This document shows, piece after piece, positions 1 through 64,000 of a stretch of DNA of 64,000 nt (its first letter is position 1; every line of letters starts with the position of its first letter). Under the pieces are notes generated by a model. That model was not told the DNA's origin. It saw only the letters and a list, made by a program, of their open reading frames with translations, and did not search any database. Made by a program: the position numbers and the translations under genes. Source of the stretch: Owenia fusiformis. Taxonomy: Eukaryota > Annelida > Polychaeta > Sabellida > Oweniidae. The stretch is taken from NCBI GenBank assembly GCA_903813345.2, contig CAIIXF020000012.1, positions 22,766,184 to 22,830,183 of the forward strand, read 5' to 3'.

Positions 1-1440
1 AGTGGAGGGGGAGAGACAAAAAATTTGAAGCAACTATGTGGCATTCGCAATTCGTATGAAAATTTCAAACATTCGTTTTTTCAATATTTCGGCATTCGCT
101 CTTTTAATGTTCTTCTCCAGAAATAATTTGCTCAAGACAATAATCGGAAAAAAATTATATTTGCAAAAAACTGGCGTGACTTCATTTCTTCTGCAAATGT
201 GTGACAAAAACTCAAATTGCGGGACTGTTGACAGGCCTGGATAATGCATTTCTGTTTGAGTGAAGCAAATTTTACTGTGTATTTACAGTATGACAATGAC
301 CAGTTCTGACACAAACCGGTAATTAGATGTCAAAATTGACAATTTAAAGCAATAACATCAACTGCAGAATTCAGAAACCAGACATGTTTTATGAGTCACT
401 TTTTACTGGAAGCTACACCATTTAACCTACATAGTTTAGCAATTACCTTTTTCCATGAAATTTAATACACCAATAATGGTAATTAGCACCCTATTGAAGG
501 GAAAATGTTAAGGTTACTAGAAATCAATCAATACCTTGATTAAATTACCAAAGATTTGCAGCTCAGAAAATGATATACCCCTTAATGCAATAAAAAGAAT
601 CCAATTTGACACCAGCCTAAATGTTTAAAATCAAAAGATGTTGATATAATATTGGAGTTCATGTTTCTCTTCAGATCATCCTGATGGCCCTAATATAATT
701 ATCATATACAATTATTGCTTTTCAAGTCAAGAGGTTGTAAATTTTTTACATTACATGGGATAGGATCAAGTATTTAATAATTTTTCATATAAAGAACAAG
801 CACTATTAATGTGCCAGAAATGACATACCTATTGTTCTAATTTAGAACACTTTAGGACACATATACATGTTTACATAACTTATGCTGTAAACACCATCAA
901 ACTTTACTCTATTGGGACCCCTCTTCTGCAAAACTTCTCTGTAGTCAGTGTAGTAAATATGTACATGGGAGCAATGAACACTTTCTCCCTCTCAAAAGTT
1001 CACAGGTTATACTACTTTATGTATACAGGCCTGTCAACTTGGGAACACCTAGCATGAGTGACTTACAAATGTTGAACACCTTTCTTCAAATTTTGGACAC
1101 CTTGGTCAACATCTGAACACCTTGGCCCACAGTTTGAACACCTTGGTTCAAATTTTATTGCATATAACTAATTTTTGGTAATTAAGTTTTTCTACAGAAA
1201 TATTTTTGCTTGACAATAATCAGGTAAAATGCGTATTTGCGTGACCTTATCTGTCACGCAAAAAAAAACTGGTCTGACTTCAAATTTTCCAGCAAATGTG
1301 TGACAAATACATAAATTGTGGGATAGTTACCCCAGAATAATAGGGCGCATGTGACATTTTTCTCTATTATACTTTTCATGGTATTCTTGCAATTGTGCTT
1401 GAAATGGGTCATGTTAATTTACATACACGTGTGCTTCCAG
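1..1440. other. Region upstream of the membrane-protein exons; dispersed repeat relics
   Basis: No convincing coding exon is seen. Two related AT-rich segments (about 60-240 and 1150-1335) share a motif around an acaaatgtgtgacaaa core, and 1060-1150 carries repeats of gaacaccttgg. These look like decayed dispersed repeats. The 5' exon(s) of the gene ending at 4695 either lie here unrecognised or lie outside the window. Confidence 0.4.
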
Positions 1441-1572
1441 TAGACGCAGTAAATACAACAGACCTAGGGCTCCGATTGGTTGCTAGTACTGTGACATCAT
1501 TCCTTGTCCTGGCCCTGTTGCTGTTTATGGTTCATCGCCTGCGTCAGCGTCGGATGCTCGTTATGATGAGAC
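1441..1572 (+). CDS. Membrane-spanning exon
   Basis: Acceptor gtgtgcttccag ends at 1440 and donor gtgagt starts at 1573. Both splice phases are 1, so the exon is a symmetrical module. The open frame extends upstream to an ATG at 1404, but the good acceptor and the lack of a signal peptide favour an internal exon. Confidence 0.7.
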
Positions 1573-4500
1573 GTGAGTTATATATGTTTATTTCATGCTG
1601 TAACTTAGTTATGATACTATCATGGATGCTCTGGGTACTGGTTCATTCAAGACTATAAATATCACAATATCAAGAATATTGCATGTTAATGCCATGTTAC
1701 TCTCATATTCTCTATATTCATTCATATTTTAATTTCAGGGTTGAATGCTGAGACAAGGAGCGAAGATGATGCAGTTGCCTATGTGTCTGGGTATGATGAC
1801 GTGCAAATTGGGATAGAGTTCCCACCATATGAGGAGCCTCCTCCCCCTTACTCCCCTCCCAAGCCCCCTGATGACACCCATGGTGAAGCTCCACCCCCTT
1901 ACTCCGAAGAGAACCCTGGAACAGAAAATGGTGGCAATAGTGGGAATAATAATCGTAACACTTTAAATAGGAATCATGGGAATGTGGCATCCCTTACCCA
2001 GAATGCAAGTGCTGAAACAAGTACTCCAGTGAATGATGGTTTATCAAATGGACCAATCACTGAAATTATCGAGGGGCAGCGTTCAGTAAATGAAAATGAG
2101 GCCACATGCAGATTGGCTCCAGAAGAAGAGAATCATGATGCAACAATGATAAGTGATACCTTACAAGGTGACAGCGTTGGTTCTAACGCCCAGTCACAAG
2201 GGGTGAACTCTACCCAGCTGCCCCAAGTACCAGGTGCTCCCATCACAGGTAGCCAACAACTTCCCGAGCCCTCACAGATTCTTGTCTCCATGCGAAACAA
2301 CAGCCCACAATCAACAATCATAAGAGACCATTCCAAACATAGACATATTAAAACAAATATACCCAGTGAGGGTATGGACACTCATGAAAGGTTAAGTGGT
2401 AGCCCTAGAGCTGTGGTAATAAAAAGATCTGATAGTATTGAGATTAAAAGATCCAGTCATAGCCCAAGAAATTCATTTTATCTCGATGATGATACCGATT
2501 TTCAACTCGGAGAGCAGGTATCTATTCATGATTTAACACCACAATCTCAAACTTTGCCAAAATCACACTCAAATGCAGTTCATCACCCCCGTAACAAAAA
2601 CCTTAAAGAATCGGACAGTAAAAATGCAAAACACAAAAACAGGAGTCCAAAGTCTAAACGAAACTCAACATGTTTGACAGGCTTAGGGTCAAGTCCTAGA
2701 AATAATCGTGATAAAACTTCCGTATTAGAAAACTCACGAAATTCACGTCTCGTACATGATCATGACAATAATGGGGCACTTGTGCTATGCGAGAGCCCCC
2801 TTTTGGAGAAAAAGCAGAATTCATGCTCCGGATTTAGAATCTCTAAAGCCCTGGACTCTGTCCCCGTAGGACCCCTTGACTATTCTATTGATTTAGGACC
2901 CCATACCAACACTATAACACAACAAGCTATTGGATACCAAAACAATGATATTGCACCAAAATTTGAACAAAATGAAATAGAGGATGATGATAACATCAAA
3001 GTTCCTCCTCCTATAGTAAGGAAACAAACCCCTGAGCTACAGGAAAATACAAGTAAGCCAAATAAAAGTTCAATACAGAGTGATGCAAACAATGTACCAG
3101 GTGATAAGGCAGAAATAAGTAATAATAATGACACCTTTCCTGAATTTTCTGATCAAGGCCCAGACACAGATGAAGAATTTCATAGTGCTAGTGGCACCCC
3201 TGCGACTCCTTCTCTGCCAGGCATACCCCCTGTCTTAGCCTCTGTATCAGAAACACCCCCTATTGCATCCATATCTAGTGTACCACTAACAGAACCCCAA
3301 ATAACATCACCAGACATGCAGTCAAATATGCATACTATATCTAATCCAGATACAGCCTCGACAGAAAATTACAATCAAGATCCAAAAACGAAATCAGATG
3401 ATCAAGTAAAAGAACATGATGTAATAGTTGATGATGACTTACAAGGAGCGTGTGGTGATATTGTAAATGATAACAGTGTATGCGATAGTGCAAGCACAAA
3501 CTCTAATCAACCAGTTCGGAAGTTTAAACCTTTAACAATATGGAAAGATGGCCCTGGGGTGGATGTCGATAAAGCCATGAGCCCTGGGGAATGCTCTCTG
3601 GCTAGAACCCCCATTTCCCCGGAGATGCGCCCCTTGCATGCCCGGTCCAACTCTCTTATATCCCAAGCCTCTCTATTCTCTGTTTGCTCAGAGACTGGTG
3701 AGAGGAAAAAACCAAAGAATCGTCAGAATGGTCAAACTCGCAATTCAACCAATCAAGGACAGGATGTTGTTGGAAATGTTAAAAATACTGATGATGATAT
3801 AGAGAATCATGCGAGTGATAGCTGTAATGGTGCCATTAATGTAGCGGATGGAAATGTTAATGATAGAGGAGTTAACCAATCGTGTGTTGGCTCGGATAAT
3901 GTGAACGACGAAAGGGGTGCTATCCAAGCATGTTCTTCTCCTGAACATTCCAATATGCAAACCAGTGATGAAACATTAAGTAATGATTCTTTATATCCTG
4001 AAACTCATAAATATATGCAGAACAACGAGAACAATACAACGAATAAAATAGATGGGAGAGTTTCCAAAGAACCACTTATTATGATACCTGCTAGTGTGAA
4101 AAGGTGGAATTTAGAATTGGATGGCAAATCTCGTCCCGTTAGTTACCCCTCAAGCCTTGAGGGAGATAATAATACACTGTCACCATCTATAAATAGAAAC
4201 TCTAGTTACCATGACAATGTTAATAATTCAAACAGTGCCAAACAGAACGATTTTGCACACCATGGTGCAAGGCCAAAACAATCGAACAAAATTAAAACCA
4301 AACGGAAAGATATTACTCGAAATAACTACAAAGATGGCGACAATAATGTGATTCAAAATAATCTTTCCAAAGTAAAAAACATGGACAAAACAACATCGCC
4401 TAAATGGGCCCATAGTAAAAATATAAACCATAAAAATGACACAAAGGCTAATCCAAAATTGCAGAGTAAATTTAAACAATATGGATTTATTGATAAAGTG

Positions 4501-4695
4501 TGTAATAATGAAACAATAGAGCAGGAGCATGCTACAACAATTGCGACAAGGGAACAAATGAATCTCACAAGAGAACGTGAATCTGAGAGTACCAAAGTGA
4601 AAAAATCAAAGAATAAATTGGAATCTGTTAATGGACATAAGAAAAAGAAATCAAGGAATTCATTTTTTAGTCAAGATCATGAATCTACAAAATAA
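1441..4695 (+). CDS. PPxY-motif single-pass membrane protein, 3' part of gene (two exons)
   Basis: Two exons (1441-1572 and 1739-4695) join in phase. The first encodes a short NTTD-containing segment and one strongly hydrophobic helix (LVASTVTSFLVLALLLFMV) followed by a basic stop-transfer stretch (HRLRQRR), suggesting type I topology. About 30 residues inside the membrane lie two canonical PPxY motifs (PPPPYSPP, APPPYSEE) plus an FPPY variant, the ligands of NEDD4-family WW domains. The rest, about 930 residues, is Asn/Ser/Asp-rich, has no recognised fold, and ends in a Lys-rich tail before TAA at 4693-4695. A membrane helix followed closely by PPxY motifs occurs in ubiquitin-ligase adaptors such as the PMEPA1/LDLRAD4 and WBP1/VOPP1 groups, but the tail here is far longer and I cannot assign an orthologue. 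The ectodomain and start codon are not seen. Confidence 0.8.
1739..4695 (+). CDS. Large terminal exon: PPxY motifs and disordered tail
   Basis: Acceptor atttcag ends at 1738. The split codon C|GG gives Arg and the reading frame then stays open for 984 codons to TAA. An open frame this long in AT-rich DNA is strong evidence of selection for coding. Confidence 0.9.
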
Positions 4696-4745
4696 TTTGA
4701 TGTTGCCTAATGGAAAAATGATATTTTAGAGGATATTTGAGTCTC

Positions 4746-4751
4746 AATAAA
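4746..4751 (+). terminator. Polyadenylation signal AATAAA
   Basis: Canonical AATAAA about 50 nt after the stop codon of the membrane-protein gene. A second AATAAA at 4959-4964 is an alternative. Confidence 0.5.
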
Positions 4752-5542
4752 TTTTTGAAAATGTTTAATATTAAATTAATGTTAATGAGCTTTCTGCTCT
4801 AAAATGACTTTTGTGATAATGTTTTTGTAGTGAGGTGTCCACTCAATAATGTTCTCATATATTGTTTCTAATGTTGTACTTACCATTTTCTGTTTCCATA
4901 GATTATTTAATGCTTCCAGTGAACAAACATTAATTTATTTATAAGTTAAATGTAGTAAAATAAAATTCACTCTGGATGTAGTTGTACATGTATTTACTAT
5001 TTATTAATTGTAAAAAAAAGATTGCGATTTGTACAAAGCTTATAATGTATACATGTATTTTATAGAGTATGGTGTTAAAGAGGTACATGCTATTTTCCAA
5101 TTTTCATCTGATTGATACAACAGTACAGTTTGCCTTTGACATTGCTTGTGAGACATGCAATTTTAAAGCATATTATATATTAATACCAAAATATGAAATT
5201 TAAAACTTTCTTTGCTTGCTGTGTATGAATTTCAGTGTTTTGCCACGGTCTCAATTAGCGGTGATAAAAAAAGAATTAGCATAATTTGACTTATTCTGGG
5301 ATTGTTAAAACAGGATTTTTGAGAAAACTCGAGAAAAAAGAGGATCCTGTTACTTTATAAATTATTATATAACAAGCGAGGGAAAAGTAGATGGCATTTA
5401 CAACATTTTGATAGTAGATTCATGAATATCATGTTCGTTGGGATTCGCTAGTCCTTGCAATTGCCGATTTTTATTTTTCAATATGCATTGTATTTATTAA
5501 AGTTGTCTCAAATTTTCCATGAAGAGTGTGTGCCTCTAACAC
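4752..5542. other. 3' flank, no gene seen
   Basis: AT-rich, probably 3' UTR followed by intergenic DNA. No exon was recognised on either strand. Confidence 0.4.
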
Positions 5543-6516
5543 CTAGTTCACACCAATGGCGAATGCCACGCTTTAAATCGGCGAGCAAAGCGGCATCATT
5601 TTTGTTCACTTTTCAAAAAATATCACAATCTCCTAAGTAATATTATGCTTTGATAAGCTCTGATAAGCTCTGATTTCCTGACTTGTTACGGTTCCTCACG
5701 CTTTGATCTCGCTTTGATCAGGCTTTGTTATGCTTAAAATCATGCTTTGATGAGCTTCATTTCGCTTCAATACGCTTTGATGCGATTAGGAGGCTTAAAA
5801 TCAGGCTCTGATACGATTATCAACGAAAATGTCGAGATTGCCGATTTTATGCCGCTTTTGATCCAGAGCCTATATAAAGATGCAGCAGATCCTTAAAATC
5901 ATTGCATCTTTGACTCCAGAACACGATGGCAGAGCAACAAGATTAATCTGAAGAAGACATGATGTTATCGGCATGCGTGAAAGAGCGCGTGAGGAAGCTT
6001 GCCAATCGTAACAGAGCCTAACAAAGTGTGTCAATCCTTTATCAAAGCATCTCAATTCGTGGGAAACCGGGAGAGTTCTTCATGAAAGCATAAACAAAGC
6101 ATGTCAGATCTTGATGAAAGCATCTGACCTCGTGTCAGATCTTCATGCCAGATAACAGCAAATCATGAGACATCCTAACGAAGCGTGTCAAGTGGTGACA
6201 GACTGTGAAGAATGCGGTCCCTGTTTTGAACCAAGCTCTGTTAAGCTTTCCTACGCCTTGAGTCAAGTTTTGCTGAGCTTTGTTATGCTTCATTAAGCTT
6301 TGATATGCTCTTAGCGCTTTAATCAATTTGTGACAGAACACCTAACATTTTAAACAGTTTAAAATTTTTGGTGCTCTTGCCGAATGTCCCGCCTTACTCC
6401 GAGCTTTTCCATGTTCTATTATGATCCTGACGCTTTGATCAAGCTTTGGTACGCTTTGGTGCCGCTTTGCAAGCCGCTTTAAAGCGCCATCAAAGCGCCG
6501 TTGGTGTGAACTTAGC
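5543..6516. mobile_element. Non-autonomous TIR element, about 0.97 kb
   Basis: The ends are inverted copies: ctagttcacaccaatggcg at the left and cgccgttggtgtgaacttag at the right. The interior is filled with degenerate repeats of gctttgat in both orientations. No transposase frame is present. The target duplication is unclear. Confidence 0.7.
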
Positions 6517-6868
6517 TTAAAGGTTTAAAAGCACTTGTAAAGTAGTTGTGTACATAAAACTAGAATTTGCTGTCGACATACATGATATAACATGTATTGT
6601 ATCGTATTGTATTGTACATTATAGCTTATGTCAAATTCCACTAGACTACTAAACTCTAGGGAAGGTATATCTGTTGAAATTTTGAAACCTCTGTTTTTTA
6701 TTTATATGTAAATTGAGAATTTTTATGTATATGTTGTTGGAGGATAATGCAAGAGGACATTGTTAGTTTTGTAATGTTACAATAGCAGGCATTATGATGT
6801 CATCCTTGCCGTCAATAAAACTAGCACTTTTTCAAAGTGCATTAAATAATGAATTCACAATGAATTGG

Positions 6869-7261
6869 AAAGGACGATTCTCGGTTTGGAGATCGAAGGT
6901 TGTTAATCTAAATGAGCATTATCCCTGCTTTGGACAAAGATTTTTTTACATAATATAGATTTGAATGTCTTCTTTTGAATAGTCATAATTTAATTTGGGT
7001 AATATTTCTAGATTTTTCGCAAAAAAATATTAGCGCAGTACACTAATGAACTTCTTTCCCCAAATCGAGACTTGTATTTTATTGAATCGTTCTAATTGAG
7101 CGTTACCCCTGCTTCAGACCAATTTGTTATTTTTAAAAATCTTGTAGATTTAAATGTCCTCTTTTGAATATTCATAGTTTAATTTGGGTAATATTTCTAT
7201 ATTTTTCATGAAAAAAATTATTAGCCCAGGAGACTGTTCTCCAAACCGAGAATGGTCCTTT
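6869..7261. mobile_element. MITE, about 390 bp, with internal dimer
   Basis: Terminal inverted repeats are aaaggacgattctcggtttg at the left and its near-complement ending in ccgagaatggtccttt at the right. Inside, a segment of about 170 bp is present twice in direct orientation (about 6900-7065 and 7085-7235), each copy containing tttaatttgggtaatatttct. Confidence 0.7.
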
Positions 7262-9008
7262 GCTATATGGTGTGGACAAGGATAAATAAAAAACTATGAC
7301 ATTTTTAAATTATAAAAGTTAAGATACCAAGAAGTTGTCATTATGTGCAATACATTTACTCTATAGATAATATATAAATAAATAATTGAACTAATATACA
7401 GTGTTGGAATTTTTTATTTAATTTTATTGTTTATATGTAAAAAGCATATATTATATATAGCAGTTTGTTATAAAACAATAATTCACAATTGAGATAGCCT
7501 CACTTATAAGTTTAGTTATAAGTTATATATATATCTTTTATCGACTCTTTAGATGTCATATCATGACATATTAGTCACTTAGGTAGAGCAGTTTTTCCCA
7601 TTGTCGAGTTGAAGAACTGGTATCTTTATCCTGGCTAGAACCATAGACAATTGTAGCCAGCGCCAGCCTTTTATCGAGTTAGCAGCACTCTAGTAATCGC
7701 CAGTATAGGTCAAATATAACTAAACTTATAAAAATCAATGAAATATATGCAAACTTAATTTATTACATGAACTTGTTTTATATAATACGAATAGAAGTCT
7801 CTAATTTCACATATACCAGTATAATAGACCTAGGCAACAGGCATCCACATTTTAGCATAAAGATTTTGTCAAAAAGTTTGTTTGACAAAAGTTTCATTGA
7901 AAAGATGTTATTTTGATGATTTTGTATCTTTTCGATGATTTTGTAGACAATATTTTGCAATGTGTGAAAAGAGTTTAAGAGCCCAAGACTCGATGCATTG
8001 TGTAATGACCATTCCTTTCAGACTTTTTTCCCTAAAATTAACACTTGTGCAAATTTTGGAAAGCATCACCTTCCAGGATTGGTCATTCCACATTGCACTG
8101 AGTCCAGGGCTTAGCCCTTAAACTATTTTTGATCAGTTATAACTGAATACATGTATCAAACTCAATTAAGAGTCTAAATAATGAACAAGACTATTTCAGC
8201 TTATAACCTGATTGATAAAGAGGAGGAATTTGAATTTGAGACCCTAAATACATCTTAAATAAATCTAAATACAAGGGAACAAGGGAAAATCATAAAATAC
8301 ACTGAAGTAGAAAACCTTGAAACATGATAAAGGATGAGCATAATGATTCTTAAATGAATATATGAATTCAGTATTTATAATACTATAGCACTAAAGTGTA
8401 TAAAAATAAATGGAAAACTAAAAGTAAAGCTGGCAAAACATTCCTGAGTATTCTGCACATCAGTTACAGTACATAAGATGTACATAAAATACACTATCTG
8501 TAACTTAATGTAAGTAAAAAACAGTACATACACACTTATTGTTCATAACATAAATAAATAAATATTGAACATAAAATACAATACATTTACACTCATTGTA
8601 CAGTATATAAGTCCTAAGACTATTAGTGGAGGATTTGATTTGTATAAATACAGAAAGATATTATTTTTAAATAAATATATACTCAGTGTATACAAGATTT
8701 TCAAAATAGTAATAACTGATATCATGGTCCCTTTCTGTATAGAAACTAATGTACATTTGGTTAATAAGAGCTAGATTTCACAAAAAATAGCATATACAAA
8801 TATATGTACAAAAAACAATTTTGCAAAAGTTCATATTCTAAAAAAGGGTCAGGAAGACCTCATGGCAAATGATTGCATCAAAGATATCCTACATAGTTGT
8901 TATAGACGGATATATATTGGATGAACCTTAGAGATCCACCACAGTATTGAGATCATTAAAAGTCAAATCATGTCTATCTCTTAAATATTAAATTAATGTG
9001 CACACTTA
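7262..9008. other. Intergenic, no gene recognised
   Basis: AT-rich sequence between the 3' ends of two convergent genes. Only short chance reading frames are present. I looked here on the minus strand for calpain penta-EF-hand exons and saw none. Confidence 0.4.
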
Positions 9009-9545
9009 CATTCCAATGTTATGACATGTCAAAGTACTATACTTATGATATCACATCAACAGTATACATTCCAATATTATGAGATCACATCAAAGTTACA
9101 CATTTGTGTGTTATGACATTACATCAACAATATACATTCCAATATTATGACATCGCATCAACGGTATACATTCCAATATTATGAGATCACATCAACAGTA
9201 TACATTCCAATATTATGAGATCACATCAACAGTATACATTCCAATATTATGACATTACATCAAAGTTATACATTTGTGTGTTGTGACGTTACATCAACAA
9301 TATACATTCCGATATTATGACATTACATCAAAGTTACACATTTGTGTGTTATGACGTTACATCAACAATATACATTCCGATATTATGACATTACATCAAA
9401 GTTACACATTTGTGTGTTATGACATAACATTAAAAATATACATTTCAATATTATGACATCGCATCAACAGTATACATCCCAATATTATGACATCACATCA
9501 ACAGTATACATTCCAATATTATGACATCACATCAACCATATACAT
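9009..9545. repeat. Tandem array, about 34-bp unit
   Basis: About fifteen units of the type tatacattccaatattatga followed by a gatcacatcaacag-like half. A second unit type contains acatttgtgtgttatgac, giving a higher-order alternation. Confidence 0.8.
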
Positions 9546-10076
9546 TTGTATGATTATGAACACAATTTAAACATGTTAAGTCAGTTCAAAGTCAGTTTTC
9601 AAAGCATTGAGTAGAATGGCACACAGTTATTTCATTTTTGGCTAAGACTTGGTTAATTGTACATTGACTTCAAGTTATATTTATACTTCTATAACACTCC
9701 TCGGTTGTGAGGGACCAGGTCAAAATTTCAAAATTGTCCCAATGATTAATAACATTTGGATTGACCCCTCTCCCCCTACCCTGAAAATGTAACTAAACAT
9801 TTAGAGCTCAGATACCTTTTGTTTCATTAGTATTACTTGACCCTTACTGATATCTTCTACTGATCTAACCACCCTGTGACATTGTGTATAAATAAACTCT
9901 GTATATAGTCATATATAGTAAGATGTGTATCATGCACAAATGCATCATTTAATGCTGATTCCTCTCCATGTGTACAAGAAAATATTCTTTTTGAAGAGGT
10001 CAGTTTGTATCACAGTTAGCTAATATCTATATCTATAATTTGCACTTCAGTATTCCTTTGGGATTGAGATTCATTG

Positions 10077-11279
10077 TTATCCCATCGAACAAAGTTCGGA
10101 GGGATATAGGGAACGCCTCCGTCCGTCCGTCCGTCCGTCCGTACGTCCGTACGTACGTCCGTCTGTCCGTCCGTCTGTCCGTCCGTCCGGGCAATAACTC
10201 GAATACCGTTGGCCCGATTTTGTTCATATTTTGTACACATATACACTATGGGGGTAGAAGTTCTGCTCGAAAGCGAATTTTCAAAATGGCCGCTCATTTA
10301 AAAATGGCGGCCATTTTAGTGCCGATTTTACAGTAATTTAGGTGCAATATGTAAAACTGTTATAGCAATATGTTTTAAATGTAAAAAAATTATATAGGAC
10401 ATTGATAAAGCTGGAAATATAGATATTAAAGAAGCACATGGCAGCCATTTTGAAAAATGGCGGCCTTTACTCGTTATTTTACTCAAGAAGTAGTGGAGCG
10501 ATTTTGTTCATATTTGGTATGTGAATACTATAAGCATGGCTCACTGTCTAATGTCACTTTTGGTAGGAGGCGGCCATTTTTGAAAAATGGCAGCCATTTT
10601 GAAAAATGGCCGCCATTTTAACATATTTTACTAAAACTCAAAAAGTAGTGGAGCGATTTTGTTCACATTTGGTTTGTGAATACTATAAGCATGGCACACT
10701 GTCTAATGACACTTTTGGTAGAAGGCGGCCATTTTTCAAAATGGCCGCCATTTTAACGTATTTTACTATAATTCGAAAAGTAGTGGAACGATTTTGTTCA
10801 TATTTGGTATGTGAATGACCTAAGCATGGCACACTGTCTAATGACACTTTTGGTAGAAGGTGGCCATTTTGAAAAATGGCCACTATTTAAATGTATTTTA
10901 CTCTGCCTTTACTCATTATTTTACGATTTTTGCTGTAACTCGAAAAGTAGTGGAGCGATTTTGTTCATATTTGGTATGTGAATACTATAAGCATGGCACA
11001 CTGTCTAATGACCCTTTTGGTAGAAGGCGGCCATTTAAAGTATTTTACTATAACTCGAAAAGTAGTGGAGCGATTTTGTTCATATTTGGTATGTGAATAC
11101 TATAAAGAAAAAGCATATTACTTCTTCTGATGACAACTTGGCTAATGAGCAACCATTTTGAAAATGGTGGCCTTTCTTATGTGTGTTATTTTATGATATT
11201 TGCTGTATATTTCGTTTGTAAAAATGCCAGCCATTTCTGTTCGATGGGATTCGCTACGCTTTGGCGTTGCCGTTGTTCT
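10077..11279. mobile_element. Family A element, copy 1 (ACGG/TCCG-rich, about 1.2 kb)
   Basis: One end is ttatcccatcgaac-aaagttcggagggatataggg followed by a (tccg)n run at 10115-10190. The other end reads gttcgatgggattcgctacg and finishes in gccgttgttct. The interior is a tandem array of units containing gtagtggagcgattttgttc, a tatttggtatgtgaatac block, and a small palindrome of the aaaatggcggccatttt type. Copies 2 and 3 lie at 15350-16512 and 48957-51236 in the opposite orientation. Confidence 0.8.
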
Positions 11280-11567
11280 GGTTTTCTCTTGAATTATTTT
11301 ACTCTGTTACTGGTCTGAAAAAACAAATTTAGTCAATTTTTAAATAAAACTAAAGAAAGCATTCTGTCAGTGGTTTTTTAAGGGAACAAGTTCAATGCAA
11401 TGAATTCAACATGATAGGAACTCCAAAAATGTTTACAAAATCCTAATCCTCATCAATTATGAGGAATTAAAAGTCAACAATTTAAAAATATGTATAAATG
11501 ATCCAAAATGAGAGATAAGAATATGTGGTATAGCTTCTTTCAAATACAAGTTCAACCGAATAATTAT
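11280..11567. other. Probable calpain 3' flank
   Basis: AT-rich sequence just downstream of the calpain stop codon (minus strand). No canonical AATAAA on the minus strand was found here. Confidence 0.35.
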
Positions 11568-11798
11568 TTAAGATGAAAATGCATACCCCTTAAAGCCAAT
11601 CTTTTTCTCAGCAAACACACGCATCATAAACTTCCCAGTGTCTCCCTTGTTGAACGTTGATGGTATCACCATATAGTGGCCAGGCTCAAGGTCAAATCTT
11701 GCACTAACTTCCCGTAGGTTGATATATGTTCCTGATTTTCCAGCGTCATAGTTGTACATAAAATGTTTCTTTGGAAGTTTCTGCGATCCATCTTCACA
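11568..11798 (-). CDS. Calpain exon 11 (end of domain III, stop)
   Basis: Acceptor ttttcag, phase 0. Encodes residues 507-582, including GHYMVIPSTF and FMMRVFAEKK, typical of the last strands of domain III. Stop TAA at 11570-11568. Confidence 0.9.
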   Translation of the reverse strand, partial: CEDGSQKLPKKHFMYNYDAGKSGTYINLREVSARFDLEPGHYMVIPSTFNKGDTGKFMMRVFAEKKIGFKGYAFSS

Positions 11799-14700
11799 CT
11801 GAAAAATAAAAATTCATGAACAGGCAGTCATGATTCAGTCTATTTTCTTCATATACCTTTCTACAGAGAGTAAAAAATACATTTTGGAAGAGACCCTCTA
11901 TTTCAGAAAATATGTGGAAACATATTACGAAACTACCCTTACGGAAATACTTTGCTGCTGCAGCGCTGCCGCAGCAAATTGGCTCCAAATGTTGGATGCA
12001 GGTAATTGCAGCCAATCGCTGCGGCAGCATGATGCTGCGACAGCATCATATTTGCAGCGAATTGGCTCCGACAGCGCTGCAGTTAATTGCAGCCTTCTCG
12101 GAGCTGGCTCCGACAGGGCTGCAGCAGCGAATTGGCTCCGACAGCGCTGCAGTTAATTGCAGCCTTCTCGGAGCTGGCTCCGACAGGGCAGTATTTTCCC
12201 GCTCTTTTTATACCAAAAGAAAGATGGCTGACAAAGAATGTTCAACTGTAAGAGATTTGGGTAATTTTATGATTTTATAATAATAGTATGAAAATGACCA
12301 ATCAAATATAGATTCAGAAGTTACTGACATACTTGAACATTCTGCATGTCTATTTTGTGAGAGATAAAATGTAAGTATTGCTGTGTTATTCCAGTTTAGA
12401 TGGGCAAATCTCATTTTCTTTGTGAATTTATAAAGGCTAAATTTTAATTCTATTCATACAGTCAAATTAAGTGGTCAAGCATAAATGTGTTGTGTATGAG
12501 GATTGTACCATGCAGTAAAAATATAAGGTATTTTATAAAGATTATGAAGATAAATACTGCTGGAGGCATAGAGGGTTCTTCAATAACTGGAGCCTTCTGG
12601 CCTTCAGGACAATTCTGAATGGGTAAAATCCCATAATAATTGCTTATATCATCTTACGTCCCGGGCCAACCTAAAATGAACAATTTGCGTGAGATTTCCA
12701 AAAATTGTGGTACTTTTATGGGAGATTTTTCCAAAATCTGGTAGTTTTTAAAAAAATTGGTAGTTTTCGCCGTAGATTTTAAAAATCGGGAGTTTTTGAG
12801 GTAAATTTTAAAACAACTGAAGTTTTTACGGTAGATTTGAAATAAAACAGTACTTTCTTAAAAAAAGCAGATTATCTCAAATTTTTTTCTAATAAAAGCA
12901 ATAGTTTTTGTGGTAAATTCTGCAAAAAGTGGTACTTTTATTGGAGATTTTAACCCAACAAAATCACAGCCATGCAACTATAATGGAAGAGATAGGCATC
13001 CATCATATTGGGTGAGATGTTTTCAATCTCCCTCCCCCTAAAATACCTCAGGCCAATGGTAGCCTTCTCTGCAATTGCTGCGGTTAACCGCAGCTCAAGT
13101 CCCAGAGTGAAATGGCTCCGACAGTGCTGCGGTTAACTGCAGCCTTCTCGCAGCATGCTGCGGCAGCCTAATTTGCATGCTGCGGGAGCGCTGCGGCAGC
13201 CTAATTTGCATGCTGCGGGAGCGCTGCGGCAGCAGGCTGCGGCAGCGCTGCGGCAGCCTAATTTGCATGATAAATTCCAATGCGCTGCGGCAGCGCTGCG
13301 GCAGCATGCTGCGGGAGCGCTGCGGCAGCAGGCTGCGGGAGCGCTGCGGCAGCAGGCTGCGGCAGCGCTGCGGCAGCAGGCTGCGGGAGCGCTGCGGCAG
13401 CAGGCTGCGGGAGCCAGTAAATTTCCGTAAGGGTAGGCAGAAGAATAGTAAATTGACCACGTTCGAATGTCTGAATAAATTAAGAGAAGAATATCTATGC
13501 AGCTCCTTACTCCAATATTTCTTTTGAGGTTAGTTTTTTGCTGTCTGGCCTTATAAGGTTCTTAACCCTCACATACATGTATCTCTAATATGTAACATAA
13601 TAAGGTACTAAGCCTAATTGTGTGTCATTACAATCCAACCTTACAAAGTTCTTAATCTTTACCCTTGTGTCAATCTTATTAAGTTTTTAACCTCTGTGTG
13701 ACTATTTACATTATAAGGTCATTAAGCCGAGGGTATCTACAATATAAATGTAACCTTATAAGGTTCTTAACCCTAATAAGTCTCTACTATATATAACCTT
13801 GCATGTCTACAAATCTGATAATGTTCTTAACCCTTGTGTGGGTGCATCTATTTTAAAACCTTATAATGTTCTTAACCCTTGTGTGGGTGCATCTATTTCA
13901 AAACCTTATAATGTTCTTAACCCTTGAGTGCATCTATTTTAAAACCTTATAATGTTCTTAACCCTAGGGTGCATCTATTATAAAACCTTATGATGTTCTT
14001 AAGCCTTGGGTGCATCTATTTTAAAACCTTATAATGTTCTTAACCCTTGGGTGCATCTATTTTAAAACCTTATAATGTTCTTAACCCTTGGGTGCATCTA
14101 TTTTAAAACCTTATAATGTTCTTAACCCTTGGGTGCATCTATTTTAAAACCTTATAATGTTCTTAACCCTTGGGTGCATCTATTTTAAAACCTTATGATG
14201 TTCTTAACCCTTGGGTGCATCTATTTTAAAACTTTATAATGTTCTTAACCCTTGGGTGCATCTATTTTAAAACCTTATAATGTTCTTAACCCTTGGGTGC
14301 ATCTATTTTAAAACCTTATAATGTTCTTAACCCTTGGGTGCATCTATTTTAAAACCTTATGATGTTCTTAACCCTTGGGTGCATCTATTTTAAAACCTTA
14401 TAATGTTCTTAACCCTTGGGTGCATCTATTTTAAAACCTTATAATGTTCTTAGCCCTTGTGTGGGTGCATCTATTTTAAAACCTTATAATGTTCTTAACC
14501 CTTGGGTGCATCTATTTTAAAACCTTATAATGTTCTTAACCCTTGGGTGCATCTATTTTAAAACCTTATAATGTTCTACCCTTGGGTGCATCTATGCTAA
14601 TACCTAATAAGCTTTGTAACTCTCATGCTTCTTTCTACTTACCCTAACTTAACTCTTGCATGTCTACTAACCTTATAAAGGACAAATCCTATCTGTAGCT

Positions 14701-17700
14701 CCTTAACCCCCATGTGCCTCTTTGACCTCCTATGTTCTTGCATTAGAGCAATCACAACACACGCTTTGCCTTTTGTCTCATCCTCATCTTCATCATCATC
14801 ATCATCTACAAATTATAAGTGAATAATAGTGATAACACCCTAAATAGCAGTGGTCAGGGGCGGTCCTGGAAATCAGAAGGGTTTGGGCCCAAATTTTGGA
14901 AATTTTGGACCCAAATTCTTGAAAATTAAGCCCAAAATTAAAAAATAATAATGTCCATTAATCACCCCTGCATGGCTGCCACTGGTGGTAATACCCTTAA
15001 TAACAGTGGTAGTAACAGAAAGCAATACTCATTCTCTAAATATTGGTGGTAATACATAATTGTGGTGTGATAGTGAGTGATCTGCAATGGCCAGCGAAAC
15101 TTCCCTTTGACTTTTACAAATAATTTTACAGGGTTGATTGTTGGTTTGATCTTAACCATCTCAAATGTAGCATTTATGAGTCTTTTGAACATGTTACATG
15201 TACATTTACACCAGAACTACAATATGGATCTAAAGTAACTTTCAAATAAGGCCATGCTTCACCACACCTATAAAATCACTCTGCTGCAAAGAGAAACCCT
15301 CCGTGTCGTGACTCCTCAGTGCTACGTATACCGTACTTATATTGAAACCAGAACAACGGCAACGCCAAAGCGTAGCGAATCCCATCGAACAGAAATGGCT
15401 GGCATTTTTACAAACAAAATATATAGCAAACATCATAAAACAACACACAAGAAAGGCCACCATTTTCAAAATGGTTGCTCACTAGCCAAGTTGTCATCAG
15501 AAGAAATAATATGCTTTTAAGTAGCCACCTATAAAATCTTTAAAAAATCGCATACATGTACTTGTAAAATAACACACATAAAAATGGTGGCCATTTTTCA
15601 AAATGGCTGACTACTCCCCAAAGTTTTATTAGACAATGTGCCATGCTTAAAGTATTCACATATCAAATATGAACAAAATTGCTCCACTACTTTTCGAGTT
15701 ATAGTAAAAAATGTAAAAATGACAGCCATTTTTATAAAATGGCTGCCTACTATCTGAAGTGTCATGAGACAGTGTGCAAGGCTCATGAGTATTCACATAC
15801 CAAATATGACCAAATCGCTTCACTACTTTTCAAGTTATAGTAAAAATGGCCACCTACTACCCAAAGTGTCATTAGACAGTGTGCCATGCTTATAGTATTC
15901 ACATATGAAATATGAAACATACCAAATATGAACAAAATCGCTTCACTACTTTTCGAGTTATAGTAAAATACGTTAAAATGGCGGCCATTTTTCAAAATGG
16001 CCGCCTTCTACCAAAAGTGTCTTTAGGCAGTGTGCAATGCTTATAGTATTCACATACCAAATATGAACAAAATCGCTCCACTACTTTTCGAGTTATAGCA
16101 AAAATCGTAAAATAACGAGTAAAGGCCGCCATTTTTCAAGATGGCTGCCATGTGCTTCTTTAATGTCTACATTTATAGCTTTATTAATGTCCTTCATAAT
16201 TTTTTTACATTTAAAACATATTGCTATTACAGTTATACATATTGCACCTAAATTACTGTAAAATCGGCACTAAAATGGCCGCCATTCTGAATTGAGCGGC
16301 CATTTTGAAAATCGGCTTTCGAGCAGAACTTCTACCCCCATAGGGTATATGTGTACAAAATATGAACAAAATCGGGCCAACGGTATTTGAGTTATCGCCC
16401 GGACGGACGGACGGACAGACAGACGGACGGACGGACGGACGGACGGACGGACGGACGGACGGACGGACGGAGGCGTTCCCTATATCCCTCCGAACTTCGT
16501 TCGATGGGATAATGATAAATGCTAATAAGCTCACTTACCAACATCAGTGATGTGAAGGTCAAATTGTGGATTGGTTGCGAAACTGTCAAGGTCATTCCTA
16601 CATCCCCCTGCTGTATCCTCTTTCCACTCACCATGTTCATACATGATGCACCCTCCTAGGAAATTAACAGGAAGGGAAATGTAAGGGGAGTTAAAGAGTT
16701 GACGATAAGCAGATAAATTGAGGATAAGCGGGTCTTAGCATTTTTATCATACATTTTAGCAATATTTACATTCTAGTACGGTGTACCTTCATACTTAATC
16801 AATTGATGATTTATTTTACGATTGAAACTGTGAAAATAACATTCCATGGTTCTATATGTGTTGTAACTTTTAAAATCTAAAATAATATATGTACACTGTA
16901 CTCATCTTGAAGGTGGAAATAAAGAAACATAAACATCATCCTTTTGGTATTCTGCCATGCTTGCTAAGGTTTGCTTTACCAATTTTTGGATCCTGACTGA
17001 CAAATTAAATACATGTGTACCTTGGTCGGCATCTCCGTCACCATCAAAATCTGGTCCTGTGGTACAGATGGTCACTTGGTTGAATTGGGCACAGAAATCA
17101 TCAAAGCTCATCCAGAATTCACCATCTCCTTTCTCAGTAAATCCTACGGCTTTCTTAACACTATCATCCACGTTGTCCCAGTTTGAATGCCTGAAGTGAT
17201 TGAGAATAATGTTATTTTATTTCATTCTATTCTGTTTTGCTAAATTATTCCAGAAGTGGATGTGCATGCAATATTCATCATTTTCAACAATTTGAAATAT
17301 TAATTGCCTTCAAAGGATGGGTATCGATATGGTGAACTTTTTGAACACAGGTTTCGTTTAAAACCATCCTCCTAAGCAGGTGTTCAGAATCTGTACCTCC
17401 TTCTTCCCCCCTGCTATAACAAATTTAACCATCTTATTATGCGCAATGACTTATACATGATTTCTGTCGCAGTGTTACGACAGTCAATCAGATTGCGAGT
17501 TTTTAATCGGGGAAATACTAGAGCGCCTGACAGTACTGTCAACCCCCAAAGATTTTCTCGCGGGACAGATTTTTTAGACCCAGTGCCAAAAATTCGCGGG
17601 ATTTTGCGGGACATCCGCCTAAATTCGCGGGATTTCGCGGGACATTTAAGGAATTTGCGTGATTGCGCTAATAGGTCGAATTTCGATTAAAATTCGCGGG

Positions 17701-20700
17701 ATTTCGCAGGACCATTCGAGGGACAAACAAGTTAATTGCGGGACAGTTAACAGGGTAACCACCCTAAGACTTCATAGAGGGGCAATTTCTTTAGACAAAG
17801 TGCCCTAAAATTGCAGGATTGGCGAAACATCCACCTAAATTTGCGGGATATCGCAGGACATTCAAGGGATTTGCGTGATTGGGGCATAATGTAAAAGTAC
17901 TCAAATTAAAATTTCAGATACTGATTTATCACATATAATGCACTTAACTTAAGTAAATGTCAACACAATTCCACACAATACGCATAGAAATATTATTAAG
18001 AAAAACCACACTTGTGAGTACCGTAATCCAACACGAAATTCAAAAATTCTGAACAATACTTTGCACTTATGGCGTTCGTGACCAACTATGAAACATTTAC
18101 CCCTCATTGTGTTATATATTAAAATGTACCTTTTCATATAGGGGTCCGATAGGGGTCAACCCAGTTGTCCGAAACCCAATTCTCCGAATCCGAGCAGTTT
18201 TCCGAAACCCAGACAGTTGTCCGAAACCCAGTTGTTCGAAAATAAGGGGATCTTATCTTAAAAATACAATTTCTTTAAGCGAATCTTGTCACAACCTCTG
18301 CGAGTCACGACAACATAACATTGGAGTCACGTTAACATCATTGCAAAATTAGGCTAAGTCAATACGTTAATTGTTTAATGTTTAGCCTACGAAAGTTCAT
18401 GGGTAACTCGAGAACTAGAAAATACAACCAAATACTTTTCGAACGTACAATAGCAATATTTCTCACCTAACGTTTTCATAATTTTAGGAACGTATTTTAA
18501 ACACATGATAGCCAAATATATCAAGATACTATATCTGCCTAATGTAGTTATGTAGTGTTCACAAAGTTTTGAAACATATTTTATCTAGATCCTTCAGAAA
18601 TTAACTTATCCAATAAATTACTTTACTAGCTCTAGTATCTTGCATGACTCGTTCATAAAATTCTTTAATTCTACCTCGTTCCCAATACTTCCTCAGACAG
18701 ACAAGAAATTGAAATCACACCCGTTTGTTTGCGTGACAGAATATGCCACGCAAAAATACTTATACGCACTTTCTCTGATTATTGTCAAGCAAATACAGTT
18801 TAGGAGAAGAAAATAAAAAAAAAATGCCGGAAACGAAGGCCGAAAAACAAATTCCAAGTGGTTAGGTTTAGAATGCTTTGTTCTTTTACGATTTGATAAG
18901 AGACAGAGACTAAGAAATTAAATGCGACGAAATATTTTGACAACGTAATATTGTAAACTCTTTTATGTTTAAAGTTCTATGCGTTAACTTATTTTATCTG
19001 TTTCAAAATGTTTCATTTTAATTTGGCTATAAAAAGAGATTGAAGATAAACTGTTCCGTAATATATATTGTGTTTTAATAACCGCTTTAAGATCACAATG
19101 TAAAATAAATCCCCCGTTCCTGCCATTCTAGTAGCACCATGTAATGGGTGCAATTCTAAGTGAGAAAGAGTGAGAGAGATCTATAAACATCAGAATGCGT
19201 CCATCCAATTAATTTGGCCAAATATATGGCATGAAACTGGCGTAAGCTTAACTTGGTACGGTCCCCCTTTCTCTGGTAAATCATGACTATATTTTTCGGA
19301 GTATTGGGTTTCGGACAACTGGGGTGTACCCTTTAGCTTCGGGGATTGTTACAATTTTGAAAATTCGCGGAGGTCAAAGCCGACATTTGCGGGACTTCGC
19401 GGGACATTGCGGGACACGCGAATTAGCCAAATTTTGATCAAATTCGCGGGATAATCCCGCCATTCGCGGGACACTTGACAGCTCTGGCCTGATTAAACTG
19501 AATCACGTGATCTTATTATGCGCAATGACTTATACATGATTACTGTAGCAGTGTTGCGACAGCCAATCAGATTGCGAGTTCTTAATCGGGGAAATGCTAA
19601 CTGCTTATCGCAGGGGGTAAAAAGAAAGAATATATTCTGGATTTTGAAGCCCTGTGATTGGAGGTTGCTCTTAAAGATTCTCGCAATCTTTATCCAATCA
19701 GCGTTTGCGATGTGTACCGGCTCACGTATAAAAGGCGAATCCAACTCAAATCCATGCAGGGGTGTATGAGGTACTCGAATAGGAAAGAGCTCGTGAAATC
19801 TAAATTTATATGCACATGGTCAATGTTTACACATGTTTGGAGTTATTGAAGAAAATTTGATATGGGTGTGGTTCCGAACTTGAAGTCATTGCTGGAAAAT
19901 ATGATTTTAATACGTGAAATTGTATCGATAAATACAGCACTAAAAATAACAGTACACATGAAGTACATGTATTATTGTGTCCAGAAATGTTTGAAACCCT
20001 TATGGAAAATTCTGTCTGCATTTTGTCACCATTGCTCTTTCTTCCCGCATTCTAGTGCTGTTTGATTGAATATATTAATTAATGTATTTCTAACTAAAAT
20101 ATACCACTTTTTTTTATAAACCACAAACATTTAGATCATAAAAAAATTATTCAATACTTGAGTGAGCACGATATGCAAGGGTTACTAAGTTGACACAGTA
20201 TGACCACTGATATTGTGTTAGTCCATGCACACAGCGTAACACCCCTCACTTGCATAGTGAAGTGACTAATTGGTTTATGTTTACGTTTTAATGTGTTTTG
20301 TGTTCCTTGTTACAGCAAGGGGGGCCAGTAAAGTAGACTAACATGTTTGCATGGCAATTTTTGATCGAATATGTGAGACACTTTAAACCAGTCATCAAAA
20401 AATTCTGAAAGTTTTACACATCGTCAATTTAATGGTCATCTTTTGAATGGTAACAATATAATTTGAAGTAAATATATATGCTTTTCTCAAAGTTGTTTCA
20501 GAAAGCACACCAGATACTTATTTTGTTCTTGGTATCATGCATGTTTGGAATGAAATGAAACATCTATCCGAATCATTTGAACAAAATGACATAAACAAAA
20601 CGTGTTTAGGTGTCTCACTATTACAATTGTACAAAGGAAAGTTGGTTGTTTTAAAAAAAAGTATCTTGTTAATGAAATAAAAGGCTTATCTTAATTTTTA

Positions 20701-23700
20701 TCAGGCGGGACTCATATGGGCGCTAATAAGGACAACTTTTTGAACTGTTTTGACTTACTTTAAGCGCCTGGGCGCCTACTACGGCAAATACGGTATATAA
20801 AATATATAGAAATAATTTTCCCATTAAATTGTTGTCAATCAGTCACAATTACATAAAGGACCGTTTTCAATAATTGGTTTAAGAGAATTCAGTTTACCAT
20901 ATCGATACCAATCCTTTTACAAAAGTAATTTTAACCATATGTATTACATTATAAAAGAAAAGGAAGTGTAAAATATTTTACCCATCACTCCATGGCCCAT
21001 TCCATTCTGTTGAATCACCCCATGGATTTCTAACTCTGATCAACTTTTCGAAACCAGCTCCTTCCTGTTTAATCTACAAACAAATATAAAGCATGAGAAA
21101 AATGTATAGTTGTTTAAAGCAGTAGCAGTATAGAATAAACTAGCAGTATAGAAATAAATAAGTAGTATAGAAATAAATAAGTAGTATAGAAATGAATAAC
21201 CAGTATAGAAATGAATAACCAGTATAGAAATAAACTAGCAGTATACAGTATAGAAGTAAATTAGCAGTATAAAAATAAATATTGCAGTGTGGTAGCTTAG
21301 GCAAAGTTAAGATTCTAAATTGAAGAGAATTTGCCATGATCAGGAAAAAATCTACAGCATATGGCATTATCATTAAAAATAATCTACCCAATATAACAAT
21401 CAAAGTTCTAAAAGAGATGGCATTTTGGTATAGATGTGAGTATAATACTTTACCCTTGCAACTCCGGTGATAGTGTAGGCATGCCCTGACACTAAACCAT
21501 TTTTATCAGCATGGTCTGATGATCTCCAGTCACCCTATAATTGAAGAAGAACATTCAATTAAAGACTCAATTTTGATTCATGCTATAACAGTATCATAAA
21601 CTGTGACATAGTGTAGTCAGCAGGGTGGTGGTCTAAACACACAATACAAGACAACACAATATGCTATATAATTCAAGAACTGTTTGGTTCTATGATTCTA
21701 ACAACTGAGAATTCAAATGCCTCTTACAGGATATGTAAGCACGTAAGAGTTTGCTTTTACAGAAAATACGTTCTTTTTTCCACACCAAAATTATTGATAC
21801 ATTAGCATGCCTTTTCATTTCAACCAAGCTATGTAAATCAAGTCCAATAATACCAATAGTTCCACTTAGAGGCTTGGTAGCGATGGTGAACTAAATTGAA
21901 CACATGTTTCTCTTAAACCAGTCATTAAAAAATCTGAAAAAATTACAAATCATCAATTTAATGGTCATCTTTTGAATGGTCACAATTTAAAAATCCGACA
22001 CTTCTTTTGTTCTTAATACCATATGTTCAGAATGAATTGAAATTTCTATCCGAACCTTATTGTAAAAAAATAACATATACGCAACGTTTTTAGGTATCTC
22101 AATATTGTAATTGTACAAAGAAAAGTTTGGTTCATTTATAAGATAATCTTGTTAATGAAATAAAAGGAACTTTTTATCTGTTTTGGGGGTTTTATTTTAT
22201 GTTTTGATTACTTTTTTTTAAATGAACCAAACTTTATTTTGTTTAATTATGATATTAAAAGGTCGAAGAAAATGCACTGTGTCTTTTTACAGAATGTTTT
22301 CAATGATTGGTTTAAGAGAAAAACATTGTTGAATTCAGTTCTCCATATCGATCCCAATCCTTTGCCTTTCATATTATAAGATCCTGTCTATGCCTTTGCT
22401 CAAACATAAAATTTAGATTAACTATGAAACAAAAAATATTTTCAGGAATGTAATATCAAAAATCACCTTCTTAGAACAAGCTATGAAAGAACCTGCTTTT
22501 TGAGCTCTTCTGAATTTCTGGTACAATTTATTGTCTGGGTTATTGTAAATGTCATATATCTCCCCTAGTCCTCCAGTCAGATCAACCAGGGCATCCATAG
22601 ACTGGCCTCCCTCTATAGCTTCATATGAGCCATGCAATCTGAAAATGTGTAAAAATGGTTTGGCGTCAAATCTAGTAGATCAGTGAGACTAGGTAAATGA
22701 CAACTGGGTGATATTTGGCTGTTAGGCTTTGATATAGATGATTTGGCTACTTTAATTACGGCGTTACATCGTCTCGCCAAACTTAACCATTAAATCATTT
22801 CGAAGCATCTAAAATATATTATAACACCCTATGCAGACAGAGCCTGTGGGAAATATTGGGTGCGGAGCAAATGAGCGGAGGGTGCGGAGCTAACGGTCAT
22901 TTTTGAATTTAAATTTGGGATATTTCTGAAGCTAAGCCGTTTTGGGACTTCAAATATACCAAAATATGTGTATTTGACACCAAATATCAATACAATTGTG
23001 AAAATAGTAGTGCAATTCATTCTATAGCGACGCAGTGTTCCTTAAACCTTTCCCAGACCTATATATTTTGAAATTATCCTTTTAATACTGAGTCCCCAGC
23101 ATTCATAAAAAATGGTGTTCAAGGTACACTATCTATACAAATTATTTTTGCATCTTGGAAGCCAGGCAGTATCTTTGTGATTTTATAAAAATTCGGAAAT
23201 GTTTTTCAGATATGAGCCCCCTCTAAATATTGGGTGCGGAGGAGCTCCATAAACGTACCTCCGCACCCAATATTTAGAGGGGGCTCATATCTGAAGAACA
23301 TTTCCCTTATTAGATATTCGTTTCACGGACCTAGGTTCGAGGTCATTCAAAACTAATTCTAAACTGAAGAGTGAAGACAAAGCCCTCTTTTAAGAAGTAA
23401 GATTAAAGGAATGCAAAGGGTATTTTTAAAGCTTGTTTATAGTTTGACAGTTTTTAATAAACATATAAATATTTGGGAAACATGTGAATTCATGTGAACA
23501 GATGCAATCAATTTAAACACGTCACTGATACTCACTTTGCATACGCTTTCTCGAGTAATGCCACCCAGAATTCAGTCTCATCTGAACAGCGTGCATATAC
23601 GAGCTGGTTGTTTTTTGTTGGAAGAAGATCATCAATCAGGACATCAATCCATTCGCCAAACCTCCAGAATTTAAATTTGACAGCACCCTTGTACCCTGGA

Positions 23701-25481
23701 CCACTAAGAGGCTGGTTACATGGGAAAATCTACATGTAAAGTGAAACTCATTTAAATGTAATACTACATTAACATAAAAGTTTAATGGCCAAAAATTTAT
23801 AAAAAGCTAAATATTTCTTTTGCCAGATTAGCTTGAGGTATTGTTGATGATGTAAGCAAGACAACAGTGCATCTTGAAGATGGAATAGATACAGTTAACT
23901 TAATGAGAATCATATTATTTAACTGGGCAGAGAATAACACTTTTTGGTCCATGCCCTTTTTTCAGGCACCAAATCTGTAAGAAAGTCTCCAAGTCAGTAA
24001 TGAGACCATGATGAGACAGATCTCTCACTCTACTAGGCCTACCTATATATACTTCACATTAATGATGAACTCAACAAATTAAATACAAGTATGACAATCC
24101 ATTTTGTACATTGGTGTCAGCAGTGGGATCAATTCTCAAATTATGAGAAAAGTAAAAGAAATCAAGAAGTAAATATGGCATGTGTAATTTACCATTTTCA
24201 TGAACCTCTCTTGTTGTGAAACTGCAGCACAGGAGGAAAGAAACCAGCAGTCCCCAAGTTCACCTTGTTTGATGTCCTCCTTACTGACTCCATCCACCAA
24301 TAGTCTTGGTTCTTTGCCATCCTCCAGTATGTCCTTATAAAGAAATGACAAAAATATTTGAATTACTCTGCATTTTGGCAGCAAAAGGTAATTGATTCAA
24401 TTTTAGATCATCAAATACAACACTATTCAATGTAAATAAAAAACATAATTTTATATTCCATTAAGCAATTCTATTTTATTTTTCTTACTTTCTATACAAT
24501 ATAAAATAAATTAGGATGCTACTCTCTGGAATTTTCTATGCATTTAGGTGTTACATGGTGTAAATTATTGTTTATTAATAGACAAGTACTGTGACAACCA
24601 AATTCAGCTGCTAGATTGAGATTTTTTTGACCAAAGATTCCTTCAAAAACAACTTTTTGAATTAAAGAAATTCAGTCATTTATGACACATATGCAGAACA
24701 AGCTGCAATTCTATGAATATATGGAGACACTTTCCAAGGGATGACATGAACAATAAATTCCAAAAAACCAAACAAGTTACCTTTGGTCGCTTCCACTCTA
24801 TATCTGGATCTACCCGTCCTTCTGAATAATAAAGGGCCTCATTGTCTGCTGGGAAATCTGCGTCACAGTACAATTCATCGTCAGACAAAACTTTCAGTTT
24901 TTCAATCATGACATCTTCTGTCTGAAAATATATAATACTTGGGGGTAAAATGTATAGGCTAGTACTAGGCCTAACTCTGTCAATTTTTGTGATTTTTTTT
25001 TAGTTTTGTAAAAAAGTAGAAAATGACAGTTTGGTGATGGGTACTTCATCGACAACAATCTGCATCTAAAATGACTCAAAACAGAAGTACCTAAAAGGTT
25101 TGATGAAAAAGTTGTGTCTGTTTATGGTCTACATGTGCAAATTTTATTAAACATTCAATTATCAATTTTTGTAATGAAAGTCCTCTAAGGACAACATCAA
25201 CTTACAGCAACACCCAAGCGTCCGTCTCCATAATCGCCCAGAGGAAGTTTATTTGGTGGTTCCTCTTCAGTCTTCATTCGTTCAACTGGTTCATCTTCAT
25301 ACTTCACTTCCTCGGCATCCTTGCTACTTTCATGTTCACTTGCCTCGCATGTCTCTGTTTTACCATGGAGATGTTCATCATTTGGATTGTTTTTCTTTGG
25401 ACTTGGGGAATTTGATTTTTTTGGACTTCTGGGTCCCGTATTGTCACTGTTATCTGTCGTTTTACTACCCCCACAACCCAT
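11568..25481 (-). CDS. Calpain-type cysteine protease lacking EF-hands, complete, 11 coding exons, 582 aa
   Basis: Calcium-dependent intracellular cysteine protease of family C2, which cuts substrates at limited sites. Residues 1-110 are a hydrophilic extension beginning MGCGGSK, matching an N-myristoylation signal (Gly2, Ser6) with a palmitoylatable Cys3, so membrane anchoring is likely. The protease core runs from about 111 to 365: LYCDADFPAD, the WKRP motif, QGELGDCWF with Cys168, SGHAYTITG with His326, and RVRNPWG with Asn351. All three catalytic residues are present. The C2-like domain III follows (about 366-576), with AGGCRN, NPQF and an acidic loop. The protein ends GYAFSS-TAA, and no penta-EF-hand domain was found downstream, so it is shorter than classical calpains (about 700 aa). 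All ten introns are GT-AG and phases agree. The last exon contains a possible donor (gtatgc) six codons before the stop, so a longer isoform cannot be excluded. Confidence 0.93.
11933..13436. mobile_element. GC-rich TIR element, about 1.5 kb
   Basis: Bounded by ctacccttacggaaat (11933-11948) and its exact complement atttccgtaagggtag (13421-13436). Both flanks inside carry arrays of ctgcggcagc/gctgccgcag motifs and gcagccttctcggagctggc blocks. It lies in calpain intron 10. No transposase frame; non-autonomous. Confidence 0.8.
13540..14620. repeat. 41-bp minisatellite, about 19 well-conserved units plus decayed ones
   Basis: The unit contains aaccttataatgttcttaac followed by ccttgggtgcatctatttta. 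Units from about 13850 to 14600 are nearly identical, and 13540-13840 are diverged units. It ends about 70 bp from the calpain exon-10 splice donor. Confidence 0.9.
14672..14805 (-). CDS. Calpain exon 10 (acidic loop of domain III)
   Basis: Begins phase 1 after tttgtag and ends phase 0 at TATAAG|GTTAGT. Encodes an Asp/Glu run (DDDDDEDEDE, counting the split codon), then ACVVIALMQEHRR and LQIGFVLYK, the conserved domain III segment. It bridges exons 9 and 11 exactly in phase. The (GAT)n tract starts directly at the acceptor. Confidence 0.92.
14806..15349. other. Calpain intron 9, ordinary part
   Basis: No exon or clear repeat recognised between exon 10 and the family A element. Confidence 0.4.
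15350..16512. mobile_element. Family A element, copy 2 (inverted relative to copy 1)
   Basis: Starts agaacaacggcaacgccaaa, then cgtagcgaatcccatcgaac; ends with an (acgg)n run at 16399-16470 and cctccgaacttcgttcgatg-ggataa. The interior has the same units with an aaaatggcggccatttt-type palindrome. It lies in calpain intron 9. Confidence 0.8.
16539..16655 (-). CDS. Calpain exon 9
   Basis: Phase 1 to phase 1. Encodes GEWKEDTAGGCRND and NPQFDLHITDV, the start of domain III. Donor is gtaagt. The family A element copy 2 ends about 26 bp into the following intron. Confidence 0.92.
17021..17190 (-). CDS. Calpain exon 8
   Basis: Phase 2 to phase 1. Encodes HSNWDNV, then GEFWMSFDDFCAQFNQVTIC (conserved core end), followed by DFDGDGDADQ, an Asp/Gly run resembling a calcium-binding loop. 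Confidence 0.93.
17435..17525. repeat. Dispersed repeat with second copy at 19510-19600
   Basis: Begins ttattatgcgcaatgactta and contains gacagtcaatcagattgcga. The second copy in the same intron is about 90% identical by eye. It is followed by many cgcgggatttcgcgggac blocks (17530-17910), which recur at 19360-19480. Confidence 0.7.
18152..19331. mobile_element. TIR element, about 1.2 kb (GTTGTCCGAAACCC ends)
   Basis: Left end ggggtcaacccagttgtccg-aaacccaattctccgaa; right end is its complement with few mismatches (ttcggagtattgggtttcgg-acaactggggtgtaccc). TIRs are about 36 bp. No coding capacity was seen. It lies in calpain intron 7. Confidence 0.75.
19560..19735 (+). promoter_or_regulatory. 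Promoter-like cassette in calpain intron 7
   Basis: Two CCAATCAG boxes (19562-19570 region and 19694-19701) precede tataaaag at 19727-19734. The first box lies in a dispersed repeat. No convincing gene follows, so this may be the promoter of a transposable element or a chance arrangement. Confidence 0.3.
20374..20914. mobile_element. MITE-like element (about 0.54 kb), copy with decayed left end
   Basis: Related to the element at 21871-22370: shares tttaaaccagtcatcaaaaa near the left and tttaccatatcgataccaat-cc at the right. Confidence 0.55.
20982..21073 (-). CDS. Calpain exon 7 (catalytic Asn)
   Basis: Phase 0 to phase 2. Encodes EKLIRVRNPWG, with the catalytic Asn351, then EWNGPWSD. Confidence 0.93.
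21115..21285. repeat. Short tandem repeat, about 20-bp unit
   Basis: Repeats of agtatagaaataaata and variants in calpain intron 6. Confidence 0.8.
21454..21534 (-). CDS. Calpain exon 6 (catalytic His)
   Basis: 27 codons, phase 0 to 0. Encodes GLVSGHAYTITGVAR, with catalytic His326. Confidence 0.93.
21871..22370. mobile_element. MITE, 500 bp
   Basis: TIRs of about 60 bp: the left end has ggcttggtagcgatggtgaa and tgtttctcttaaaccagtca; the right end is the complement, ending gatcccaatcc. Half copies occur at 17310-17390 and 41460-41579. Confidence 0.7.
22467..22638 (-). CDS. Calpain exon 5
   Basis: Phase 2 to 0. Encodes LHGSYEAIEGGQSMDALVDL and TGGLGEIYD, the conserved segment after the ALLEKAYAK motif. 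Confidence 0.93.
23195..23305. repeat. Near-perfect hairpin, 48-bp arms, 15-bp loop
   Basis: Left arm 23195-23242 and right arm 23258-23305 are complementary with one or two mismatches (core cccaatatttagagggggct). It lies in calpain intron 4. A partial third copy of attgggtgcggag occurs near 22857. Confidence 0.85.
23536..23729 (-). CDS. Calpain exon 4
   Basis: Phase 0 to 2. Encodes KFKFWRFGEWIDVLIDDLLP and EFWVALLEKAYAK, hallmark calpain core strands. Confidence 0.93.
24193..24333 (-). CDS. Calpain exon 3 (catalytic Cys)
   Basis: 47 codons, phase 0 to 0. Encodes KQGELGDCWFLSSCAAVSQQ with catalytic Cys168. Confidence 0.95.
24781..24921 (-). CDS. Calpain exon 2
   Basis: 47 codons, phase 0 to 0. 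Encodes LYCDADFPADNEALYYSEG and DIEWKRPK, the entry into the protease core. Confidence 0.93.
25206..25481 (-). CDS. Calpain exon 1 (acylated N-terminus)
   Basis: 92 codons from ATG 25481, ending at donor gtaag. Ser/Lys/Glu-rich and hydrophilic. MGCGGSK at the start supports this ATG. Confidence 0.9.
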
Positions 25482-25900
25482 TATTAAATTTATTATAAAG
25501 GTGGCTATAAAATGTTCTATTATGCACGATTATGTAAATTTATTCCTTCTATAACATTGGTAAAATCAATGTTTTGTCAGAAAGTTATAAAAAAGTGTAT
25601 CCCGTCGCCGAGCGCCATATAAACATATGACGTCAAAGGTCAAGGTGCTTTTTCATGACGGGAAACGACTAAATAAATCAATAATTCTTAAATTGTCGAA
25701 AGATAATCATTGTTTCTCTATATTAATTATTTTAGGGTCATAATAATATAAGTAAATTGAGTTTTTGTTTATCTTTATCTAAGGCATACTATAAGTGTTA
25801 AGTACCATTTTATTTATTTTGCAATTTACTGTCATGAAAAATGTAAATAAATAAATCCAAAGCAACAAAGATCTCTGTACCCCATTACCCGGGGTTCTGT
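25482..25900 (-). promoter_or_regulatory. Presumed calpain promoter region
   Basis: Lies immediately upstream of the calpain ATG. It contains a palindromic TGACGTCA (25628-25635; CREB/ATF-type site) overlapped by AAAGGTCAAGG (25635-25645; nuclear-receptor half-site type). Motif presence is seen; function is inferred. Confidence 0.35.
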
Positions 25901-28677
25901 ATTTTTCTCTTTCTTGTTGAGATAGAGAGAAAATATTGGCATTTTTAAAGTAACGTTTTTTATTTAGATCTTAAAGACAACACCGTGTTGCACTGGCCAA
26001 GGAACATGTATAAAAAACACGGACATCTAATACGCAGTTCTTCGAACTGCTCTGGAACTATAAAGTATTTGAAGTCCCAGAATTTCGCCAGAAACATTCT
26101 CTCTGACTGTGATAAAAAAGGACCCACGGTCCTGTGCTCACACAGTATTTTGTGCAGCCAATGATGATCAGGGCCGTCAGATGGGGGGGTGCGATGGGTG
26201 CGACCGCACCCCCCTTTGTCACCCCCTAAAAATTTTTTTTTTGAAAAATATTTTTTTTGTAATTTTTTTTTTCATTGACTCATACACTTTGAAAGTACCC
26301 AGAAAGCACCAAATAGCATCTTAAAATTGTAAAATTTTCTAGGGGTATTGGCCACCCCTCACACCCCCCATAAAACAATGGAAAAGTTCTAAATTTATTT
26401 TAGAGTTTTGTCTCAGACACTTTTAAAGTGCCCAGATATCATCAAATAGCTCCTTGATATAGTTAGTGTTTCTGGGGGACTTACTCCCCCTCTTGCATCT
26501 TGCACTTGCATAACCCTCCCCCCTCTGGCGCCCCCTCCCTTGATCCCCCCCCCAAAATAAAATTGTGATTTTCTCAAATTCTTTAATTGACACATCCACT
26601 TTGAAAGTGTGCCCAGAAAGCACCAAATAGTGTCGTAAAATTGTAAAATTTTCTAGGGGGAGTGGTTCACCCCTCACACCCCAAACAAAAAAATGGAAAA
26701 GTTCTGAATTTGTTTTATGTATTGTCTCAGACACTTTTAAATTGCCTAGACATCTTCAAATAGCTCCTTGATAAAGTTAATGATTCTGGAAGACTAACAC
26801 TTACTCGCCCTCTGGCATCCCCACTCCACCTCCCCCTCTGGCAGCCCCCTCCCTTAACACCACCCCCCCCCCCCCTCCCAAAAAAAAAGAGATTTTTCAA
26901 AAAATTTTATTGACTCATACCCTTTGAAAGTGCCCAGAAAGCACCAAATAGCATTTTAAAATTGTAAAATTTTCTTGGGAAATAGGCACTTTTAGGCACA
27001 GACACTTTTTAAGTGCCCAAACTTCATCGAATAGCACCTTGATATTGTAAATTTTGATATGGGGGACAAGCACTTGCTCCCCCTCTGGTACCCCAGCCCC
27101 ACCTCCCCCTCTGGCACCCCTCCCCCCTTTGACAACCCCAAAATTTGAAAAAAATTGTGATTGTTTTTCAATGTTTTTATTGACTAATACACTTTAAAAG
27201 TGCCCAGAAGCACCAAATATCATCTTTGAATTGTAAAATGTTCTAGGAGAGTTAGCCACCCCTCACATCCCCCACAAAACAAAAGAAAATATTCTGAATT
27301 TCATGTATTGTCTCAGATATTTTTTAAGTGCCCAGACATCATCAAATAGCACCTTGATATGGTCAATGTTTCTGGGGGACAACCCCTTGCTCCTCTACTG
27401 GCACCCCACCCCACTTCACCCTCTCATCCTCTTTGACACCCCCAAAAGAATTTGAAAAAAAATCACATTTTTCTTATTGACTCATAACGCACAGGCGTAC
27501 CAGATGATTGCAAATTCACTCCAAATACAACCAAATTTCAAAATTTTCCTGGGGGAGAACCCCCAGACCCCCCTGAATACTCAGTTTTTTATTCACTCAA
27601 CTCTTATTCCCGTGGTGGTGTACTACTTAGAAACTTACACTTTGAAAGTGCCCAGAAAGCACCAAATAGCATCTCAAAACTATAAAATTTTCTAGGGGGA
27701 GTGGACAACTCCTCACACCCCCCACAAATCAATTGGAATGTTTGGAAGTTGCATGCATTTGTTAATTCCAAACCAATACAGGGAGTAACTGACCCCCCCC
27801 CCCCCCCTCTGTCTTGCGCGATTTGATTTACGCGGCAAAAAATGACAATTTTATATTCTCTTAAGCAAAAAACCGCACCCCCCTTGGAGAAAAGTGTCTT
27901 ACGGGTCTGATGATTGACTTTATAGATTCTACACATGAGAAAGTTCCCTAAAAATGGCAGTCCTACTTTTTGTCACATTTTATAGAGTAAACACCAAAAA
28001 CTGGAATTTCAAATGCGCGAACATAAGTTGCATTAATGCAGCAACTACTGAAAATTCTACTTCAACAAAGTGTCTAGTATTTACAGAAAATTTGACTTTT
28101 TGACGTCAAAATCAGCAATTTCTCAGAAACCGGGTAAACTTGGGAAATGGTGATGATAGGTCAAATAGGCATTATGGATATGCATAAAATGAATGTGGAT
28201 ATGACTCAATCCGAATAGCAGTTTTAATTTGTGCAGCCAATATTGACGGATGGACGGAACGGACAGACCAACGGACAGACCAATGGACGGCCAGACACCT
28301 GGTCGATCCCATAGGCTCACTGTGTGAGCCAAAAAGGTTGAGTTGAATACCTCTTTTTATACGTGTTCCCAGGCCTATGTCTTGTTGTCTTGAATAGATA
28401 TTTTACCTCATTCGACTTAACTCTTTCCACCATCCATCAATTGATGAATTTTATATGTACATTTCCAAAACATGATAATTTGCCTTTAAACATTACTTTA
28501 AATGCTCTTCAAATCACTAGTATGATTTCTGTTATAAATGTTTTATCTTCCCCACTTCATAAAAAGGACATTATCCATTTACTTGACTTGAAAATTAATG
28601 GGCATCAATTAGTTGTTTTGTGGATTTTACAATGACCGTTCACACCATATACATGTAACAACACCAAATTGGATTCT
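25893..28677. repeat. Segmental duplication, copy A (interrupted)
   Basis: Starts at ggttctgtatttttctcttt and ends at acaccaaattggat. It is almost identical to copy B (28678-29612), except that it carries the insertion at 26169-27907 and 102 bp missing from B. It contains an ACGG-rich stretch at 28245-28290 and a 90-codon frame (28363-28635) also present in B, with no recognisable product. Confidence 0.9.
26169..27907. mobile_element. hAT-like insertion with 7-bp target duplication, 1.74 kb
   Basis: Flanked by TGATGAT on both sides (26162-26168 and 27908-27914). Copy B has a single TGATGAT (28845-28851), which proves the insertion. The left end is cagggccgtcagatgggggg, the CAGGG-type end common in hAT elements. 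The interior is five degenerate C-rich units spaced about 270-450 bp, each with cccagaaagcaccaaatag. No transposase; non-autonomous. Confidence 0.8.
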
Positions 28678-29612
28678 GGTTCTGTATTTTTCTCTTTCTT
28701 GTTGAGATAGAGAGAAAATATTGGCATTTTTAAAGTAACGTTTTTTATTTAGATCTTAAAGACAACACCGTGTTGCACTGGCCAAGGAACATGTATAAAA
28801 AAGGACCCACGGTCCTGTGCTCACACAGTATTTTGTGCAGCCAATGATGATTGACTTTATAGATTCTACACATGAGAAAGTTCCCTAAAAATGGCAGTCC
28901 TACTTTTTGTCACATTTTATAGAGTAAACACCAAAAACTGGAATTTCAAATGCGCGAACATAAGTTGCATTAATGCAGCAACTACTGAAAATTCTACTTC
29001 AACAAAGTGTCTAGTATTTACAGAAAATTTGACTTTTTGACGTCAAAATCAGCAATTTCTCAGAAACTGGGCAAACTTGGGAAATGGTGATGATAGGTCA
29101 AATAGGCATTATGGATATGCATAAAATGAATGTGGATATGACTCAATCCGAATAGCAGTTTTAATTTGTGCAGCCAATATTGACGGATGGACGGAACGGA
29201 CAGACCAACGGACAGACCAATGGACGGCCAGACACCTGGTCGATCCCATAGGCTCACTGTGTGAGCCAAAAAGGTTGAGTTGAATACCTCTTTTTATACG
29301 TGTTCCCAGGCCTATGTCTTGTTGTCTTGAATAGATATTTTACCTCATTCGACTTAACTCTTTCCACCATCCATCAATTGATGAATTTTATATGTACATT
29401 TCCAAAACATGATAATTTGCCTTTAAACATTACTTTAAATGCTCTTCAAATCACTAGTATGATTTCTGTTATAAATGTTTTATCTTCCCCACTTCATAAA
29501 AAGGACATTATCCATTTACTTGACTTGAAAATTAATGGGCATCAATTAGTTGTTTTGTGGATTTTACAATGACCGTTCACACCATATACATGTAACAACA
29601 CCAAATTGGATC
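28678..29612. repeat. Segmental duplication, copy B (empty site)
   Basis: Head-to-tail duplicate of copy A without the hAT-like insertion. It also lacks 102 bp lying between two ATAAAAAA repeats in copy A (26010-26017 and 26112-26119). Confidence 0.9.
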
Positions 29613-30449
29613 GTTGGGGAGGTGATGGGCCCAAAATGAATCCAGGAAACCACAAAAAGGTGTTTTTTCATTTTCATTGTCCTATGTAATAAGTGTAATC
29701 CTTAAAGAACAATAAAGGGGCTGGGCAATTTATTGAATTTTCTAACAAAAATGTTGTTTTTTGGTATTCTTTATTATAATCCAGATACACATGTACATTT
29801 TGTATATACAATTCATTATTGAATATTTTTTCATGACAAATACAGCAGACATGAAAGGCCAGATTAAAAGATATTCAACTCTTAATTTAAGTGGCTTAAT
29901 CTCAGAACTTAATGATTAATCTGACATATGTCATGAAAAAACCTGTTCTACAGTAGAATGTAAAACAGATGATTTGATTGGTTTAGCACATGTAGTGAGT
30001 CATTTACTAAATATTGAATGTATAGTAAAATGTCTTAGTGAACACCTCTCTTCAGTAAAAACTTATGTTTAGTGAACACCACTTCAAGACACATTTTACA
30101 TTGACACCTGTATAAATCCCCTCTCTGTAGTGAACAGCTACCTGAAGTGAACACCTTTTTGTGGCTCCATAGGTGTTCAATAGTACTATATACAGGCTTT
30201 ACCATAAAAATGTTCTTCAGCTCTTCATCATGGATCTTGTCAGAAATTATCAAGTGGAAACCATTCATATATAAATAATTTGAATCATCAATTTCCATGT
30301 TAGTATCCAAAAACTTAATTAAATCCCAAACATTTCTCGTGCAAGTAATTTATTGAACATGAACACCAACTTACTGAACATGAGCAGGTATTTATTGTAC
30401 ACAAATGGGAATTTAGAATCTCCAGTAATTATTTCTTAGTACATAAACA
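29613..30449. other. Intergenic between calpain and MED15; repeat relic
   Basis: AT-rich. 30030-30180 has scattered agtgaacacc motifs of the same decayed repeat type as 1060-1150 and 60730-60900. No gene seen. Confidence 0.4.
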
Positions 30450-31122
30450 CTAATATATTGCACATGTACAGTGAGTTCATGAATTTATTGCACATGTACA
30501 GTGAATTTATGAATATATATTGTACATATACAGAGTGAATTCATGAATATATTGCATATGTACAGTGAATTCATGAATATATTGTACATGTATAGTGAAT
30601 TCATGAATATATTGCACATGTACAGTGAGTTCATGAATATATTGCACATGTACAGTGAATTCATGAATATATTGCACATGTACAGTGAATTTATGAATAT
30701 ATATTGTACATATACAGAGTGAATTCATGAATATATTGCATATGTACAGTGAATTCATGAATATATTGCACATGTACAGTGAATTCATGAATATATTGCA
30801 CATGTACAGTGAGTTCATGAATTTATTGCACATGTACAGTGAATTTATGAATATATATTGTACATATACAGAGTGAATTCATGAATATATTGCATATGTA
30901 CAGTGAATTCATGAATATATTGCACATGTACAGTGAATTCATGAATATATTGTACATGTACAGTGAATTCATGAATATATTGCACATGTACAGTGAGTTC
31001 ATGAATATATTGCACATATACAGTGAATTCATGAATATATTGCACATGTACAGTGAATTCATGGATATATTGTACATGTATAGTGAATTCATGGATATAT
31101 TGTACATGTATAGTGAATTCAT
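30450..31122. repeat. 30-bp minisatellite, about 22 units
   Basis: The unit contains gaattcatgaatatattgca followed by catgtacagt. Because the unit is a multiple of three, several frames stay open and translate as MCNIFMNSLY-type repeats. These are not genes. Confidence 0.9.
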
Positions 31123-31580
31123 AATTGCACATTTCCCATTGCAAGAGACACATTGTTGATGTGGAAAAGGAGAGACAGCCATTTCTGAAAATGTATAATA
31201 GATGTAGATGTAGGCTACACAGTATAAACACATTGCATATGTAAATAATGCATGTTGTAAGAAGTCTATATTGGACTTTCAAAGACAAGCAAATTGTTGC
31301 ATTATCTACCCAAATTATCACAATTCTTGAGAGAGAAAAACTCCACTTAATTTCAATTATTGATCAATTTTGAATGTACAATTATCAGATCTTGGTAAAA
31401 TCAGCATGCACAAATTACATTTTTCTGACTGAACAAGTTAAGCCAGGTTTCATAATAGAATATTTTTTAATGAAGTATACTGTAAATAAGTTGAACATTG
31501 ATTGGTCCGAAGCTTTAATGAGTAAAATCAAGACCTTTCAGCAACCTTTTACCTAACAATAATGTTCCGATAGGTTTGGT

Positions 31581-31586
31581 TTTATT
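31581..31586 (-). terminator. MED15 polyadenylation signal (AATAAA on minus strand)
   Basis: Lies 40 nt beyond the MED15 stop codon on the minus strand. Confidence 0.45.
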
Positions 31587-31625
31587 ACACAGGTTTTCTA
31601 CAAAAGTTTTATATTTCTCTAGTCT

Positions 31626-31762
31626 TTAATCTTTGTTGTTGCAAGCAACTCTCACTGACATTTCCCACGTGTCTAGTAATGTTGATAATGAATGTATCTC
31701 TGCTAAACGAACTAGTCGTGCTGTTAAATTGTTCATGACATTTTTCAGGAATTCTGTCATAT
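31626..31762 (-). CDS. MED15: MED15 exon 12 (C-terminus)
   Basis: Acceptor ctttctcactccag, phase 1. Encodes TEFLKNVMNNLTARLV and LLDTWEMSVRVACNNKD, then TAA at 31628-31626. Confidence 0.92.
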
Positions 31763-34700
31763 CTGGAGTGAGAAAGCAAACAAGATGCAACATCCTTTTA
31801 TGTTTAAAATAAGTTTTTAGTATTTATTTCAAAAATCATATATAAAATTTCCATCATAATCATTGCGTAAACACCCAAAAGGGGAATATCTACTGTCATA
31901 TTTAGAATGCGAAAGCAAACAAGATAAAACTTCTGACACTACCCAAGGCAAAGGAGGAGGGAAGTTAGTGCAACAGATTTTGGACAGTCATATGTTTGAT
32001 TTTGGCCATTTCCTGGGGATTTAAACAGGTGCATATGTTAGGCGAATGCATTACCTCCAGGAAAATCACTTCTAGAGATGATAAAATAATTTCGACTTTG
32101 AGACAGGGTAGATGCAAACAATCCACCCACATGTTTTTTCTGAAACGTTTTCCTGATTTTCAACCCCTTCCATCCCTGCTTTTTTAATTTTTCTTGCATC
32201 AATATGTTGCATTTTGACACACAGATAATCCCTTAAAAGGAATAAATGATTCCTTTTAGATAAAGTGGAAAACAATATTTCCCATGTTATTTTCATAAAA
32301 ATCATTGCTTTCAGCTAAGTTCGGTCACCCATAATGGGTATCTTTAATATCCCTGAAGGAATCACTTATTCCTTTAAAGTGGTTAACTATGTGTCAAAAT
32401 GCAACATATTGATGCAAGAAAAATTGAAAAGGGGGTCAAAAATTAGGAAAACATTTCAGAAAAAACATGTGGGTGGGTTGTTTGCATCTACCCTGTCTCA
32501 AAGTAGAAATTATTTTATCATCTCTAGAAGTGATTTTCCTGGAGGTAATGCATTGGCCTAACATATGCAATTGTTTAAATCCTCAGAAAATCGCCAAAAT
32601 CCAAAATATGACTGTCCAAAATCTGTTGCGCTAATTTCCCTCCTCCTTTGGAGGTATACTTACCATAATCTTTATGTTTTGTGTCACATATAGGGCTGAC
32701 TTTAGGGTAACCTGCTGGCACTGTTACATTGAGAGGGGGTACACTCGGGAGATCTTTGTCTTCTGAAAAACATGTTTAAAATGATGTATTGAGTTACCTT
32801 TTTATGAGAATATGAAAATCAAGTGTCAATTCATTTGTCTGTACCAAATTGACAATCACAACAGACCACCACAACATATTGGCACAAACTCTATTTGTTG
32901 TTTCCTCATCTATCAATTTCAAGTGTTAACTATGAAATTTAAAATCTATTTAGGTAACATGACCAAGGGTTAAATTGACCCAGATTTGAGTCGACCAAGG
33001 GTTGAATTGACCCAGATTTGAGTCGACCAAGGGTTGAATTGACCCAGGGCTGAGTTGACCAAGGGTTGAATTGACCCAGGGCTGAGTTGACCAAGGTTTG
33101 AATTGACCCATGGTTGAGTTGACCAAGGGTTGAATTGGCCCAGGGCTGAGTTGACCAAGGGTTGAATTGACCCAGGGTTGAATTGACCAAGGTTTGAATT
33201 GACCCACGGTTGAGTTGACCAAGGGTTGAATTGACCCAGGGCTGAGTTGATCAAGGGTTGAATTGACCCAGGGTTGAGTTGCCTCAGGGTTGAGCATATA
33301 ACTCACCGTCACCATATTGACATAATAGAATGGCCATATTTCAAAATACTCATGCAATCCCATACTTTTCCATCCACAAGTTAAAGGTAACAAGTCATTA
33401 AAATGCAAAATGTCACCACCTAAAATTTGTTACAGACACCGAACACCAACCACTGAACATGGTCCACATAAAAAAGCTGACCATAAATATATGTGGCAAC
33501 TTCTGGTGGTGACATAATGAAATTATTGATTCTGACTAACCTAGTTTACAGATTAGCTGTATATCCTTACAGCCAGCCTGGCAAAGTGGATGCAGGTTCA
33601 CTCGGAATCTATAGTCAAGACGCGCAATTTCACCTTGCAGGACATTTGGAACAAAATTATTTTCTCTGTCTTGTTCAATCTTTTGCTTCTTTGGAGGTGG
33701 GGAGGGGCATCTGGAAAAAGAAAGGGAAAATTATAATATGTATAAGTTACACACACATGATGTTTTGGGGATGTACACACAGGGCATGCCTTAAGCTAAT
33801 TTTCCTTGCTGGTCAAGATGACCGGCAAGATCCAATTTTTAAGTGGTCAAATACAAAACCTGCTGGTCAAGATGACCAACACCTCTCCAAAATCTGCCTT
33901 CATGAGCAAATCTTCCTGGTCAAAATTTTCAAGGCGCTATTTTCAAAAATTGATCTGTGAAAAGTCGTACTATTGTGCAATATTTCACTGAAAATGGCCG
34001 AAATCGCTACGTCTATTTGATCCATAAGTAGTACTTGAAGTACTATAATCGATTAGTTTTTTTACGTACCTTAAGAATTACGCTTGGCACAATCAGTTTT
34101 AAAACTAAATGTGAATATGAATCCATACTTTTGGAGTGGTTTCGCCATCTTTAGATGAACTCGGGTCAAGAACTCCTTATTTGGAGATCACCGGAAGTAT
34201 CTATTTGTGATTCGGTACTTTCCGATTACTATATTTGGAGATGTTCAGCTTTTTCTCCGAGACGAGAATAAAATAAGCATTCTAAATGAGGCTGTTCTAT
34301 TTAAAACTTTAACTCCCTATCGATGATAATTTATCATGTCGTTATACGTGTAGATGGATTTTCATGGAAAGGGGAGATAAAAAACAAATGAACAGCCAAC
34401 AGTTTAAGGGTCATCTCAAAATGTTTAGGCCTCGGACACGATATCTACGCTAAGGCTTATAGATTGGACAAGGTCTCGGTCACAATGACCAGCTAATTGT
34501 GATTTTGAGCCGGTCTTGTCATTATTTAATCGGACAAGTCCGGCTGTCCGACGCTTAAGGAGTGCCCTGTGTACACATATAGCAGAGTACATGTACTTAG
34601 TAGATATCAAAATCATTTTGAATTCCTATATGAGGCAGTCATTTTAGAAATCTCAAGAATTATGGAGATCGCTATTTTCTTGTGATACCCACCAGGAGAT

Positions 34701-37700
34701 GAATCGAGAAACTAGACATGTACATTTTCGAAAAAAATGTTTTCATAGTTATACAGTACAGATGCAATTCAACTGGACAAAGGTCCTATCTAGGATTTAA
34801 TAGATTATAGGAGGACCGTTTAAGGCCAAGGCTAGTGTTTAATACCTAATTGGAGGCCCATGTAAGGCCTAGACTAGTGTTTAATACCTAATTGGAGGCC
34901 CATGTAAGGCCTAGACTAGTGTTTAATACCTAATTGGAGGCCCATATAAGGCCTAGGCTAGTGTTTAATACCTAATTGGAGGCCCATGTAAGGCCTAGAC
35001 TAGTGTTTAATACCTAATTGGAGGCCCATGTAAGGCCTAGACTAGTGTTTAATACCTAATTGGAGGCCCATATAAGGCCTAGGCTAGTGTTTAATACCTA
35101 ATTGGAGGCCCATGTATGGCCTAGACTAGTGTTTAATACCTAATTGGAGGCCCATATAAGGCCTAGGCTAGTGTTTAATACCTTATTGGAGGCCCATGTA
35201 AGGCCTGTATGGCTGGACTAAAAGTCCTATAGAGTGTGTGATTGAGCATTGGCGATCTGGCATGGGCTGCTACAGCATCTAACAAAGGCTGGCAGATGTG
35301 AGTCACTGGCTTGGGTGCCTCTGCAGCTGTGGTTACAGCTGTTGTGGCTGCTGCTGTTACTCCTAACGCAGTTGTGGTTGGGGTCGTTGTACCAGGCGTG
35401 GTTGCTGCTGTCTGAAAGTGAAAAGTATAACACTGTTATGAAACATCAAGACACAGGGTTAACAATATTGTACCTTTTAGTAGAAGATGAGAATATGAGA
35501 GGGATTAATAATATCTCAGTTTATCAAAGTGATGATGATTGTAAGGGATGAAAGTGACCAGTTGGTTGTCAACATTCAAACATCCATAGAGAATCCTTGA
35601 AAATGTGTACTTCATCAATTAACTCTTTCAAATGTGGATTCTTTAAATAATCAATTAAGCATCCAAGCTATTTTAGATTCTAGTAAGTTCCAATTCAGGT
35701 GTTTTAACATCACATACCGATTTTTGAACTTGAAGCTCTAGCTTCTCGAGGACATTCTCACATTTGAGTAGCGTTGACATAGGAACACTGCGCGTCTTTG
35801 TGTCACTAAGCACATCCAGGAGGCGCTTCATTTTACTCAATTCTTTCTTCCTGTCTGTTAAAGAGATTGAAGAATTAAGATTTATGAATGGTGCACATCA
35901 TATAAACAACAGTGTAGACTTAGACGGAAGGACATATTTATTTGGTCTAAATATGCTATCCAAGTTCACACTAACTGTGATAACAAAGAATTTGCGTGAT
36001 CTGTGGTTAATGCATTCATTCAAGTGAGAATTTGATTTTTGCTTTGGAGCCATGATTTATCCAAAAATGAGCATTTACATATCATACCTCAATGAAGACA
36101 CTGAACCCAAATTGACCATGTTATCACATTTGGAAATATTTAAATTAGCGGGATCAGATGTCCAGATATAACCCCTTTTTTGTTCGGCTTTTTCAGGAAA
36201 GCAACAAACTTGGCACATTTGTAGAAACATATGATTTGAGTGGAAAATGATTTCAGGGCAAGTGGTTGGGGGTGGTCTTCATGGATTTTTTTACCTCTGA
36301 CCCCCACCCCTATCAGGTGGGGAGGGGTAAATTATAAAAAATAAATAAAAATGGTTTCAAAGTATTTTTGTTTAAATGACTTCATTTGGTGATTGCTTTG
36401 AGCCTTGAAATGATGTAAAACTCATTTTAGAAGTGGTATTTAGTGAGGAAAATACTTATAACCCAATTATCCAGGAGAAATTCATTATTTAAAGGGCCAA
36501 ATATGGGACGTCCATTACTGTATTTCAAGAATGTGATGACTAATAGTCTTAAAAAAATTCACAGTAATAGAAGTATAAGTGTTTATTGCAGATAGAAAAT
36601 ATTGCTTTGGTAGCTGATGTATTCTCAGAGAAAAAAATTATCGAAATTTCAATTTTTTGGTCCATTTGGCTCAGGGGTAACCTTATCTTACCTCAATAAT
36701 TTTTAAGATAGTCAATGTATGCATCTCATATGAGCTCAGAATGGTGCTTCTAGTCTTGTTTTGTCATATTATTGCTAATTAGATGGTCAAAAAAGATTGG
36801 AATTAAAAAAAAATTCAAATTTTCATTTTCGATTCTGAATGGCCAGGGGTAACCATATTGTACCTTAATAATTTTCAAAATATGTAATATATCCATCTCA
36901 AATGAGCTCAAAATGATGCATCTAGTCTTGTTTTGTCATAAAATTGCTAATTAGAAGTAAAAAAAAGATTGGAATTTTTTTTTTAATTTAATTTTCATTT
37001 TCGCTTCTGAATGGCCAGGGGTAACCATATTGTACCTTAATAATTTTTAAAATATGTAATATATCCATCTCAAATGAGCTCAATATAGTGCATCTAGTCT
37101 TTCTTTATCATATTAACCCTAATAAGATGTAGAAAAATGATTGATAATTCTTAAAACTCTATATTTTCATTTAAGCTTCAGACGGTCCAGGGGTAACCAT
37201 ATTTTAGCATAATAATTTTCAAGATATGAAATATATGCATCTCAAATGAGATCAAAATGGTGCATATAGTCTTGTTTTATCATACCCCAAATAAGATGTA
37301 GAAAATTACTGGACATTTCTTAAAAATCTGAATTTTCTATTTGACCATATTTTTAACATAATAATTTGCAATGTATTACATATGCATCTAAAATGAGCCC
37401 AAAGTGGTTCATATACCAGAAGTATTGTTATCATATTTCCCCTAATGATAAAAACATAATTTAACATTTCTAAATATCTAATATCTAAAAATCTAAATTT
37501 TATATTTGATGTTTTGACAGCCCAGGGGTAACCATACTTAAGATAATAATTTTCAATGTATGTTACATATATGCATCTCAAATGAGCTTGAAATGGTGTA
37601 TATAATCTTGTTTTGTCATAACATTTCTAAGGAGGTGGAAAAAATGATCAGATTTTGATTTAGCTTTTGACTGGTTATAGGTGGCCTCATTTTACCATAA

Positions 37701-40700
37701 TAATTTTCAAGATATGTCACATTTGCAACTCAAATAAGCTCAAAATGGCATTTTGTCATATTCATAAGTTCATATATTCATACTGAGATATAAAATGATA
37801 AATCAATGAAGTATTATATAAAGATATAAGGTTTAAGAACACTTGCATCACCTCTGGGTACACCTTCCATTCCTCCAAATCAGATGATTTAGAGTAATAG
37901 TTAAATGAAAATGTGACATCGCATAGAATGATTGAATGAAAAATAGAGAGGGCTAAACTTTGGTCATGGCCAATTGATCTTGCAATATCATGCACAGATA
38001 GTTATTGAATGGATTTTCTTTTACCAAATGCAATCCAAGATGTAGTGGGAACAAGAGGGAGCTGTCCTCCTTCCAGGCATCAACACTGAAACCCTCAAGA
38101 ACATGGCAAGATGATAGTGACCAAGTAATGCAATGTCTTAGGTGCCATCAAGGATATTTCTCCATACCAGAGACTGCTTCAATCATTGCTTAACAGTTGA
38201 TTTTGATGTGGTTTATCCTGGTGGCAACTTGTGCTGAAAACTGAAAATGTCATTTTGGATTGCATATGGTAAGGGGAAATCCTTCCAATACCTACCTGCC
38301 CACTATATTACAAGACCACTTGACCAAAGTTTAGCCCTTCCAATTTTTCATGCAATCACTGGATTTGATATGTCACCTTTGCATTCTACTACTTCTCTAA
38401 ATCATCTGATTTGAAGGAATGGAAGGTGTATACCCAGAGCTATTGCAGTTGTTTTAAAACTTTGAATCTTTTTTTTAAAAACATTGCAGTTGTAGAGTCA
38501 TTTGTTATTCTGATGCATTCTAACCCACAGTTTCTATCACCACATGAATGTGGTTGGACTACTCCCACTGCTGATACTGAGGCCACAACATATGAAAATG
38601 TAGGTCCTATGAGGCTGATATCTGTATAATAACAAAAGATGTTGCATCCGAGGCATGCAAAAAACTTGTTTGATGTTTAAGGAGTGTTGAGGGAACATAT
38701 GCAAATGTTTGAAATCATCTCATTTGCTCTGGGCTATGTAGCCGTAGGGGAGACTGTAAGAATCTATAAATCCTGACCTGTTTTGATTATGTTTTATGGA
38801 TTTGGATTATATTTTCAAATGATTATACACAGAATCTTAACAATGCTACTACTCAGTATAAACTGGACTGTCAAACATTTTCAAATCTTAGAAAAGAGCT
38901 CGATAAAACTATAGTACAGTATTGAGCTACTGGTACTAAAAAGGAATAAATGGATGTTGTGATTCTTTATATAAATAAATAAATGGATGTTGAGATTTTT
39001 ATAATTTTTTTAATCATTATTTCTTATTTCAGAAGGAATAAATGGCAAAACTTGACTATAATCAACATTTTGAGCTCGTTTGAGTAACAAGTGTGACATA
39101 TCTTTATTTAAATTATTACGGTAAAATGGCATCAAACGCTAAGGCTGTAAGAATTAGTTTCTTTGTTTTGCGTCCCCTTGCTTGCATGATTTTGAGTAAA
39201 TCAGAAAAAAGCAAACACATCCAAATAGCAACCACAAGGGTCTGAAAGTAACATCGCATTTCATTCAATCAGAATCAGACGAAATGGCGGATAAATTGAT
39301 GTGCGTCAAAATTGACAGTGTTATTGATTACTTGGGCATACATTGTGTATTTTTTTGTATTTTTACCCTTGAATAATACCTATATTTAAATATATTGTAT
39401 AAATGTATAGATCTGTGTTTGTATCACTGCAAATTGGTATGTCATTCCTTTTAATGCCCATAAAATGTATACATTTCTCAGCAAACAAGTTTGTGTTTTT
39501 TTGAGTTTGTGTTTGTTTTCCTTGTACCCTTGCATGATTTGGATTTTGCCAGGACGCAAAACAGAGAATCTAATTCTTATGGCCTAATATGAAAATATCA
39601 TTTTTCAAGTTTCCAAACATTTTTTACATTCCCTAGAAATAGTATAGGAATAGAAATATGTATATATCATTTGAGATGCATACGTCTTGTACTTTGAAAA
39701 TTATTCAGGTAAAATATGGCTACCCATAGGCCACAATAAGCTAAAATGAAAATTTAGATTTTTAAGAACTGTAAAATCATTTTTCTACATCTAATCAAGG
39801 GCAATCTGATAAAACAAAGCTATATGCACCATTTTGAGCTAATTTGAGATGCATATATTACATATCTTGAAAATTATTAAGGTAAAATATGGTTACCCCT
39901 GGCCTTTTAGAAGCGAAAATGAAAATATGGATTTTTGAAAAATTTCCAATAATTTTTTTACATCTTATTAGGAATAATATGACAAAACAATACTCTATGC
40001 ATCATTTTGACCTCATATGAGATGCATACATTGTATATTTTAAAAATCATTAAGGTAAAATAAGGTTACCCCTGAGCTGCATGCACTTAAAAATTGAAAT
40101 TTCGAGAATTTTTTTCTCAAAAAATACATGAGCCACCCGTGGTATATTTTCTATCTGTGATAAACACTTAAACCTCTACTACTATGAATTTTTTCAGGAC
40201 TATCAGACATCACATTCTTGAAATACAGTACTGGATGTTCCGTATTTGGCCCTTTAAACAACGAATTATTCTTAGATAATTGGGTTAAAATGAGTTTTTC
40301 TTGCTACAGACTACTTCTCAATTGGGTTTTACACAATTTCAAGGCTCAAAGCAATCACCAAATGAAGTCATTTAAAGAAAAATACTTTAAAACCATTTTT
40401 ATTTAATTTTAACAATATACCCCTCCCAGTCTGGTAGGGGCGGGGGGTCGGAGGCTAAAAAATCCATGAAGACCACCCCAAATCACTTGCCCTGAAATCA
40501 TTTTTTACTCAGATCATATGATTCTACAACTTTGCCAAGTTTGTTGCTTTCCTGAAAAAGCCGAACAAAAAAAGGACATCTGACCCCGCTAAATGATATT
40601 AATTGTGATTGAAGATAAAAAGAATTAAGCTGAACTACACTCACTTTCATCTTTGTCGATACGGCTAATCATACGTCTTAGTGGCTCAATATACCGTGAC

Positions 40701-43700
40701 AACTGTTTATGTTTCTCTGCATAAGCAATATCTTCTGCCGTTCTTGCAGCAGGGCTTGCGCTTGCACCCATGGAGTTTGGATTCCCTGGAGTGTTCAGTC
40801 CACCCCCTGGGGATGGAGCAGTATTACTCTGACGGGAGCCTGGGCTGGGGATAGGCATGGCATTCCCAGGGGAGGGAGAGGGAACCATTCCCACTTGAGG
40901 AGGGGACAGAACTGATGATAAACTGGAGGGTGTGGCCTGGCTAGTCTGAAAACAAAATAAATTACAATAATATAACTTATAACAGCGACACCAAGGTGTC
41001 ACAAATCCCCTTCAACATCTTATGAGTGTCACTCAACACTGCAAGAAATCATGTCTCGAATGGCAACCATAGATGTATTACTCAGTGTAATATGCTTCCA
41101 AGTATTCACATATAAAATTTCATATAAGATTTGACCTTTGGTTTTTTAGTAAGTCTGGAAATATTTCTATAGAAAGAGAGAGGTTGCAAATGTATGTCAG
41201 AGGTATAATTAAATTATCTTTTGCTGTTTTTGTTGCAAGTGATTTAATCTGATCTTGGCCAGGACTTTTGTCCTCAAGTTCTTGTAAGATTTTGTTCATT
41301 TCATCATTTTGAGACATCTGATAAAAAGATGATCTATTAAAGTTTTTTTCTAAATAATACCTTGGCTGTTTTTGAGAGATTGGAATTTTTCTGGCAAGAT
41401 TGTTTCAAATAGTAGAGAAAAAAATTGTTGAAGTTGTGTCTATAAATGATTTTCACATTAAATTTTTGTCAATCAGTGACCATTACGTAAAGGACCGTGT
41501 TTTTTTACAGAATGTTTTCAATAATTGGTTTAAGAGAAAAACAATGTTGAATTCAGTTCACCATATCGATACCAATCCTTTAACAAAGTTATCTTATCAA
41601 CATACCTGTCCATATGGGCTAAGAGCTGGCTGGCCTCTCTGCATAGCCTGCATCCCTCCCATACTTTGGCCTCCTATATTCTGAACACCCATGGGTTGAC
41701 CTCCCATATTTTGAGCCATCTTAACAGAATCAAAAACGCACACTGTTAACAAGGCATTAACATGACAAAATGTCATCACCTAGTTTCTCAAATCTGAAAT
41801 CTAAAGTCAGATTCGGAGAACTTGTCGATGATTTTGAAAAAGCGGGCCAAAAAGAAAGTTATAAAAACCCTTCGACCTGCACCTTTGACTTTTCTTATGA
41901 AAATTGTCAAAGTCCAAAAATATTTCTTTGAAAAACGACTAAGTCCAACTTCACATAGATTATGAAATTGAACGGAGCTCTGTCCTCGTCGAAAGCTAGC
42001 TGTCATCTCTTGAGTTTACATCGGCGAAATACTTTATAGGCCTGGTGACGTCATCACTTTTCGGACAAGATTTCAAAGTTAAATAACAAGTTATTGACGC
42101 CATATCCCGTTTTAATATTGATCACACAACAAGACTATAATTGGAACTCAATAAATAGAACAGTAATTGATCGCTACTTACTCTAATTTTACTTCGATTC
42201 AATCGAATCAAAACCAGGAAGTAAGTTCTAAAAAGGGAAACTTCCATTAAAACTACCCGATTGACTACCCGATCAACATCAACAGAATCTTAATTTGATA
42301 ACATGAAAATGCTATTTCACCCCTGTAACTAAACCTAGAGTACTGCAAACGTTGCTACAATTTAAGATCTTAATGATCTCAACTGTGAACCACAAATCAA
42401 ATGACTCTTGCATGGTCTGAGATCGGCAAAAATAGCTTCTATAATATTTTCTTTTTGGACACCCTGTAAGTCGAAGGTGAAGGTCGAAGGGTTTTTATAA
42501 CATTCCCAAAAAATTGGTCAATTTGAAGCAAGTTAAAGACTTTTTTTACCTTGAGGTCACTGAAGGTCACATCTAATATCTTAAGTCAAATCTGAGCTTC
42601 AGGGAACTTGTAGATGATTTTTAAAAAAATTGGTTAATTTGAAGCAAGTTGAAAAAAGACTTTTTACCTTTTCATTGAGAAGGTCATTGAAGGTTGAATC
42701 TCAAATATAAAGTTCTGAGAACTTGCAAGTTGAAAAAATACCCTTTTGACCTTTTTTGACTTGGAGAAGGTCATTGAAGGTCAAGTCTGAAATCTAAAGT
42801 CAGACTTGAACTTGCAGATGATAAAAAAAATTCAAGTCAGTCTAAACAATATTTGTTAAGTTATTGGAAGTTGCAAGAATTTAAGACCGCCATCCACCGA
42901 CTGCCAATCGCTGTTACTTTTTGGTGATGACATAATAAAAACCACACTTTTGGAAAGTTTCATAAGAAGTTTCAATAATTTGGAACTCTTATTATAATAC
43001 TTGAAGTCGAAACAATAATAAAAAATGAAGGATAATTCTTTCAAACTAATTAACTGACTGAAATTGAATCTATAGAACATCGTTGCCATGTTAATATATT
43101 ATCTTACTATACATACTGTCATGCTGAAAGAGTTGACTCAGATGGAAATGAATTGAGCAACTGGTGTGTTTTGCAATAGAAAAGGTTACCATTTGTTGCT
43201 GTGGTTGGGGCTGTCTCATTTGTTGGTTCATCCCCACCATTCCAGGACGCACCATTTGATTACCAGCGGGCATACCTCCCATCATGCCTGAAATATTACA
43301 TCATTTAAATTCTTCACAGCACAGAGAACTCCCCTTGGCTGTTTTATCAAGTACATTATACATACATGTATCTGAAAATTGCTTATTTTCAAGAAATAAA
43401 AATAGTTCTCAAAATGGGCAATTTTTCATATTTTCATCATTTTAAGTCGGCATAAACAGTTTATTTTTGGGGGGGGTGCTAACCTATTTGAATGCTATAC
43501 TCAAGTGTCTGTTATATGACCAAGGAAGTTGCTTATGACATACTTTTCTTTTTACTTCATCAAAGGTTCAGGAAGACATAATTTTAATTTCAGAGAATAT
43601 CTTATGCTCATCAATGATTTGCCTTTTTTTCAATGTTATGCTGAAGTATCTCTTAATACACATATCAAAAGGCCACCCACTCTTATATAAATCAATCTCA

Positions 43701-46700
43701 ATTTTACTTCCTACATTCATTATCTCTGTAATTGATATTAGTTTATCAAATTATCTCTTCTTGCGGTTTAAATATAACTGCTTATTTCATATTTGTATTA
43801 TTTCTCTTCAAAATATCAATGAAATTTTTCATTTTCATGAAAAGGAGATGCTCACAACACATTTGATTTCATTCCTTAAATTCCACTTAGTTTTTCTCTG
43901 TTTCATAATTTAGCATGGTTGTCATGGCATTTTACTAATATGGTAACACATTGATTTTCTTTTGTTGTCATAGTGATTAAATTATAAGTCATCTTGTTAA
44001 TGCTGTAATAGAGATCTATTTGGATTTCTCCAGAAAAGATTCAACATAGAGAACAACCTGCTATTAAATTGCATTCACCTCATTTTTTCATTCTGAAATT
44101 ACATCCCCCCCCCATGATGTGAACATGCGAACCCCATTTGTTTTAAAATAGGACTCTTTAAGATTCCTTTAAATTCCACATCCCTAATTTAGTTTGTCAA
44201 AGTTATTAAAGGTACATGTATCATTAAGGCTAATCTTTGATTTTTTTTCTTCAGCAATAATATTACATACATTTAATACAATATAAAAAGAAAATGGAAA
44301 TAAAAAATGAGTAATGCAGGTATTATATTACATTCAGCATTTTCTACATTATACATTACGCTATCTTAATTTTACTCTATTATGTACTACATGTATGTTG
44401 TTGTACAAATAAGTGAAACCAGGCAAGACTACAGTAAAAGGTCATGGTCAAATATGTGATGTCATGTAAGGTCAAAGCAATCATTAAGAAAATATAAGTG
44501 AAAATGTTGCATATAATAAACCAATCATGGAGCTTGTTTTATTTTACAGAAGAGAAGTGCATTTGGGAATTCATTCAAAATTGTGTCAGTGTTGGAAATA
44601 AAGGCAACAACACTGGTTTTTCAATAAGTATCCACATACTAAATTCATTCTACCCAGCTATACAACACAGAAACAATGTATGGAAGAACTTCAAAGTGTT
44701 TGGACAAAAGTGCCAAGATACAAAATTGCATATGCAATTAAAAATACAAAATCTCCCATACTCCAATATGTTTCACTGAAAGGTCAATTTAGTTGCCAAT
44801 GCAATAATCCAAATTGTTAAATAAATTCATCAATCCAAATTGACATTTTCCTGCATGATAATTATACGTCATCACCAATGATGATGCAGACACCTACTCA
44901 TACATCTTGTTTATATTTCTCTTTAATGCTATAAGACAAGACATCTCAGAGACCATCCTGACATTCAGGCTATAATATGTAGGTGGTTACAATTCATCAA
45001 AACGCCACAAGTTGAATGTCACTTTAGTCTGTATTCAGATAATGTCTTCTCATTTATTCAACTAAACGGTCAGTTTTCTGATGATTTTACAGAATACAAA
45101 TATACAATTTAGTGTGTTGTTTTTATAGATAATTTTGTGTGTCAATTCCAAATACAATTAAGATTGTTGTTTTATACACAATTTAGTATATAAACAAAAC
45201 AGAACAGATAAAGTAAAACTTCAGATTTTTGACAAAAAATGGCAGCCGATTCAAGTAAGTGGTCACAATAAAAATTTTCTCTTGAATGGGGATGTGGGAT
45301 AATAACCTGTAAAGGAGTTACATATGATCCAAGTTGGTAATTTTTTACACATAAAAGCATGGCCATTAAATTCTCATTGGCATTTTGATAAGTTCTGAAA
45401 ATATCAATTTACAAGCTGAGGTTTAATGCTTCAATATCTGAATAAAAGTTGCTAATTTTGTGAGAATTCTAAAAAGTATCAATGACGTAACGTCATATAT
45501 GCATAAAACGACATGGCCTACTCTCAAAATTTAGAGAAAAGTTGATTTTTTATATTGAATTGCCCCACACTAGATATTCTGACATGATATGTATTTTTAG
45601 CAATTATAAACAACAAAATGATGAATGCAAATGAGTTTTATTTCCATGCCATCATTTAAAAACAGGTTCACGTAAATAAATATTAGATAAAAATGGCCAA
45701 CAATTTACATTTTATTAGTCCTTAAAAGTCGGAATTTGGTATTTCAAAACGCCCCCAGAACGCTTCAAATACAATCTCATTTTCACTTTTTCATTCCAAA
45801 CCCTCCTCAATGCTTGTTCGCTTAGCCTACTTGTGGCATACACTCACAAAATACCCATGCTACACAATTCTGGAATGTTTTATTTATTTAACTTTATTAT
45901 ATTACATGTCTAGGATAACATCATTGTTTGAAGATTAATCATACCTTGAGGAGGTCCCTGTAGCTGTTGGCCCTGTAGTCCAGGGGGCATCCCTGCCTTA
46001 CTCATACTCTGGAGCGCATTCAGTGGGTTCTGTAAAGCATTCAAGGGGTCTTGCATACCCTGAGGACCCCCTAGCATATTTGGAGCCATCTGTTGCTGTT
46101 GCTGCTTCTCTTTTTTAGAATCTTCAATGAGAAAATATGATAATTAAGGAATACAGACCAAGATTTTATGATATGACCGAAAATTTTATTCTGTTTATTG
46201 TTAAAAGACCAAAATTACGTAGCGATTGAAGTCTTTGGCAATGCCCAGAATAAAATTTGAGGTCATATATTTGACATAAATCATATAATCGAGGTTGTTA
46301 CGATTCTAGTATGAAAAACAGACAAGAAACACAACTATTTACAGTTTGCATAGTTGTTTATTCATCAATAATTTGTATTTATGAATTTTAGTGGTCATAC
46401 ATACTCCAATATAGACCAGTAAATCAATTGTTCTAGCTATTGTGATGTCACGTATCATATAATAATCTAATATAATACACTGAAATATGGATTGTTAACT
46501 AAATTAAGTATAATTGATGTTTTCTGTATAATAGACTAATCATACAGAGCACTGCACAATCGAATATTATGGAGGTTGTGCAAATTACAGGGTATAAAAA
46601 GGAACATTTACTGGGTGTAACGCAAAATGAAAAATATCTTTAGGACTTAAGTATGTGCTGTGGGGAACATATGACGTGCAAAGTTAGGGTATAAAATCTA

Positions 46701-49700
46701 CAGAACATTAAGTGTCAGGGTATTATATGATACAGCTTACACACTGGTGATCCGCTCGATTACGCTGGTTACCAAAACGAGCCGTTTCAGTAACAAAATG
46801 TCGGAACGTCGAAGGTACGATTTTTCTTTTTTGCTTATTTCGCTCGTTGTAGGCAGAATCCCCATGACATTTTTTCTCACAAACGTATATCAGTATCATA
46901 TGTTTTATAAAAGGTACATGTTTGCGAAAAAATAGCTCAGAAGACAATAGAATCGTCGATTTAATTCCTCACTTAAGTTACATAAACGGTAAGGATTAAA
47001 AGTGTAAATCTTAATTGTTTTTCGAAATACTGTTTCTGTAACTTAAGTGTGGGATTAAATCGACGATTCCGTTGTCTTCTGAACTATTTGTTCGCAAATG
47101 TGTACATTTTCTTAATCATATGATACTGATCCACGTTTGTGATAAAAATGTTGTGGGAATTCTGCCTACAATGTGTGAAATAAGGAAAAAAGAAAAAACA
47201 TGCCTTCGACGTTCCAACATTTTGTTACCGAAACGGTTCCAGCGTAATCGAGTGGATCACCAGTGTTACAGGGTATACCATGTACAGTTGTACAGGAGGA
47301 CATCTAGTAATAACTTACAAGATGTAACATAAGGATTGGGGAGGTCTTCAGCTCGACTTCCTTGGTTATACCACTGATTTGGCCACATTATCCCCTATGA
47401 GATCTCTTTTATAAGCACTTTCTAGAATAGCACTTTTTGAGCTCTTCTGAGGTTTTTTTAAATGGGTCTTTCCAGAACAGGCCTGATTTATCGGTCCTTT
47501 CTAAAACAGGTCACTTTTTGAGGTCCTTTCAAGAAGAGACTTATTTGTATGTGCCTGTTAAACATTTCCTGTTCATAATCCTTACATTGAACATACTCTT
47601 TACTATATCCTCCTGTCATATGTCCTGCATATAATTCTTACGTTGAACTTACCCTTAACATAATCTTTCTGTCATATATATCTTACTTATAATCCTTATG
47701 TAAAATATACCTTTCATATAATCCTTCTGTCACATGTTCTGTTTATAATCCTTATGTTGAACATACCTTTCACATAATCCTCCTGTCATATGTGTCCTAT
47801 TTATAATCCCTATGTTGTCTATCCTCTTTATATAATCCTCCAGTCATATATATCCTATGTATAATCTTATGTTGTCTATCCTCTTTATATAATCCTCCTG
47901 TCATATATATCCTGTTTATAATCCCTATGTTGTCTATCCTCTTTTATATAATCTTCCTGTTATATATGTCTTGTTTATAATCCCTATGTTGTCTTTCCTC
48001 TTTTATATAATCTTCCTGTTATATGTCTTGTTTATAATCCCTATGTTGTCTATCCCCTTCACATAATCCTTGTGTCTTACAAGCCTTTTACTCCTGTTGT
48101 ACATGTCACAATAACATTATTATTCTGGGCTATATTTAATTATCCTATAGGCAATATGCTACTCAGCCAGTATATCATCTCCACTAGTCACTTATCACTA
48201 TTCTTAAATCGCCAATGGCCTCCTACATAGCATAACATCATTGTTATTAATACAAGGGGTGATCAATAAGTAATTATTAACGCTTATTTTGTCAATTCCA
48301 AGTTTTAAGGACGAATAGAAAATTGAATGATACATGACTGATCAAATAGGATTTGTCAATAGGCAACATCTGTGTAAAAAAGCATCCACTTACTTGTTGA
48401 TCACTCCTAATAGCATACAACTATCTAAAACTATCCTCCTCATACAATTGCTATGCTATTACTGTAGGCTTTTAATCAAGGTACTTATTCACAAAGCAAT
48501 TTCATATGTTTTGTTCTCATAATATATAGTTATCTTGATTGATGCATGATGCAGACTTTTGCTGTTATCATTCATTTTACTCCAAGGGCTTTTATCAAGG
48601 AGGTAATGCAATCTTATACACAGCCTCGAGAAATGGCTTTAATTAACCAGAAGCATTGAAATATATTACAGTTTTCTTGAAGACAGTCTAGTACACAGAC
48701 TCAAGAAATGGCTTTAATTAACCAGAAGCATCAACATTATATTGCACATTTCTTGAAGGCAGTCTAATACACAGATTCTAGAAATGGCTTTAATTAACCA
48801 GAGTAGTTGCATTGAAGTGGGTTGAAACGAAACCTAATAGCAACAAGTAGTGTGTATAATATATATTATCAGAGAAATATTTGGGCATTATTAAACTTAC
48901 TTTTGACCAAAGGTATTTAATTCTTAAATATAATGCCTTCTGTCGAGTAACAAACAAGAACAACGGCAACGCCAAAGCGTAGCGAATCCCATCGAACAGA
49001 AATGGCTGGCATTTTTACAAACGAAATATTTAGCAAATATCATAAAATGACACACATAAGAAAGGCCACCATTTTCAAATGGTTGCACACTAGCCAAGTT
49101 GTCATCAGAAGAAGTAATATGCTTTTTTTTTATAGTATTCACACACCAAATATGAAGAAAATCGCTCCACTACTTTTCGAGTTATAGTAAAATACTTTAA
49201 AATGGTGGCCATTTTTCAAAATGGCCGCCTTCTTCCAAAAGTGTCATTAGACAGTGTGCCATGCTTATAGTATTCACATACCAAATATGAACAAAATCGC
49301 TCCTCTACTTTTCAAGTTACAGCAAAAATCGTAAAATAACGAGTAAAGGCCGAGTAAAAAACGTTTAAACGGTGGCCATTTTTCAAAATGGCCACCTTCT
49401 ACCGAAAGTGTCATTAGACAGTGTACCATGCTTATAGTATTCACATACCAAATATTAACAAAATCGCTCCACCACTTTTCGAGTTATAGTAAAATACGTT
49501 AAAATGGTGGCCATTTTTTAAAATGGCCGCCTCCTACCAAAAGTGTCATTAGACAGTGTGCCATGCTTATATTATTCACATACCAAATATGAACAAAATT
49601 ACTCTCCTACTTCTTGAATTACAGCAAAAATCGTAAAATAACGAGTAAAATAAGGCCGCCATTTTTCAAGATGGCTGCCATGTGCTTCTTTAAAGTCCCC

Positions 49701-52700
49701 GTCAAAAGTTTAAAAATATTTTTCTATCATTCATTAACTATTTGTCAGGACTTAAAAAGTGATTTAGAGATTTTTAAACAAAAAAAAATTTTTTCAAAAA
49801 AAGTTGTGAGCATTTCATTTCTCAAATATTCAAATTTACCGCCATTTTTCAAAAAAAGTTGAAATTTCTTAATCATCAAATATTTCTAAATGCATTTCAA
49901 AAAAGATTATCTTTTTAATACCACTGCAAAGATTGAACAAAGGACACACTATTTCAATAATAAAATGCCATATTTAATGGGCCACTTTAATGTTTTAGCA
50001 TATCAAAAATATTTTGAAACATTAGTGATGTCACTAAGGTAGCAAAGACTTTTTGAAAAAAAAATTTTCTAAATATGCTAGACTTTCATAACAAGGCACA
50101 GACGTGAACAATATCGTACCTAAAACACAGCAGTGTGGTCTTGTTGACCAAGAAAGCAAGATGGCCGCAGAAAAGTTAATCAACTCTAGAACTTATCACT
50201 ATGTAACATATGTAAAAATTTGAACGGTTTGTCTGGAAACCTGTAGACAAGTCTTGAAAGTGAAGATTTTAGGACGGAAAATCCAAAATGGCCACCTTAA
50301 GATTTACCCAGAATGCCCAAAAACTAATCAGTTCTTGACGTTGATATGTAGAAACATCCCTGAAAATTTCAGATGAATCCCTCAAATGGTTTGGCGTGAA
50401 ACCTGTAGAAAAGCTGAAAAGTGAGACGCCACCCGCCGCCCGCCCGCCCGCCCGCCCGCCGCCCGCCCGTCAAGCTGACTACAATATCGTACCTTTTGTT
50501 AGGTACGATAAAAAAACCAATGTTGATTGTCTAACCAGGTTAAAAGGAAGAATAAATTAGGTTTTAGATATCATTATACCATTGGTTTCTATGAGAACTA
50601 AAATTTTGAAATGCATTTTTCTCAGAACCATTTTCATGCACTGATAAGTTCATTTCTCGCTTATTTATGAACTGTGAAACCATGAAAAACATGGGAGGAT
50701 GAATGCTATGCATTGGTATGAATTGTGGCTAATTAGAAGATATGAATGACCTCTAAAAGTTGGTTTTAAATAAATTCACAAATTTTGGAACAAAAGGTCT
50801 ATCAAAAACCACTTTTTGAAATTTAAAAAAAAAGTTCCACACATCACACTTTGAATTGATAACATTGGGTAAGACTACAATATTAAGCCAAAGTGGTTTA
50901 AACTTTATATGGGGCCTTTAATATCTACATTTCTAGCTTTATCAATATATCCTAAATAATTTTTTTACATTTAAAACATATTGCTATTATAGTTTTACAT
51001 ATTGCACCTAATTTACTGTAAAATCGGCACTAAAATGGGCGCCATTTTTAAATGAGTGGCCATTTTGAAAATCGGCTTTCGAGCAGAACTTCTACCCCCA
51101 TAGGGTATATGTGTACAAAATATTAACAAAATCGGGCTAACGGTATTTGAGTTATTGCCCGGACGGACGGATGGATGGACGTACAGATGGACGGAGGGGT
51201 TCCCTATATCCCTCCGAACTTTGTTCGATGGGATAATTATCAAACTTGAATAATGTTAATATGTATGAAACTGCAATAAATAAACAATAATAAAAATCAT
51301 AGATCTTCAGAGAGGATTTTTCTTTAAAGAATGACTTAACGCCATCAAGAATTAATCCATTTTTGTGTTTTACTTTACAGATAAACAAAATTATATCTAC
51401 TCGTATTATTCACATGAAACAATAAAGTGATTGAGTTATTGACGCACTGGGAACAACCTTTAAGTAATTGCAACACTAGAAACAAACCTGTTTATAGAAA
51501 TAATCAATCCATTGCCAGAAATAAATCTCAATTTATTCTCGGTGATTGTGACATCTTATTTCGAGAACAAATTAGGACTGATTTGCACAGGTTATAAATA
51601 GCTGAGGTTGAGAATAATAGAGAATAAGTGCTCACTAAAATATCAAAGAGGACACAAAAAAACATCTTGCCATTATATGAGGGTTGATCCAAAAGTTCTG
51701 CAAATTAATGAATTAGTGCCATTGGTACTGCACACTTGACTCAAATTAATGGTGCTATACACTGTTCTCAGAATATTGATGCTGTGCGTTATACAAATAT
51801 CAATTGATCCTATATACTTAGCTCAAATTAATGGTGCTTTACATTATACTCAAATTAATAGTGCTATACACTGTACTCAGAATAATGGTGCTATGCACTT
51901 ACTCATATTAATTGGTCCTATATACTTAGATCAAATTGATGGTGTTTTATATTATACTCAAATTAATAGTGCTTCAAATTATACTCAAATTAATAGTGCT
52001 TCATATTATACTCAAATTAATAGTGCTATACATTGTACTCAGAATAATGGTGCTTTGCACTATACTCATATTAATTGGTCTGATGTTCCGAACTCAAATA
52101 AATGTTACTATGCACTAAATACTCAAATTAATGGTGCTTTACATTATACTCAAATTAATAGTGCTATACACTGTACTCAGAATAATGGTGCTTTGCACTA
52201 TACTCATATTAATTGGTCTGATGTTCCGAACTCAAATAAATGTTACTATGCACTAAATACTCAAATTAATGGTGCTTTACATTATACTCAAATTAATAGT
52301 GCTATACACTGTACTCAGAATAATGGTGCTATGCACTTAGTCATATTTATTGGTCCTATATACTTAGATCAAATTGATGGTGTTTTATATTATACTCAAA
52401 TTAATAGTGTTTCACATTATACTCAAATTAAAAGTGCTTCATATTATACTCAAATTGATAGTACTGTGCACTATGCTGCAGTCTTATTCTCTCATTACAA
52501 TTCCCATCCCTGATCCTAACAAATTCTATGAGGTCATACTTTAAGACTACAACACAATTCTAATAATATACTACATGTATCAATCCTCCAGGTTTTCCAT
52601 TTATATGAAGTGCAAACAGAATTCACCTTAGTAAACAGATTTGCATAATTTTAATCAACATCTACAGAATATCTTGCACAAAGGAGCATGTAGGTTATCG

Positions 52701-55700
52701 CAAACAATTTCAAACAATTCTAACTTGAACGCTGAATATTTTCTAATCATGAACATGGGTGTATCTTTTAGATACATTCATTATCTTCAAGAAAAGTATA
52801 TATAATAGGGGTCACACGGTTAACCGTGGCTTGCGGTTACCGCGGTTCATACCTCCACGACGGTTAGCTCGCACACAATCTTGAAAACCGCGGTTCTTGA
52901 AGAACCGTGACATTTTCAGTTTCACTTCAGAAAAATAAAAATGTAAACTCGGAATTAAACTCCATTTCAAGCTTTCGTGTAATACCAATTAACTAAACAT
53001 CGTCTGGAATCGTTAATCATCATGCAATTATGCGAACCATACCTGATATTTACGACGATCTTCTGATATAGACGGCAGATAACAAAAACAAAAGGAAAAT
53101 GTTGATAAATTTCACCGGCATATTGACCCGGAAGTGACCTACGCTAAACATTTCGCGCAATCCTATTGGTTGATAGAACAGTATACTGTAAAAAACCGAA
53201 CGCCGAATGCATTGAATTTGCGAACACTCTAAAAAATAATTACTTAAGTTTGTATTATCTTTGTATTCACAAGTAATTTAATTACTAGGTCAGGTAATTG
53301 TTTTTGTCCCAAAGGGGTTTTCATTTTTGTAATTATATTACTAGCATAGTATTATTTTGACTGAATTACTATATTGAGTAATTAAAAAATTACTTGTATT
53401 ATAAATAATTATACTTATTAAGTAATTATTTTACTCTATTCTATAAGTAATTGTTTTGTTCCAAAGGGTATTTTATATTTGAGGATAACATTACTAAGTA
53501 ATTATATTACTTAAGTATTAAAATTACCTAATTAAAATTGAATAATTTGTTCAAGACTTTTTTTCTTTTTTTTAACTTGGCTAGGATTTATTTACATATT
53601 ATTAAAATATTCTTTTGTTCTCAAGTTTCCACATATGTCCATGATTACATACAGCGCTTTGAACAAATTGTAACCTTACTTTTGGGGACCCGACCTAATA
53701 GTTAACTGGATACCATAAATTAGGAGTTTGTCTTATTAGGTTAATATCAAATAGAGTTAGCATTTATTAATCGTATGCTAATCAGCTTCACATAAAATTG
53801 ACATAGTTCTTTGCAAATTTATAATTTTATAATTTTGTTACAGTTTCTTTTAATAAAGAATTAAATCTTGATTTTAAAAATATTAAAAAACATGATATCA
53901 AACTACATTAAGTAATTTAATTACTATTTTAAAAATTTAGAATACTAAGTATTAGAATTACTCAGCTTAATCTTATCATTTTATTGCAGTTAAACATATT
54001 AACTCATTAACATTGCTATTGCTATATAGTAATTCAAATATCAAAAGATTACTCAGTAACGTATTTCCAATTTAATGCAATTAAACTTAGTAATTCCTTT
54101 ACATTGCTGGTATTATCATATTTCTATGAAGTAATTCAAATATTAAAAAGATTACTCAGTAATGTATTTTGAATTTAGTGCAATTAAACATTTATTTGAA
54201 TATAATATATATTGGTACCATTTATTTACATTGCTAGTAGTATAATATTTCAATATAGTAATTTGAATGTTAAAAGAATTACTAAATAATGTATTTTCAA
54301 TTAAATGCTATTAAACATAATAATTCATTTACATTGCTAGTATTACTATTAATGAAATGTTCAAATGCAAATGGGGAATAAAATTACCTAGTACTCGTAT
54401 TATTACTTTTATATGCAAATAAAACAGAAACAGAAACAATTTATTTACAAATAAAGTATTACAATTACTAAAGTAAGTAATTCACACAAATAAACAATTA
54501 CTAAGTAATATGATTACATTTTAGGTGACACAAGTAATTTATAAATTACTTAGTAATTAATCAAATTACTTCAGCTAGCTGTCAAGTAATATTTTTTTAG
54601 AGTGAACGAGTCACGTTCTGTGTATTACGTTCGCCTTTGATCCATGTTGAGTCCTGTCAAAGTGTTGAACTTAAGTTATATTTCTAAAGAAAACATTTAT
54701 TCAGTTTAGTGAAGTACTGTGCTAATTTTGCCAACAGTTGACAAGTTATTTTATGTGTTGAAAAAACTTGAACATCAAACAAGAAGATCAACACAGTGAA
54801 CACACAGATATTTTGGGAGGGAGGGAGGGAAAAAAGACTGAACAAACAAACAAACATTGTGTGAAACTGGATACTTACAATACTGAATACAATAAAACAC
54901 TGTGACACACTTAGTATGTTTTCTGATTTTCGGATCAATTTCATATATTTTTGCTCATTTCACGAGGCCCAAGAGAACCGCAATCAGAACCGAACCGAAC
55001 TGTGAAATACAATAACCGAACCGAACCGTGAAATCTCAAACCGTGTAACCCCTAATATATAATGATAATTTAGTTAATCAGACCTAAGTGATATTGAAGG
55101 GGCAATGGACCAATCAACATACTTTTTCAAAAATGTTGACCTAATTTTCACCCAAAATGCAACCTATTATTATATTGTTGAATGCATAATTAGAATGTGC
55201 TTTGAGACATGTTGGATTTCCTAAAAGGAAAATTTGATTGTTCCAGGGACTTTAAAGATATTCAATTTGGATGACCAAAATGACTGAAACCAATGGATAG
55301 CATGAGATTTTTCAATGGAGAAATAACATGGGGAACACTTATCTTAATGCAATTAAGTTTTTCTTTCAAGAACTATTTGATACATCAAAATAAAAAATAG
55401 AAATGCATTTTTGGTGAAAATGGGGTCAACATCTTTGAAAAAGTGTGTTGATGGGTTAATTGCTAGTTAAATATCTCTGAGTTTGTTTGAATTTATTATT
55501 ACTGTGCATAATTTTCTTTGAGATAATGAATTGATCTTAAAGATTAACTTGTCTCCATTGTCAGAAAATAGTCATAATCCAAGATATAAACTACTGAAAT
55601 TGTTTGCCACACGCTCCTTTTCAAAAGTATGCTGAATAATCAACCAAATACTGTTAAACAGTATTATACGAGGCAGAGCAGAGGGTAGTTTATAACTATG

Positions 55701-58700
55701 CAGGGTAAAAATCAAAAAAACATAATTCAGTTAGCTTTCCTTTTTTTCTTGTTTAGTTAGATGACATTAATTCGCATTAGTCCTTTTCAAATAAGTTCAT
55801 TGCAGAAATTACTGTTCTCTTACATGCCCAAGGTGATGCCACATTTTCTGATCACGCCAGTAAATAAACTCAACAGTTCTCTGTGGATGAGGACTAGAAT
55901 AACTAGAATAAGAACAGCATACTTATCTAATGCCTCAAATTGATCACTGTTGTGTATTAAATATAACACCTACTTATCAATGGTCATGCTTTTTTCATGG
56001 CATTCCTCTCATAAGTTACTAATTTCCTTATAATATTGTATTGAAACATAAACTAGTACTATATATTCGGCTACTTGATCCTTAAGCTGTTCACTTCTCT
56101 TATATTTCTATTAGATTTTCTTACCCTTTGTTGTGTTTTACTTGCTGGAATTAAATAATGATTTCATCTTTCCCAGACAAACAGCTGTATATTTAACCAA
56201 TAAGATTTATCATACAAGGTTAATACTGTCATAAAATTACAAACGGAAGAGAGAGAATTAGATAATTACACCAGTGTTTCTCAGTTTTGTCACGATCCTA
56301 TATCAAATTTCAGATACTGAGTTATTACACACCAGTTTTTCACACCAAATTATGTTCTTTTCTAAAGCAAATAGCTTATTTTATCGTATCTGATGTCAGC
56401 TTAATTTTTTTCCATGTCATCTTAATTTCTTCTATTTGCGGGACATACCTGATGTATTGATCCTGCTCTTATATTGTATGTCAGTCATCTCTCGGGAATC
56501 CTTTTATTGAAATGACACATTTTGATTCCTCTTTTTTCTTTAAAGAAATGTTCAATTCTTCTTAATGGCAGGCATTGACAACTTCATTTGAACTTAAGAT
56601 CTGTTAAATACGCCTACCTTTTGACTCATCTCAATTCACTCTGTTACGAGTCAAGTTGCGATATGATACATCTTTGTATATTAGAGTAATATGCTCCTGT
56701 TATCGGAGATATAATTGTTTCTTTTTCTCGCTAACATGAGGTACGAGGGTTGATCAATAAATTTTGCAAATGACTGTTAGTCGGAAATATGAAACATATT
56801 ACATTCCTGCTTATATCACAGAAATTTAGGTTTCATGATTCAAACAATTATTTTTTAATTTAGAGGGTCACTAATTTATTGAACACCACATGTATATCTT
56901 ATCTCCTTAGTATATCTTGGCTGACTTGCCAGAAATCCCCATCCAAGCAATTACATTCCCATACTACTTTCTTTCCGCTGTCATGTTTTAAAGAGTGGAA
57001 TCAGCAAGGAATACAGTTAACAAACGTGTAGTCAACACTACAAATTATACAAAAGTACAAGAAAATTAGGCAGTTCATTTTATAGAGAAAAGAAAAGAGA
57101 GATAATTCACAGATTTATTTTTCATACATTGTAAAAAAAATGCAAGAGAATAATTGCCAAGAATTATATGAAATTAAAATAAAAGAGTTTGCAAGGGAAG
57201 CAACTTGTCTGCAGTTATACAAGTGAAACTAATTAGTTCCAAAGTACAAGTGTTAATTGTCCCTATTATCAAAATGTATTTTATTATCACCATGTCAACC
57301 AAGTTTGTTGTGAAACTCTCTCATAATCACGAGGGGTGGGGCAGGTTGAAACGTCATGATTCTACATTATACATAGCAATTCTTAAAAAAATTAGGGCTG
57401 AAAAATTACATCCATTGCTGCAATGTCAATAAGTTTTCCTCACACAATAAAAACATAAAGTCAATTGCTATTTCATGTAATCTTAAGCCCTGAATACACT
57501 GACAGGTGAAATACTTGAAATGGGGGCAAAACAGCTGAACTGCTTGAAATGGTTGAATTGAAAGTTAAAGTGAAAATGGCTCGGGCAATTGATTGAAATA
57601 CTTGAGACAGCGAAACAACTAGTACTGTAATTTTATTTTCCAAGATGTATCAATTGAAACGATTGAAACGAGAAACATTCATGTTCGTTTTTTTCTTTTT
57701 ATTCGTTTTGCCTATTTCTTCTTAAATTGGTCATATGATTGAAATGCTTGAAAGGGGAAACAGGCACAAGCAGCGAAACTTTAATTTCATATTCAAAGGT
57801 ATATCTATTGAAATGCTTGAAATGATGCAAGCATTAAAATGATTAAAACGTGATTTACGGTGTATACAGGGCTGAAGTCACCTTTTTCTAATGACAAAAG
57901 GCTATGTTACTCAAGTAAATGTCCATCATAGTTTTCTTAAGCGTCATAGATAATCTTCAATAGCTAAATCATTCAATGTTCAATTCATAGAATTTATAGA
58001 ATATTCCTTCAATTAATTCATTATTGAAGTAATTCCCCGGGAAAATGTTCATCAATGTTTCTCCGGGGTACTTGCTTGTTTCAAATTGAGGCTGACCTGT
58101 AAAGATATGAACATGTGTGATTTGTCTGCAAATTACACTGTTTTTAGCCAAATGCGAAGCAGATTGAAGGCTTTATTGCGCTAAGAAGGAAACTACAGAC
58201 ATTTCTTCAGCTACTGTAGATTGGGTTAATTTGGCGCCCGCTTTAATTTGGCTTATTTGGCGAAATTGAAAAATTCGCCAATATAAATCTCCGCCAAAAT
58301 TTAGAATGAATCCCCGGGAATCATCTAGGGTATTTCGTCCAGTGTATTAAGGTCACTTCCGGTTTATTTTTCCAAAAATATGAAAAAATGTCTCTCATAA
58401 ATTGGCTCAGAACTAGTCAGTCACTCATTTATACTCAGGGAAAAGTAGCAGCATCGATTGAGGTGTAAAATGTAAAGGATGATCTCACAAAAATGTACAA
58501 ACGTGGTGAATATCGCCAGTGGTCCTCAAAAGAAAAAATGAACATAGCCAAACATGCCCATTTAAATCTAGATCTACATGGTATTTCGCAAACAGCGCGT
58601 AAGTTTAACATTCCATTAACATTTTTTTTGCATATCCGCCAAATTAAATAGCCGCCAATATGCCAAAAATGGCAAAATCGCCAAATTAAGTAGCGCCAAA

Positions 58701-61700
58701 TTAACCCAATCTACAGTATATGGAACATTATGTGTCATCCTCAAGCAAAACAGGCTGACATTTTAGCATAATTAAAACTTTGATTTTTTGCAAATTTTTG
58801 TAGATCGTGTTCATTTCTAATTTGTATTTTATTCCATAAACCTCAAACAATGGGGAAAACAACCTACTTTTTCTCCATAGAGATAATTGTTAAACTGACA
58901 AAGTTTGAATTATAATTACTCAAATCTAAGCCTATCAAACCCTTTCATTCGTTCTCATCCTGTTATCTGACATAGTTAACAAATAAAAAAAGATTTAGCA
59001 TTGATTTTATGTCTGTAAAAAGCATGTTGGATGTGATTATGCCACCGATTTACTGAGACTACCAAAAATATAATTCAACTTGTGGGTTGAAAATTGTAAT
59101 CTGTCAGCCATCCCTGACACGCCTATAAGCTATTACCACAGATTAATTGTCAATACATGTACACATTTATATGTCATACATCTACAAGTAACTTGTGTTT
59201 TAAGTACTACTTTCCTCATATCATGAACAAAACAAATGTTATGTGAGTAAACAATTGACAACAATTTCAACATACACTACCTGTACTACCTTTTTAGTTG
59301 ACCATACTGCAGTGACATCTTTAGATAATGCCATTTTAAACCATTAAAAACACATCAATTCCAATGTATCTAAGAGCAAAAGGATGTAATATATTTCTTA
59401 TTATATTGTTCAGAAAAAAACAAGTCTCTCTGAATACCACCATTTCCAGAATTCTATCATTCTAATGTCTGAGCAAACGTAAATACATGCACACAATGCT
59501 GTTTCTCTCTAGGGATTACAAATTGTCATCTTGTTCTGGCTCTAGAAGGAAGCAAGTTAATCTCACTTTATATTGTACACTGTACTGTCAGTATAGTCAG
59601 TTGTTATACAGTATAGTATCATGTAAGTGTGTGTTGAACCTTCCAACGTCTTCATTTCTAGTGTCTACATCATTCTGATACTCATTGAGTCATTTTTCAT
59701 GGATGCGTTCTGAACCACTGAAAGTCTTTATTTCTAGATTCAATCATAGTTTCCATATCTTGCTTTGTGAGGGGGGAATTCAAGTGCCTTACTTAAGGAC
59801 ATTAAGACATTTTTTGCATACTGTCAAACGTTAAGCACTTTTTAAATTTTAGATAAAGAAAACAACTTACTTATTTCTCTTACGTGAATAATCAGGCGAG
59901 CAACGAGTGCCAGGTAGTCATCCTAAAAAAAGAAGTCAAATGTTATTCAATGTTTGGTATAGTATACAGCAGAACTTGTCTTAGGAGAACAACTTTGGTA
60001 CCTCTAAATAAAATATATAGAGGATATATAGAGGATCATTTATCATTAAGTCAGTTGGTGTTGGGACTCTGAAAAGTGTTCCACAGACAGAGGTGTTCCA
60101 CTTCTAGAGATGTTCCACATTACATTGTTTCACTGTATGTTATCTCCAAAGCATAAGAACAACAAGATACTGCAAGTACATCATGTCATCATGTTGAAAA
60201 TCTGCATCCAATCAAGAATTTGAGATATTAAGATAATAGGGCCTGAGTATTTCAACCAAAACAGATAACATTAGTAATAGAATTAAGTATCCAGTTGTGT
60301 ATGATTTCATACTAACTTGTGATACATAAGCATACATAAAGAAAGTTGGGACATTTTTTGGCCAACCTCATGGAATATCAAATAGAAAATGAAACTTACT
60401 CTGGACTTTGATCTTTGGAAAACATGGTTTTCCATCTCGGGACTCGACTTATTCCCAGGGTTCCCTGCAGCCCGTAATGCATCATCGCTGAAATATATAT
60501 TAATTTCTTTAACTGTACATGTATTTAACTATTATTTCAGACCACAAAAAAAAGTATAAAAAAATTTTGGAAACAAAACTATATTTGGAGAGCGACCTTG
60601 AGAATTTCTATTCAAACTGCCACATTTTATCAAACGAAATTCAAATAAAAACCTAACTATTCAATTTCAAAACAGGAATGAATGATGTAGAAGTCAGAAG
60701 TCAGACAATTTTCAAAAAATATCAGAACTACAGTAGTACCTGCTTAGTAGAACACCTCCACAAGTCGAACGCTTTTTCAAAGTCCCATTTTAAAAACCCA
60801 TTGACTAAATGTTAATTGAACCTCTATAAGTGGAACACCTCCAAATTTGAACGACCCATACTGAAACATTATCCTGCTAAGTGGACCCATGGGCTTTCAA
60901 GAGAGCCTGTTGAAAGCCCATGGTGGAACAGTCAATTTTTCATAAATTCAACATGTTATGCTACCACTAATAATTTGATAATCAGCAAATTAGGATTTAC
61001 TAAGATTATCATTTACTTTGAGATTTTAGTTTTTGCATCGGAAATATGTCAGCAATTTTCAAAATGTCGGAAGGGGAATTCCCCAGGGATTTCCCTTATG
61101 ACTGGTGCATGCCGGGAACTGAATGGAGGAATTTGACGGTTGAAATAAGTTAAATATTACACGCAAATATTGCTATCAAAAACAAAAATATCTTCGTTCT
61201 GCCGATAAACCCATAGGCAAAGGCCTATAGGAATATTTTTTAAATAAAGATGGCATGGTAATCGATCTGTGTTTATTTATAATAAATTCTCTTCAGGTAA
61301 TCAACGGGAGCCTAAGTGATACTTTTAAAATCCACATTTCGCCCCTAAATGCCGATCGTTCTTGTGAAACAGCCCTACTGTTTGATAAAAGACATATCCA
61401 TATACATACTAGAGTCCATTTCACTGCTTCATTTCGTCAGTAGAACGGCAAAAATAAGAAATTGGGAGACCATTGTGCAATAATATATGGAAAAGTTTAT
61501 TCATAATGTACATGAATGACATTTGTATATTTCAGATTTTTTAGTTTTTTGTGCAATAAGCCTGTGCCGTCTTGTAATTTGAAGAATTTCGGCCATGTTA
61601 ATCTTATTGAAAATAACATGGCAGAGAAACATCCAAATATAAGAGGCCACACACTTTATAAGCCAAACTAGAAGCAATCCAAGATATACAAATGTCATTC

Positions 61701-62140
61701 ATGTACAATAGGAATAGACTATATTTTTCCATATATTAGAGTTGCAAAATGATATTTTGATTTCTTATTTTTTAGCTTTTACTGACGAAGTTAAACAGTG
61801 AAATGGACTCTAAGTGTGTAGTGTCGATCAGACACTAACTGAAATAGGCATAATATGCCTAAGAACAGCAAAATTGTGGTTTGCGAAATTGGCCATGGCA
61901 GATTTCGAAAGTGAAAGTGAAATAAACACAGGATGAGGAAGTTGAGAAACACTGAAATTCATGTCATTCAACGAGGTTATTATGACATATGATGTATAAA
62001 ATGTCCAAATTAGAATGTAAAGAGATAGCACATTTACATAACTACAATTTGACTCACATTTGTTGAACGACCTTGCGTCTAAACCCTTCTGACTTCCAAT
62101 CTCCCGAGGCAGGAAAACTATCAGACATTTCGTGTTGCAT
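31626..62140 (-). CDS. MED15: Mediator complex subunit 15, complete, 12 coding exons, 561 aa
   Basis: Tail-module subunit of Mediator, which links DNA-bound activators to RNA polymerase II in the nucleus. Residues about 12-75 form a KIX domain (GDWKSEGFRRKVVQQIDDAL, MENHVF, DDYLALVARLIIHVRE). Residues 76-204 are Gln/Met/Gly-rich with short Q runs only, and 205-285 are Pro/Ser/Gly-rich. The conserved C-terminal part follows: RYIEPLRRMISRIDKDE, RKKELSKMKRLLDVL, ICQPLLDAV, LYRTFSPAIQALHGPP, VPNVLQGEIARLD, LICKLEDKDLPSVPPL and LLDTWEMSVRVAC before TAA. All junction phases agree. A Thr/Ala-rich stretch at about 351-380 is unusual. The protein is shorter than human MED15 (about 790 aa), mainly through loss of glutamine tracts. 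Introns are full of transposons. The start could be Met1 or the in-frame Met5. Confidence 0.95.
31942..32653. mobile_element. Fold-back element, about 0.7 kb
   Basis: Two arms of about 280-300 bp are inverted copies (for example gacagggtagatgcaaacaa on the left and ttgtttgcatctaccctgtc on the right), around a loop near 32250-32370. It occupies MED15 intron 11 next to the exon-11 donor. Confidence 0.8.
32664..32762 (-). CDS. MED15: MED15 exon 11
   Basis: Phase 1 to 1. Encodes DKDLPSVPPLNVTVPAGYP. The donor gtaagt is followed within about 10 bp by the arm of a fold-back element. Confidence 0.92.
32946..33296. repeat. 32-bp minisatellite
   Basis: Alternating halves gttgaattgacccaggg and ctgagttgaccaagg, about 10-11 units, in MED15 intron 10. 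The open frames inside (NSTLGQ-type repeats) are products of the repeat. Confidence 0.9.
33541..33710 (-). CDS. MED15: MED15 exon 10
   Basis: Phase 2 to 1. Encodes PPPKKQKIE, a possible basic nuclear-localisation patch, then NVLQGEIARLDYRFRVNL and IQLICKL. Confidence 0.92.
34824..35201 (-). repeat. 42-bp tandem array derived from MED15 exon 9 end and its splice donor, 9 units
   Basis: Units start at 34824 and every 42 bp up to 35160. On the minus strand each reads GGCCTTACATGGGCCTCCAA, then TTAGGTATTAAACACTAGTC or a close variant. The 35160 unit is the functional exon end (ATAAG|GTATTA), coding for ALHGPPI, conserved in MED15. The other eight lie in the intron. Confidence 0.95.
35182..35411 (-). 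CDS. MED15: MED15 exon 9
   Basis: Phase 0 to 2. Starts with a Thr/Ala-rich insertion, then HICQPLLDAVAAHARSPM and LYRTFSPAIQALHGPPI. Ends ATAAG|GTATTA inside the first unit of a 42-bp tandem array. Confidence 0.93.
35718..35854 (-). CDS. MED15: MED15 exon 8
   Basis: Phase 1 to 0. Encodes RKKELSKMKRLLDVLSDTKT and LLKCENVLEKLE, conserved in MED15. Confidence 0.93.
36145..40592. mobile_element. Large fold-back element, about 4.45 kb, filling MED15 intron 7
   Basis: Ends are inverted copies: ttagcgggatcagatgtcc and ggacatctgaccccgctaa. The outer arms (about 36145-36420 and 40340-40592) match throughout. Inside, units with caggggtaaccatattgtac repeat at about 150-180 bp on the left (36660-37740) and in the opposite orientation on the right (39640-40080). 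An inner inverted pair lies at about 37840-37900 and 38390-38450. No transposase frame was found. Confidence 0.85.
40645..40945 (-). CDS. MED15: MED15 exon 7
   Basis: Phase 0 to 1. Pro/Ser/Gly-rich linker (SPSPGNAMPIPSPGS), then AEKHKQLSRYIEPLRRMISR. Confidence 0.93.
41120..41317 (-). pseudogene. Non-LTR-type reverse transcriptase fragment
   Basis: The minus-strand frame encodes LEDKSPGQDQIKS, then IIPLTYICNLSLSIEIFPDL and LKNQRSN. This matches the conserved N-terminal part of LINE reverse transcriptases (K-PG-D-I ... PL--I-N-S---G-FPD-LK). It is truncated at both ends and lies in MED15 intron 6, sense to the gene. Confidence 0.65.
41460..41579. mobile_element. Half copy of the 500-bp MITE
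   Basis: Shares tttttacagaatgttttcaa and gaattcagttcaccatatcg with 20820-20914 and 22280-22370. The left half is absent. Confidence 0.6.
41606..41719 (-). CDS. MED15: MED15 exon 6
   Basis: 38 codons, phase 0 to 0. Met/Gly/Gln-rich (MAQNMGGQPMGVQNIGG). Confidence 0.88.
41790..42840. repeat. Degenerate tandem repeats, about 100-bp unit
   Basis: Blocks with gaaggtcaagtctgaaatct-aaagtcag and aacttg(t/c)agatgat recur, clearest at 42530-42840. MED15 intron 5. Confidence 0.55.
43190..43287 (-). CDS. MED15: MED15 exon 5
   Basis: Phase 1 to 0. Met/Gly/Gln/Pro-rich, ending RQPQPQQQM before donor gtaacc. Confidence 0.88.
43300..45940. other. MED15 intron 4, no gene recognised
   Basis: AT-rich, only short chance frames, no strong repeat seen. 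Confidence 0.4.
45945..46121 (-). CDS. MED15: MED15 exon 4
   Basis: Phase 1 to 1. SKKEKQQQQQMAPNM, then PLNALQNPLNALQSM, a motif typical of MED15 after the KIX domain. Confidence 0.9.
46738..47268. mobile_element. Fold-back MITE, about 0.53 kb
   Basis: The ends acactggtgatccgctcgat and atcgagtggatcaccagtgt are complementary. Arms of about 240 bp flank a short loop near 46985-47035. Lies in MED15 intron 3. Confidence 0.8.
47319..47388 (-). CDS. Candidate alternative first coding exon of MED15 (KIX-less isoform)
   Basis: The minus-strand ATG at 47388 opens MWPNQWYNQGSRAEDLPNPY, followed by a gtaagt donor at 47318. It ends in phase 1, so it would splice in frame to MED15 exon 4. Included as an internal exon after exon 3 it would hit a stop, so only an alternative-start model works. 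Inference from phase and codon pattern only. Confidence 0.25.
47560..48080. repeat. Tandem repeat, about 57-bp unit
   Basis: Units with tataatcctcctgtcatata and tgttgtctatcctctttat, about nine copies, more diverged at the left. Confidence 0.8.
48615..48801. repeat. 75-bp tandem repeat, 2.5 units
   Basis: agaaatggctttaattaacc recurs at 48629, 48704 and 48780, with cttgaagacagtctagtaca between. Confidence 0.8.
49694..50917. mobile_element. Nested element with TTAA target duplication, 1.22 kb
   Basis: Flanked by TTAA at 49690-49693 and 50918-50921. The uninterrupted family A copy 2 has one ttaa at the same site (gtgcttctttaatgtctac), confirming insertion. Ends agtccccgtcaaaagttt and aaactttatatggggcct are imperfect inverted repeats. 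TTAA duplication is typical of piggyBac/Kolobok-type elements. No transposase seen. Confidence 0.8.
50111..50510. mobile_element. Possible third-level insertion, 0.4 kb
   Basis: Left end atatcgtacctaa and right end ttaggtacgata are inverted. The right end is itself a hairpin (atatcgtacc-ttttgtta-ggtacgata). It contains a (cgcc)n run at 50425-50470. It could instead be part of the enclosing element. Confidence 0.5.
51720..52480. repeat. 27-bp minisatellite with higher-order units
   Basis: The unit actcaaattaatagtgctt plus an 8-bp variable part encodes TQINSA..Y on the plus strand. A block of about 120 bp is repeated exactly at 52080-52200 and 52200-52320. The 254-codon open frame (51749-52513) exists because the unit is a multiple of three; it lacks splice or domain support. 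Confidence 0.85.
52806..55054. mobile_element. hAT-like element with exact 8-bp target duplication, 2.25 kb
   Basis: TIRs taggggtcacacggtt and aaccgtgtaacccctа-type ends (right end at 55054) are flanked by identical ATATATAA at 52798-52805 and 55055-55062. Subterminal regions are rich in aaccg/cggtt. It carries a nested AT-rich element and no intact transposase. Confidence 0.85.
53225..54604. mobile_element. Nested AT-rich TIR element, 1.38 kb
   Basis: Ends cactctaaaaaataattact and agtaatatttttttagagtg are complementary with one or two differences. The interior is almost entirely scrambled repeats of agtaatt/aattact. It sits inside the hAT-like element. Confidence 0.75.
55063..57485. other. 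MED15 intron 3, no gene recognised
   Basis: AT-rich, no convincing exon or repeat apart from short simple runs. Confidence 0.4.
57486..57873. mobile_element. MITE, about 390 bp
   Basis: Ends agccctgaatacactga and tacggtgtatacagggct are inverted with three mismatches. The interior is full of ttgaaatgcttgaaa-type repeats. Confidence 0.65.
58214..58716. mobile_element. Pogo/mariner-type deletion derivative with TA target duplication, 503 bp
   Basis: Exact TIRs of 23 bp or more begin ctgtagattgggttaatttg and end caaattaacccaatctacag, flanked by TA at 58212-58213 and 58717-58718. It retains a transposase N-terminal fragment at 58493-58651. Confidence 0.85.
58493..58651 (+). pseudogene. Truncated transposase N-terminus (helix-turn-helix)
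   Basis: 52-codon frame starting MYKRGEYRQWSSKEKMNIAK and including GISQTARKFNIP, the pattern of a psq/HTH DNA-binding domain of pogo-like transposases. After KFNIP it runs into the element's terminal repeats and stops, so the catalytic domain is deleted. The TIR and TA duplication support the assignment. Confidence 0.65.
58719..59870. other. MED15 intron 3, no gene recognised
   Basis: AT-rich with no repeat structure I can define. Confidence 0.4.
59871..59922 (-). CDS. MED15: MED15 exon 3 (KIX)
   Basis: 17 codons plus one base: DDYLALVARLIIHVREI, the last KIX helix. Flanked by tttttttag and gtaagt. It is separated from exon 4 by a 13.7-kb intron. Confidence 0.92.
60400..60487 (-). CDS. MED15: MED15 exon 2 (KIX)
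   Basis: Phase 2 to 0. Encodes DDALRAAGNPGNKSSPEMEN then HVFQRSKSR, matching the KIX middle helix. Confidence 0.93.
60488..61410. other. MED15 intron 1, part; repeat relic
   Basis: 60730-60920 holds a decayed repeat with tagaacacctcc and ggaacacctccaaatttga motifs. The rest is unremarkable. Confidence 0.4.
61411..61811. mobile_element. Fold-back element, 0.4 kb
   Basis: Ends agagtccatttcactg and cagtgaaatggactct are exact complements. Arms share atgaatgacatttgtatat in inverted form. MED15 intron 1. Confidence 0.75.
62058..62140 (-). CDS. MED15: MED15 exon 1 (start, KIX helix 1)
   Basis: ATG at 62140, with the in-frame ATG at 62128 giving MSDSFPASGDW. Contains GDWKSEGFRRKVVQQ. Donor gtgagt, phase 2. 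Confidence 0.9.
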
Positions 62141-62475
62141 ATTAATGTCTCATACCCTTACAATTTTAAATAAGTGTTTCCTATTTATTTTGCAAATATC
62201 CATGATCTGTGACGTTTATACATATTTTACTTTCAAATGATTAATAAAATGTCAATAATATTGACATATCACATATATTTAACTGCATCAATGATGCTGT
62301 CATCATCAAAACTAAATGGAATATGTTCAAAACTTCAAGTATGAGACACCAGTCTCGTTTTGGAATTCAAGATGTCAGCCTCCATTAAAAATATTGAAAA
62401 GTTCTAAATTTGTAAATAAATTTGTTTTACAAAACACTTGAAAGTCTAAATCAATCACTACACATAATTATCATA
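62141..62475. promoter_or_regulatory. Shared divergent promoter region of MED15 and CYB5D2-like gene
   Basis: 335 bp separate the two divergent start codons, so both promoters and 5' UTRs must overlap here unless non-coding first exons exist. AT-rich; no strong TATA box or CpG cluster stands out. A gtgacgt half-CRE lies near 62209. Confidence 0.55.
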
Positions 62476-62791
62476 ATGGGTTTACATCCCCTTGTATTAT
62501 TATCCGTTGTGGTTGGAGCAATAGCCGTTTTACTATCACTGGACACGTTTGAAGATATCAGGAATTTATTTCTGTCAAATTCTGCCAAAATAAGTCAATA
62601 TCTCACTTTACATTCCTCAGATGCTACAACTGGATCAAAGTATGGACGCATATTTACTAAAGCGGAGTTATCGCGATACGATGGTGAAGATACGAGCCCT
62701 GGATTGTACCTTGCCATACTGGGAAAAGTTTACGATGTATCTAAAGGTCAAAAGCATTATGGACCAGGTGGTGGATATCACTTTTTTGCAG
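62476..62791 (+). CDS. CYB5D2: Neuferricin (cytochrome b5 domain-containing 2)-like, first exon, partial
   Basis: A haem-binding protein of the membrane-associated progesterone receptor type (MAPR/cyt-b5-like). The ATG at 62476 opens a hydrophobic signal/anchor (LVLLSVVVGAIAVLLSL). The first half of the cytochrome b5-like domain follows: GRIFTKAELSRYDGEDTSPG, LYLAILGKVYDVSKGQKHYG and GGGYHFFAG. The YGPG...YHFFAG run is characteristic of the family. The exon ends in phase 1 at a gtacta donor (62792). An upstream in-frame ATG at 62422 adds 18 residues but delays the signal sequence. The rest of the gene lies beyond the window; exon 2 may begin at 63999. Confidence 0.88.
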
Positions 62792-62867
62792 GTACTAGTG
62801 TAACACATTGCAATATTTTTTGTCATCGTCTGTTTGTATTACAATAGATATGTTCTCATATGCACTG

Positions 62868-63632
62868 TTAAGGTGCCATGGAAGTTAACAGGAAATGACA
62901 AAACAGGAAGTGACAAAGCCATGCTGGATTTTGAAAATTTTTTGAAGCAAGATATCAGAGTTCTGTTTGGACCTCTAGTCAGTTTTACTAGTTCCACATA
63001 TCATTTACATGACTGGGAACACAATGGAAATGGTCAGAATGACCATAAAAATGATGAAATAACCTTTTCAGCCCTCTGAAAATGTGACTGAAAAATAGCT
63101 AAAAGTAGGTGCTCAGGAAAGGTCACTGAACAGAATCTTTCGATTTTTTCAGAAAACGTGTCCAATATATTGCTCTAAATGATACAATCTTTGAAATTTA
63201 AAAAAATTATCTGAAACAATAATGGCTGTAGTAAAAAGGTAAATCGATTGATTTTCAATTCAGTTTTTTTCATTTTTTTCTTTTTCTAAGAATGATATCA
63301 AATTTTTTTAAATTGTATCATTGTAAGCAATATATTGGGCAGATTTTCTGAAAAAGTCAAAAGATTCTGTTTAGTGACCTTTCCTGAGCACCTACTCTTA
63401 GCTGTTTTTCAGGCACATTTTCAGAGGGCTGAAAAGGTTATTTCATCATGTTTATGGTCATTCTGACCATTTCCGTTGTGTTCCCGGTCATGTAAATGAT
63501 ATGTGGAACTAGTTAAACTGACTAGAGGTCCAAACAGAACTCTGATATCTTGCTTCAAAAAATTTTCAAAATCCAGCATGGCTTTGTCACTTCCTGTTTT
63601 GTCATTTCCTGTTAACTTCCATGGCACCTTAA
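62868..63632. mobile_element. Fold-back element with TTAA ends, 0.77 kb
   Basis: Begins ttaaggtgccatggaagtta and ends taacttccatggcaccttaa. Arms of about 350 bp are inverted copies around a loop near 63240. The TTAA at both ends suggests a TTAA target duplication. In intron 1 of the CYB5D2-like gene. Confidence 0.85.
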
Positions 63633-64000
63633 GTGCATTAATGCGCCTCTGGGGCTTTATTTATATATCCAAGATTTGTCTAGTGACCTTATTAAAACTC
63701 CTAAAGTCAAAAAGTCACTAGAGGCTTCCACGTCTTTGTTTGAAGCTGTTGGATGTTAGAGTGTGCCGAATACAGTTAATTATTATTATAATTTGGTAAA
63801 TTACCAATTCTGTGTAAGATTGTCATTTTAAAAATTCATTAATAACCATGCAACTTACCATGTTTCATTTGGTTTGATATTTCCATTGGCTTTCAATAGA
63901 TGGCGGCAATGTTTGCAGAATTTAGTATAGCCTCATTCATTGACAGAATCTGATGACATATTAAATCCTAATTTTAAATTCACTTTCTCTGATCACAGGT

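Follow-up and report, generated by a model that had tools for sequence, protein, structure and literature searches.

A minisatellite spanning an exon-intron junction of MED15 repeats a 5' splice site in the annelid Owenia fusiformis

In intron 18 of the human ABCA7 gene, a 25-bp variable number tandem repeat (VNTR) supplies with its first GT the donor of exon 18 (PMC5954066). The array is polymorphic, with about 12 to 427 copies, and is tied to disease risk. A donor one unit further on is also used; 2 +/- 1% of transcripts keep one unit and thereby gain a premature stop that exposes them to decay. Retention of one unit does not change with VNTR length, while longer VNTRs go with lower total expression and increased skipping of exon 19 (PMC5954066). 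Internal tandem repeats at exon-intron boundaries have also been surveyed among human paralogues, with an average unit of 30 bp x 4; they are placed in segmental duplications, can alter splicing and may form new introns (PMC2812944).

Here we describe an array at an exon-intron junction of MED15 in the annelid Owenia fusiformis, within a window of 64,000 nucleotides (contig CAIIXF020000012.1, positions 22,766,184 to 22,830,183); all coordinates below count from the first letter of this window. Most likely, the array is an ordinary repeat, and a human gene already provides an example of its kind. A sequence-only reading had called it unusual for a minisatellite to be born from such a junction of a core transcription gene. 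That judgement is weakened by the donor-bearing ABCA7 VNTR and by the human boundary minisatellites already surveyed (PMC5954066, PMC2812944). Among the literature matches listed, no title pointed to MED15 splicing in molluscs, which proves little.

The gene is MED15. Along the minus strand, the Med15 domains follow each other in order, with Med15_N at about 60.4 kb, pieces of Med15_M between 41 and 35 kb, and pieces of Med15_C between 33.7 and 31.6 kb. An ORF at 35718-35897 (-; Pfam Med15_M, E 5e-11) contains exon n-1, whose 5' end is not fixed, and leads through ...LEKLELQVQKS to the donor TCG/GTATGT (slashes in motifs and between paired coordinates mark splice points). Exon n (35182-35411, -; exon 9 of the sequence-only reading) ends in ...YRTFSPAIQALHGPPI plus AG, and its ORF also matches Med15_M (E 7.9e-10). 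It is followed by intron n of 1,471 bp (33711-35181, -), whose GT and AG could be read directly. Exon n+1 (33541-33710, -; ..CPSPPPKKQKIEQ...ICKL) begins Med15_C (E 5.4e-08 for its ORF), the remainder of which lies in two further exons. Its acceptor reads CTTTTTCCAG/ATG, and the position that gives an open frame, 33711/33710, is outside the array. Joining 35182 to 33710 yields the uninterrupted translation ...ALHGPPI-R-CPSPPPKKQKIEQ..., and three distinct MED15 chains from the PDB can be aligned across this junction to a hand-joined translation of the ORFs, reading AIHGPPI where the worm protein reads ALHGPPI. With Med15_M before the junction, Med15_C after it, and the PDB chains running across, the assignment of the gene to MED15 by the sequence-only reading holds.

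The array occupies the 5' end of intron n and reaches back into the exon. On the minus strand, positions 35206-34829 consist of nine intact 42-bp units, head to tail, each 40-42 of 42 identical to the consensus. Every unit comprises the 25-bp exon end including its AG, followed by 17 bp of intron that start with GTATTA; the exon copy carries the ALHGPPI codons. Unit 1 (35165-35206, -; 40 of 42 to the consensus) thus crosses the exon-intron boundary and contains the true 5' splice site, ATAAG/GTATTA, with its GT at 35180-35181, from which the frame opens into exon n+1. Units 2-9 (34829-35164, -; 40-42 of 42) are intronic copies, each with a donor-like ATTAG/GTATTA, and AG/GTATTA recurs in all eight at exact 42-bp steps. 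A degenerate tenth unit (34787-34828, -) continues the array in phase, with 29 of 42 positions matching the consensus and 30 of 42 matching unit 1; here, the donor is destroyed (ATAAT/CT). By comparison, none of the 126,809 positions scored on the two strands beyond the array matched better than 24 of 42. Tandem Repeats Finder (TRF), run on the window, delimits the array as 34796-35206 with 9.8 copies. The earlier description of nine units at 34824-35201 thus refers to the same array, 5 bp off-phase; it had the donor 35182/35181 and its eight repeats right, while the intron part of the unit is 17 bp rather than about 20, and the decayed tenth unit had been overlooked.

Which came first, the exon or the repeat, can be judged from the unit itself. 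Because the unit includes codons that are conserved among MED15 proteins, the exon must be regarded as its source. The opposite direction, in which the exon took over its end from an earlier repeat or mobile element that contained the unit, has a probability close to negligible. No evidence supporting it was found, and the exon part of the unit encodes ALHGPPI, the counterpart of AIHGPPI in the three PDB chains, in frame up to the true donor. Elsewhere in the window, no further copy of the 42-bp unit exceeded 24 of 42, and a 28-bp piece of the unit had no exact match in viral contigs, a collection where one was hardly expected. Relative to the consensus, unit 1 has one mismatch in the 25 bp of its exon part and one in the 17 bp of its intron part, as would be expected if the junction had been copied in one piece. 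A longer original duplication was also considered as a possibility. The 17 bp directly behind unit 10 (34789-34773, -), which share its last 3 bases, resemble exon positions 35230-35213 in 16 of 18 alignment columns (score 24), a score reached by 0.9% of random window segments against the exon and by 5.4% against the 34789-34773 stretch; the match is not significant against other segments of the window.

The nine units vary at four positions only (6, 9, 23 and 40). At position -3 of the donor, where the exon has the last base of its Ile codon, the exon and unit 10 carry A and units 2-9 carry T. The previously noted contrast of ATAAG with ATTAG therefore does separate unit 1 from units 2-9, with positions 6, 9 and 40 varying in addition. 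Since the decayed unit 10 shares its A with the exon, it is simplest to take A as ancestral and T as derived, with all of units 2-9 going back to a single changed copy. Over 126 bp, units 4-6 and units 7-9 are identical, as would result from recent copying of the block or from an assembly error. That the unit number, above all the repetition of 4-6 as 7-9, was produced by the assembly is suggested by this perfect block; we hold such an artefact to be very improbable, given the patterned variation at four unit positions and the decayed outer unit. For the same reasons, an array of some length very likely exists, with its exact unit count in doubt.

We consider it likely that the array is a minisatellite that arose when the 3' end of a MED15 exon and the adjoining 17 bp of intron were duplicated in tandem, that it grew neutrally, and that donors 2-9 are potential decoys. 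An old duplication of the junction would have come first and the recent growth, or an assembly error, later. Growth would have proceeded by replication slippage or unequal exchange with selection weak or absent, since the junction is preserved in its first copy and the rest is removed together with the intron. Normal splicing would be carried out by the first donor. Splicing from any of the eight copies, as potential decoy donors, would leave between 42 and 336 additional bases and an in-frame TAA in the message, and most such transcripts would then be degraded. Individuals probably differ in copy number.

In several respects, the MED15 array resembles that of ABCA7. Both begin at the exon, the first MED15 unit (35206-35165) holds the real donor as judged by frame, and the downstream units repeat that donor, here in all eight intact intronic units (PMC5954066). 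The units themselves differ, that of ABCA7 being 25 bp long and starting at the GT, that of MED15 being 42 bp long with 25 bp of coding sequence; and retention of one unit shifts the frame in ABCA7, whereas the MED15 unit equals 14 codons, keeps the frame and brings its own stop (PMC5954066). With the repeats of human paralogues, MED15 shares the expansion of a minisatellite at an exon-intron boundary; those repeats belong to segmental duplications and may give rise to new introns, whereas in MED15 a single intron is lengthened at its 5' end (PMC2812944).

Intron gain by tandem duplication is related to the MED15 array in cause but differs in outcome. Introns derived from tandem arrays were reportedly described by Zhuo et al. 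in 2007. In potato, tandem duplication also spanned a splice junction (PMC4974935), and in fission yeast, several units with proto splice sites are likewise involved, there of 24 nt (PMC3629103). In both, the new intron lies between the copies, whereas in MED15 the copies lie inside one intron and the acceptor is outside the array (PMC4974935, PMC3629103).

The consequence of using a spare donor follows from the reading frame. Among the ten unit positions tested, donor 1 alone gives an open frame into exon n+1. The joined frames for donors 2-9 all meet a TAA two codons past GPPI, at codon 79 of exon n, as had been proposed, and the Med15_C domain would be lost. A stop with several exon junctions behind it, as in this case, makes decay of the mRNA likelier than a stable truncated product. 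The truncated MED15 envisaged by the sequence-only reading is thus possible, with mRNA decay the more likely fate.

How the spliceosome might tell the true donor from its copies was approached by prediction. A donor matrix with approximate bit scores gives 2.98 bits for the true donor and 1.52 for the spares. On the same approximate scale, the true donor is the weakest of four MED15 donors scored, the others reaching 6.17, 6.17 and 9.75 bits, and 10 of the 80 GT sites in exon n and its intron score above it. Pairing with the U1 5' end is predicted at -5.7 kcal/mol for the true and -5.8 for the spare site, against -15.2 for a near-perfect site. Since true and spare donors are thus predicted to be about equal in U1 pairing, a single base of the core motif is, by these predictions, all that marks donor 1 besides its location beside the exon.

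Predicted RNA folding gave a mixed picture. A lone unit is predicted to form a six-pair hairpin upstream of the donor, and the spare form tried adds a second hairpin over the donor, so that the donor of the lone true unit, unlike that of the single spare unit, is not in a stem. In context, the predicted openness of the donor 9-mer was 0.07 for the true site and 0.02-0.12 for the spares with a 60-nt folding window, 0.033 and 0.019-0.042 with 80 nt, and 0.064 and 0.008-0.020 with 120 nt. Spares more open than the true donor accordingly numbered five of eight at 60 nt, three of eight at 80 nt, and none at 120 and 200 nt. Against 100 shuffled versions, the array region as a whole reaches a z of -2.77, with one version folding as well, which is only a moderate advantage. 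Masking of the spare donors by RNA structure was rejected as an explanation, as the in-context unpaired probabilities give no consistent split between true and spare sites across folding windows.

These properties bear on whether the array does something. A weak true donor in competition with eight copies might set the share of MED15 transcripts that goes to decay, or the extra U1 sites might aid the true donor, or splicing of the next exon might be altered. The low score of the true donor among the four, the equal predicted U1 pairing of the spares, and the in-frame stop behind all eight of them fit such a role, as do the use of the second-unit donor in ABCA7 and the lower expression and next-exon skipping that accompany longer ABCA7 VNTRs. 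Set against it are the constancy of one-unit retention across ABCA7 VNTR lengths (PMC5954066) and a predicted openness that does not consistently distinguish true from spare sites. We regard a functional array as unlikely. A copy-number dial, in which each unit adds another poison donor, array length, varying between individuals, sets the amount of MED15 and the -3 base keeps the decoys just weaker, is in our view very unlikely. Neutrality as the best explanation nevertheless has points against it: on the approximate matrix the true donor outscores the spares, and the effects of ABCA7 VNTR length on expression and exon skipping show that such arrays need not be silent. The T at -3 common to all eight spares could also mean selection against decoys; with only four variable positions among nine units, selection cannot be tested.

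A recursive splice site is defined by a functional acceptor, with its polypyrimidine tract, that adjoins a donor, the AG standing directly before the GT. In the sequence-only reading, the adjoining acceptor-like and donor motifs of the intronic units had suggested that each TTAG/GTATTA might act as a zero-length exon, the intron being removed stepwise. Indeed, AG directly precedes GT in all eight intact intronic units, and splicing there would rebuild a like donor. The acceptor-like ends are poor in pyrimidines, however, with 12-13 of 20 compared to 14-18 in four real MED15 acceptors, and each is preceded by a further AG at a distance of 23 nt (unit positions 1 and 24). Very long introns are typical, though not strictly required, for recursive sites, and intron n measures just 1,471 nt. 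In flies, most introns longer than 40 kb have recursive sites (PMC6110457). Compared with those fly sites, the MED15 units share the AG directly before GT and differ in their poor polypyrimidine tract, in the short intron and in the presence of eight sites 42 bp apart. Recursive splicing at the array is thus extremely unlikely, and that suggestion is not upheld.

Further evidence on how the array originated comes from the other junctions of the gene. When four donors and four acceptors of MED15 were compared with 1,500 bases on either side, the donor in the array found a match of 41 of 42 and the last acceptor one of 28 of 42, against at most 23 of 42 for the other six. The real last acceptor region (31754-31794, -; CTCACTCCAG/ATATGACAG at 31763/31762) is the downstream copy, and the ORF behind it holds the end of Med15_C. 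An upstream copy with the AG changed to AA (31893-31933, -) matches it at 34 of 41 positions with a score of 47 and starts 139 bp upstream of it. Random segments from elsewhere in the window (up to 3,000) scored at most 38 against the last acceptor region. Repeats are so plentiful in the window, however, that 14.9% of randomly chosen adjacent segment pairs reach or exceed the score of the acceptor copy. Judging from these alignments, duplication across a splice junction probably happened twice in MED15, which favours a neutral origin of the array; such an origin is the likeliest.

Tandem and other repeats are indeed common in the region. TRF returned 53 rows for the window, comprising 13 separate loci with at least 3.5 copies of a unit of at least 15 bp, this array included. 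Five other large minisatellites were seen at 13811-14610 (unit 41 bp), 30452-31122 (30 bp), 32960-33293 (32 bp), 47567-48070 (about 58 bp) and 51732-52474 (27 bp), three of them inside the span of MED15. A palindromic, MITE-like stretch of about 700 bp (31949-32650) sits in a MED15 intron, 14 bp past the donor 32664/32663. The segments 28123-28635 and 29060-29572, 937 bp apart, appear to be a recent local duplication, with three listed ORF pairs that differ by one residue in all. Inverted copies of one sequence at 62804-63079 (+) and 63421-63660 (-) lie beside an ORF at 62416-62847, which we take to resemble a cytochrome b5-domain (neuferricin-like) gene; ORFs at 22422-25529 (minus strand) presumably resemble calpain exons.

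In conclusion, the array shows that a minisatellite can start from a splice junction, codons of the exon included. It offers a natural experiment in which a single exon is followed by nine near-identical 5' splice sites, placed regularly every 42 bp, and within the core motif a single base sets the spares apart from the true one. RNA-seq of Owenia fusiformis would show how a donor is chosen among near-equals and how much mis-splicing is tolerated by a conserved transcription gene.
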